Assembly (NCBI GenBank): GCA_964036665.1
Contig: OZ038527.1
Location: 1-64,000, forward strand
From: Gordius sp. MW1
Taxonomy: Eukaryota; Nematomorpha; Gordioida; Gordea; Gordiidae
Reading direction: 5' to 3'
DNA length: 64,000 bases
Shown one piece after another: positions 1 through 64,000 of this stretch (position 1 is the stretch's first letter; every line of letters starts with the position of its first letter). The notes beneath the pieces were generated by a model. That model ran no database searches. It had not been told where the DNA came from and saw only the letters and a program-made list of their open reading frames with translations. Made by a program: the position numbers and the translations under genes.

Positions 1-3000
1 CCTAACCCCCTAACCCTAACCACTACCTAACCCTAACCCTAACCCCTAACCCTAACCCTAACCCTAACCCTAACCCTAACCCTACCCTAACCCTAACCCA
101 ACCCTAACCCTAACCCTAACCCTAACCCTAACCTAACCCTAACCCTAACCCTAACCCTAACCCTAACCCTAACCCTAACCCTAACCCTAACCCTAACCCT
201 AACCCTAACCCTAACCCTAACCCTAACCCTAACCCTAACCCTAACCCTAACCCTAACCCTAACCCTAACCCTAACCCTAACCCTAACCCTAACCCTAACC
301 CTAACCCTAACCCTAACCCTAACCCTAACCCTAACCCTAACCCTAACCCTAACCCTAACCCTAACCCTAACCCTAACCCTAACCCTAACCCTAACCCTAA
401 CCCTAACCCTAACCCTAACCCTAACCCTAACCCTAACCCTAACCCTAACCCTAACCCTAACCCTAACCCTAACCCTAACCCTAACCCTAACCCTAACCCT
501 AACCCTAACCCTAACCCTAACCCTAACCCTAACCCTAACCCTAACCCTAACCCTAACCCTAACCCTAACCCTAACCCTAACCCTAACCCTAACCCTAACC
601 CTAACCCTAACCCTAACCCTAACCCTAACCCTAACCCTAACCCTAACCCTAACCCTAACCCTAACCCTAACCCTAACCCTAACCCTAACCCTAACCCTAA
701 CCCTAACCCTAACCCTAACCCTAACCCTAACCCTAACCCTAACCCTAACCCTAACCCTAACCCTAACCCTAACCCTAACCCTAACCCTAACCCTAACCCT
801 AACCCTAACCCTAACCCTAACCCTAACCCTAACCCTAACCCTAACCCTAACCCTAACCCTAACCCTAACCCTAACCCTAACCCTAACCCTAACCCTAACC
901 CTAACCCTAACCCTAACCCTAACCCTAACCCTAACCCTAACCCTAACCCTAACCCTAACCCTAACCCTAACCCTAACCCTAACCCTAACCCTAACCCTAA
1001 CCCTAACCCTAACCCTAACCCTAACCCTAACCCTAACCCTAACCCTAACCCTAACCCTAACCCTAACCCTAACCCTAACCCTAACCCTAACCCTAACCCT
1101 AACCCTAACCCTAACCCTAACCCTAACCCTAACCCTAACCCTAACCCTAACCCTAACCCTAACCCTAACCCTAACCCTAACCCTAACCCTAACCCTAACC
1201 CTAACCCTAACCCTAACCCTAACCCTAACCCTAACCCTAACCCTAACCCTAACCCTAACCCTAACCCTAACCCTAACCCTAACCCTAACCCTAACCCTAA
1301 CCCTAACCCTAACCCTAACCCTAACCCTAACCCTAACCCTAACCCTAACCCTAACCCTAACCCTAACCCTAACCCTAACCCTAACCCTAACCCTAACCCT
1401 AACCCTAACCCTAACCCTAACCCTAACCCTAACCCTAACCCTAACCCTAACCCTAACCCTAACCCTAACCCTAACCCTAACCCTAACCCTAACCCTAACC
1501 CTAACCCTAACCCTAACCCTAACCCTAACCCTAACCCTAACCCTAACCCTAACCCTAACCCTAACCCTAACCCTAACCCTAACCCTAACCCTAACCCTAA
1601 CCCTAACCCTAACCCTAACCCTAACCCTAACCCTAACCCTAACCCTAACCCTAACCCTAACCCTAACCCTAACCCTAACCCTAACCCTAACCCTAACCCT
1701 AACCCTAACCCTAACCCTAACCCTAACCCTAACCCTAACCCTAACCCTAACCCTAACCCTAACCCTAACCCTAACCCTAACCCTAACCCTAACCCTAACC
1801 CTAACCCTAACCCTAACCCTAACCCTAACCCTAACCCTAACCCTAACCCTAACCCTAACCCTAACCCTAACCCTAACCCTAACCCTAACCCTAACCCTAA
1901 CCCTAACCCTAACCCTAACCCTAACCCTAACCCTAACCCTAACCCTAACCCTAACCCTAACCCTAACCCTAACCCTAACCCTAACCCTAACCCTAACCCT
2001 AACCCTAACCCTAACCCTAACCCTAACCCTAACCCTAACCCTAACCCTAACCCTAACCCTAACCCTAACCCTAACCCTAACCCTAACCCTAACCCTAACC
2101 CTAACCCTAACCCTAACCCTAACCCTAACCCTAACCCTAACCCTAACCCTAACCCTAACCCTAACCCTAACCCTAACCCTAACCCTAACCCTAACCCTAA
2201 CCCTAACCCTAACCCTAACCCTAACCCTAACCCTAACCCTAACCCTAACCCTAACCCTAACCCTAACCCTAACCCTAACCCTAACCCTAACCCTAACCCT
2301 AACCCTAACCCTAACCCTAACCCTAACCCTAACCCTAACCCTAACCCTAACCCTAACCCTAACCCTAACCCTAACCCTAACCCTAACCCTAACCCTAACC
2401 CTAACCCTAACCCTAACCCTAACCCTAACCCTAACCCTAACCCTAACCCTAACCCTAACCCTAACCCTAACCCTAACCCTAACCCTAACCCTAACCCTAA
2501 CCCTAACCCTAACCCTAACCCTAACCCTAACCCTAACCCTAACCCTAACCCTAACCCTAACCCTAACCCTAACCCTAACCCTAACCCTAACCCTAACCCT
2601 AACCCTAACCCTAACCCTAACCCTAACCCTAACCCTAACCCTAACCCTAACCCTAACCCTAACCCTAACCCTAACCCTAACCCTAACCCTAACCCTAACC
2701 CTAACCCTAACCCTAACCCTAACCCTAACCCTAACCCTAACCCTAACCCTAACCCTAACCCTAACCCTAACCCTAACCCTAACCCTAACCCTAACCCTAA
2801 CCCTAACCCTAACCCTAACCCTAACCCTAACCCTAACCCTAACCCTAACCCTAACCCTAACCCTAACCCTAACCCTAACCCTAACCCTAACCCTAACCCT
2901 AACCCTAACCCTAACCCTAACCCTAACCCTAACCCTAACCCTAACCCTAACCCTAACCCTAACCCTAACCCTAACCCTAACCCTAACCCTAACCCTAACC

Positions 3001-6000
3001 CTAACCCTAACCCTAACCCTAACCCTAACCCTAACCCTAACCCTAACCCTAACCCTAACCCTAACCCTAACCCTAACCCTAACCCTAACCCTAACCCTAA
3101 CCCTAACCCTAACCCTAACCCTAACCCTAACCCTAACCCTAACCCTAACCCTAACCCTAACCCTAACCCTAACCCTAACCCTAACCCTAACCCTAACCCT
3201 AACCCTAACCCTAACCCTAACCCTAACCCTAACCCTAACCCTAACCCTAACCCTAACCCTAACCCTAACCCTAACCCTAACCCTAACCCTAACCCTAACC
3301 CTAACCCTAACCCTAACCCTAACCCTAACCCTAACCCTAACCCTAACCCTAACCCTAACCCTAACCCTAACCCTAACCCTAACCCTAACCCTAACCCTAA
3401 CCCTAACCCTAACCCTAACCCTAACCCTAACCCTAACCCTAACCCTAACCCTAACCCTAACCCTAACCCTAACCCTAACCCTAACCCTAACCCTAACCCT
3501 AACCCTAACCCTAACCCTAACCCTAACCCTAACCCTAACCCTAACCCTAACCCTAACCCTAACCCTAACCCTAACCCTAACCCTAACCCTAACCCTAACC
3601 CTAACCCTAACCCTAACCCTAACCCTAACCCTAACCCTAACCCTAACCCTAACCCTAACCCTAACCCTAACCCTAACCCTAACCCTAACCCTAACCCTAA
3701 CCCTAACCCTAACCCTAACCCTAACCCTAACCCTAACCCTAACCCTAACCCTAACCCTAACCCTAACCCTAACCCTAACCCTAACCCTAACCCTAACCCT
3801 AACCCTAACCCTAACCCTAACCCTAACCCTAACCCTAACCCTAACCCTAACCCTAACCCTAACCCTAACCCTAACCCTAACCCTAACCCTAACCCTAACC
3901 CTAACCCTAACCCTAACCCTAACCCTAACCCTAACCCTAACCCTAACCCTAACCCTAACCCTAACCCTAACCCTAACCCTAACCCTAACCCTAACCCTAA
4001 CCCTAACCCTAACCCTAACCCTAACCCTAACCCTAACCCTAACCCTAACCCTAACCCTAACCCTAACCCTAACCCTAACCCTAACCCTAACCCTAACCCT
4101 AACCCTAACCCTAACCCTAACCCTAACCCTAACCCTAACCCTAACCCTAACCCTAACCCTAACCCTAACCCTAACCCTAACCCTAACCCTAACCCTAACC
4201 CTAACCCTAACCCTAACCCTAACCCTAACCCTAACCCTAACCCTAACCCTAACCCTAACCCTAACCCTAACCCTAACCCTAACCCTAACCCTAACCCTAA
4301 CCCTAACCCTAACCCTAACCCTAACCCTAACCCTAACCCTAACCCTAACCCTAACCCTAACCCTAACCCTAACCCTAACCCTAACCCTAACCCTAACCCT
4401 AACCCTAACCCTAACCCTAACCCTAACCCTAACCCTAACCCTAACCCTAACCCTAACCCTAACCCTAACCCTAACCCTAACCCTAACCCTAACCCTAACC
4501 CTAACCCTAACCCTAACCCTAACCCTAACCCTAACCCTAACCCTAACCCTAACCCTAACCCTAACCCTAACCCTAACCCTAACCCTAACCCTAACCCTAA
4601 CCCTAACCCTAACCCTAACCCTAACCCTAACCCTAACCCTAACCCTAACCCTAACCCTAACCCTAACCCTAACCCTAACCCTAACCCTAACCCTAACCCT
4701 AACCCTAACCCTAACCCTAACCCTAACCCTAACCCTAACCCTAACCCTAACCCTAACCCTAACCCTAACCCTAACCCTAACCCTAACCCTAACCCTAACC
4801 CTAACCCTAACCCTAACCCTAACCCTAACCCTAACCCTAACCCTAACCCTAACCCTAACCCTAACCCTAACCCTAACCCTAACCCTAACCCTAACCCTAA
4901 CCCTAACCCTAACCCTAACCCTAACCCTAACCCTAACCCTAACCCTAACCCTAACCCTAACCCTAACCCTAACCCTAACCCTAACCCTAACCCTAACCCT
5001 AACCCTAACCCTAACCCTAACCCTAACCCTAACCCTAACCCTAACCCTAACCCTAACCCTAACCCTAACCCTAACCCTAACCCTAACCCTAACCCTAACC
5101 CTAACCCTAACCCTAACCCTAACCCTAACCCTAACCCTAACCCTAACCCTAACCCTAACCCTAACCCTAACCCTAACCCTAACCCTAACCCTAACCCTAA
5201 CCCTAACCCTAACCCTAACCCTAACCCTAACCCTAACCCTAACCCTAACCCTAACCCTAACCCTAACCCTAACCCTAACCCTAACCCTAACCCTAACCCT
5301 AACCCTAACCCTAACCCTAACCCTAACCCTAACCCTAACCCTAACCCTAACCCTAACCCTAACCCTAACCCTAACCCTAACCCTAACCCTAACCCTAACC
5401 CTAACCCTAACCCTAACCCTAACCCTAACCCTAACCCTAACCCTAACCCTAACCCTAACCCTAACCCTAACCCTAACCCTAACCCTAACCCTAACCCTAA
5501 CCCTAACCCTAACCCTAACCCTAACCCTAACCCTAACCCTAACCCTAACCCTAACCCTAACCCTAACCCTAACCCTAACCCTAACCCTAACCCTAACCCT
5601 AACCCTAACCCTAACCCTAACCCTAACCCTAACCCTAACCCTAACCCTAACCCTAACCCTAACCCTAACCCTAACCCTAACCCTAACCCTAACCCTAACC
5701 CTAACCCTAACCCTAACCCTAACCCTAACCCTAACCCTAACCCTAACCCTAACCCTAACCCTAACCCTAACCCTAACCCTAACCCTAACCCTAACCCTAA
5801 CCCTAACCCTAACCCTAACCCTAACCCTAACCCTAACCCTAACCCTAACCCTAACCCTAACCCTAACCCTAACCCTAACCCTAACCCTAACCCTAACCCT
5901 AACCCTAACCCTAACCCTAACCCTAACCCTAACCCTAACCCTAACCCTAACCCTAACCCTAACCCTAACCCTAACCCTAACCCTAACCCTAACCCTAACC

Positions 6001-6870
6001 CTAACCCTAACCCTAACCCTAACCCTAACCCTAACCCTAACCCTAACCCTAACCCTAACCCTAACCCTAACCCTAACCCTAACCCTAACCCTAACCCTAA
6101 CCCTAACCCTAACCCTAACCCTAACCCTAACCCTAACCCTAACCCTAACCCTAACCCTAACCCTAACCCTAACCCTAACCCTAACCCTAACCCTAACCCT
6201 AACCCTAACCCTAACCCTAACCCTAACCCTAACCCTAACCCTAACCCTAACCCTAACCCTAACCCTAACCCTAACCCTAACCCTAACCCTAACCCTAACC
6301 CTAACCCTAACCCTAACCCTAACCCTAACCCTAACCCTAACCCTAACCCTAACCCTAACCCTAACCCTAACCCTAACCCTAACCCTAACCCTAACCCTAA
6401 CCCTAACCCTAACCCTAACCCTAACCCTAACCCTAACCCTAACCCTAACCCTAACCCTAACCCTAACCCTAACCCTAACCCTAACCCTAACCCTAACCCT
6501 AACCCTAACCCTAACCCTAACCCTAACCCTAACCCTAACCCTAACCCTAACCCTAACCCTAACCCTAACCCTAACCCTAACCCTAACCCTAACCCTAACC
6601 CTAACCCTAACCCTAACCCTAACCCTAACCCTAACCCTAACCCTAACCCTAACCCTAACCCTAACCCTAACCCTAACCCTAACCCTAACCCTAACCCTAA
6701 CCCTAACCCTAACCCTAACCCTAACCCTAACCCTAACCCTAACCCTAACCCTAACCCTAACCTAACCCTAACCCTAACCCTAACCCTAACCCTAACCCTA
6801 ACCCTAACCCTAACCCTAACCCTAACCCTAACCCTAACCCTAACCCTAACCCTAACCCTAACCCTAACCC
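1..6870. repeat. Terminal telomere array, (CCCTAA)n / TTAGGG
   Basis: Uninterrupted CCCTAA hexamers fill about 6.87 kb. The C-rich strand lies 5' at the left edge, the orientation expected of a true left chromosome end, with the TTAGGG strand running 3' toward the terminus. Irregular units cluster in the first 135 bases (CCCCCTAA, a CACTACC interruption, CCAACCC) and one shortened CCTAA unit occurs near 6761. The outermost irregularities could be real terminal variants or low read depth at a contig end. The proximal edge passes directly into satellite at 6868-6874. No subtelomeric gene or promoter lies between the two. Confidence 0.98.
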
Positions 6871-8393
6871 TTTATAAAATAATTAAAAAATTTAATGATT
6901 AATTTTTGATTATAGGTAAATTCATAACAGAGCCAATATTTTGCAACACTCTTTTAAAACCTTTTTATAAATTCAAGCCTCCTTTACCTATGCCCTTTAA
7001 AAAATATTTAAAAATAATTAAAAAATTTAATGATTAATTTTTGATTTTAGGTAAATTTATAACAGATCCACTATTTTGCAACAATCTTTTAAAACCTTTT
7101 TATAAATTCACGCCTCCTTTACCTATGCCCTTTAAATAATATTTAAAAAATAATTAAAAAATATAATGATTAGTTTTATTATATGTAAATTTATAACAGA
7201 TCCAATATTTTGCAACACTCTTTTAAAACCTTTTTATAAATTCACGCCTCCTTTACCTATGCCCTTTAAAAAATATTTAAAAAATAATTAAAAAATTTAA
7301 TGATTAATTTTTGATTATAGGTAAATTTATAACAAATCCAATATTTTGCAACACTCTTTTAAAACCTTTTTATAAATTCACGCCTCCTTTACCTATGCCC
7401 TTTAAAAAAGATTTAAAAAAGATTTAAACAATTTTTAAAAAATGATTATAAAATTTAATGATTAATTTTTGATTATAGGTAAATTTATAACATATCCACT
7501 TTTTTGCAACACTCTTCTAATACCTTTTTGAAATTTCTCGCCCCTTTTGCCCATGCCCTTTAAAAAATAATTAAAAAATTCAATGATTCATTTTTGATTA
7601 TAGGTAAATTTATAACAGAGCCAATATTTTGCAACACTCTTTTAAAACCTTTTTATAAATTCACGCCTCCTTTACCTATGCCCTTTAAAAAATATTTAAA
7701 AAATAATTAAAAAATTTAATGATTAATTTTTGATTATAGGTAATAACAGATCCACTATTTTGCAACACTCTTTTAAAACCTTTTTATAAATTCACGCCTC
7801 CTTTACCTATGCTTTTTAAAAAATATTTAAAAAAGATTTAAAAAATTTTATAAAAAATAATTAAAAAATTTAATGATTAATTTTTGATTATAGGTAAATT
7901 TATAACAAATCCACTTTTTTGCAACACTCTTTTAAAATCTTTTTGAAATTTCACGCCCCTTTTGCCCATGCCCTTTAAAAAATAATTAAAAAATTCAATG
8001 ATTATTTTGATTATAGGTAAATTTATGACAGAGCCAATATTTTGCAATACTCTTTTAAAACCTTTTTATAAATTCACGCCTCCTTTACCCAATGCCCTTT
8101 AAAAAATATTTAAAAAATAATTAAAAAATTTAATGATTAATTTTTGATTATATGTAAATTTATAACAGATCCACTATTTTGCAACACTCTTTTAAAACCT
8201 TTTTATAAATTGACGCCCCCTTTGTCCCTGCCTTTTAAAAAATAATTAAAAAATTTAATGATTAATTTTTGATTATAGGTAAATTTATAACTGAGCCAAT
8301 ATTTTGCAACACTCTATTAAAACCTTTTTATAAATTCACGCCTCCTTTACCTATCCCCTTTAAAAAATATTTAAAAATAATTAAAAAATTTAA
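6871..8393. repeat. Subtelomeric 136-bp satellite, distal block
   Basis: About eleven tandem monomers of an AT-rich satellite adjoin the telomere. Each monomer carries the same blocks in order: GATTATAGGTAAATTTATAA, TTTTGCAACACTCTTTTAAA, TTTATAAATTCACGCCTCC, TTTACCTATGCCCTTTAAA, then an A/T-only stretch. The length variants seen in the larger blocks (a short form with GCCCCTTTTGCCCATGCCC and a long form with extra ATTTAAAA) are already present here. The block stops inside a monomer at about 8393, where a non-satellite patch begins. No conserved reading frame is visible. Confidence 0.95.
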
Positions 8394-8545
8394 ACCCTCA
8401 TAATCTTTAATACACCCAGTGCCATCACTGAACACATTCGTATACTTTTCAAACAATTCCTCTTCTATGTTTTGAGATTTTTCTTCTATAGCATTAATTT
8501 TAACTAGATGAGGAAGTTGTAGGTGAAAGGCTTCCATCCATAACC
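8394..8545 (-). pseudogene. Fragment of LTR-retrotransposon pol (Ty3/gypsy-like)
   Basis: On the minus strand about 50 residues read as the linker between protease and reverse transcriptase of Ty3/gypsy-type pol. An INAIEEK stretch is followed by a motif of the type EKYTNVFSDGTGCIKDYE, matching the family pattern of an acidic helix, then VF..G.G.I....Y. Both sides are cut: satellite begins at 8393 on one side and LINE sequence lies on the other, so only this scrap survives. The predicted peptide runs into satellite and has no biological end. The assignment is from motif memory over a short span and could be wrong. Confidence 0.4.
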
Positions 8546-9340
8546 CAAATATGGCATCATCTTCTACCGTAGTTACAATATGTTATTATGTGTTCTGTCG
8601 TCGTACGGCACTTCCTAAAACCTGCTTGATTGTTTTTAATTATTTCGTCCACCTCGCTGTAGATTCGATTGTAAATAACCTTGATGAATATTTTTGATTC
8701 AAGGTTAATGATAGTCACGCCCCGGTAGTTGTCGGGATTGGATGGATCTCCTTTTTTGAAAAGTTTGATCAAGTGACCTATTGTCCAGGAGTCCGGTATA
8801 ACCTCTTTCGTCCAAACTTTCAGAAACAAGTCGTGTAAAAGAGAGCTAGAGATATGGGAGTCAGCTTTGAGCGCTTCTGAGGTTAGACCTGACGGATCGG
8901 CCGCTTTGTGGGATTTGAGTGACTTGATAGCTCTGTCAATTTCAGATAAATAGGGTGGGTCCGTATCGATGAGGAGGGGTGGTGGGCCTTTGAAGTTAAC
9001 GATAAATCCTCTGTATATATCTACTACAGGGAATAAGGGCTGGGGCGACAAGATTGAACGAAAATGATCTTCCCAAGCTTTGGTTTGGGCCAAGGTGTCG
9101 TTGGAGCCGCCAACTGTGTTTATGCTATTGTAGGCTCGTTTGGAGAATGTGTTATAGTTAAGGCTGTCTAGAATGGTAAACAACTGGTGATTGTTATTAG
9201 AGCGGGCTGCCACTTCGGCCTCTGTGGCTTTTGCGTTAATAAACGCTATTTTATCTTGTCTAATGCTGGATTTAATACGCTTGCTGAGAGCGGATAAGCA
9301 TGCGTTTTTGAAAGGAAACTCATTTCTATCAAAGTAGATG
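8546..9340 (-). pseudogene. Broken LINE reverse transcriptase, N-terminal part
   Basis: The minus-strand frame 9213-8557 (about 218 codons) encodes the start of a non-LTR reverse transcriptase. It has the fingers-region motif KLFKKGDPSNPDNYRGVTI, then a KIFIKVIYNRI helix and NNQAGFRKCRTTTEHI, which is the conserved QAGFR..R.T.DHI box before RT motif A. The catalytic motifs A to C (D, Q-G-D, YxDD) are absent because the sequence stops soon after QAGFR. About 125 bases between this frame and the endonuclease frame need at least one frameshift to join. It belongs to the same element as the endonuclease upstream (9341-10337) and cannot make an active polymerase. Confidence 0.8.
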
Positions 9341-10337
9341 TTAGATTTTGTCTTGAGGAGCCCAGTTGTTTTTTTCTGAAAACCAAGTCTTTGTTCTAAT
9401 TCGACCCTGGTCCTTCAAGGGAATTGTAAAAATTTCTGATATTTTTATGCTGTGATCGTTTATCGACAGGTCGGAAAGATTGTTATTTTGGATTTTTAGG
9501 CGAAGGTGGTCCCTAAATTCAGTGGTTTGGGACAGACCCTGGGGCCTTATTTTCGGGGATTTGCGTGTCGAAGAAACCCGTAGGGTAGCTGCTTTCAACA
9601 CTAGTTCAGCGGCTATTGCACAATGGTCAGCATCATCGGTGAGGGGGTCCACAATTACATGAAAGTTTTTGACGATTTTTAGATGCCTTGACCTACAGAT
9701 CAGATGGTCTATTTGGCTTGATTGCAAGTTGTTTTTTTTCCGGAAGGTGGCCAGCTGAATATAAGGAAGATCTGAGAATGTTGAAGTAATTCCCCAATTT
9801 CCCATATTGCACCATTTTTTTTAGAATAATACCGTTTCTGTTGTTGGAGCCTAAGGTGTTAGGGCCTATTAAATTAGGGTTGTCACGGTCAGTGCGTCCG
9901 ACGGATGAGTTCAAGTCGCCAATTATAATTGGCACCGACTTGCGGCTTAAATTTTTGATTTTGTCAGAAAGAAGGCTAAAAAATTCGTTAATAACCTTAG
10001 TTTTGTAGGAGGATGTAGGGGCATAAACGTTTATCACTGACACCACACGTACCCCTATTGTTAGATTGATTATAAGGATTCTTTCGTTCACCCAGTTGAT
10101 ACTTAGAACGGGAAGACGTTTATTTATGAAAGTTGAGATCCCTGTTGCTGGATTATCTGTAAAACCCTCATGGTAAAGGGTGTATTCTGAGCTGCTGTCG
10201 ATTCTACAATGAGGAATCCGCGTCTGCTGAAGGCATAAGATGTCTAGTTTATGGTTTCTTGCGAATGTTAACATCATCTGTTGTTTGCCTTGTATCATAA
10301 GGGAATTGATATTTATTGAGGCTATTTTGATCTTCAT
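9341..10337 (-). pseudogene. Broken LINE APE-type endonuclease
   Basis: Two minus-strand frames, 10337-9693 and 9805-9341, together make an apurinic/apyrimidinic-type endonuclease of the kind that nicks target DNA for target-primed reverse transcription. The first begins ATG with IKIASININSL (the I.S.N..GL start of the domain), continues with LDILCLQQTRI, then VINVYAPTS and IIIGDLNSSVGR (the GDxN motif). The second supplies SSQIDHLICRSR and DDADHCAI, corresponding to the QIDH and S/ADH catalytic blocks. A frameshift near 9800 separates them. The layout is like RTE/CR1-type LINEs, but the clade is not settled. Nothing recognisable as an upstream ORF1 is seen. Confidence 0.8.
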
Positions 10338-10340
10338 TAG

Positions 10341-11648
10341 CGGTTAAGATAGTGGTCGAGGTTGAGGAATAGATTATGGACGGATGATTTAAACCCTTTC
10401 TTAGATGTTATATATTTAGAGATAATGAGTTGTAGACTACAAGCCCTAGTTCTGTTAAAAGGGAAGATGTGGGTAGTATTCAGCAGGTCTGAGGATAGGG
10501 CCCTGACGTTACCAGTAAATGCAGCAACGCTTACCAATAATATGACGAAATGTTAAGTAACAGTTTTCAGATCATCAGCAAACGCATGGATTAATGTACT
10601 TAGGAGCGATTGATCTGGGTTGATTTGGAAGTAGGTGGATATTAACCATAGCTCATATAAGTAAAGATGTCGAGATAGGGTGTTACCGAAGACATTTGTG
10701 GGGAGTGAATTTTGTAATTCATATGTTGTTAAAACATCTTTGTCCAATCACATATAATGATTAGGCCGAGGGAAAGAAATTACCAGGGTATTATGGATGT
10801 AGCTGGGTCGTGAGAGGGTTATTTGGGGGGGGGGGGGGGGAGCTTAAATACCTCAAATATGTTGATTGCAAAGTAAAATTCTCAGTAAGGTTATTTTAAA
10901 TTGCGTTTTAGTATGATGACGATTATTAATTCTAGCACCGACTTGGACTTTAACACATTGACTAGAGTATTTCCTTCTATATTAAAGTTTCTCATTACTT
11001 AGCAGTTGCGAGGAAACATCAAACAAAGAGTCTTTGAAGACTAGTACCATAAGCGAGGGATAAGTTGCTGGACAAGTAAGCGGTGGACAAAGAAATTATA
11101 AGAAAGAAGAGTAACCTAAAGGACGCAAGGGTGAATAACAATTGGCCCAACAAGACCTTATTAGAGACAAAAGAACTGCTAAGAAATATCTCGTTGCACT
11201 ATTCTTAGATACTGGTATTTTGCTAGATGGTTTGTTAGGTATCAAACGGACCCTTATGTGGGAAGTCGATAGAGAGGGGGTTTTAAGCATACACGTGTGC
11301 ATTTATGTCAACATGTTTTTTTAAATAAGGGCAGGAGGGATGGTGTGAGTTGGTCTTCGCGAGCAGTGAAAAATTACGGTGGCTGTTAATGCACATGTGG
11401 TGAGTGTTTGTGCGAGTATGACAGTTTAATCTCTACTTTCATTAGCCTAGATTAAAGTTAACTGAAAGATGTGTAATGTTATGGACAGGACGGTGTAGTT
11501 AATTATAGTTAATTATAGAATATACTCAATATGCAAATAGTTGATTATTTAAAATAACATCTGGTAATGATAATTTATATACTCCAGGTATATAGAACTA
11601 AACGATATTATAAATAACGTGTATAAACACAAATTGTATAACATTACA
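10341..11648. other. Non-satellite DNA, no recognised gene
   Basis: This stretch completes the 3.25-kb patch inside the satellite. Open frames of 60-70 codons occur on both strands (for example 10553-10747 minus and 11142-11324 plus), but none has a domain I recognise or support from codon pattern. A run of 16 G lies at 10825-10840. The right edge returns to satellite within the ATTAATTTTTGATTATAGG block at 11649. The upstream part (10341-10750) could be the 5' region of the adjacent LINE. Confidence 0.6.
10825..10840. repeat. Poly(G) run, 16 nt
   Basis: Sixteen consecutive G bases sit in the otherwise AT-rich patch. It may be the decayed end of a C/G-rich miniature transposon like those at 39.6 kb, or a simple homopolymer. 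Its exact length is likely uncertain in the assembly. Confidence 0.8.
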
Positions 11649-12676
11649 ATTAATTTTTGATTATAGGTAAATTTATAACAAATCCAATATTTTGCAACAC
11701 TCTTTTAAAACCTTTTTATAAATTCACGCCTCATTTACCTATGCCCTTTAAAAAATATTTAAAAAATAATTAAAAAATTTAATTATTAATTTTATATTAT
11801 AGGTAAATTTATAACAAATCCACTATTTTGCAACAATCTTTTAAAACCTTTTTATAAATTCACGCACGCCTCCTTTACCTATGCCCTTTAAAAAATATTT
11901 AAAAAATAATTAAAAAATTTAATGATTAATTTTTGATTATAGGTAAATTTATAACAGATCCACTATTTTGCAACACTCTTTTAAAACCTTTTTATAAATT
12001 CACGCCTCCTTTACCTATGCCCTTCAAAAAATATTTAAAAATAATTAAAAAATTTAATGATTAATTTTAGATTATAGGTAAATTTATAACAGAGCCAATA
12101 TTTTGCAACACTCTTTTAAAACCTTTTTATAAATTCACGCCTCCTTTACATATGCCCTTTAAAAAATATTTAAAAAATAATTAAAAAATTTAATGATTAA
12201 TTTTTTATTATATGTAAATTTATAACAGATCCACTATTTTGCAACACTCTTTTAAAACCTTTTTATAAATTCACGCCTCCTTTACCTATGCCCTTTAAAA
12301 AATATTTAAAAATTATTAAAAAATTTAATGATTAATTTTAGATTATAGGTAAATTTATAACAAATCCAATATTTTGCAACACTCTTTTAAAACCTTTTTA
12401 TAAATTCACGCCTCCTTTACCTATGCCCTTTAAAAAATATTTAAAAATAGTTAAAAAATTTAATGATTAATTTTAGATTATAGGTAAATTTATAACAGAT
12501 CCACTATTTTGCAACACTCTTTTAAAACCTTTTTATAAATTCACGCCTCCTTTACCTAAGCCCTTTAAAAAATATTTAAAAAATAATTAAAAATTTAATG
12601 ATTAATTTTAGATTATAGGTAAATTTATAACAGATCCACTATTTTGCAACACTCTTTTAAAACCTTTTTATAAATT

Positions 12677-13490
12677 CACGCCCACTTTGCCCCTGCTCTT
12701 TAAAAAATAATTAAAATTTAACGATTAATTTTAAATTATAGGTAAATTTATAACAGATCCACTATTTTGCAACACTTTTTAAAATTTTTTTATAAATTCA
12801 CGCCTCCTTTACCTATGCCCTTTAAAAATATTTAAAAATAATTAAAAAATTTAATGATTAATTTTTGATTATAGGTAAATTTATAACAGATCCACTATTT
12901 TGCAACAATCTTTTAAAACCTTTTTATAAATTCACGCCCACTTTGCCCCTGCTCTTTAAAAAATAATTAAAATTTAACGATTAATTTTAAATTATAGGTA
13001 AATTTATAACAGATCCACTATTTTGCAACACTTTTTAAAATTTTTTTATAAATTCACGCCTCCTTTACCTATGCCCATTAAAAATATTTAAAAATAATTA
13101 AAAAATTTAATGATTAATTTTTGATTATAGGTAAATTTATAACAGATCCACTATTTTGCAACAATCTTTTAAAACCTTTTTATAAATTCACGCCCACTTT
13201 GCCCCTGCTCTTTAAAAAATAATTAAAATTTAACGATTAATTTTAAATTATAGGTAAATTTATAACAATCCACTATTTTGCAACACTTTTTAAATTTTTT
13301 TTATAAATTCACGCCTCCTTTACCTATGCCCTTTAAAAATATTTAAAAATAATTAAAAAATTTAATGATTAATTTTTGATTATAGGTAAATTTATAACAG
13401 ATTTACTATTTTGCAACAATCTTTTAAAACCTTTTTATAAATTCACGCCCACTTTGCCCCTGCTCTTTAAAAAATAATTAAAAAATTTAA
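12677..13490. repeat. 256-bp dimeric higher-order repeat, copy 1
   Basis: The variant CACGCCCACTTTGCCCCTGC occurs at 12677, 12933, 13189 and 13444, a spacing of 255-256 bases. It alternates with a monomer having a contracted TTTTTAAAATTTTTTTATAA block and the leader TTTAACGATTAATTTTAAAT. This is a two-monomer unit amplified about three times inside the larger array. Confidence 0.9.
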
Positions 13491-14913
13491 TGATTAATTT
13501 TAGATTATAGGTAAATTTATAACAGATCCACTATTTTGCAACACTCTTTTAAAACCTTTTTATAAATTCTCGCCTCCTTTACCTATGCCCTTTAAAAAAT
13601 ATTTAAAAATTATTAAAAAATTTAATGATTAATTTTAGATTATAGGTAAATTTATAACAAATCCAATATTTTGCAACACTCTTTTAAAACCTTTTTATAA
13701 ATTCACGCCTCCTTTACCTATGCCCTTTAAAAAATATTTAAAAAATAATTAAAAAATTTAATGATTAATTTTAGATTATAGGTAAATTTATAACAGACCC
13801 ACTATTTTGCAACACTCATTTAAAACCTTTTTATAAATTCACGCCTCCTTTACCTATGCCCTTTAAAAAATATTTAAAAATTATTAAAAAATTTAATGAT
13901 TAATTTTAGATTATAGGTAAATATATAACAAATCCAATATTTTGCAACACTCTTTTAAAACCTTTTTATAAATTCACGCCTCCTTTACATATGCCCTTTA
14001 AAAAATATTTAAAAAATAATTAAAAAATTTAATGATTAATTTTAGATTATAGGTAAATTTATAACAAATCCAATATTTTGCAACACTCTTTTAAAACCTT
14101 TTTATAAATTCACGCCTCCTTTACCTATGCCCTTTAAAAAATATTTAAAAATTATTAAAAAATTTAATGATTAATTTTAGATTATAGGTAAATTTATAAC
14201 AAATCCAATATTTTGCAACACTCATTTAAAACCTTTTTATAAATTCACGCCTCCTTTACCTATGCCCTTTAAAAAATAATTAAAAAATAATTAAAAAATT
14301 TTAATGATTAATTTTAGATTATAGGTAAATTTATAACAGATCTACTATTTTGCAACACTCTTTTAAAACCTTTTTATAAATTCACGCCTCCTTTACCTAT
14401 GCCATTTCAAAAATATTTAAAAAATAATTAAAAAATTAAATGATTAATTTTTGATTATAGGTAAATTTATAACAAATCCAATATTTTGCAACACTCTTTT
14501 AAAACCTTTTTATAAATTCACGCCTCCTTTACCTATGCCCTTTACAAAATATTTAAAAATTAATTAAAAAATTTAATGATTTATTTTAGATTATAACAGA
14601 GCCAATATTTTGCAACACTCTTTTAAAACCTTTTTATAAATTCACGCCTCCTTTACCTATGCCCTTTAAAAAATATTTAAAAAATAATTATAAAATTTAA
14701 TTATTAATTTTTGATTATAGGTAAATATATAACAAATCCAATATTTTGCAACACTCTTTTAAAACCTTTTTATAAATTCACGCCTCCTTTACCTATGCCC
14801 TTTAAAAAATATTTAAAAATTATTAAAAAATTTAATGATTAATTTTAGATTATAGGTAAATTTATAACAGATCCACTATTTTGCAACACTCTTTTAAAAC
14901 CTTTTTATAAATT

Positions 14914-15600
14914 CACGCCCACTTTGCCCCTGCTCTTTAAAAAATAATTAAAATTTAACGATTAATTTTAAATTATAGGTAAATTTATAACAGATCCACT
15001 ATTTTGCAACACTTTTTAAAATTTTTTTATAAATTCACGCCTCCTTTACCTATGCCCTTTAAAAATATTTAAAAATAATTAAAAAATTTAATGATTAATT
15101 TTTGATTATAGGTAAATTTATAACAGATCCACTATTTTGCAACAATCTTTTAAAACCTTTTTATAAATTCACGCCCACTTTGCCCCTGCTCTTTAAAAAA
15201 TAATTAAAATTTAACGATTAATTTTAAATTATAGGTAAATTTATAACAGATCCACTATTTTGCAACACTTTTTAAATTTTTTTTATAAATTCACGCCTCC
15301 TTTACCTATGCCCTTTAAAAATATTTAAAAATAATTAAAAAATTTAATGATTAATTTTTGATTATAGGTAAATTTATAACAGATCCACTATTTTGCAACA
15401 ATCTTTTAAAACCTTTTTATAAATTCACGCCCACTTTGCCCCTGCTCTTTAAAAAATAATTAAAATTTAACGATTAATTTTAAATTATAGGTAAATTTAT
15501 AACAGATCCACTATTTTGCAACACTTTTTAAAATTTTTTTATAAATTCACGCCTCCTTTACCTATGCCCTTTAAAAATATTTAAAAATAATTAAAAAATT
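14914..15600. repeat. 256-bp dimeric higher-order repeat, copy 2
   Basis: The same dimer as at 12677 is found again, with CACGCCCACTTTGCCCCTGC at 14914, 15170 and 15426 (256-base spacing). The block lies 2,237 bases from the first copy and shares the same private variants, so the two blocks are probably products of one internal duplication. Confidence 0.9.
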
Positions 15601-18600
15601 TAATGATTAATTTTAGATTATAGGTAAATTTATAACAGATCCACTATTTTGCAACACTCTTTTAAAACCTTTTTATAAATTCTCGCCTCCTCTACCTATG
15701 CCCTTTAAAAAATATTTAAAAATTATTAAAAAATTTAATGATTAATTTTAGATTATAGGTAAATTTATAACAAATCCAATATTTTGCAACACTCTTTTAA
15801 AACCTTTTTATAAATTCACGCCTCCTTTACCTATGCCCTTTAAAAAATATTTAAAAAATAATTAAAAAATTTAATGATTAATTTTAGATTATAGGTAAAT
15901 TTATAACAAATCCACTATTTTGCAACACTCTTTTAAAACCTTTTTATAAATTCACGCACGCCTCCTTTACCTATGCCCTTTAATAAATATTTAAAAAATA
16001 ATTAAAAAATTTAATGATTAATTTTTGATTATAGGTAAATTTATAACAAATCCACTTTTTTGCAACACTCTTTTAAAATCTTTTTGAAATTACACGCCCC
16101 TTTTGCCCATGCCCTGTAAAAAATAATTAAAAAATTTAATGATTAATTTTAGATTATAGGTAAATTTATAACAGATCCACTATTTTGCAACACTCTTTTA
16201 AAACCTTTTTATAAATTCACGCCTCATTTACCTATGCCCTTTAAAAAATATTTAAAAAATAATTAAAAAATGTAATGATTAATTTTTGATTATAGGTAAA
16301 TTTATAACAGATCCACTCTTTTGCAACACTCTTTTAAAACCTTTTTATAAATTCACGCCTCCTTTACCTATGCCCTTTAAAAATGATTTAAAAAATATTT
16401 AAAAAATTTTAAAAAATAATTAAAAAATTTAATGATTAGTTTTTGATTATAGGTAAATTTATAACAAATCCACTATTTTGCAACACTCTTTTAAAATCTT
16501 TTTGAAATTTCACGCCCCTTTTGCCCATGCCCTGTAAAAAATAATTAAAAAATTCAATGATTAATTTTTGATTATAGGTAAATTTATAACAGAGCCAATA
16601 TTTTGCAACACTCTTTTAAAATTTTTTTATAAATTCACGCCTCCTTTACCTATGCCCTTTAAAAAATATTTAAAAATAATTAAAAAATTTAATGATTAAT
16701 TTTTGATTATAGGTAAATTTATAACAGATCCACTATTTTGCAACACTCTTTTAAAACCTTTTTATAAATTCACGCCTCCTTTACATATGCCCTTTAAAAA
16801 ATATTTAAAAATTATTAAAAAATTTAATGATTAATTTTAGATTATAGGTAAATTTATAACAAATCCAATATTTTGCAACACTCTTTTAAAACCTTTTTAT
16901 AAATTCACGCCTCCTTTACCTATGCCCTTTAAAAAATATTTAAAAAATAATTAAAAAATTTAATGATTAATTTTAGATTATAGGTAAATTTATAACAAAT
17001 CCACTATTTTGCAACACTATTTTAAAACCTTTTTATAAATTCACGCACGCCTCCTTTACCTATGCCCTTTAAAAATGATTTAAAAAATATTTAAAAATTT
17101 TTAAAAAATAATTAAAAAATTTAATGATTAATTTTTGATTATAGGTAAATTTATAACATATCCACTTTTTTGCAACACTCTTTTAAAATCTTTTTGAAAT
17201 TTCACGCCCCTTTTGCCCATGCCCTGTAAAAAATAATTAAAAAATTCAATGATTAATTTTTGATTATAGGTAAATTTATAACAGAGCCAATGATTTGCAA
17301 CACTCTTTTAAAACTTTTTATAAATTCACGCCTCCTTTACCTATGCCCTTTAAAAAATATTTAAAAAATAATTAAAAAATTTAATGATTAATTTTTGATT
17401 ATAGGTAAATTTACAACAAATCCACTTTTTTGCAACACTCTTTTAAAATCTTTTTGAAATTTCACGCCCCTTTTGCCCATGCCCTGTAAAAAATAATTAA
17501 AAAATTCAATGATTAATTTTTGATTATAGGTAAATTTATAACAGAGCCAATGATTTGCAACACTCTTTTAAAACTTTTTATAAATTCACGCCTCCTTTAC
17601 CTATGCCCTTTAAAAAATATTTAAAAAATAATTAAAAAATGTAATGATTAATTTTTGATTATATTTAAATTTATAACAGATCCACTATTTTGCAACACTC
17701 TTTTAAAACCTTTTTATAAATTCACAAACGCCTCCTTTACCTATGCCCTTTAAAAAATATTTAAAAAATAATTAAAAAATTTAATGATTAATTTTAGATT
17801 ATAGGTAAATTTATAACAAATCCACTATTTTGCAACACTATTTTAAAACCTTTTTATAAATTCACGCCTCCTTTACCTATGCCCTTTAAAAATGATTTAA
17901 AAAATATTTAAAAAATTTTAAAAAATAATTAAAAAATTTAATGATTAGTTTTTGATTATAGGTAAATTTATAACAAATCCACTATTTTGCAACACTCTTT
18001 TAAAATCTTTTTGAAATTTCACGCCCCTTTTGCCCATGCCCTGTAAAAAATAATTAAAAAATTCAATCATTAATTTTTGATTATAGGTAACTTTATAACA
18101 GAGCCAATATTTTGCAACACTCTTTTAAAACTTTTTTATAAATTCACGCCTCCTTTACCTATGCCCTTTAAAATATATTTAAAAAATAATTAAAAAATTT
18201 AATGATTAATTTTTGATTATAGGTAAATTTATAACAAATCCACTTTTTTGCAACACTCTTTTTAAATTTTTTTGAAATTTCACGCCCCCTTTGCCCATGC
18301 CCTGTAAAAAATAATTAAAAAATTCAATGATTAATTTTTGATTATAGGTAAATTTATAACAGAGCCAATATTTTGCAACACTCTTTTAAAACCTTTTTAT
18401 AAATTCACGCCTCCTTTACCTATGCCCTTTAAAAAATATTTAAAAATAATTAAAAAATTTAATGATTAATTTTTGATTATAGGTAAATTTATAACAGATC
18501 CACTATTTTGCAACACTCTTTTAAAACCTTTTTATAAATTCACGCCTCCTTTACCTATGCCCTTTAAAAAATATTTAAAAAATAATTAAAAAATTTAGTG

Positions 18601-21600
18601 ATTGATTTTTGATTATATGTAAATTTATAACAGATCCACTATTTTGCAACAATCTTTTAAAACCTTTTTATAAATTCACGCCTCCTTTACCTATGCCCTT
18701 TAAAAATGATTTAAAAAATATTTAAAAAATTTTAAAAAATAATTAAAAAATTTAATGATTAGTTTTTGATTATAGGTAAATTTATAACAAATCCACTATT
18801 TTGCAACACTCTTTTAAAATCTTTTTGAAATTTCACGCCCCTTTTGCCCATGCCCTGTAAAAAATAATTAAAAAACTCAATAATTAATTTTTGATTATAG
18901 GTAAATAAATTTATAACAGAGCCAATATTTTGCAACACTCTTTTAAAACCTTTTTATAAATTCACGCCTCCTTTACCTATGCCCTTTAAAAAATATTTAA
19001 AAAATAATTAAAAAATTTAATGATTAATTTTTGATTATAGGTAAATTTATAACAGATCCACTCTTTTGCAACACTCTTTTAAAACCTTTTTATAAATTCA
19101 CGCCTCCTTTACCTATGCCCTTCAAAAATGATTTAAAAAATATTTAAAAAATTTTAAAAATAATTAAAAAATTTAATGATTAGTTTTATTATAGGTAAAT
19201 TTATAACAAATCCACTATTTTGCAACACTCTTTTAAAATCTTTTTCAAATTTTACGCTCCTTTTGCCCATGCCCTGTAAAAAATAATTAAAAAATTCAAT
19301 GATTAATTTTTGATTATAGGTAAATTTATAACAGAGCCAATATTTTGCAACACTCTTTTAAAACTTTTTTATAAATTCACGCCTCCTTTACCTATGCCCT
19401 TTAAAATATATTTAAAAAATAATTAAAAAATTTAATGATTAATTTTTGATTATAGGTAAATTTATAACAAATCCACTTTTTTGCAACACTCTTTTAAAAT
19501 TTTTTTGAAATTTCACGCCCCCTTTGCCCATGCCCTGTAAAAAATAATTAAAAAATTCAATGATTAATTTTTGATTATAGGTAAATTTATAACAGATCCA
19601 CTCTTTTGCAACACTCTTTTAAAACCTTTTTATAAATTTACGCCTCCTTTACCTATGCCCTTTAAAAATGATTTAAAAAATATTTAAAAAATTTTAAAAA
19701 ATAATTAAAAAATTTAATGATTAGTTTTTGATTATAGGTAAATTTATAACAAATCCACTTTTTTGCAACACTCTTTTAAAATCTTTTTGAAATTTCACGC
19801 CCCTTTTGCCCATGCCCTGTAAAAAATAATTAAAAAATTCAATGATTAATTTTTGATTATAGGTAAATTTATAACAGAGCCAATATTTTGCAACACTCTT
19901 TTAAAACCTTTTTATAAATTCACGCCACCTTTACCTATGCCCTTTAAAAAATATTTAAAAATAATTAAAAAATTCAATGATTAATTTTTGATTATAGGTA
20001 AATTTATAACAGATCCACTATTTTGCAACACTCTTTTAAAACCTTTTTATAAATTCACGCCTCCTTTACCTATGCCCTTTAAAAAATATTTAAAAAATAA
20101 TTAAAAAATTTAGTGATTGATTTTTGATTATATGTAAATTTATAACAAATCCACTATTTTGCGCAACACTATTTTAAAACCTTTTTATAAATTCACGCAC
20201 GCCTCCTTTACCTATGCCCTTTAAAAATGATTTAAAAAATATTTAAAAAATTTTAAAAAATAATTAAAAAATTTAATGATTAATTTTTGATTATAGGTAA
20301 ATTTATAACAAATCCACTTTTTTGCAACACTCTTTTAAAATCTTTTTGAAATTTCACGCCCCTTTTGCCCATGCCCTGTAAAAAATAATTAAAAAATTCA
20401 ATGATTAATTTTTGATTATAGGTAAATTTATAACAGAGCCAATATTTTGCAACAGTCTTTTAAAACTTTTTTATAAATTCACGCCTCCTTTACATATGCC
20501 CTTTAAAAAATATTTAAAAAATAATTAAAAAATTTAATGATTAATTTTTGATTATAGGTAAATTTATAACAAATCCACTTTTTTGCAACACTCTTTTAAA
20601 ATCTTTTTGAAATTTCACGCCACTTTTGCCCATGCCCTGTAAAAAATAATTAAAAAATTTAATGATTAATTTTTGATTATAGGTAAATTTATAACAGATC
20701 CACTATTTTGCAACACTCTTTTAAAACCTTTTTATAAATTCACGCACGCCTCATTTACCTATGCCCTTTAAAAAATATTTAAAAAATAATTAAAAAATTT
20801 AATGATTAATTTTTGATTATAGGTAAATTTATAACAGATCCACTCTTTTGCAACACTCTTTTAAAACCTTTTTATAAATTCACGCCTCCTTTACCTATGC
20901 CCTTTAAAAATGATTTAAAAAATATTTAAAAAAATTTAAAAAATAATTAAAAAATTTAATGATTAGTTTTTGATTATAGGTAAATTTATAACAAATCCAC
21001 TAATTTGCAACACTCTTTTAAAATCTTTTTGAAATTTCACGCCCCTTTTGCCCATGCCCTGTAAAAAATAATTAAAAAATTCAATGATTAATTTTTGATT
21101 ATAGGTAAATTTATAACAGAGCCAATATTTTGCAACACTCTTTTAAAACCTTTTTATAAATTCACGCCTCCTTTACCTATGCCCTTTAAAAAATATTTAA
21201 AAAATAATTAAAAAATTTAGTGATTGATTTTTGATTATATGTAAATTTATAACAGATCCACTATTTTGCAACAATCTTTTAAAACCTTTTTATAAATTCA
21301 CGCCTCCTTTACCTATGCCCTTTAAAAATGATTTAAAAAATATTTAAAAAATTTTAAAAAATAATTAAAAAATTTAATGATTAGTTTTTGATTATAGGTA
21401 AATTTATAACAAATCCACTATTTTGCAACACTCTTTTAAAATCTTTTTGAAATTTCACGCCCCTTTTGCCCATGCCCTGTAAAAAATAATTAAAAAATTC
21501 AATAATTAATTTTTGATTATAGGTAAATTTATAACAGAGCCAATATTTTGCAACACTCTTTTAAAACCTTTTTATAAATTCACGCCTCCTTTACCTATGC

Positions 21601-24600
21601 CCTTTAAAAAATATTTAAAAAATAATTAAAAAATTTAATGATTAATTTTGGATTATAGGTAAATTTATAACAAATCCACTATTTTGCAACACTATTTTAA
21701 AACCTTTTTATAAATTCACGCACGCCTCCTTTACCTATGCCCTTTAAAAAATATTTAAAAAATAATTAAAAAATTTAATGATTAATTTTTGATTATAGGT
21801 AAATTTATAACAGATCCACTCTTTTGCAACACACTTTTAAAACCTTTTTATAAATTCACGCCTCCTTTACCTATGCCCTTTAAAAATGATTTAAAAAATA
21901 TTTAAAAAATTTTAAAAAATAATTAAAAAATTTAATGATTAGTTTTTGATTATAGGTAAATTTATAACAAATCCACTATTTCTCAACACTCTTTTAAAAT
22001 CTTTTTCAAATTTCACGCCCCTTTTGCCCATGCCCTGTAAAAAATAATTAAAAAATTCAATGATTAATTTTTGATTATAGGTAAATTTATAACAGAGCCA
22101 ATATTTTGCAACACTCTTTTAAAACTTTTTTATAAATTCACGCCTCCTTTACCTATGCCCTTTAAAATATATTTAAAAAATAATTAAAAAATTTAATGAT
22201 TAATTTTTGATTATAGGTAAATTTATAACAAATCCACTTTTTTGCAACACTCTTTTAAAATTTTTTTGAAATTTCACGCCCCCTTTGCCCATGCCCTGTA
22301 AAAAATAATTAAAAAATTCAATGATTAATTTTTGATTATAGGTAAATTTATAACAGAGCCAATATTTTGCAACACTCTTTTAAAACCTTTTTATAAATTC
22401 ACGCCTCCTTTACCTATGCCCTTTAAAAAAAATTTTAAAAATAATTAAAAAATTTAATGATTAATTTTTGATTATAGGTAAATTTATAACAGATCCACTA
22501 TTTTGCAACACTCTTTTAAAACCTTTTTATAAATTCACGCACGCCTCATTTACCTATGCCCTTTAAAAAATATTTAAAAAATAATTAAAAAATTTAATGA
22601 TTAATTTTTGATTATAGGTAAATTTATAACAGATCCACTCTTTTGCAACACTCTTTTAAAACCTTTTTATAAATTCACGCCTCCTTTACCTATGCCCTTT
22701 AAAAATGATTTAAAAAATATTTAAAAAATTTTAAAAAATAATTAAAAAATTTAATGATTAGTTTTTGATTATAGGTAAATTTATAACAAATCCACTATTT
22801 TGCAACACTCTTTTAAAATCTTTTTGAAATTTCACGCCCCTTTTGCCCATGCCCTGTAAAAAATAATTAAAAAATTCAATAATTAATTTTTGATTATAGG
22901 TAAATTTATAACAGAGCCAATATTTTGCAACACTCTTTTAAAACCTTTTTATAAATTCACGCCACCTTTACCTATGCCCTTTAAAAAATATTTAAAAATA
23001 ATTAAAAAATTTAATGATTAATTTTTGATTATAGGTAAATTTATAACAGATCCACTATTTTGCAACACTCTTTTAAAACCTTTTTATAAATTCACGCCTC
23101 CTTTACCTATGCCCTTTAAAAAATATTTAAAAAATAATTAAAAAATGTAATGATTAATTTTTGATTATATTTAAATTTATAACAGATCCACTATTTTGCA
23201 ACACTCTTTTAAAACCTTTTTATAAATTCACGCACGCCTCATTTACCTATGCCCTTTAAAAAATATTTAAAAAATAATTAAAAAATTTAATGATTAATTT
23301 TTGATTATAGGTAAATTTATAACAGATCCACTCTTTTGCAACACTCTTTTAAAACCTTTTTATAAATTCACGCCTCCTTTACCTATGCCCTTTAAAAATG
23401 ATTTAAAAAATATTTAAAAAAATTTAAAAAATAATTAAAAAATTTAATGATTAGTTTTTGATTATAGGTAAATTTATAACAAATCCACTAATTTGCAACA
23501 CTCTTTTAAAATCTTTTTGAAATTTCACGCCCCTTTTGCCCATGCCCTGTAAAAAATAATTAAAAAATTCAATGATTAATTTTTGATTATAGGTAAATTT
23601 ATAACAGAGCCAATATTTTGCAACACTCTTTTAAATTTTTTTTATAAATTCACGCCTCCTTTACCTATGCCCTTTAAAAAATATTTAAAAATAATTAAAA
23701 AATTAATGATTAATTTTTGATTATAGGTAAATTTATAACAGATCCACTATTTTGCAACACTCTTTTAAAACCTTTTTATAAATTCACGCCTCCTTTACCT
23801 ATGCCCTTTAAAAAATATTTAAAAAATAATTAAAAAATTTAGTGATTGATTTTTGATTATATGTAAATTTATAACAGATCCACTATTTTGCAACAATCTT
23901 TTAAAACCTTTTTATAAATTCACGCCTCCTTTACCTATGCCCTTTAAAAATGATTTAAAAAATATTTAAAAAATTTTAAAAAATAATTAAAAAATTTAAT
24001 GATTAGTTTTTGATTATAGGTAAATTTATAACAAATCCACTATTTTGCAACACTCTTTTAAAATCTTTTTGAAATTTCACGCCCCTTTTGCCCATGCCCT
24101 GTAAAAAATAATTAAAAAATTCAATAATTAATTTTTGATTATAGGTAAATTTATAACAGAGCCAATATTTTGCAACACTCTTTTAAAACCTTTTTATAAA
24201 TTCACGCCTCCTTTACCTATGCCCTTTAAAAAATATTTAAAAAATAATTAAAAAATTTAATGATTAATTTTGGATTATAGGTAAATTTATAACAAATCCA
24301 CTATTTTGCAACACTATTTTAAAACCTTTTTATAAATTCACGCACGCCTCCTTTACCTATGCCCTTTAAAAATGATTTAAAAAATATTTAAAAAATTTTA
24401 AAAAATAATTAAAAAATTTAATGATTAGTTTTTGATTATAGGTAAATTTATAACAAATCCACTATTTTGCAACACTCTTTTAAAATCTTTTTGAAATTTC
24501 ACGCCCCTTTTGCCCATGCCCTGTAAAAAATAATTAAAAAATTCAATAATTAATTTTTGATTATAGGTAAATTTATAACAGAGCCAATATTTTGCAACAC

Positions 24601-26836
24601 TCTTTTAAAACCTTTTTATAAATTCACGCCTCCTTTACCTATGCCCTTTAAAAAATATTTAAAAAATAATTAAAAAATTTAATGATTAATTTTGGATTAT
24701 AGGTAAATTTATAACAAATCCACTATTTTGCAACACTATTTTAAAACCTTTTTATAAATTCACGCACGCCTCCTTTACCTATGCCCTTTAAAAATGATTT
24801 AAAAAATATTTAAAAAATTTTAAAAAATAATTAAAAAATTTAATGATTAGTTTTTGATTATAGGTAAATTTATAACAAATCCACTAATTTGCAACACTCT
24901 TTTAAAATCTTTTTGAAATTTCACGCCCCTTTTGCCCATGCCCTGTAAAAAATAATTAAAAAATTCAATGATTAATTTTTGATTATAGGTAAATTTATAA
25001 CAGATCCACTATTTTGCAACACTCTTTTAAAACCTTTTTATAAATTCACGCCTCCTTTACCTATGCCCTTTAAAAAATATTTAAAAAATAATTAAAAAAT
25101 TTAATGATTAATTTTTGATTATAGGTAAATTTATAACAGATCTACTCTTTTGCAACACTCTTTTAAAACCTTTTTATAAATTCACGCCTCCTTTACCTAT
25201 GCCCTTTAAAAATGATTTAAAAAATATTTAAAAAATTTTAAAAAATAATTAAAAAATTTAATGATTAGTTTTTGATTATAGGTAAATTTATAACAAATCC
25301 ACTATTTTGCAACACTCTTTTAAAATCTTTTTCAAATTTCACGCCCCCTTTGCCCATGCCCTTTAAAATATATTTAAAAAATAATTAAAAAATTTAATGA
25401 TTAATTTTTGATTATAGGTAAATTTATAACAGATCCACTATTTTGCAACACTCTTTTAAAACCTTTTTATAAATTCACGCCTCCTTTACCTATGCCCTTT
25501 AAAATATATTTAAAAAATAATTAAAAAATTTAATGATTAATTTTTGATTATAGGTAAATTTATAACAAATCCACTTTTTTGCAACACTCTTTTAAAATTT
25601 TTTTGAAATTTCACGCCCCCTTTGCCCATGCCCTGTAAAAAATAATTAAAAAATTCAATGATTAATTTTTGATTATAGGTAAATTTATAACAGAGCCAAT
25701 ATTTTGCAACACTCTTTTAAAACCTTTTTATAAATTCACGCCTCCTTTACCTATGCCCTTTAAAAAAATTTTTAAAAATAATTAAAAAATTTAATGATTA
25801 ATTTTTGATTATAGGTAAATTTATAACAGATCCACTATTTTGCAACACTCTTTTAAAACCTTTTTATAAATTCACGCACGCCTCATTTACCTATGCCCTT
25901 TAAAAAATATTTAAAAAATAATTAAAAAATTTAATGATTAATTTTTGATTATAGGTAAATTTATAACAGATCCACTCTTTTGCAACACACTTTTAAAACC
26001 TTTTTATAAATTCACGCCTCCTTTACCTATGCCCTTTAAAAATGATTTAAAAAATATTTAAAAAATTTTAAAAAATAATTAAAAAATTTAATGATTAGTT
26101 TTTGATTATAGGTAAATTTATAACAAATCCACTATTTCTCAACACTCTTTTAAAATCTTTTTCAAATTTCACGCCCCTTTTGCCCATGCCCTGTAAAAAA
26201 TAATTAAAAAATTCAATGATTAATTTTTGATTATAGGTAAATTTATAACAGAGCCAATATTTTGCAACACTCTTTTAAGACTTTTTTATAAATTCACGCC
26301 TCCTTTACCTATGCCCTTTAAAATATATTTAAAAAATAATTAAAAAATTTAATGATTAATTTTTGATTATAGGTAAATTTATAACAAATCCACTTTTTTG
26401 CAACACTCTTTTAAAATTTTTTTGAAATTTCACGCCCCCTTTGCCCATGCCCTGTAAAAAATAATTAAAAAATTTAATGATTAATTTTAGATTATAGGTA
26501 AATTTATAACAAATCCACTATTTTGCAACACTATTTTAAAACCTTTTTATAAATTCACGCACGCCTCCTTTACCTATGCCCTTTAAAAATGATTTAAAAA
26601 ATATTTAAAAATTTTTAAAAAATAATTAAAAAATTTAATGATTAATTTTTGATTATAGGTAAATTTATAACAAATCCACTTTTTTGCAACACTCTTTTAA
26701 AATCTTTTTGAAATTTCACGCCCCTTTTGCCCATGCCCTGTAAAAAATAATTAAAAAATTCAATGATTAATTTTTGATTATATTTAAATTTATAACAGAG
26801 CCAATATTTTGCAACAGTCTTTTAAAACTTTTTTAT

Positions 26837-26839
<3 letters not shown>

Positions 26840-26904
<65 letters not shown>
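26840..26904. repeat. Poly(T), 65 nt
   Basis: A pure T run lies between satellite and the left inverted repeat. It is followed by GGAAAAAG. Read on the other strand, this is CTTTTTCC followed by poly(A), that is, the element's own 3' end with its tail attached to the inverted copy. The homopolymer length is probably approximate. Confidence 0.9.
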
Positions 26905-26905
<1 letters not shown>

Positions 26906-26990
26906 GAAAAAGAAGTGCTTGTTAATAAATGAAACAATAAAAATTATATGCGAGGTAAACATTCAAAAATTGCGATCGCGTTGAAATGAC
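26906..26990. repeat. Left 85-bp inverted repeat
   Basis: This is the exact reverse complement of 29293-29377, with no mismatch over 85 bases. It includes the palindromic GCGATCGC. It contains an in-frame stop (26982-26984) just before the coding frame opens at 26985, so it supplies no start codon. The base outside it (26905, G) has no match on the right. Confidence 0.95.
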
Positions 26991-29339
26991 ATCTACGAGC
27001 CACACATCCATAAGATTACATCAGTTCAACAAAGAGCCAAACGGGTTTTCTCAAAACTCAACCACTTTGACATACAGGGTGCCCTTCGCCTGGCCAATTC
27101 AGACTGCAAAATTTCCCCAGACACTCAAGAAACCTTCGAATCTTTACAAACTAAACACCCTGAAAGAAATGGCTCCCAATTTCCCCCTACAATCAACTCC
27201 CCCTTCAAGGACTTCACATCGCCCGAAATTCTCGAGGCTATCGGTTCTTTTAAAAAATCCTCAGTAGGTTCTGGTTTAGACGGCTTCCGTGCTTCACATT
27301 TAATAGAATTAACAAGACCTCACATTGACAGGTCTGGCCACTTCACATCCACCCTAGCAACCTTCCTTAACCAGGTTATTAAAGGCTTAGTACCTGACGC
27401 GATCTCTCCCTATTTTTTGGGGGCCACCTTAATATCTCTTACCAAACCTGATGGTGGCCTTCGTCCAATTGCCATGGGTTCAATTTTTAGACGCATATGC
27501 TGCAAACTTATCATTGCACGAGTAAAATCCGACATTGCAGATCAATTAGCTCCTATCCAACTAGGTTTCGGAACCAAGGGTGGTTGTGAAATCGCTTCTC
27601 ACGCTGTTCGCATAGCCCTAGCCCATCCCGACCATTCGATCCTAGCTAAGATTGACTTCAAAAACGCATTTAACACGATCTACAGGTCACACTTCTTAAC
27701 CGAGGCTTACAAATCTCTTCCCGAGTACTCCATTTTCCTTAACGCGTGCTACGCTCCTACTTCCATGCTCAACTTTAATTCCAAAATAATTGCATCGAGT
27801 GACGGCATTCAACAAGGAGACCCGCTAGGCCCCCTACTATTCTGCCTAGGTATAAAGTCCCTGACTGAAGACCTAGCCTCTAAATATAATCTATCGCTCA
27901 ACTTGTGGTACCTAGACGATGGTACCATCAAGGGAAATGCCGAAGACGTCAAAGAAGCCCTCTCATATCTAGAAGTCGAAGCTTCAAAAATTGGTCTCCA
28001 TCTAAATCATAGCAAGACCGAGGTTTGCAAAAACAATACTTACCCTTTAAGCCTAGACCCATACTTTGACGCTTTCAAACATATTCACCCTAACGAACTA
28101 ACGCACTTAGGATCTCCCGTAGGTGGCTCACACCCTTGTAATAAGTCATTAACAGAGACAATACAAAAACTAGTAGAAATCAAACCCCTCCTTTCTTACT
28201 TGCCAGCCCACCAGGCTTTCTTTTTAATTAAAAACTGCTATTCTTTACCTAAGATAAATCATATCTTCAGGTCATCCACCTCATTTTTAAATCCTAATGC
28301 TCTATCTATATTCGACCAAAAACTCAAAGGTGTAGTCGAGGAAATCACAAACCTTTCTTTTACAGGGTCCCAATGGAAACAAGCGTGTCTCCCCACAAAA
28401 TATGGTGGTTTGGGCCTGAGATCACCCCCTCTAGTAGCTTTGTCGGCCTTCATCTCGAGCCGACTTTCAGCCAAACCAATCATCGACAAAATAATCGATC
28501 AACCAGATCCCTTTACCCAAATCGCTCTCGACATGTGGAGCTCTTTGTCCGACCCTAACACTCCATTCCCTACCATAAACTCTCAAAAAAGTTGGAACAC
28601 TCCTCTCTACGATCATGCCCTTAAAACTCTTATATCGGGCGCTTCGTTGGAGGAGTTACCAGCTTTAAGAAGTTTTGCATCCAGGTCCGGCCACGAGTGG
28701 TTGGAGGCCATCCCAAGTCGGACCCATGACCTTCAACTCTCCAACAACGAGTTCAGGATCGCAACAGGGCTCCGCCTAGGTTGTGATATAGTTGCCCCCC
28801 ATCAATGCAACTTATGTGGCTCATCTGTAGATACAAAAGGTCATCACGGCCTACATTGCAAATTTAATAAGGCCAGATTTTTATGTCACACATCTGTTAA
28901 TGCTCTTCTACAGAAGACATTCAACAAGGCTGGCTTTCCCTCCCAATTGGAGCCTAATGGTCTTTGCCTTAGCGACAAGAAGAGACCCGATGGACAGACC
29001 CTCATCCCATGGGCAAAAGGGCTATGCCTAGCATGGGACTACACTTGTCCGGATGCCTTTGCACCCTCAAACCATAACAAAGACCCCCTTGTCGATTCTG
29101 AAAGAATGAAGTCAGCTAAATACGCAGAACTTAATTCCTCACTCCTTTTCTGCCCTATAGTGACCACTACCCTTACAACAATAGGGCCTAAAACCCAAGC
29201 CCTCCTGAAAGAATTGGGGCGCCGTATAGCTGCCAATACCCTTGACAAAAGGGAAACTTTTTTTTTAAAACAGAAAATCGGAATTATAATTTGTCATTTC
29301 AACGCGATCGCAATTTTTGAATGTTTACCTCGCATATAA
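26985..29339 (+). CDS. Reverse transcriptase with C-terminal CCHC and restriction-like endonuclease, N-terminally truncated
   Basis: The frame is open for 784 codons without an early ATG; the first in-frame ATG comes only after the fingers region, so the N-terminus is missing. Residues 1-50 resemble the linker seen in relatives (RAKRVFSKLNHFDIQGALR, then TKHPER). The RT follows: VGSGLDGFRASHL, PDGGLRPIAMGS, QLGFGTKGG, motif A KIDFKNAFN near 223, motif B GIQQGDPLGP near 273, and YLDD at 309. The C-terminus has a CCHC finger (C-x2-C..H..C from residue 608), RPD at 667-669 and WD at 684-685, the pattern of RLE endonucleases that nick target DNA. The last 15 codons and the stop lie inside the right inverted repeat. 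No internal stop or frameshift is visible, so the copy appears young. Clade within RLE elements is undetermined. Confidence 0.88.
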   Translation, partial: NDIYEPHIHKITSVQQRAKRVFSKLNHFDIQGALRLANSDCKISPDTQETFESLQTKHPERNGSQFPPTINSPFKDFTSPEILEAIGSFKKSSVGSGLDGFRASHLIELTRPHIDRSGHFTSTLATFLNQVIKGLVPDAISPYFLGATLISLTKPDGGLRPIAMGSIFRRICCKLIIARVKSDIADQLAPIQLGFGTKGGCEIASHAVRIALAHPDHSILAKIDFKNAFNTIYRSHFLTEAYKSLPEYSIFLNACYAPTSMLNFNSKIIASSDGIQQGDPLGPLLFCLGIKSLTEDLASKYNLSLNLWYLDDGTIKGNAEDVKEALSYLEVEASKIGLHLNHSKTEVCKNNTYPLSLDPYFDAFKHIHPNELTHLGSPVGGSHPCNKSLTETIQKLVEIKPLLSYLPAHQAFFLIKNCYSLPKINHIFRSSTSFLNPNALSIFDQKLKGVVEEITNLSFTGSQWKQACLPTKYGGLGLRSPPLVALSAFISSRLSAKPIIDKIIDQPDPFTQIALDMWSSLSDPNTPFPTINSQKSWNTPLYDHALKTLISGASLEELPALRSFASRSGHEWLEAIPSRTHDLQLSNNEFRIATGLRLGCDIVAPHQCNLCGSSVDTKGHHGLHCKFNKARFLCHTSVNALLQKTFNKAGFPSQLEPNGLCLSDKKRPDGQTLIPWAKGLCLAWDYTCPDAFAPSNHNKDPLVDSERMKSAKYAELNSSLLFCPIVTTTLTTIGPKTQALLKELGRRIAANTLDKRETFFLKQKIGIIICHFNAIAIFECLPRI

Positions 29340-29377
29340 TTTTTATTGTTTCATTTATTAACAAGCACTTCTTTTTC
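29293..29377. repeat. Right 85-bp inverted repeat, C-terminal coding end plus 3' UTR
   Basis: This matches 26906-26990 in reverse complement exactly. It encodes the final residues of the RT/RLE protein, the TAA at 29337-29339 and 38 bases of 3' untranslated sequence ending CTTCTTTTTC. Because it carries the protein end, it looks like the element's native 3' terminus, with the left copy derived from it. No poly(A) follows; satellite resumes at once. Confidence 0.95.
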
Positions 29378-32300
29378 TTTTATACATTCACGCCTCCTTT
29401 ACATATGCCCTTTAAAAAATATTTAAAAAATAATTAAAAAATTTAATGATTAATTTTTGATTATAGGTAAATTTATAACAGATCCACTCTTTTGCAACAC
29501 TCTTTTAAAACCTTTTTATAAATTCACGCCTCCTTTACCTATGCCCTTTAAAAATGATTTAAAAAATATTTAAAAAAATTTAAAAAATAATTAAAAAATT
29601 TAATGATTAGTTTTTGATTATAGGTAAATTTATAACAAATCCACTAATTTGCAACACTCTTTTAAAATCTTTTTGAAATTTCACGCCCCTTTTGCCCATG
29701 CCCTGTAAAAAATAATTAAAAAATTCAATGATTAATTTTTGATTATAGGTAAATTTATAACAGAGCCAATATTTTGCAACACTCTTTTAAAACCTTTTTA
29801 TAAATTCACGCCTCCTTTACCTATGCCCTTTAAAAAATATTTAAAAATAATTAAAAAATTTAATGATTAATTTTTGATTATAGGTAAATTTATAACAGAT
29901 CCACTATTTTGCAACACTCTTTTAAAACCTTTTTATAAATTCACGCCTCCTTTACCTATGCCCTTTAAAAAATATTTTAAAAATAATTAAAAAATTTAGT
30001 GATTGATTTTTGATTATATGTAAATTTATAACAGATCCACTATTTTGCAACAATCTTTTAAAACCTTTTTATAAATTCACGCCTTCTTTGCCCCTGCTCT
30101 TTAAAAAATAATTAAAAAATTGATTAATTTTTGATTATAGGTAAATTTATAACAAATCCAATAATTTGCAACACTCTTTTAAAACCTTTTTATAAATTCA
30201 CGCCTCCTTTACCTATGCCCTTTAAAAAATATTTAAAAAATAATTAAAAAATTTAATGATTAATTTTTGATTATAGGTAAATTTATAACAAATCCACTTT
30301 TTTGCAACACTCTTTTAAAATCTTTTTGAAATTTCACGCCCCTTTTGCCCATGCCCTGTAAAAAATAATTAAAAAATTCAATGATTAATTTTTGATTATA
30401 GGTAAATTTATAACAAAGCCAATATTTTGCAACACTCTTTTAAAACTTTTTTATAAATTCACGCCTCCTTTACCTATGCCCTTTAAAAAATATTTAAAAA
30501 TAATTAAAAAATTTAATGATTAATTTTTGATTATAGGTAAATTTATAACAGAGCCAATATTTTGCAACACTCTTTTAAAACCTTTTTATAAATTCACGCC
30601 TCCTTTACCTATGCCCTTTAAAAAATATTTAAAAATAATTAAAAAATTAATGATTAATTTTTGATTATAGGTAAATTTATAACAGATCCACTATTTTGCA
30701 ACACTCTTTTAAAACCTTTTTATAAATTCACGCCTCCTTTACCTATGCCCTTTAAAAAATATTTAAAAAATAATTAAAAAATTTAGTGATTGATTTTTGA
30801 TTATAGGTAAATTTATAACAGATCCACTATTTTGCAACAATCTTTTAAAACCTTTTTATAAATTCACGCCTCCTTTACCTATGCCCTTTAAAAATGATTT
30901 AAAAAATATTTAAAAAATTTTAAAAAATAATTAAAAAATTTAATGATTAGTTTTTGATTATAGGTAAATTTATAACAAATCCACTATTTTGCAACACTCT
31001 TTTAAAATCTTTTTGAAATTTCACGCCCCTTTTGCCCATGCCCTGTAAAAAATAATTAAAAAATTCAATAATTAATTTTTGATTATAGGTAAATTTATAA
31101 CAGAGCCAATATTTTGCAACACTCTTTTAAAACCTTTTTATAAATTCACGCCTCCTTTACCTATGCCCTTTAAAAAATATTTAAAAAATAATTAAAAAAT
31201 TTAATGATTAATTTTGGATTATAGGTAAATTTATAACAAATCCACTATTTTGCAACACTATTTTAAAACCTTTTTATAAATTCACGCACGCCTCCTTTAC
31301 CTATGCCCTTTAAAAATGATTTAAAAAATATTTAAAAAATTGTAAAAAATAATTAAAAAATTTAATGATTAGTTTTTGATTATAGGTAAATTTATAACAA
31401 ATCCAATATTTTGCAACACTCTTTTAAAATCTTTTTCAAATTTCACGCCCCTTTTGCCCATGCCCTGTAAAAAATAATTAAAAAATTCAATGATTAATTT
31501 TTGATTATAGGTAAATTTATAACAGAGCCAATATTTTGCAACAATCTTTTAAAACTTTTTTATAAATTCACGCCTCCTTTACCTATGCCCTTTAAAATAT
31601 ATTTAAAAAATAATTAAAAAATTTAATGATTAATTTTTGATTATAGGTAAATTTATAACAAATCCACTTTTTTGCAACACTCTTTTAAAATTTTTTTGAA
31701 ATTTCACGCCCCCTTTGCCCATGCCCTGTAAAAAATAATTAAAAAATTCAATGATTAATTTTTGATTATAGGTAAATTTATAACAGAGCCAATATTTTGC
31801 AACACTCTTTTAAAACCTTTTTATAAATTCACGCCTCCTTTACCTATGCCCTTTAAAAAAAATTTTAAAAATAATTAAAAAATGTAATGAGTAATTTTAT
31901 GTAAATTTATAACAGATCCACTCTTTTGCAACACTCTTTTAAAACCTTTTTATAAATTCACGCCTCCTTTACCTATGCCCTTTAAAAATGATTTAAAAAA
32001 TATTTAAAAAATTTTAAAAAATAATTAAAAAATTTAATGATTAGTTTTTGATTATAGGTAAATTTATAACAAATCCACTATTTTGCAACACTCTTTTAAA
32101 TTTTTTTTGAAATTTCACGCCCCCTTTGCCCATGCCCTGTAAAAAATAATTAAAAAATTCAATGATTAATTTTTGATTATAGGTAAATTTATAACAGAAC
32201 CAATATTTTGCAACACTCTTTTAAAACCTTTTTATAAATTCACGCCACCTTTACCTATGCCCTTTAAAAAATATTTAAAAATAATTAAAAAATTTAGTGA

Positions 32301-35300
32301 TTGATTTTTGATTATATGTAAATTTATAACAGATCCACTATTTTGCAACAATCTTTTAAAACCTTTTTATAAATTCACGCCTCCTTTACCTATGCCCTTT
32401 AAAAAATATTTAAAAATTATTAAAAAATTTAATGATTATTTTTAGATTATAGGTAAATTTATAACAAATCCAATATTTTGCAACACTCTTTTAAAACCTT
32501 TTTATAAATTCACGCCTCCTTTACCTATGCCCTTTAAAAAATATTTAAAAAATAATTAAAAAATTTAATGATTAATTTTAGATTATAGGTAAATTTATAA
32601 CAAATCCACTATTTTGCAACACTATTTTAAAACCTTTTTATAAATTCACGCACGCCTCCTTTACCTATGCCCTTTAAAAATGATTTAAAAAATATTTAAA
32701 AATTTTTAAAAAATAATTAAAAAATTTAATGATTAATTTTTGATTATAGGTAAATTTATAACAAATCCACTTTTTTGCAACACTCTTTTAAAATCTTTTT
32801 GAAATTTCACGCCCCTTTTGCCCATGCCCTGTAAAAAATAATTAAAAAATTCAATGATTAATTTTTGATTATATTTAAATTTATAACAGAGGCAATATTT
32901 TGCAACAATCTTTTAAAACTTTCTTATAAATTCACGCCTCCTTTACATATGCCCTTTAAAAAATATTTAAAAAATAATTAAAAAATTTAATGATTAATTT
33001 TTGATTATAGGTAAATTTATAACAAATCCACTTTTTTGCAACACTCTTTTAAAATCTTTTTGAAATTTCACGCCCCTTTTGCCCATGCCCTGTAAAAAAT
33101 AATTAAAAAATTTAATGATTAATTTTAGATTATAGGTAAATTTATAACAAATCCACTATTTTGCAACACTATTTTAAAACCTTTTTATAAATTCACGCAC
33201 GCCTCCTTTACCTATGCCCTTTAAAAATGATTTAAAAAATATTTAAAAATTTTTAAAAAATAATTAAAAAATTTAATGATTAATTTTTGATTATAGGTAA
33301 ATTTATAACAAATCCACTTTTTTGCAACACTCTTTTAAAATCTTTTTGAAATTTCACGCCCCTTTTGCCCATGCCCTGTAAAAAATAATTAAAAAATTTA
33401 ATGATTAATTTTTGATTATATTTAAATTTATAACAGATCCACTATTTTGCAACACTCTTTTAAAACCTTTTTATAAATTCACGCACGCCTCATTTACCTA
33501 TGCCCTTTAAAAAATATTTAAAAAATAATTAAAAAATTTAATGATTATTTTTGATTATAGGTAAATTTATAACAGATCCACTCTTTTGCAACACTCTTTT
33601 AAAACCTTTTTATAAATTCACGCCTCCTTTACCTATGCCCTTTAAAAATGATTTAAAAAATATTTAAAAAAATTTAAAAAATAATTAAAAAATTTAATGA
33701 TTAGTTTTTGATTATAGGTAAATTTATAACAAATCCACTAATTTGCAACACTCTTTTAAAATCTTTTTGAAATTTCACGCCCCTTTTGCCCATGCCCTGT
33801 AAAAAATAATTAAAAAATTCAATGATTAATTTTTGATTATAGGTAAATTTATAACAGAGCCAATATTTTGCAACACTCTTTTAAAATTTTTTTATAAATT
33901 CACGCCTCCTTTACCTATGCCCTTTAAAAAATATTTAAAAATAATTAAAAAATTTAATGATTAATTTTTGATTATAGGTAAATTTATAACAGATCCACTA
34001 TTTTGCAACACTCTTTTAAAACCTTTTTATAAATTCACGCCTCCTTTACCTATGCCCTTTAAAAAATATTTAAAAATTATTAAAAAATTTAATGATTAAT
34101 TTTAGATTATAGGTAAATATATAACAAATCCAATATTTTGCAACACTCTTTTAAAACCTTTTTATAAATTCACGCCTCCTTTACATATGCCCTTTAAAAA
34201 ATATTTAAAAAATAATTAAAAAATTTAATGATTAATTTTAGGTTATAGGTAAATTTATAACAAATCCAATATTTTGCAACACTCTTTTAAAAACTTTTTA
34301 TAAATTCACGCCTCCTTTAACTATGCCCTTTAAAAAATATTTAAAAAATAATTAAAAAATTTAATGATTAATTTTTGATTATAGGTAAATTTATAACAAA
34401 TCCAATATTTTGCAACACTCTTTTGAAACCTTTTTATAAATTCACGCCTCCTTTACCTATGCCTTTTAAAAAATATTTAAAAAATAATTAAAAAATTTAA
34501 TGATTAATTTTAGATTATAGGTAAATTTATAACAGATCCACTATTTTGCAACACTCTTTTAAAACCTTTTTATAAATTCACGCCTCCTTTACCTATGCCC
34601 TTTAAAAAATATTTAAAAAATAATTAAAAAATTTAATGATTAATTTTGAGATTATAGGTAAATTTATAACAGATCCACTATTTTGCAACACTCTTTTAAA
34701 ACCTTTTTATAAATTCACGCCTCCTTTACCTATGCCCTTTAAAAAATATTTAAAAAATAATTAAAAAATTTAATGATTAATTTTAGATTATAGGTAAATT
34801 TATAACAGATCCACTATTTTGCAACACTCTTTTAAACCTTTTTATAAATTCACGCACGCCTCCTTTATATATGCCCTTTAAAAAATATTTTAAAAATAAT
34901 TTTAAAATTTAATGATTAATTTTTGATTATAGGTAAATTTATAACAGATCCAGTATTTTGCAACACTCTTTTAAAACCTTTTTATAAATTCACGCCTCCT
35001 TTACCTATGCCCTGTAAAAAATATTTAAAAAATAATTAAAAAATTTAATGATTAATTTTAGATTATAGGTAAATTTATAACAGATCCACTATTTTGCAAC
35101 ACTCTTTTAAAACCTTTTTATAAATTCACGCCTCCTTTACCTATGCCCTTTAAAAAATATTTAAAAAATAATTAAAAAATTTAATGATTAATTTTAGATT
35201 ATAAACAGATCCACTATTTTGCAACACTCTTTTAAAAACTTTTTATAAATTCACGCCTCCTTTAACTATGCCCTTTAAAAAATATTTAAAAAATAATTAA

Positions 35301-38300
35301 AAAATTTAATGATTAATTTTTGATTATAGGTAAATTTATAACAAATCTAATATTTTGCAACACTCTTTTAAAACCTTTTTATAAATTCACGCCTCCTTTA
35401 CCTATGCCCTTTAAAAAATATTTAAAAAATAATTAAAAAATTTAATGATTAATTTTAGATTATAGGTAAATTTATAACAGATCCACTATTTTGCAACACT
35501 CTTTTAAAACCTTTTTATAAATTCACGCCTCCTTTACCTATGCCCTTTAAAAAATATTTAAAAAATAATTAAAAAATTTAATGATTAATTTTTGATTATA
35601 GGTAAATTTATAACAAATCCAATATTTTGCAACACTCTTTTAAAACCTTTTTATAAATTCACGCCTCCTTTACCTATGCCTTTTAAAAAATATTTAAAAA
35701 ATAATTAAAAAATTTAATGATTAATTTTAGATTATAAACAGATCCACTATTTTGCAACACTCTTTTAAAAACTTTTTATAAATTCACGCCTCCTTTAACT
35801 ATGCCCTTTAAAAAATATTTAAAAAATAATTAAAAAATTTAATGATTAATTTTTGATTATAGGTAAATTTATAACAAATCTAATATTTTGCAACACTCTT
35901 TTAAAACCTTTTTATAAATTCACGCCTCCTTTACCTATGCCCTTTAAAAAATATTTAAAAAATAATTAAAAAATTTAATGATTAATTTTAGATTATAGGT
36001 AAATTTATAACAGATCCACTATTTTGCAACACTCTTTTAAAAACTTTTTATAAATTCACGCCTCCTTTAACTATGCCCTTTAAAAAATATTTAAAAAATA
36101 ATTAAAAAATTTAATGATTAATTTTTGATTATAGGTAAATTTATAACAAATCCAATATTTTGCAACACTCTTTTAAAACCTTTTTATAAATTCACGCCTC
36201 CTTTACCTATGCCCTTTAAAAAATATTTAAAAAATAATTAAAAAATTCAATGATTAATTTTTATTATAGGTAAATTTATAACAAATTCAATATTTTGCAA
36301 CACTTTTTTAAAACCTTTTTATAAATTCACGCCTCCTTTACCTATGCCCTCTAAAAAATATTTAAAAAATAATTAAAAAACTTAATTATTAATTTTTGAT
36401 TATAGGTAAATATATAACAAATCCAATATTTTGCAACACTCTTTTAAAACCTTTTTATAAATTCACGCCTCCTTTACCTATGCCCTCTAAAAAATATTTA
36501 AAAAATAATTAAAAAACTTAATTAATTAATTTTTGATTATAGGTAAATATATAACAAATCCAATATTTTGCAACACTCTTTTAAAACCTTTTTATAAATT
36601 CACGCCTCCTTTACCTATGCCCTCTAAAAAATATTTAAAAAATAATTAAAAAATTTAATGATTAAATTTTGATTATAGGTAAATATATAACAAATCCAAT
36701 ATTTTGCAACACTCTTTTAAAACCTTTTATAAATTCACGCCTCCTTTACCTATGCCCTCTAAAAAATATTTAAAAAATAATTAAAAAATTTAATGATTAA
36801 ATTTTGATTATAGGTAAATATATAACAAATCCAATATTTTGCAACACTCTTTTAAAACCTTTTTATAAATTCACGTCTCCTTTACCTATGCCCTCTAAAA
36901 AATATTTAAAAAATAATTAAAAAATTTAATGATTAAATTTTGATTATAGGTAAATATATAACAAATCCAATATTTTGCAACACTCTTTTAAAACCTTTTT
37001 ATAAATTCACGCCTCCTTTACCTATGCCCTCTAAAAAATATTTAAAAAATAATTAAAAAACTTAATTATTAATTTTTGATTATAGGTAAATATATAACAA
37101 ATCCAATATTTTGCAACACTCTTTTAAAACCTTTTTATAAATTCACGCCTCCTTTACCTATGCCCTCTAAAAAATATTTAAAAAATATTTAAAAAACTTA
37201 ATTATTAATTTTTGATTATAGGTAAATATATAACAAATACAATATTTTGCAACACTCTTTTAAAACCTTTTTATAAATTCACGCCTCCTTTACCTATGCC
37301 CTCTAAAAAATATTTAAAAAATATTTAAAAAACTTAATTATTAATTTTTGATTATAGGTAAATATATAACAAATACAATATTTTGCAACACTCTTTTAAA
37401 ACCTTTTTATAAATTCACGCCTCCTTTACCTATGCCCTCTAAAAAATATTTAAAAAATATTTAAAAAAATTAATTATTAATTTTTTATTATAGGTAAATA
37501 TATAACAAATCCAATATTTTGCAACACTCTTTTAAAACCTTTTTATAAATTCACGCCTCCTTTACCTATGCCCTCTAAAAAATATTTAAAAAATATTTAA
37601 AAAACTTAATTATTAATTTTTGATTATAGGTAAATATATAACAAATACAATATTTTGCAACACTCTTTTAAAACCTTTTTATAAATTCACGCCTCCTTTA
37701 CCTATGCCCTCTAAAAAATATTTAAAAAATATTTAAAAAAATTAATTATTAATTTTTTATTATAGGTAAATATATAACAAATCCAATATTTTGCAACACT
37801 CTTTTAAAACCTTTTTATAAATTCACGCCTCCTTTACCTATGCCCTCTAAAAAATATTTAAAAAATAATTAAAAAATTTAATGATTAAATTTTGATTATA
37901 GGTAAATATATAACAAATCCAATATTTTGCAACACTCTTTTAAAACCTTTTTATAAATTCACGCCTCCTTTACCTATGCCCTCTAAAAAATATTTAAAAA
38001 ATAATTAAAAAATTTAATGATTAAATTTTGATTATAGGTAAATATATAACAAATCCAATATTTTGCAACACTCTTTTAAAACCTTTTTATAAATTCACGC
38101 CTCCTTTACCTATGCCCTCTAAAAAATATTTAAAAAATAATTAAAAAATTTAATGATTAAATTTTGATTATAGGTAAATATATAACAAATCCAATATTTT
38201 GCAACACTCTTTTAAAACCTTTTTATAAATTCACGCCTCCTTTACCTATGCCCTCTAAAAAATATTTAAAAAATATTTAAAAAAATTAATTATTAATTTT

Positions 38301-39622
38301 TGATTATAGGTAAATATATAACAAATCCAATATTTTGCAACACTCTTGTAAAACCTTTTTATAAATTCACGCCTCCTTTACCTATGCCCTCTAAAAAATA
38401 TTTAAAAAATAATTAAAAAATTTAATGATTAAATTTTGATTATAGGTAAATATATAACAAATCCAATATTTTGCACACTCTTTTAAAACCTTTTTATAAA
38501 TTCACGCCTCCTTTACCTATGCCCTCTAAAAAATATTTAAAAAATATTTAAAAAATTTAATGATTAAATTTTGATTATAGGTAAATATATAACAAATCCA
38601 ATATTTTGCAACACTCTTTTAAAACCTTTTTATAAATTCACGCCTCCTTTACCTATGCCCTCTAAAAAATATTTAAAAAATATTTAAAAAAATTAATTAT
38701 TAATTTTTGATTATAGGTAAATATATAACAAATCCAATATTTTGCAACACTCTTTTAAAACCTTTTTATAAATTCACGCCTCCTTTACCTATGCCCTTTA
38801 AAAAATATTTAAAAAACAATTAAAAAATTTAATGATTAATTTTAGATTATAGGTAAATTTATAACAGATCCTCTATTTTGCAACACTCTTTTAAAACCTT
38901 TTTATAAATTCACGCCTCCTTTACTATGCCCTTTAAAAAATATTTAAAAAATAATTAAAAAATTTAATGATTAATTTTAGATTATAGGTAAATTTATAAC
39001 AAATCCAATATTTTGCAACAATCTTTTAAAACCATTTTATAAATTCACGCCTCCTTTACATATGCCCTTTAAAAAATATTTAAAAAATAAATAAAAAATT
39101 TAATGATTAATTTTAGATTATAGGTAAATTTATAACAGAGCCAATATTTTGCAACACTCTTTTAAAACCTTTTTATAAATTCACGCCTCCTTTACCTATG
39201 CCCTCTAAAAAATAATTAAAAAATAATTAAAAAAATTAATTATTAATTTTTGATTATAGGTAAATATATAACAAATCCAATATTTTGCAACACTCTTTTA
39301 AAACCTTTTTATAAATTCACGCCTCCTTTACCTATGCCCTCTAAAAAATATTTAAAAAATATTTAAAAAAATTAATTATTAATTTTTGATTATAGGTAAA
39401 TATATAACAAATCCAATATTTTGCAACACTCTTTTAAAACCTTTTTATAAATTCACCCCTCCTTTACCTATGCCCTCTAAAAAATATTTAAAAATAATTA
39501 AAAAATTTAATGATAAATTTTTGATTATAGGTAAATTTAAAACAGATCCACTATTTTGCAACACTCTTTTAAAACCTTTTTATAAATTCACGCCTCCTTT
39601 ACCTATGCCCTTTAAAAAATAT
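29378..39622. repeat. Subtelomeric 136-bp satellite, proximal block
   Basis: About 10.2 kb, roughly 75 monomers, continue the array in the same orientation and phase. Up to about 34 kb the mixed classes seen distally persist. From 34 to 36.2 kb the monomers are mostly 136-bp type 1, with a 533-bp tandem duplication marked by a truncated leader (TTATAAACAGATCC at 35199 and 35732). The array ends mid-monomer after CCCTTTAAAAAATAT near 39622, against a miniature transposon piece. Confidence 0.95.
36240..39520. repeat. Homogeneous proximal satellite subfamily
   Basis: Most monomers here share TATGCCCTCTAAAAAATATT (CTCT in place of CTTT) and the leader GGTAAATATATAACAAATCC, with a steady period near 136 bp. 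They alternate mainly in whether the A/T block reads AATAATTAAAAAATTTAATG or AATATTTAAAAAAATTAATT. A few ordinary type 1 monomers interrupt at 38.8-39.2 kb. The uniformity contrasts with the mixed distal array and suggests a later local amplification. Confidence 0.88.
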
Positions 39623-39808
39623 CAGCTTAGCCCCCCTCCCCCCCCCCCTCCCCAAGGCAAAAAAGCTAGCTACGCCACTGTTTCTATCAGCGCATCACTA
39701 AATAGAGTCCTATTAATAACATGGCGTGTTTCCATATTTGAAATAAAAATTACACTTTTTGTCATGGGGGGTACACCCTCCCCCCCCCCCAATGCCTACG
39801 CCACTATA
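39623..39808. mobile_element. Ends of C-rich miniature transposon (GGCGTAGC family), two partial copies
   Basis: Two segments have the same kind of end: CCCCCC runs closed by CTAGCTACGCCACTG (to 39680) and CCCCCCCAATGCCTACGCCACT (to about 39804). The same terminus recurs at 46959-47111 and 63651-63908 in complete copies. Here only right ends are clear. They abut the end of the satellite array. A 187-codon open frame crossing satellite and these pieces is fortuitous. Confidence 0.5.
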
Positions 39809-40491
39809 TGTAATCGCGTTAATAAGCTTTTTTCAAATATGACTTGGGCTCATACCATTTTTACCTTTGATAGTAAATTTCTCATTTTCACTACATTGTC
39901 AGTGTCTTTGGCCCTATTTCTGGCTCTACCATATTTTTTAAAATTTTAAAGGAATAACAAAGAAGGCATTTTTATCCTAAATCCCATTTGAGATTTTAAA
40001 AGATGCCAGCTTGAATAATTGTAATTAAAATATATAAAGCAGAAAATATAAATAGGAAAAGCCAGACCGTAAAAAATGCAGACATTTAAACCTGACCCAT
40101 ATAAAAAAGGTTTAAAAAGTCATATTAGTCAGTGGGAAAAGCCTGATAATCGCATTTCATCGGCTTCATCCAGGTATATTTTTTATGTGGCCCACACATA
40201 AGCTAGAATACTTTATGCTAAAATGAAAGTTGTTAGGTTTAACACAAAATTTTTCTATTTAATGCCTAAGTTTTGATTAAATACGCAATTGCCTTAATAT
40301 AAGGCTTTAAAAACGATATTAAAATATTATAAAAATTAACTTTTAAGAAGGCAGATATAAATGTAATTGAATTAGTTTGCAGCAAAGTTACATAATATTT
40401 GATGCAAGTTAAACGTTTTAAAACGTCATTATTGTAATAATCAATTGTGTATAATACGTGCAAGATCAACAATCGTCTCATCATAATTAAT
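39809..40491. other. AT-rich DNA without recognised features
   Basis: About 680 bases between the miniature element and the small cysteine-rich frame. I see no motif, repeat family or coding pattern that I can support. Confidence 0.5.
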
Positions 40492-40647
40492 ATGCGCTCA
40501 TTTAGAAATCTTTTAAAACGTCTATTCTGTTGTTGTTGTGCGGATGAGAAGGAGGGCTCTTCGGGTAGTGAATACCAAGAGCGGGGGACAGCTACAGGGG
40601 ACTTTGAGTACGTGGATGACTTGAGGCCCATCCCGTCCAGTCTGTAG
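40492..40647 (+). CDS. Small hypothetical protein with a Cys cluster (51 aa)
   Basis: The ATG at 40492 opens a 51-residue frame. The N-terminus is basic and hydrophobic (MRSFRNLLKRLFCCCC), with four consecutive cysteines, and the rest is acidic and hydrophilic, ending VDDLRPIPSSL. A basic stretch followed by clustered Cys is the look of a small palmitoylated membrane-associated protein, but that is only an inference from composition. GC content is higher than in the surrounding DNA from 40540 to 40700, which fits coding sequence. It could instead be a 5' exon of the locus downstream, whose next frame starts 75 bases later. No homology is recognised. Confidence 0.3.
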   Translation: MRSFRNLLKRLFCCCCADEKEGSSGSEYQERGTATGDFEYVDDLRPIPSSL

Positions 40648-40721
40648 CCGTCCCGGGGAAGGAACTTGGCATACAAGAGCAGCATGCAAAGTAGCTAGAA
40701 AATATGCTTGCTTACTAGCCG

Positions 40722-42453
40722 ATGTTCGATTACACCGACCTCACGCGTTACCAAGACGCTTTAACACTCCGTCGGTCGGGTGGGGTCATAATGACCCCAA
40801 GCCGTTTAAAAACGCTGTAAAAAAACTAGTGAATATTACTATTTCATTTTTTCAGTAGCTTAACAAAATTTACCTTAGAATATCTCTGCAAAATTTGGCT
40901 AGTTTTTATCCAATAGTTTTTAAGATACAGCGTGTTTTAGACGCCTGGGGTCTTCCATGACCCCACGTTCCACAATGTGAAAAAAAAAATTTTCAACCTT
41001 TTTTTTTTGAAATATATTATTAAAACCTATTATCGTAAACCCACCTGTGAAAAAAATTTTTATATACATTTCTTTTTATTGAAAATATTCAACTTTTAAA
41101 CTCTAATTTTCACATGTTAATTTTTCCTCGTGGTATTTCAAAGTGCTTATATTTGTGTGATTTTTCCCGCGTTTTTTGATTTTTAATATGTCTAATCTTG
41201 AAAAAAAGTGCAATATTTTTGATGTATCTTCTTCTGAAGATGAAGATTGTATATAAACATTACATGTTGAACATTTTATCAAGTAGTTATTGATGATTCT
41301 GATGATTACATCTACATGAGTAGTCATGATTCTGAGAGTGAGTTAACAGGAGATGAAGAGGAATTGATTGATATCAAAACTAGTTACTTTTATGGTAATT
41401 AAAATACATTTATAATATAACATATTTCAAAGGGAAAGACAATACTAAGTGGCACAGAAATTGTCCTAACAAGAAAGTTAGGACAAGAAAATCTAACATA
41501 GTAATGCATTTACCTGGTGTGAAGCCATATGGACGGGCAGCCAAAACTCCTCTTATACACATTCATTTATATATTGCGAAAATTGTAAATTTTTTAATGA
41601 ATAAATAAAATTATATTCTGTACCTTAGTTATATCACTTGAGATAAAGTGACCTGGCTTAAGCAATTTATCTAAAATAATTAGAATTTGTGATTATATAA
41701 CTATTTTTATAGCCTCATAAAATTTCTTATATAACATTTTTCACTTAATTTTTTTTATATCCTTAATTTTGATCTTTTATTATGAATCTGTATAAAAAAA
41801 TTTATAAGATAACATTTCAATCTATAAGAATATGAGTTGAGACCAACAGTAACTTTTTTTGCTATAAAAAATTAAAGGCCAAAAATTTCCTAAGTTTGAA
41901 CATCTCTGATTTTTTGGTTTTGGGTTGATTATTACCAAATATTCCACATTTATAGTTTCAACCTTCTTTTATAAGATCTTATTAATTAAACCATAAAATA
42001 TAATATAGTTTTTTGGGTATGAGGCAAAATAGTCATTAGGGGAAAAATTTTGGGGGTTGTTCTAAATATAGATATAAAATTTCAACCATTTGATCAAATA
42101 GCCAAATTAATATATTAATGAACGTATAAGAGTTGAAATATTATTCTTGCAAATTTTGACAAGTTTATATTATAAAACATGGAAGTTATAGCTATTTAAA
42201 GTCTGGGGTAATTATGACCCCAAATACCATCCGTGTTAGCATTTTAGACCCGACCGACGGAGTGTTAAACGAGGCTGGTTTTTTGTGTGACGAATGCGAC
42301 CTTTCGTCACACAATGTTCCTACGATTGAGGAGGTTAAGAAGTCTACTCCGAAACCTGTACTCATTTTACCTTTCACATCTAAACTCGCATCACCATTAC
42401 ACTCACCAGGCCCACCCGAAGAAAAAGATTTTCGGGAGGAGATTTCAACCTAA
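40722..42453 (+). pseudogene. Host-like reading frame split by the piggyBac insertion
   Basis: The frame starting at ATG 40722 reads MFDYTDLTRYQDAL up to the TTAA at 40761-40764. The same frame resumes at the second TTAA (42265-42268) with LNEAGFLCDECDLSS and continues to TAA at 42451-42453. Treating one TTAA as the original site gives one uninterrupted frame of 75 residues. The piece includes a C-x2-C pair and a Pro/Ser-rich tail (HSPGPPEEKDF). The ATG lies just after CTTACTAG, which could equally be a splice acceptor, so this may be an exon, possibly of the FLYWCH locus downstream. Function unknown. Confidence 0.5.
40765..42264 (+). mobile_element. Internally deleted piggyBac transposon, 1500 bp
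   Basis: The termini are CACTCCGTCGGTCGGGT and its exact reverse complement, flanked on both sides by TTAA, the diagnostic piggyBac target duplication. Subterminal palindromes of the form TGGGGTCATAATGACCCCA lie near 40782 and 42204, with a third near 40948. Two coding remnants are visible: an acidic start with SSSEDED at about 41189-41256, as in piggyBac N-termini, and 41432-41557 reading TKWHRNCPNKKVRTRKSNIV, typical of the segment just before the transposase core. The DDE catalytic domain is missing, so movement would need transposase supplied from elsewhere. Confidence 0.9.
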
Positions 42454-42588
42454 TATTCATGTAGGAAATATAACAATAGATCATCAGTTCATAAAACGCA
42501 GTAAAAAAGTAAAAACTCGGTAAATTTTTCTAAAAAAAACATATTATTTACTGTTGTATACACCTAATAATATAAATTAATTTTGTAG

Positions 42589-42705
42589 ATTTACCCACCT
42601 CCGGGACAGGAGAAGGAAAGAGAGAATAACGCGTCCAGATAGGCCGCCCGGCTTTTGTCGCTGTAATGGATGTGGGTCTGAACATATGTCACAAATTTGT
42701 GGGTG
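42589..42705 (+). pseudogene. Possible exon with a CCHC-like knuckle
   Basis: A segment bounded by TTTTGTAG and GTATGT encodes a basic stretch followed by GFCRCNGCGSEHMSQICG, which has cysteine and histidine spacing C-x2-C-x3-H-x4-C, close to a zinc knuckle (normally x4 before His). The preceding sequence is Pro-rich (YPPPGQEKEREN), but in a different phase, so a frameshift may be present. It lies between the piggyBac-split frame and the FLYWCH modules and may belong to either. Splice signals are weak evidence on their own. Confidence 0.3.
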
Positions 42706-43071
42706 GTATGTTAAATAAATATTTATATTTCGTAAACAATGCTTTTAAAAAATTTTTTATCTTAACTTTAAAAAAATATTTAGATGAGCACTCCGCATCT
42801 CTGGGACGAGATGACCCTTTATATACCACTTTATACGGACCATTTAATATATACATTAAGCATATTTGCTTAATTTTTAACCTTTTCATACCACTTTCTG
42901 CACCCTTTTGTATATATATTTGGCATGATTTTTTGGATTAAGAGGGGGGCAGGCGCCCGTCCCTGCCATCCCCTGGCTACTCCTTGCACACCGCAGTTTT
43001 TCTTACTCTCGCGTTGGATACCAAAATTTGAAACACATTTGGGAGGGATTCGTTAAAAAATCAAACGCTTT

Positions 43072-43255
43072 TGGGCCAGGTCGGGTTCGGGTTTAAAATT
43101 TTTAAATGCTTTCGGGTCGAGTCGGGTTTGGGTTGAAAATTTTTACATTCTTTCGGGTCGGTTCGGGGAAAAATTTAAAATGCTTTCGGGTTGGGTTCGG
43201 GTTAGAAATTAAAAAAAATATCCGGTCGGGTTCGGGTTCAAAAAAAATGACTTTG
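43072..43255. repeat. Imperfect tandem GGGTTCGGGT repeat
   Basis: Five or so units of about 35 bases, each a CGGGTCGGGTTCGGG-type block followed by TTTAAAATTTTTAAATGCTT. The GC-rich blocks stand out against AT-rich surroundings. Similar pentameric blocks on the opposite strand occur in the miniature element at 61.4 kb. Confidence 0.75.
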
Positions 43256-44047
43256 CAGTTCTTTACCATGCAAACCAACAGTGCCTAATCTTAGTGAACA
43301 CAACCTGTTTTAGTATAAATATCGATTGATTCAATTTTTACTAAAAGCAAGAGTGAAGAGTTAATTACTTTCTTTCTCGGATTAGATATGTCTAAATGCT
43401 CTAGAATTGGGGCGCATGTCACTATTTAAAAAACTTATGCTTACGGAAGAATTATACAGAAAATCATAAGACATTTACTTTGCAAAATCTACAAATATAA
43501 ATACTAATATTTCCATTGCCAAGTATCCTGGCGGTACAAATCCTTCCAATTCGTTTAACAAACCGGCTCCCAATTTACAAAAACAAAGACTATATGGAGT
43601 TTGAGAACCGTTATCTTTTTGTTATAAAAATTACCATGGAAAATTAAACAAGTTTAAAATTTTGTTTTTTTACTAAATCTCGCTTTTTAGCAGCATATAC
43701 GACTGTGTTGTGGCTCAAATTTGTTGAAAAGCATTCCCAACATGGCAAAAGTTTTATTTCGATTCATTCGTATAAAAAATGCTTGGCACCCTTTTATAAT
43801 AGACATAATTTCATCTTATTTAAATCTGTGCACTCAAGGCCGAACCGGGGGAGGCAGTGATGGGTAAATGCCCCCCACCCCAAATATTTTAAAACATAAT
43901 TATCAATTTTATGGAAAAAAGTTCAAATATATATAATGCCTCTCCCTAATTATAATTACCAAACTTTTTGCCTTCCCTCCCACTTATCCTGTACGCCCAT
44001 GATCATTTGCAAGTGATAATTTTATTATTAACTATTGACACATACAG
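43256..44047. other. Intron-like or intergenic DNA with a probable miniature element
   Basis: No gene is visible. From about 43838 to 43999 the sequence runs from GGGGGAGGCAGTGATGGG to a right end GTACGCCCATGA, resembling a diverged copy of the CATGGGCGTAGCC family. The rest is AT-rich and unassigned. Confidence 0.4.
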
Positions 44048-44200
44048 GCACTAACGTACCAGCTGTCTCAGGGTTGACATTAGACTATCCCAAGATAAAA
44101 GCGGAGCATTCAGATGAAAAAGAATTCGGTCATCCAGCCAACAAAAAAATTATATCAGAAGATTCGAGCGAAGAAAACGAGCAAATTAATCAAGAACCTA
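44048..44200 (+). pseudogene. Acidic linker exon of the FLYWCH locus
   Basis: The segment sits between ACATACAG and GTAATT splice-like signals and is open throughout. It encodes an acidic, Ser/Glu-rich linker (KIKAEHSDEKEF, then EDSSEENEQINQEPS). The phase at its 3' end fits the next exon at 44278. No domain is recognised; linkers of this type separate zinc fingers in multi-finger proteins. Confidence 0.4.
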
Positions 44201-44277
44201 GTAATTATTCTCTCCTCTATTTTTTGAAAAGTTATAAAAAGTTTTTACGTATATATTATTAACTTAATTCCCTTTAG

Positions 44278-44691
44278 CTGCCGATCCCAACTCAACGTCT
44301 TATCACATTACCAAAAATGGGTTAAATCAATGTATTTTACATTACCAAGTTTATCAGTAATGTATGCAACGGCGGGGAATCAATTTATGGCAGTGCATTC
44401 ATGTTTCTGAATGTCCAGCCATGTGTGTCATTCAAAAATCTTCCGTTAACATTATAACTCAACACAATCACATCCCACAACCAAATGGATATATTTATAG
44501 AGAAGTAGTAAAAAGTCAATTAAAACCAACTCCCACAGTTAATAATGATTCAATAATAAAAGAAATTTTGGCCGGTCTTAGTTTAAATCTAAATCAGGTT
44601 GAAGTAAAGACAAAGGTAGGATCTATGAAGCAGGAATCTCCAAATCAAATTTGTAAAGAGGAGGATATTGTAATTACCTTTATTAATGAAG
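44278..44691 (+). pseudogene. FLYWCH zinc-finger module 1, degenerate
   Basis: After an acceptor CCTTTAG the frame encodes KNGLNQCILHYQVYQ, a stop (TAA near 44357), then NLWQCIHVSECPAMCVIQ and TQHNHIPQPN. This is the FLYWCH order: a hydrophobic strand, W-x-C, C, then H-x-H-x-P. Such C2H2 fingers bind DNA or protein and are common in transposase-derived factors. The module continues with a hydrophilic linker and ends at a donor GTAAAC at 44692. The in-frame stop between the first strand and W-x-C means it is decayed or contains an assembly error. Confidence 0.6.
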
Positions 44692-44769
44692 GTAAACTTT
44701 ACATTGTAATAATCGTTTTTAAGTTGGCTAAAGCTAATAATGCATATTAAAGCGATTTAAACATTTATA

Positions 44770-45144
44770 GGTGATCCACAACCACAACCTTGAAGCATCT
44801 CTTCGATTGCAGAAACAAGATCGAACAACAGTTAAACGATTGAATCTTTTGGTCAGGGAGATACTTCAGATAATTTTAACCCGTCAATGGAATTTGCTAT
44901 TAAAAACGATCGTTCGTTAATGCAATTGAGGAACACTTTAGTGCAAGATAGCCAATTGGAAGCCAATCAGACAAGGATTTGAGCACAACAAATGGGTTAG
45001 ATGAGAGTGAATTAATTTCTGAATCAAAAGATGACGACAATTTATTTGATAACGACTTTTTTAAACATTTGATGACAAATTTTACGTCAAGTCCATTGGC
45101 ACCTCAATTAACATCCTCCACCTCCTCCAAGCTAGAAAGTTCAG
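44770..45144 (+). pseudogene. Degenerate linker exons of the FLYWCH locus
   Basis: From an acceptor TTTATAG the expected frame has several stops (CCTTGA, AGTTAA), so this part is decayed. From about 44980 to 45144 an acidic frame is open (DESELISESKDDDNLFDNDF, then a Ser/Thr/Pro tail) and ends at TTCAG followed by GTATAA. Its composition matches the acidic linker at 44048. Confidence 0.35.
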
Positions 45145-45223
45145 GTATAATAAAACATTTTTGTCGATATTGTAATCACGATTACATTTTAAGCTCTTCT
45201 CAAGCATTCTATTACATTTTTAG

Positions 45224-45760
45224 TCGAAAAACCATATCTTCGCCAACATGGTAACGCAACTGCTAATAGGAAATCGACGGATGGGCTACACACTATCGAG
45301 TCAAATTTTAGATATTTCTTAACGTTCAAAGGCAACAAACTGTTGATACACGATAATTTTATTTATCGCATACGTCAGGAAGGGAGTAAACGGTGGAGGT
45401 GTACAGAAAAATCTTGTCCGGGCAAAGCTATGCTCGCCGAGGAATTATGTCACAGGAGGGCACAATTATTTACCCGATTTGGATAAATTGGAGAAAAAAG
45501 GTTGTTTGAATGATTTAGTTTGTGCTGCCTTTAAATGCGAAGATATAAGCCAAGTCAATCAATTATACTCTGATTTTACGTCAGCCTTACCTGCTTTGTA
45601 CCACCTTTAGCTTCCCTCAGACAACTTTACCAGCAAATTAAGAATTGTATAGAAGATGGCATCCCTAATACCGTTGTGGATGGGAGCCAATACGACAACT
45701 TTACAAATATGGCTTCTTTAATAAAAAAAATTACCGATCTTTGGCATCAAAGGAATATCT
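45224..45760 (+). pseudogene. FLYWCH zinc-finger module 2 with helical tail, frameshifted
   Basis: From an acceptor ATTTTTAG the sequence reads FKGNKLLIHDNFIYRIRQEG, then KRWRCTEKSCPGKAMLAEEL, a good FLYWCH finger up to its second cysteine. A frameshift near 45450 then moves the frame; the next frame reads GHNYLPDLDKLEKK in place of the usual H-N-H-x-P, followed by a helical segment and LASLRQLYQQIK after another shift. The helical segment with L..L.Q...R/K resembles the tail after modules 3 and 4 and the region after FLYWCH fingers in some MULE-type transposases. Confidence 0.6.
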
Positions 45761-46008
45761 AAATAGTAAGATTACCTGTTTTTATCAATAGCGCGGATTA
45801 TGTAATAAATAAGATTTCCTTTTTAGTATTTAAAAATGCGGTTTTAACTATTTTTCCGTGTGTAAGTATATAAATAAATACTGTTAAGTTATATATTGAA
45901 TTGTAGGTTAGTTTAAATATATTAACTTTATTATTACTTTAAACAACTCACCCATTGAACACAAATGAAAATCAACTCGGTTCAACTAATAACTCACCAA
46001 AAGGTTGA

Positions 46009-46275
46009 TGGGGGTTTTATGTTAATGATAGTCAAACTATAAATAATAAAAAATCGGTCCCGCGCAAGATAGTCATTAAACGGGATGCGGATTTTACGTT
46101 AAAAGATATGATACAGATGGAAGTTCCTGACTATGAAATAGATAATAGTTTTAAAACCTATCTAATGTACGCATCTCAAAATACTTCATTAATGACAGCA
46201 TCTCTACCTGTAAATCCATTGACCATTCGAATCAAGAGGGCACCAACAAATCGCTCCTGCTCCATCACAACTTGA
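46009..46275 (+). pseudogene. Possible linker exon between FLYWCH modules 2 and 3
   Basis: Eighty-eight codons are open, encoding a mixed-charge segment with PRKIVIKRDADF and LTIRIKRAPTNR at its two ends. It lies between two FLYWCH modules and has coding-like composition, but I recognise no domain, and no convincing splice sites bound it. Confidence 0.35.
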
Positions 46276-46364
46276 CGAATCTTTAGAGCAGACTAAGTCT
46301 CAACATGATTTACAAAAAAGTAATTACTTATTAAATATTGCGTAATAAAACTTCTTTTATTTAG

Positions 46365-46936
46365 CAAATTTCAATAAGGCACAACTTAATAATGATCAAC
46401 CTCTTTCCGCGTCTCCTCTGCCTAATGCAGAAGACTGTCATCCATGAGTGTAGATTTATCAAAAGTTTGCAAGGCCATTCTCAAATAGCATTGCGATTTC
46501 AACTACCGTCTACGTGGGGAGGGAGTCAATTGGCGATGTGTGGAAGCTGGCTGCAGGGGCAAATGTCCAGTGTTGACGGTAATTCCATATAGTAACTTTG
46601 AACACGATCATCCTACGTACCCGGAAAAGGTAAAGAAAAAAGAAATATTAGGCAACATACCTTCTCGAGCCTGCGAATTTCGTGATTTAAACACTGACGA
46701 AATAATCCGAGAGGTTACACGAGATCTCAAGCCCGAAGCGTTAATTTGTTTGCCCAATGCTCTCGTCAAGAAACAAATGATGAGGGCACGAAATTCTGAT
46801 TATTTATTCAAGAGAGTATCCTGTAAAACGCCTGCTTGGCACGTGGGTGTTAAAAGCTCGGCAAGTTACAAAACACCAAAATCTTTAATAAGGCTACGAC
46901 CCCCGAAAATTCCTAGTTCAAACTTTGAAAATAAAG
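46365..46936 (+). pseudogene. FLYWCH zinc-finger module 3 with helical tail
   Basis: After an acceptor TTATTTAG the first strand of the finger is broken by a stop, but the second half is clear: FNYRLRGEGVNWRCVEAGC, then RGKCPVLTVI and FEHDHPTYPEK, giving W-x-C, C and H-x-H-P. A frame of about 100 codons continues with a helical tail (DLNTDEIIREVTRDLKPEAL, then LPNALVKKQMMRAR) and a basic linker, ending at a donor GTAAAT at 46937. The tail matches that of module 4 in pattern. Only the N-terminal strand is decayed. Confidence 0.65.
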
Positions 46937-46958
46937 GTAAATTTGCATATGATACGAT

Positions 46959-47111
46959 CATGGGCGTAGCCAGCATAAGAACTAGCGGGGGGCAATAATG
47001 ATTAAGGGAGGGGCAAAATGATCATTTTTTTAAAATTCTAGCCATATTTTTAATTGATTTCAGCGAATTTTAGAATTTGGAGGGGGCAGCCCCCCCCCGG
47101 CTAGGCCCATG
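46959..47111. mobile_element. 153-bp miniature transposon (CATGGGCGTAGCC family)
   Basis: The ends are CATGGGCGTAGCC and GGCTAGGCCCATG, inverted with one mismatch. The interior has G-rich (CGGGGGGCAATAATG) and C-rich (GGGGGCAGCCCCCCCCCGG) subterminal blocks. Flanks GATACGAT and AATACAAT may be a decayed 8-bp target duplication, which would suit a hAT-type MITE. It lies just after the donor site of module 3, in what would be an intron. Confidence 0.65.
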
Positions 47112-47187
47112 AATACAATGATACGTTATTGTATTGATTTGATGTATATTCAGAGTGTGATCTTTTGAACTTCCCTATACATTCATC

Positions 47188-47641
47188 ATGAGTATCAACG
47201 GATCCAAGCAAATTGTATACCAAGGTTACAACTATTGTATGAGAGTGCCGAGCAAGAATCGTTGGAGATGTGTTGAGGCCGGTTGTCTAGGGGCATGTTT
47301 CGCAGAAGTTAATCTCATTCAAATAACCCAAGAGAATAATCATAAACCGAAAGAGAAAAAAATTACGAGAAAGCTTGGGCGACCTGGTTTATCGAGCTGT
47401 CGTAACTCAGACCGAACTATCAGCCGAAGCCTTAATTGACCAAGTCATGGCTGAATTGAATGAACACATCCGTGCACAATTACCTTACACGTCGTTGAAA
47501 CAACTCGTAGCTAGGTCGAGATCTACATCCTCAACATTGAAAGAGAACAATTCCCATAACCAGGAGCCTGCTTTCGGAAATAAATCTTTAAACAACGCCA
47601 ATGTATTAAAAGGTGGTGAAGCTTTTAAACGAATACCTTAA
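47188..47641 (+). pseudogene. FLYWCH zinc-finger module 4 with helical tail
   Basis: This is the best preserved finger. The frame from ATG 47188 encodes GSKQIVYQGYNYCMRVPSKN, then RWRCVEAGCLGACFAEV and NNHKPKEK, with GY.Y, W-R-C, C and N-x-H-x-P; the first His of the H-x-H pair is replaced by Asn. A shift near 47380 leads into the helical tail (TELSAEALIDQVMAELNEHI, then LPYTSLKQLVARSR), which is open to TAA at 47639. Without a single-base change the finger and tail are out of frame, so the unit may be inactive. Confidence 0.65.
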
Positions 47642-47706
47642 TAATTTATATTAAATGTTTAGCACAAAATATATAATTATGGTCATAATTATAAATTTTG
47701 GCACAG

Positions 47707-48065
47707 GGTATCGCATTTTTTAAAATCGACGACAGTAATGTACGAGGAGTCAACGAAACGCTACAATATTTCATCAGTCGTAAGGGCCAGTGTCACATCA
47801 TATTTAGGGGGTACGTTTATCGCTGGCCTAGGCTAAACAAAAACACATGGCGATGCAAATCCAAAGTATGTGGCGGCAAATGCGTCATGCCGGAAAATCG
47901 AACAAAATTGTGGCGGCTCACAATCATCCCCCTATTATTGATCAAGAGAATCTCAATTTCATTGACGAAACTGATCTCAACACAACGGGCTCATTGTTAT
48001 CACAGTCTGAAGATCAAGCTACAACCTCTAACCAGTGTAAATTCAAAGCCATATTTAGTCTATAA
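47707..48065 (+). pseudogene. FLYWCH zinc-finger module 5, frameshifted
   Basis: From an acceptor TTGGCACAG the frame reads NETLQYFISRKGQCHIIFRG, then YVYRWPRLNKNTWRCKSKVC and GGKCVMPENR. A shift near 47905 moves to the frame that completes the finger as NKIVAAHNHPPI, a canonical H-N-H-P-P end. Further acidic residues follow to TAA at 48063. Unlike modules 2 to 4, no helical tail is clear. An exon-like stretch follows at 48121. Confidence 0.65.
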
Positions 48066-48120
48066 ATAACGCTTGCATAGTTGACTTTATAATGTTTTAT
48101 ATCTTTTTTACTCATTAGCA

Positions 48121-48198
48121 CCTTACGTTGCCTCGAATCATCTAATACTTCAAGATGACCATCCGACTAATGTTTCCATCGGAGCAACCAATGGCGAT
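48121..48198 (+). pseudogene. Exon-like remnant at the edge of the palindromic element
   Basis: After an acceptor CTCATTAG the sequence has balanced composition (CACCTTACGTTGCCTCG) and stays open for at least 24 codons until a palindromic element begins at 48199. It may be the next exon of the FLYWCH locus, cut off by that insertion. Very short, so weak. Confidence 0.3.
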
Positions 48199-48586
48199 AT
48201 TATAATGTATCTGATTTATTATGTAACATATAAGAAACAAACCAAAAGGTGACCCTTGGTAATTACAATAACACGTTTAAATAGACATTCAATTTACAAC
48301 CAATTAACAATCAATTAACATTGCATTGCAATTCGAACGCTCAAGGTGATGCTATTTAGGTAGATAGTATTTGCATAAATTACATTACTCCCCCTTTTAA
48401 TGTAAGGTATGCAAGTACTATCTACCTAAATGGCATGACCTTGAGCGTTCGAATTAAAATGCAATGTTAATTGATTGTTAATTGGTTGTAAATTGAATGT
48501 CTATTTAAACGTGTTATTGTAATTACCAAGAGTCACCTTTTGGTTTGTTTCTTATATGTTACCTAATAAATCAGATACATTATAAT
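48199..48586. mobile_element. 388-bp palindromic fold-back element
   Basis: Two arms of about 180 bp are near-perfect inverted copies (left starts ATTATAATGTATCTGATT, right ends AATCAGATACATTATAAT), separated by a loop of about 30 bases centred near 48400 containing CATTACTCCCCCTTTTAATG. It has no coding capacity. It is the size and form of a MITE or fold-back transposon. The right end abuts the first monomer of the 166-bp satellite; the left flank is non-repetitive. Confidence 0.85.
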
Positions 48587-49964
48587 TTGACAAAATTTGG
48601 GGTTTTTGCCTTACAGATTAATTGAAAAACGCTTAAATGTAATTGCTAATTTAAAATGAATTATATACATTATCATCTTTTTTACACTTTTAAGATAGAC
48701 TATTGAGATCTAATGATATAAAAAACTTCCCAGTGTACAAGAAAAAATAATATAATAGAATGTAGGGTATTGGGCCTTATACATTTATTAAAAAATACTT
48801 AAATGTAATTGCTAATTTAAAATGATTTATATACATTATCATCTTTCTTACACTTTTAAGATAGACTATAAAGATCTAATGAGTTGAAATACATCCCAGT
48901 GTTGAAGAAAAATTAATTTGATAAAATGTCGGGTTTCGGGCCTTACAGATTAATTAAAAAACGCTAAAATGTAATTGCTAATTTAAAATGATTTATATAC
49001 ATTATCATCTTTCTTACACTTTAAGATAGACTATGAAAATCAAATGACATAAAAAACTTCCCAGTTTTAATAAAAATTAATTTGACAGAATGTGGGGTTT
49101 TGGGCCTTAGAGATTAATTAAAAAACGTTTAAATGAAATTGCTAATTTAAAATGAATTATATACATTATCATCGTTCTTACACTTTTAAGATAGACTATA
49201 AAGATCTAATGACATGAAATTCTTCCCAGTGTTGAAGAAAAATTTATTTGATAAAATTTCGGGTTTTGGGCCTTACAGATTTATTAAAAAACGCTTAAAT
49301 CTAATCGTTAATTTAAAATGATTTATATACATTATCATCTTTCTTACACTTTTAAGATAGACTATAAAGATGTAATGACATAAAAAACTTCCCAGTGTTC
49401 AAAAAAATTAATTTGATAGAATGTCGAGTTTTGGGTCTTACAGATTAATTGAAAAACACTTAAATGTAATTGCTAATTTAAAATGAATTATATACATTAT
49501 CATCTTTTTTACACTTTTAAGATAGACTATTGAGATCTAATGATATAAAAAACTTCCCAGTGTACAAGAAAAAATAATATAATAGAATGTAGGGTATTGG
49601 GCCTTATACATTTATTAAAAAATACTTAAATGTAATTGCTAATTTAAAATGATTTATATACATTATCATATCTCTTACACTTTTAAGATAGACTATAAAG
49701 ATCCAATGACATAAAAAACTTCCCAGTGTTCAATAAGAATTAATTTGATAAAATGTCGGGTTTTAAGCCTTACAGATTAATTAAAAAACGCTTAAATGCA
49801 ATTGCTAATTTAAAATGATTCATAAACATTATCATTTTTCTTACAATTTTAAGATAGACTATAAAGATCTAATGACATGAAATACTTCCCAGTGTTCACG
49901 AAAATTAATTTGGTAGAATGTCAGGTTTCGGGCATTATAGATTAATTAAAAAACGCTTAAATAA
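48587..49964. repeat. 166-bp tandem repeat, left part
   Basis: About eight head-to-tail monomers share AATTGCTAATTTAAAATGA, ATACATTATCATCTTTCTTA, ACTTTTAAGATAGACTATAA, ACTTCCCAGTGTT and GGGTTTTGGGCCTTACAGA. AATTGCTAAT recurs at 48641, 48807, 48973, 49137, 49468, 49634 and 49800, with a variant at 49303, a spacing of 164-166 bases. It is unrelated to the 136-bp subtelomeric satellite. The array is cut mid-monomer at 49964 by the Helitron. Confidence 0.93.
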
Positions 49965-50687
49965 TCTTATATATAAAAATGAAACTATGTGTGTTTGTGT
50001 GTTTGTTTGTGTGTATGCCACCACCAAATTTGGAAAACTACCAGACCGATTTGGCTCAAAATTTCACAGTTTATTTCCCATACTCCGGAGCATGTTTTAA
50101 AATTTGTTTGAGCCAAATCGGTCCAGTAGTTTTCGAGGGGTCACCTTTTTTTTATACGTTGTTTTATACGTTTTAGCATTTAATTATGACGATATGACGT
50201 ATAGTATATGAAGCTTAAATGTTTTATTGCTGCATAAAAATTTTCTTTCATAATCAGGTCAGACCCGTTACCATATGAATGAACCAGAGGAATATAAACA
50301 TTAGATTCTACAATAAGTATTAATATGCTCTTCCCCAATTAATTACATATATTCTTTTTAATCCATATGATAAAAGAAGCTTTTCCGTGTAAATTATATT
50401 ATTGGATAAACTTATGGGTTATATCTATACTGCGTTATGAATATTTTATGTTTTTAGTCAATTATTCATAAAGTGTAAGTCTTCAGCCATTAGAAACACT
50501 TAAAAAGTTTCTAGAACATATATATTCTCAACATAACCCAATTATCATAATTTAAACCATTATTTCTATTTAAACCAATATTTCTATTTAGCAATCTTCG
50601 TAGCAGTAGTAAAAGTATTACAAATCAACTTAATGCTAACATTCAAGCGTTGGAAGCTTTATCAAAGGTATTTTTATTGACTTATAG

Positions 50688-51330
50688 ATGCATTCAGGGA
50701 CAACTTCACGAGCTACCGAATCAGCTGAAGAGCGAATCGAAAGACTAGCCACTAAACGCTCACGAACCACAACTTCACGAGCTAACGAATCAGCTGAAGA
50801 GCGAATCGAAAGACTAGCCACTCAACGCTTACGAGGCAGAACTTCACGAGCTAACGAATCAGCTGAAGAGCGAATCGAAAGACTAGCCACTCAACGCTTA
50901 CGAGCCACAACTTCGAGCTACCAAATCAGCCGAAGAGCGAATCGCAAGACTAGCCACTAAACGCTCACAAGCCACAACTTCACGAGCTACCGAATCAGCT
51001 GAAGAGCGAATCGCAAGACTAGCCACTCAACGCTTACTAGCTACAACTTCACGAGCTACCGAATCAGCTGAAGAGCGAATCGAAAGACTAGCCACTAAAC
51101 GCTCACAAGCCACAACTTCGCGAGCTACCGAATCAGCTGAAGAGCGAATCGAGAGACTAGCCACTCAACGCTTACGAGCCACAACTTCACGAGCTACCGA
51201 ATCAGCTGAAGAGCGAATCGAAAGACTAGCCACTAAACGCTCACAAGCCACTACTTCACGAGCTACCGAATCAGCTGAAGAGCGAATCGAAAGACTAAAC
51301 AATATGCGCCTACGATACAGACGCTCAATA
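50688..51330 (+). pseudogene. Helitron protein N-terminal region: nine 69-bp coding repeats
   Basis: Nine tandem copies of a 69-bp unit encode a 23-residue repeat (RATESAEERIERLATKRS plus a TTS-type linker), rich in Arg, Glu and Ala and likely helical. Units begin about every 69 bases from 50690. Short charged repeats of this kind precede the Rep domain in many animal Helitron proteins. The fourth unit lacks two bases (CTTCGAGC in place of CTTCACGAGC), which breaks the frame, so the later units are out of frame with the first. The last unit passes into the segment leading to Rep (RASLRLAAFHYDVAFDYS). Confidence 0.8.
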
Positions 51331-53400
51331 TATAGTTCGCGAGCCAGTTTGAGATTAGCAGCGTTTCATTATGATGTAGCATTTGATTACAGCATGCACC
51401 GTAATTTATGATTGGCCAAATGCATACGATGTGTTTGCATTGTCGTGCTTTGCGGTTCCCTAAAGAAAATCCTGGAATGTGTTGTTCGAATGGCAAAGTC
51501 AATTTGCCACCTCTGGTTGATCCACCTGAACCGCTCTTATCTTATGTATCTGGAACTAATACATTGTCCAAACACTTCCTCCAACACATTCGCAAGTACA
51601 ACGCATGCTTCCAAATGACATCGTTCGGAGCAACAAAAATTTTGAATGATGGAGGTTACATGCCCACATTTAAAGTACAAGAACAAATTTACCATCAAGT
51701 CGGTTCCCTTCTACCATTATCAGATGTCGAGCAAAGGTTAATTTATTTCATGGGCGATACGGTGGCTGATCGACGTTGTGGGATTCATGCAGGAGTCAAA
51801 CGTGATATCATCATAGACTTGCAACATTTATTCCACAACAAAAATCATTTAATTAAATTATTCAAAATCGCATTAAAGCGAATGCCAACGGATGATTACA
51901 AAATAGTAATAAAAGCAGATAGAACACCATCAGGCGCACATGAGAGATGCTTTAATGCACCAACAATCGATGAAGTGGAAATCGTAATGGTCGGAATAGA
52001 ATTTGATCGTCGAGATATCATTATCTCCAGAAGGGATGAAAATCTGCAAAGTATTGATGCAACACACAGATCATATGATGCCCTTCAATATCCCATACTA
52101 TTTTGGCAAGGAGAAGACGGATACCACTTTAATGTGATGCAAATTAATCCTGATTCAAGGGCCGCGACAACAAAAAAGGTGAATGTTATACTCTTTGTTA
52201 TACGATGTTCTACCGAAAATGATAATATGTGATCTTAATCTACTGAATTTCTTTCTCTTACAGGTGTCTTCTATGGATTTTTATGCATATCGCATAATGA
52301 TTAGAGAGCAAGCACCTATTTCACCAATACATTGTCGATATGTATGCAAAAATCGAGAGCGAACGACTTCTTTTCATCCGTCTTAATCAGAGGTTACTCC
52401 GTGCCGAAAATTATATTCACTTGCGAGATGCAATCGAACATGATGGTCACGCAAGCGTTGGACAAATGGTCATACTTCCAGCTACGTATACCGGCAGTCC
52501 TAGACACATGCATGAATATACACAAGATGCGATGACATATTTGCGCAAATACGGATGTCCACATCTTTTTATGACCTTCATCTGCAATCCGGCTTGGACT
52601 GAGATCACTCAGTTGCTTTTGGCAGGCCAAGCATCATCTCATCGACATGATCTCACCGACAGAGTTTTCAGGCAAAAACTTATGCGCCTCATCGATGTCA
52701 TCACCAAATATCACATTTACGGAGAAACTACCTGCTGGCTATATTCCATAGAATGGCAAAAAAGAGGCTTACCACACGCTCACATCCTAATTTGGCTGAA
52801 GGACACAATTTTTCCTACTCATATTGATAATATTATATCGGCTGAACTGCCCGATCCGCAAGAAAATCCGCTACTATTTTAAATCATTAGTCGTCATATG
52901 ATTCATGGACCCTGCGGAGCAATAAATAGAGATTCACTATGTATGAAAGAGGGAAAATGCACCAAAAAATATCCAAGAGAAATGAGCCGAGAAACAAAAA
53001 CTGGTGGCGACGGCTATCCGCTGTATAGACGCCGTAATTCAAACGATGGAGGTCATTGATTCACCATCAAAGTGAAAACTGTTCCCGTAAAAATCGACAA
53101 TAGATGGATCGTCCCTTACACTCCGTTGCTTTCAAAAATGTTCAAGGCCCACATAAACGTGGAGTATTGCAATTCAGTGAAGTCTATAAAATACATCTGT
53201 AAATACGTCACCAAAGGCAGTGATATGGCAGTTTTTGGACTTACTAATACGCAAGTCGATGAAATCACACAATTTCAAATGGGACGTTACATCAGCAGTA
53301 ATGAAGCTGTCTGGCGCATTTTCGGATTCCCTATTCACAAACGCTATCCAAGTGTTGTACATCTCGCCGTTCACCTGGTTTCTCCTGTTGTGCCCATAGA
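51331..53400 (+). pseudogene. Helitron Rep (HUH endonuclease) domain, broken
   Basis: The Helitron-like N region starts with a Cys-rich segment (MCLHCRALRFPKENPGMCC), followed by an open frame 51408-52178 and an apparent 85-bp intron (GTGAAT at 52179 to ACAG ending 52263). Next come GSPRHMHEYTQDAMTYLRKY, TFICNPAWTEI and the HUH motif GLPHAHILIWL near 52765. Further on is IKYICKYVTKGSDMAVF, which carries the two-tyrosine motif that cuts and joins single-stranded DNA. A deletion with frameshift near 52320, a stop at 52880 and stops around 53060 break the protein. The frame stops at a fold-back insertion, where about 30-40 expected residues (after PSVVHLAVHL) are lost. Confidence 0.85.
52179..52263 (+). 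other. Probable intron in the Helitron gene, 85 bp
   Basis: The reading frame before (ending AATTKK) and after (VSSMDFYAYRIMI) is continuous in the family. The intervening 85 bases begin GTGAAT, end TTCTCTTACAG and contain a stop. Removing them restores the frame. Confidence 0.6.
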
Positions 53401-53843
53401 CATAGACTGCTCATCACGGTATAAAATGTGTGTGTTTTTTTCCGCCATTTTGATGAACAATACCGTCCTATATCACATAATGGCGTTTTGCGCTCTGCCG
53501 TTTTTTTCGAACAGGAGAGGTAAAGAAAAAAGGTTTTGATTCCATAAATAAGTAAGATATTACTAAATATATGATAATTTTAAAAAATTTTAATAACATT
53601 ACAGTATTTACATTTTTAATTTTTATGAAATGTGTCAATTATAAATTTTTTAAAAATATCATATCTTAAGTAATATCTTACTTATTTATGGAATTAAAAC
53701 CTTTTTTCTTTACCTCCCCTGTTCGAAAAAAACGGCAGAGCGCAAAACGCCATTATGTGATATAGGACGGTATTGTTCATCAAAATGGCGGCAAATTTCA
53801 CACACAATTTGCCATATGGAATATATGACATGAGCAGTCTATG
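53401..53843. mobile_element. 443-bp fold-back (MITE-like) element nested in the Helitron
   Basis: The ends are CATAGACTGCTCAT and its exact reverse complement. The arms are about 200 bp and pair almost throughout, including TTTTGATGAACAATACCGTC, CTATATCACATAATGGCGTT and GTTCGAACAG-type blocks. The arms differ by a small internal indel near the ends and scattered substitutions. There is no coding capacity. It interrupts the Rep-to-helicase linker of the Helitron gene. Confidence 0.88.
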
Positions 53844-54347
53844 GAGTCTATGGTTGTGCCAAACGGATGTTTTCGCAAAAACTTTGCTCTACCACGAAAT
53901 CCCAAAATATTACACTTGGAACTCATAAAAAAAAGTGTTTCAAAGAAGAAAACAAGGTACAATAGTTCTGGAAATTCAAGCGTACGTATGTCATGCTTTG
54001 GGTCGAATGTATACTGTTCATCCCAATAACGCCGAATACTATTTTTTAAGAATGTTGCTCCACAATGTCAAAGGACCAACATCATTTCAATCCATTAGAA
54101 CCATCTATGGTGAAGTGTGTGACACATATAGACAAGCATGTCTCAAACTTCGCTTGCTTGAAAATGACCGACATTGGAATACGACATTAGAGGAAGCATC
54201 GCTCACATGTCTCCCGCACCAAATACGCACTTTATTTGCGATCATTTTGACAACATGCGCACCATCTAATCTAAAAGATCTTTGGGATACACACAAAGAA
54301 AGCCCCAGTGAAGATATCCTTTTACAAGTACCTAGAATGCTCCGGAT
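53844..54347 (+). pseudogene. Helitron Rep-helicase linker region, broken
   Basis: After the nested element the protein resumes as LWLCQTDVFAKTLLYHEIPK, then YYTWNS, a stop, and KKVFQRRKQGT. It continues in the frame 53935-54384 with GRMYTVHPNNAEYYFLRMLL and GPTSFQSIRTIYGEVCDTYR, followed by LLENDRHWNTTLEEA. These are conserved blocks between Rep and helicase in animal Helitrons. The frame shifts again near 54350 into the helicase part. Confidence 0.82.
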
Positions 54348-55908
54348 ATGGAGATACCACTTTCCGAAGACATCTTCAATCTAGCTCTTATATTACTTGA
54401 GGACTTCTGTCTATCCATAAACAATAAATTGTTATGTCAGCTCGGATTGCCTGCACCTAAACGTAATAGAAGCAACGCTCTCGACAGTGACTTATGGCGT
54501 GAAAAACAATACGACATGGCTCAGCTACAATTGTTTGTCAACGCTCAGGAAATGCTCTTAGTCGCTGACCAAAAACATGCCTATACCACCGTCATGAAAT
54601 ACATCACAAACGGTAACGGAGGCCTACTTTTCCTAGATGCGCCAGGAGGAACAGGAAAAACAATTCTTCTTAATCTGTTATTGGCTGAAATTCGGAGAAA
54701 TAATAAAATAGCTCTCGCTGTCGCGTCATCGGGCATAGCAGCCACGCTACTCGATGGAGGCCGCACAGCACATTCAACTTTCAAACTCCCATTAAATCTA
54801 TATATAAATGAAACTCCTACTTGCAACATCAGTAGGAATTCGGATATTGCCACGGTACTAAAGACATGCACAATCATCATTTGGGATCAATGTACGATGG
54901 CACATAAAAAAGCACTCGAGGCGCTGGATCATACACTCCGATGAGACAGATTGCACGTCCAATGGGAGGAGCTCTCTTGCTGCTAGCCGGTGATTTCCGT
55001 CAAACCTTGCCAGTCATCCCAAAGTCAACACCCTCAGATGAGCTCAATGCTTGCCTGAAAGCGTCATATCTTTGGAGAAGTGTGAAGATAATCACGCTAA
55101 CCACCAACATGCGTGTTCATTTACTTCAAGATGATTTGGCTCAACCATTTGCCAATCAACTGTTGGACTTGGGAAACGGTAAATTTCCAATTGAACCCAC
55201 AATGCACGAAATATCATTTCCATCGCTCTTTTGCAACATACAGTCATTAATTGAAGATGTAAATATGGTGTTTCCGGAAATTGCTATTAACTTCACAAAT
55301 CACGACTGGCTATGTGAAAAGGGCAATCTTGGCTTCGAAGAATGACGACGTCAACAAAATTAATGATCGCATCCTATTGAACATTCCCGGTGAACCATTT
55401 ACTTACATATCTGTTGACACAGTTATTGGTGCAGATCAGGCGGTAAATTATCCAACTGAATTTCTAAATTCCTTGGAACCATCGGGAATGCCACCTCACA
55501 AATTGACTCTAAAAATTGGCTCACCTATAATGGTCCTTCGCAATTTAAATCCACCTAAGCTGTGTAACGGAACCAGGCTTGCCGTAAAACAACTACTGCC
55601 AAACGTCATTGAGGCGACGATCATCAGCGGCAAAAGTAAAGGAGAAGATGTACTGATTCCGCGCATGCCAATGCTTCCAACCGATTTGCCCTTCGAATTC
55701 AAGCGCCTACAGTTCCCTGTGCGCTTAGCTTTTGCAATTACAATCAATAAAGCCCAAAAACAATCACTGAGCGTTGCTGGATTGAATTTGGAAAAACCAT
55801 GTTTTTCACATGGTCTTATACGTTGCTTGCTCCAGAGTTGGCACACCGAGGAATCTGTTCATTTTTGCACCTGATGGAAAAACCAAAAATGTCGTATATC
55901 CTCTCGCA
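54348..55908 (+). pseudogene. Helitron Pif1-type helicase domain, broken
   Basis: A superfamily 1 helicase of the Pif1 family, which unwinds donor DNA during rolling-circle transposition. The Walker A motif is LDAPGGTGKT near 54636, followed by ASSGIAATLL and GGRTAHSTFKLPL. The Walker B position reads IIWDQCTMAHK at 54876-54908, with Gln (CAA 54888-54890) where the catalytic Glu of the DE pair is expected. After a small deletion near 54944 comes LLLLAGDFRQTLPVIPKS. A frameshift near 55320 leads to LKIGSPIMVLRNLNPPKLCN and AFAITINKAQKQSL. The C-terminus (FAPDGKTKNVVYPLAL) ends near 55908. Several shifts plus the Walker B change mean no working helicase. Confidence 0.88.
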
Positions 55909-55999
55909 TTGCGATGATCACCCGTCGTGCCAATATATCATTACTACGGCCTGTTATGGGGTATCATTTTTAAATGTTTACTTTATTTAAATTTTTATT

Positions 56000-56356
56000 C
56001 AGATCGTCCAATCAAAGGACTGTGGGGTGGAGAGGAGGGATGGCGGGCGCATTACGGATTTATTTTCATCGTTTATGTTTATGTTTTTCTAGATCTTCCA
56101 ATCGAAGGACGGTGGGGTGGAGAGGAGTTGTCAAAATTATGTTTTTCCAGATCTTCCAATCGAAGGGCGGTGGGGTGGGGAGGAGGGATGGCGGTCGCAT
56201 TACGGATTTATTTTCATCGTTAATGTAAGTGTCTAAAAATGTAAAAATAGACAATATTTCTCCTGTTTGTAGACTATGATAAAATAAATCCTCTAAATTA
56301 TGTTTTTCCAGATCTTCCAATCGAAGGACGGTGGGGTGGAGAGGAGGGATGGCGTG
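56000..56356. repeat. Four dispersed tandem copies of a G-rich 45-bp unit in the Helitron tail
   Basis: The unit CAGATCTTCCAATCGAAGGA followed by CGGTGGGGTGGAGAGGAGGG occurs at about 56000, 56089, 56148 and 56309. Two of the copies are followed by the same GCATTACGGATTTATTTTCA block. It lies between the helicase gene and the Helitron 3' terminus and is strongly G-rich on the plus strand against an AT-rich background. Confidence 0.85.
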
Positions 56357-56568
56357 TTATTTTAGGTAAGTATATTAACACATTATTTAATTATGTTTAA
56401 TTATGTTGTTATCAATATAATAATTTTAAATTTATATTTTGGAAATTGCTGGCCAGCATTCCATTTTTTATTTAAAATTATTAGATCCGACTCGAAATTA
56501 GAAGATGTTATAAAATACATAACTAACGAATGTACATATAACAAAACAACGTTTGCCGGATCAGCTAG

Positions 56569-58195
56569 TAGCTATAAAAATGATTTACATACATTATCAT
56601 ATTTCTTACACTTTTAGGATAGACTATTGAGTGCGAATGACATAAAATCTCAATAGTGTTGAAGAAAAATTAATTTGATATAAATGTCGGGTTTTGGGCC
56701 TTACAGATTAATTAAAAAACGCTTAAACGTAATTGCTAATTTAAAATGATTTATTTACATTATCATATTTCTTACACTTTTAAGATAGATTATAAAGATC
56801 TAATGACATAAAAAACTTTCCAGAGTTAAAGAAAAATTAATTTGATATAATGTCGGGTTTTGGGCCATACAGATTAATTAGAAAACGCTTAAAAGGAATT
56901 GCTGAATAAAAATGAATTATATTCATTATCATATTTCTTACACTTTTAAGATAGACTATAAAGATCTAATAACATGAAATACTTTCCAGTGGTCACGAAA
57001 ATTAATTTGATAGAATGTCGGGATTCGGGCCTTACAGATTAATTAAAAAACGCTTAAATGTAATTGCTAATTTAAAATGAATTATATACATTATCATATT
57101 TCTTACACTTTTAAGATAGACTATTGAGAGCTAATGACATAAAATCTCAATAGTGTAGAAGAAAAATTAATTTGATAAAATGTCGGTTTTGGGCCTTACA
57201 GATTAATTAAAAAACGCTTAAATGTAATTGCTAATTTAAAATGATTTATAGATATTATCATCTTTCTTACACTTTTAAGATATACTATAAAGATCTAATG
57301 ACATAAAATACTTCCCAGTGTTGCAATAAGAATTAATTTGATAGAATGTCGGGTTTTGGGTATTACATATTAATTAGAAAACGCTTAAATATGATTGCTA
57401 AATAAAAATGAATTATATACATTATCATATTTCTTACACTTTTAAGATAGACTATTGAGATCTAATAATAAAATACTTCCCAGTGTTCAATAAAAATTAA
57501 TTTGATAGAATGTCGGGTTTTGGGCCTTACAGATAAATTAAAAAACGCTTAGATATGATTGCTAATTTAAAATGATTTATATACATTATCATCTTTCTTA
57601 CACTTTTACGATAGACTATTGAGATAAAATAATTTGACAAAATATCGGGTTTTAAGCCTTACAAATTAATTGAAAAACACTTAAATGTAATTGCTAATTT
57701 AAAATGATTTATATACATTATCATCTTTCTTACACTTTTAAGATAGACTATAAAGATCTAATGGCATAAATAACTTCCCAGTGTTCAATAAGAATTAATT
57801 TGATAGAATGTCGGGTTTTGGGTATTACAGATTAATTAGAAAACGCTTAGATATGATTTCTAAATAAAAATGAATTATATACATTATCATATTTCTTACA
57901 CTTTTAAGATAGACTATTGAGATCTAATAACATAAAATACTTCCAGTGTTCAATAAAAATTAATTTGATAGAATGTCGTTTTGGGCCTTACAGATTAATT
58001 AAAAAACGCTTAAATGTAATTGCTAATTTAAAATGATTTATATACATTATCATCTTTCTTACACTTTTAAGATAGACTATAAAGATCTAATGACATAAAA
58101 TACTTCCCAGTGTTGCAATAAAAAATAATTTGACAAAAGTTTGGGTTTTGGGCCTTACAGATTAATTTAAAAACGCTTAAATGTAATTGCTATTT
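56569..58195. repeat. 166-bp tandem repeat, right part
   Basis: About ten monomers continue the array interrupted by the Helitron, in the same orientation and phase. Some monomers are shortened (for example near 57610-57640, lacking the CCCAGTGTT block). The array stops after AATTGCTATTTAAAAC near 58195. Confidence 0.93.
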
Positions 58196-60611
58196 AAAAC
58201 AAAATGGCGGCTATATATTTCTACCAAGGATTCAATAACAGCAAGTGCAATAAATCCGCTACTATTTATCTATCCCTAACTAATCCATCGATATAAATCT
58301 ATCAAATTTATCAAAACTCAGCTCCATATTCTAAGGAAGACAAACCATATCTACTATTAAAAACAAATAATGAATTACTCACCTACCAACCCACAAACTC
58401 ATCACACATTCAAAAGGGACACACCCAACGACAGTCATATCAATAATAGCTAAAAACGAAATCAAACAATATGTTAATTCAAGTCTAATCAAACAGCACT
58501 ATTTTATTTTGAAAACAATCAACCCAATTAATTACACCATCACTATTATTTAAAGCAAACCGAATCCTCCATTTATTAACCTCAAATTCTCAGTATTTCA
58601 ACTATTTATACATCTCTAATCACTATTTTATTAACATCCATAGTTTTTTTTCAACACATATTTAGACCTTAAATACCCAAAAATTCAAATTCATCATCCA
58701 GGGTCCCCGTGATAACCGTTGCCCATTATCAAACTCATTTCCCTCAAGTACTTCAACAATCTCCAGTAACAGTTTCTTTAACAGCCACCACAACGCAACC
58801 CCTGAGCACGTGCTTGCTCCTGAGAATCCCCCACAACAAAATGACTCTTCTTGGGCTAGCCAAATAATAAGCCTCTAAAAACCTAACACCATCTCTAGGA
58901 TTCCCAGAGGTGCTCGAGAATGTTTTAGTACTCTCCTAAACCAAATTATTACCTCAATCATACACATCCCTGCTAATTATAAGAATTGCGAAAGCCTCTT
59001 TACCCTCAGTTTTCACACTCTAGCCATCCCCAACCCTGCTACAAAGCACCTTTCAAAAGACATTAAAGCATCAATTTTTGAACTTGATCTCCTTAATCCC
59101 TTGAAACCACCCTTGAAGCACAACCATCACTCAGTTGACAACAAAGCTAAAAGGATAGCCAACAAAATCAACAACATGGAAATCCGTTCAGCTCTTAAAA
59201 TCCTGGAATCTAATGACTCAATAGCGCCAATTACCAATGCCACCTTCGACCTCCTCCAGCAAAAACACCCCCAAGGTCATCCATTACCGCTTAACCCCCT
59301 AAACTTACTATCCAGGAAGTAGCCGAAGCGCTTATGTCTTTCAAAAAAGACTCGGCCGGGGGCCTGGATGGTATACGACCAATTTACCTTCAGGACCTCA
59401 TCAAACCTCAACTTAGCGGCTCACATGCTCTCCTAGCCAACTTAACCAGCCTTTGTAACATAATAAGGCGGGGACATTTTCCTTCTGAAATAGTTCCTCT
59501 CCTATTTGGTGCAAAACTGATTGCTTTTAAATAACCAGATAATTCGATCCGACCCATTGTTGTTCGATCAGTCCTCCGACGCATGGTTTCCAAAATAATA
59601 ACGGCTCGAATCCGTTCATCTTTAACGGCTTCTCTCTCCCAAACCAACTTGGTTTTGGCGTGAAAGGAGGATGCGGGCCTGGTTCCCATATAGCTCGAAC
59701 ATTTCTTGAGTCTTCCTCACCAAATGACCTCGTGGTGAAACTCGATTTTAAAAACGCTTTTAACAGCGTGAACCGAGCCGCCTTTATTGAACCGTTCATA
59801 CTACAATTTCCGGATTTCCATCAATTTATGCTAAATAGCTATGGGAACCCAACGCATCAATTCTTTGGGGACCAAATAATCAAATCATCCCAAGGGATCC
59901 AACAAGGAGACCTTTGGGTCCGGCCCTCTTCTGTTTGTCAATTCAAACCATCATCGATAAACTCTAATTCCTAGGAGCTTTCTCATGTAATTTATAATAC
60001 CTTGATGACGAATTCCTGGTCGGCCCAGCCGAAGCAGTCCGCAAAATCCCACAGATTATCAATGGCTACGCAGACACTATATCACTCAGCCTTAACACAG
60101 CGAAATGTGAGATCTTCACCAAAGATCTCACAATCGACAAACTCTCCCTCCCATTTCCAGTCATATCAAGAGATGACTTTCATTACTTAGGCGCTCCCAT
60201 TGGAGGCGTCAAAACAACTGAAACATTCTTAGAGCATTTCTCCGACTTCTTTGACTCCATATCCCACACCCTGGAGCGTCTCACTCCCCACCATGCTTTC
60301 TTTCTCCTTAAATACTTCCTCCTTATACCCAAAATTAAGTATGCATTAAGCGCTTCGCCCGTCTTCCTAACCGTTATCCTACTCCACGCGATGGAAAAAA
60401 AATCCAATTGCTAATTGAGAGGTGCTTAAACCTTAAATTTAGCCCTCTCCAATGGCTCCAAGCCACACTTCCCTCAAAGAGTGGTGGTATAGGCATCCGA
60501 CCCCCCCCCCTTTTACTTTCACTACCAGGGTTCATCTCATCCCGTTTATCAACGGATGAGTTTATCAAGCAAATTACTCAAACCCAAGACTTTCATAAAA
60601 TATATCATGCT
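58196..60611 (+). pseudogene. Decayed second copy of the RT/RLE retrotransposon family
   Basis: The coding strand is C-rich and G-poor. From about 58680 it encodes the N-terminal region missing from the copy at 26985: a low-complexity Ser/Asn/Pro segment, then SRIPRGARECFSTLLNQII and AIPNPATKHLSKDIKASI. It continues with AKRIANKINNMEIRSALKIL and QKHPQ, then RT motifs GGLDGIRPIYLQ, SIRPIVVRSVLRRM, LGFGVKGGCG, motif A KLDFKNAFNSVNR, motif B GIQQGD, and YLDDEF. Damage includes stops near 59320 and 59533, a one-base loss after QQGD near 59912 and a stop before YLDD. The endonuclease end is absent: the sequence runs into a hAT fossil near 60611. The N-terminal boundary is uncertain. Confidence 0.8.
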
Positions 60612-61300
60612 ATTAATTAATATGCTTTCACCTTATGAAAAGGCAAGCATCGAATTAGAAGCGGATAAGTCACCAACGCTCTATAAAATATTTCCCTTTT
60701 ATAAATCATTAAAAAGCATCCCAAATTTATTTCTATCTTCTACGTGTAATGATAATTTGTTGACTTTAAGATCTATAATTGAAGTCAAGAGCCAAAACTA
60801 TGCTAATTTCAAAATTTAATATCGATATCATAAAACATCAGACTTTCTTGTTTCTTAGTTCGCACATTAAAAATGCTTTCCGAATATAAAAGAAGCTTCT
60901 TAAAAACTATAATAACATAATTTTTAAAGAAATTAAAGCAAGAAGATCTTTGCTCTTCTTGTATAAGTTGCCCAACTATGAGTAATCCAGCTCAGGTGTA
61001 CAACACTAAGCAATTATATATTTTGTACGAGGGACGATGATGAAACGGAAAAGGTTGATATATCTTAAATAAATCTAAACCTGAAGATGCTCTATTAGAT
61101 GTAATTTTATGGTGGAAGAACACCAACTTATGCTATCAAAATTAACAATAATAGCTAGTCAGTTTTTGTCAATTATAGCCAACAGTGCTACGAGTGACAG
61201 GCAAGTCGCCTATAGAACAGAGAAGAACGAAATTATTGCCTGATTGCCTGAATAGTCTTTTAGTTTTAAATGACAACATTAAATTGTAGTTTTTAATTAA
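60612..61300 (+). pseudogene. hAT transposase fossil, C-terminal part
   Basis: The frame from about 60610 reads NMLSPYEKASIELEADKSPT, then LYKIFPFYKSLK, which resembles the L.P.Y.AT.ELS..K.PT...V.P....L segment of hAT transposases. Further on (about 61080-61260, with shifts) are ILWWKNTN, then ASQFLSIIANSATSDRQV, matching the WWK and FLSIPASSA.SER.F parts of the C-terminal dimerisation region. Only this part is seen and it is full of stops. It follows directly on the RT pseudogene, which it truncates or abuts. Confidence 0.65.
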
Positions 61301-61380
61301 AACCGATTTTATATGCTATAACAAAATATTTCATGAACCCTACAAAATAGTTTTTATACAAATAAATAATTTTCAAACAA

Positions 61381-61522
61381 CCTAGACATGTTTTTACTCG
61401 TGCGGGCCTGATGCGGCGCAATTTTTGGATTTTTTGCGGGCCGGGTCCGGGCCAAAAAAAAAATATTTTTGCGAGTATGGGCCGGGCCTGAACCTAAAAT
61501 TTCGGCCCATGCAGACCTCTAA
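61381..61522. mobile_element. GC-rich miniature element with GGGCC blocks
   Basis: A 140-base island in AT-rich DNA: CCTAGACATGTTTTTACTCG at the left, GCGGGCCGGGTCCGGGCC in the middle and GGCCCATGCAGACCTCTA at the right. The outer ends are weakly inverted (CTAGACATG against CATGCAGACCTCTA). Ends of this sort are seen on hAT-type miniature elements, but no clear target duplication is visible. Confidence 0.4.
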
Positions 61523-62719
61523 TTACTACTACTACCAATGGTTATGATTGTTATATAGTCAAGTAAAATCGTATTCACCCCCTTCTCGCTATATTTGCGC
61601 CTATACAAAATATTTATTATTTTAATTTTTTTTGTTAAGGGTGGAAAATATTAAGTATAAAAATACAATTAATACGCACCTCTTATTTTCTAACCCTTTT
61701 TATGCAGTATTTATTTTTTGCCCACCCCCCACAAGTGGATAAAAGTACACAAAATATTTTTTTTAATTTTTACTAAAATTTAATTAATTTTATAGAAACT
61801 TCGGGTTATTTATTTCTTATTAATAAGCACTCCCCCCCCCCTTTAATGACGAAAAAAAAACTTCAATGCAAAAAATTAAAACTAAACAAAAATTTTGTTT
61901 TGCCCCTCCCTAATTGAACTTTTAAACGTTTCGCCTCTCCCCTAATCACCTGGCTACATGATCATCTAAAAGTAGACTTTAAAAATCAATTTAGTAAACC
62001 ATATTATTTACTGTGAGTATTCCTTATTTGTATTCCATTATAAAGCTCTTCTCTAGGGGCATTAACACTCCCAATTTCTAAAAACAAAGAATCTAAAGTA
62101 ATTTAGATAATAGAAAAAATATTTTAACTACCTTTATTACTTAAATTTAGCTGTTGTACCATCACCTTTTACCCCCCTGCCTACCCCACAGATGTCTGGG
62201 AATAATTAAGTGGATTATATTATTTTTATTTTATGCTTAAGTATTAATTGACGAAATGATCATAATAAGATTACCTACCACTGCTTGAGTTTAATGTAAA
62301 TCATGAAATAGGGTTAAGGATCAATTACATAGCTTCATCGCTGAGCCTTCTTTTCAATATCAGTATATTATTAATTAATATTCCTTTTTCATCCGTGATA
62401 CATGGTCGCATATCGTACTCAACGTAGTAAGGCATGAATGAGTATAGATTGCTTGTCTCTCTCTCTCTTTATTGATATTTTAGCTCTGTTGGAAAAAGAG
62501 TATTAAAAGTGACGTTTGGAAGTGTAATGTAATCAAAGAGGAGGTGAGGTGTAGAGACATTTGAATTTGAAAATATTATTATTATTATTGATAACATTAG
62601 TCACTTCATTATCGTTAAAATTAATTAAATTAAATATCAAATGTATTTAGTTTCGTGGTTGTTGTGTTTACTAGTAAAAATACTTTTTCCAACATTGATT
62701 AACAAATTTACAATTTTAC
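61523..62719. other. Intergenic DNA upstream of the nuclear receptor gene
   Basis: AT-rich, with no gene seen. It holds C-rich runs near 61835 (CCCCCCCCCC), a possible diverged miniature-element end at 61940-61965 (CACCTGGCTACATGATCA), a short CT-repeat at 62456-62468 and an ATT microsatellite near 62575. The last few hundred bases should contain the promoter of the gene starting at 62720, but I see no element I can assign. Confidence 0.5.
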
Positions 62720-62877
62720 ATGGATGAAGAAACCATCATACCACCTCCTCGGGCCAAAGCAGGACAACAATGTATGGTGTGCGGAGATGTAGCGCTTGGT
62801 CGTCATTATGGAATATATGCTTGTAATGGGTGCAGCGGATTTTTCAAAAGGAGCGTCAGGAAAAAATTGAATTACAG
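62720..62877 (+). CDS. Nuclear receptor NR2E-type, exon 1 (first zinc finger)
   Basis: The ATG at 62720 begins a short N-terminus followed by the first C4 zinc finger of a nuclear receptor DNA-binding domain: [20 protein letters not shown], then [17 protein letters not shown]. The P-box CNGCSG, which reads the DNA half-site, is that of the NR2E3/PNR/Hr51/fax-1 group. The loop has VALGR where relatives have SSGK, a divergence in a normally fixed stretch. The exon ends in phase 2 at CAG before GTAGTC. Members are transcription factors, often in photoreceptor or neuronal fate. The start is the first ATG in frame, giving an unusually short N-terminal region; an upstream exon is possible. Confidence 0.85.
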
Positions 62878-63199
62878 GTAGTCATGTTATTACACTAATT
62901 AATAGAGGATGCTCCTGTTCTTTCATTTTTCAAATTCATGAGATTTTGCGTTTTTAATTTGAGTTTGCTGTAATTGCATGCTTCTATAAAACTTAGATTC
63001 CTTAAAGGTGAAATTGAATTTTACAAACATAGTAATTTTATGCCCGTTTGTAACTAAATTGGTGGCTACAAGATTACAATTTTTGCAAACCCACCTTTAC
63101 TTCAAGGCGATATACTTTATTCGAGTAATCAGACTTTAATAATTTAAATACTCCCTCCTTTTAGCAATAATAATGATAAAAGCATATCCGACTTATCAG

Positions 63200-63303
63200 G
63201 TGTCAATCAGGCGATGGGGCTTGTCTAATCGACAAAAGTCATAGAAATCAATGTCAGGAATGCCGACTCCAAAAATGCTTATCCACGGGAATGAACAAAA
63301 ATG
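63200..63303 (+). CDS. Nuclear receptor NR2E-type, exon 2 (second zinc finger)
   Basis: Preceded by an acceptor (CTTATCAG) after a 322-base intron. It completes the Arg codon and encodes [20 protein letters not shown], then [14 protein letters not shown], the second C4 finger with C-x6-C-x9-C-x2-C spacing, as in NR2E receptors. The D-box and the [13 protein letters not shown] segment are well conserved. The exon ends one base into a codon at GTAAGC (63304). Reading phases of exons 1, 2 and 3 agree, which supports the splice sites. Confidence 0.85.
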
Positions 63304-63352
63304 GTAAGCATTTATCCTCGTAAATCCCACACACTAATTTTATTTTACTAAG

Positions 63353-63613
63353 CTGTGCAAAAAGAAAGGAAAGCCCCGAATCCATATAATTTGATTAGGA
63401 GGAATAATAAAAAAGCGGCTGAGCAGCATTACGCTAATATCTTGAAAAATATTCAAATACTTAACGGGTTGCCATTGTTAAATATCTTCCCTTGGCATCC
63501 AACTAACCACGCTTGGTACTGCCCTCCTTATAATCAAATGTCTCATTTCCATACTAACACCAATCCTAATTCCTTACCCTTCTTATTCCACGACAAAAAT
63601 AGGAAAAACTCAG
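63353..63613 (+). CDS. Nuclear receptor NR2E-type, exon 3 (hinge), gene runs off the window
   Basis: After an intron of 49 bases ending TACTAAG, the frame continues AVQKERKAPNPYNLIRRNNK. AVQ-x-ER is the conserved C-terminal extension of NR2E DNA-binding domains. About 80 hinge residues rich in His, Asn and Pro follow. The most likely end is CTCAG before GTTTCA at 63613, since the open frame beyond enters a miniature transposon at 63651; that donor choice is an inference. The ligand-binding domain must lie beyond 64000. Confidence 0.7.
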
Positions 63614-63650
63614 GTTTCACAAAATACTCTTCTTATTCTCATTTACATAT

Positions 63651-63908
63651 CATAGGCGTAACTAGGATTTCCTCAAGGGAGGGGGAGGGGGTTATAAAAT
63701 TTTCAGTGTTAAATTTTTTGGACTATTCTTTTGGATAAAAATGTTTTTTTTCTTAAAAAAGTAGACAATAGTGTAAAAATAATAAAATACTAAAAGTAAA
63801 ATTCCAACAAATATTTATTTTTTATTAAATATACAATATAAATATTTAATAAATTGAAAATCATGGGAGGGGTTCTAACCCGAAAACCACCCCCTGCCTA
63901 CGCCAATG
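63651..63908. mobile_element. 258-bp miniature transposon (GGCGTA family) next to the receptor hinge exon
   Basis: The ends are CATAGGCGTAAC and CCTACGCCAATG, inverted with mismatches, with a G-rich block near the left (GGGAGGGGGAGGGGG) and a C-rich block near the right (ACCACCCCCTGCC). TACATAT lies on both sides, a 7-base target duplication. It belongs to the same family as 46959-47111. The open reading frame of exon 3 continues into it by chance as far as 63738. Confidence 0.7.
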
Positions 63909-64000
63909 CTACATATAATTAATTTATTAAAAACTAGGTATATTATCTTTATTTTAATTAGGCGGAACAAGTTTTTCTATAGAAAATATCCTTAGTGCCC

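Follow-up and report, generated by a model that had tools for sequence, protein, structure and literature searches.

Results

The window, a stretch of 64,000 nucleotides from Gordius sp. MW1 (assembly GCA_964036665.1, contig OZ038527.1, positions 1 to 64,000 of the forward strand), opens with about 1,145 copies of CCCTAA at 8-6871, a telomere with the TTAGGG repeat, a type that would not be expected of most insects, and from this repeat at the window start C1 seems to have been assembled to its end. A 136-bp satellite array comes next (11649..39622, period about 136 bp), and farther along lie a second tandem repeat family at 48583-49962 and 56577-58199, with a period of about 165 bp and a 331-bp higher order, and a 69-bp tandem repeat of 8.7 copies at 50700-51297, which may be coding because its period is a multiple of three. 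The satellite array is the target of the insertion described here, a copy of a non-LTR retrotransposon with two arms of opposite orientation.

On its left side this copy begins with 65 T (26840..26904) and then a single additional G at 26905, and we read the run as the poly(A) tail of a short cDNA lying in antisense (minus strand). The short arm itself (26905..26990, minus strand) is an antisense copy of the RNA 3' end, in which 85 nt are the same as in the right arm and the additional base 26905 precedes the poly(A). At 26990..26991 it is joined head to head, with a microhomology of 1 nt (A) between the two cDNAs, to a long arm on the plus strand (26991..29377), which is a 5'-truncated sense copy of the element without poly(A). 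The segment 26906-26990 is the exact reverse complement of 29293-29377, forming an 85-bp inverted repeat that reaches 86 when the A at 26991, common to both arms, is counted; 200 mononucleotide shuffles of 26840-29400 yielded longest exact inverted repeats of 12 bases on average and 20 at most. Inspection of the sequence after 29377 revealed no poly(A) on the right arm.

The long arm begins at position 734 of a 3,123-nt element reference, itself a composite of two copies, and carries the C-terminal 784 codons of an ORF (26985..29339, plus strand) with a reverse transcriptase, a CCHC motif and, by motif only, a putative PD-(D/E)XK endonuclease. The first two codons of this frame fall within the opposite arm, and the right repeat encodes the end of the protein together with its stop codon. 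The arm closes with a 3' tail of 30 nt (29348..29377, plus strand), which recurs exactly only in the left arm and at C6:4063955-4063984. The first-pass annotation had already described the exact 85-bp repeat, the 65 T on the left, a sense 3' end free of poly(A) and a right repeat encoding the C-terminus and stop, and all of this was confirmed in the sequence.

Flanking the copy are TTTTATAAATT on the left (26831..26841), whose final two T overlap the poly(T), and TTTTATACATT on the right (29378..29388), identical at 10/11 positions with a longest exact run of 7. These figures fit the earlier description of satellite flanks with a probable duplication of 7-10 nt. The mismatch lies in the right copy, and since TATACATTCACGCC occurs once and TATAAATTCACGCC 134 times in the window, a later base change in that copy is likely. 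In a tandem array such as this target, the duplication is weaker evidence than the duplications at other loci.

In the genome (211.8 Mb, 12 contigs), a 22-base piece of the element's 3' end gave 424 matches with at most 2 mismatches, and a reversed control of the same piece gave 0 matches. Long copies extend 5' of 26991, showing that the window copy is 5'-truncated, and the family comprises two subfamilies, A (about 3.1 kb) and B (about 3.0 kb), which are about 94% alike. One subfamily A copy has a 945-codon ORF in which Pfam gives the single domain RVT_1 (E 1e-19) and no APE endonuclease was detected, so that, judged on this one copy, the element has a single ORF without that enzyme. The best solved-structure matches of its reverse transcriptase are R2 proteins (E 9e-7 and 1.3e-6), which together with the Pfam result places it among non-LTR reverse transcriptases, nearest to R2.

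The C-terminus of the protein holds the sequences CNLCGSSVDTKGHHGLHC and KRPDG...WDYT (RPD...D), which we take to fit a CCHC finger and an RLE endonuclease. The earlier label of RLE element is plausible on these motifs; searches of the C-terminal part against profiles and the PDB returned no endonuclease match, and a structure predicted from the single sequence had a mean pLDDT of 35, too low to use. The element would thus be an R2-like non-LTR retrotransposon (LINE), with RLE assigned by motif only. Its insertion targets are diverse, comprising satellites and many unrelated sequences, and it does not show the 28S rDNA specificity of R2 proper.

Among one-ended or unread copies, a run of at least 6 A lies near the 3' end in 56/68 and is absent in 12/68, and given these 12 a sense arm without poly(A) is not special. 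Three further observations concern the family at large. In the B reference the frame is split into two overlapping frames, leaving that B copy without one intact ORF. The subfamily B copies (L021-L029, L036, L041, L055, L061) have near-identical bodies but differ in the short 3' tail that precedes the poly(A), of which there are several kinds that could be tags of their source copies. At L007 an unrelated segment of about 35 nt stands in place of the A tail and is followed by a 55-nt poly(A), likely another 3' transduction or template switch.

Sampling by 3'-end pattern yielded 53 distinct elements (27 in L033-L060 and 26 in L065-L090). The 5' junction was out of reach in 19 of them and readable in 34, two of these being read in L004 and L010. 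The inverted end was absent in 27/34 readable copies, and seven, about a fifth, were two-ended (L038, L050/51, L052, L056, L066, L075 and L080); six of the seven carry an antisense 3' end and one (L052) a bare poly(T), joined head to head to the sense copy. Other two-ended copies were obtained outside this sample, with element arms in the window, L030, L061 and L063/64 and with bare poly(T) in L017 and L022; L061 and L063/64 had been chosen on a hint of two-ended structure and were kept out of the rate. In total, 10 of the two-ended copies have element arms and 3 (L017, L022, L052) have only a poly(T), and because arm lengths and flanks differ in each they represent separate events.

These counts bear on two proposals of the first-pass annotation. 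A lineage with native terminal inverted repeats is contradicted, and was rejected, because the inverted end is missing in most readable copies and, where it is present, the arms vary in length. A one-off joining event likewise failed, since seven of the 34 readable copies are two-ended, each with different arms. The annotation had further held that finding the inverted end on many copies would favour native repeats; that rule did not survive either, as inverted ends that recur with arm lengths varying from copy to copy are the mark of a recurrent mechanism.

At L020 (C3:20236113-20239600), head-to-head element arms are separated by 494 bp of non-element sequence, all inside a short AT-rich duplication. 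The insert is perhaps filler from template jumping, and on account of these 494 bp of foreign sequence between the arms the locus was excluded from every two-ended count.

We then compared the two arms of the 10 element-armed copies. Both can be read directly at these loci, and they overlap in all ten, by 85 nt in the window and by 5 to 271 nt in the others; microhomology at the inner junctions is 0-3 nt where readable, and the right arm of L080 has 18 nt of element followed by an unmatched tail. The arms are reciprocally staggered in seven copies (window, L030, L050/51, L056, L063/64, L066, L080), and in three (L038, L061, L075) one is nested inside the other apart from poly(A) length. This distinction is decisive for snap-back, the alternative originally offered for the window copy, in which the 3' end of a single cDNA folds back, copies itself in part and then joins the upstream target. 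Such a product is described for R2 proteins in human cells in the consulted sections of PMC11371274, and L038, L061, L075 and the poly(T)-only copies are compatible with it. Snap-back demands, however, that the second arm be contained in the first cDNA, whereas in the window the short arm alone has A65 and the C and the long arm alone has 2.3 kb, so that each arm holds RNA sequence absent from the other. Because a folded-back cDNA cannot make staggered arms, two separate primings on RNA are needed in all seven staggered copies, and we rejected snap-back for the window and the six others; for the window copy it is contradicted unless the 65 T were untemplated. As a general account we regard it as very improbable, although the three nested and three poly(T)-only copies, taken alone, could have come from snap-back or untemplated T addition.

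The distance from the second priming site to the poly(A) was short in all ten copies, at 0, 0, 1, 37, 41, about 50, 59, 61, 76 and 86-103 nt, where the zeros (L061 and L075, in which both arms reach the poly(A)) were set by eye and the values for L066 and L080 depend on the end of the duplication and of the unmatched tail, respectively. LINE-1 elements are said to produce comparable structures by twin priming (5' inversion), as reportedly set out by Ostertag and Kazazian in 2001. The window copy might accordingly be an extreme case of the classic LINE-1-like reaction, with one cDNA primed from the poly(A) and the other from one of many scattered internal sites on the same RNA. The topology is the same and the frequency is similar, 7/34 here against the 18-22% given for human L1 inversions in the consulted parts of PMC12016303; in addition, L1 copies with a 5' inversion likewise retain normal duplications, and those of 5'-truncated copies are often short or altered, according to the portion of PMC2912911 consulted. 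The priming sites argue against this reading, for none of the ten lies more than about 100 nt from the poly(A), whereas the same parts of PMC12016303 describe human L1 inversion breakpoints spread along the 3' part of L1. Overlap tells the same way: the arms overlap in 10/10 copies here, but in only 42% of germline and 15% of somatic human L1 inversions, with a median of 12 nt (PMC12016303, same parts). Moreover, among the 34 readable pattern-sampled copies none has an inverted segment from farther upstream in the element. We therefore consider scattered internal priming an improbable account, if the most credible of the rivals to priming at the RNA 3' end.

To score target-site duplications, we applied one script to all copies and counted an exact duplication of at least 9 nt only when it touched both outer junctions. 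Such a duplication was present in 10/13 two-ended and 1/47 one-ended copies (Fisher p = 4e-8), and mismatched flank pairs reached 9 nt in 0.3% of 3,540 cases. Run on sampled copies, the survey of copy ends and duplications proposed in the first-pass annotation found the inverted end in a minority of copies and the duplication chiefly with it. The length was exactly 12 nt, the commonest value, in 6/10 scored two-ended copies. Three two-ended copies were missed by the script: L022 has a 12-nt duplication outside the rule, the window has its 10/11 match and L056 has none; conversely, the same rule left uncounted a 12-nt duplication that lies four bases from the 5' end of one-ended L005. L020, L014 (which seemingly holds another insertion), L087 and L089 were left out. 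In L066 and L080 the duplication had guided the placing of the outer boundaries, and it had in part served to identify the three poly(T)-only copies, but when these five were removed the duplication still occurred in 6/8 two-ended copies, among them L030, whose flanks are tandem repeats.

With 424 3'-end sites at up to 2 mismatches, the family is abundant, which would favour two independent or nested insertions coming to lie head to head by chance. We analysed pairs by coordinates only, using the 177 sites listed of 194 counted by three patterns, a subset of the 424, and found 5 head-to-head, 0 tail-to-tail and 1 tandem pair within 3 kb, whereas random placement gave an average of 0.11 head-to-head pairs and a maximum of 2 in 2,000 draws. 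Both arms carry the same sequence variant in all five head-to-head pairs, two of which (C7, C8) are known from coordinates and not from read structure. Pair orientation, together with outer flanks that form one duplication in 10/13 copies, led us to reject random juxtaposition, and the window tail, common to both arms and, by search with a 20-nt piece, on no other element copy, points the same way; chance is hence a highly unlikely source of these structures. Inverted duplications are also a known long-read artefact. A fold-back error of assembly or sequencing makes neither 12-bp target duplications at unrelated sites nor arms of differing content, however, and we give this explanation the least credence of all.

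The tail also informs on the RNA that was copied. The right arm carries 30 nt of it and the left arm one C more, and the site at C6 (L062) matches the left-arm tail exactly over 31 nt, with no element alongside in the assembly. A 20-nt piece of the tail gave no exact genome match beyond the two arms and C6, and two sites at 2 mismatches. In the left arm the poly(A) starts after the C that is also present at C6, as if the RNA had been polyadenylated there. Since the tail is common to both arms, both cDNAs probably derive from a single chimeric RNA or from RNAs with a common source, which might be, for example, a copy at C6 that is absent from the assembly; L062 is possibly the empty site of such a missing source copy. 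Common tails in L001, L061 and L075 lean towards one RNA or one source, a reading to be weighed with the fact that copies with two long arms may have escaped sampling. At L062, GTTTCATTTA matches the element's own tail, and a priming microhomology is possible there.

Discussion

Our results support the proposal, made from the window alone, that both sides of the target primed reverse transcription and that the cDNAs were joined head to head; the structure of the window copy and the recurrent examples elsewhere in the genome both argue for it. We conclude, with a probability of roughly 0.84, that an R2-like non-LTR retrotransposon integrated here through two-ended target-primed reverse transcription (TPRT), anchored at the 3' end of the RNA. 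The window copy is composed as a twin-primed insertion is, with opposite cDNA arms between one target duplication (imperfect, 10/11, in the window) and a poly(A)-primed cDNA arm, the 65 T standing outside the left arm, and the best explanation for it is a 3'-anchored variant of LINE-1 twin priming.

As we envisage the order of events, the target would have been cut with a stagger that, to judge from the duplications, left 3' overhangs of about 12 nt. The left 3' end of the target would have paired with the poly(A) tail, copying 65 A and the last 86 nt of the RNA, and the right one would have paired where tail and poly(A) meet, copying 2.39 kb, after which the 3' ends of both cDNAs would have been joined through a 1-nt microhomology. 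With different arm lengths, this reaction is also the best account of the 9 further element-armed copies and probably of the 3 with bare poly(T). In this scheme the second polymerase would sit at the 3' end of the RNA, in its last ~100 nt, rather than priming at scattered internal sites.

A bolder form of the two-ended model, which we put forward tentatively and think less likely to be right than wrong, is that symmetric insertion is the regular mode: a dimer would break the target to leave ~12-nt 3' overhangs, each loaded on its own RNA 3' end, and a second TPRT would replace second-strand synthesis. Were this true, ordinary 5'-truncated copies without duplications would be those in which the second end was not captured.

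Compared with LINE-1 twin priming as presented in the consulted parts of the sources above, two-ended insertion here likewise involves two cDNAs from two target ends, joined at their 3' ends with poly(A) on one arm, a normal duplication and a similar frequency. It differs in that the second cDNA, too, starts at the 3' end of the RNA, no farther than about 100 nt from the poly(A), which is why the arms overlap as an inverted repeat in 10 copies; in that either arm can be the longer; and in that no APE endonuclease was detected in the element, whose nearest relatives of solved structure are R2 proteins.

The likeness to R2, as far as the sections of PMC6895275 and PMC11371274 at hand describe it, lies in a reverse transcriptase closest to R2 among solved structures, a single ORF in the translated copy, target-primed reverse transcription and possibly, on motifs, a C-terminal CCHC with a putative RLE. 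According to the same sections, R2Bm has one 28S insertion site and is believed to synthesise its second strand on the cDNA (PMC6895275, PMC11371274), whereas the element studied here has diverse targets, common poly(A) tails and frequent second-end priming on RNA. Antisense junctions in cell assays of R2 proteins were interpreted there as snap-back (PMC11371274), and R2 biochemistry, again in the sections consulted, raised a possible relation of L1 twin priming to second-strand synthesis and left one subunit versus two as an open question (PMC6895275). The double TPRT model for 5' attachment, in the portion of PMC2912911 consulted, has in common with our model its name and the second target end as primer, but there the second end primes on cDNA and here on RNA. 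In the literature searched, from which the bulk of subscription papers and preprints is absent, we found twin priming described for no RLE element.

What RLE-type LINEs do with the second end of the target is unsettled. In this family about a fifth of readable insertions record both the fate of that end and its priming site, making the question testable from sequence. For R2-based transgene insertion, some antisense junctions that have been read as snap-back could instead be products of second-end priming.
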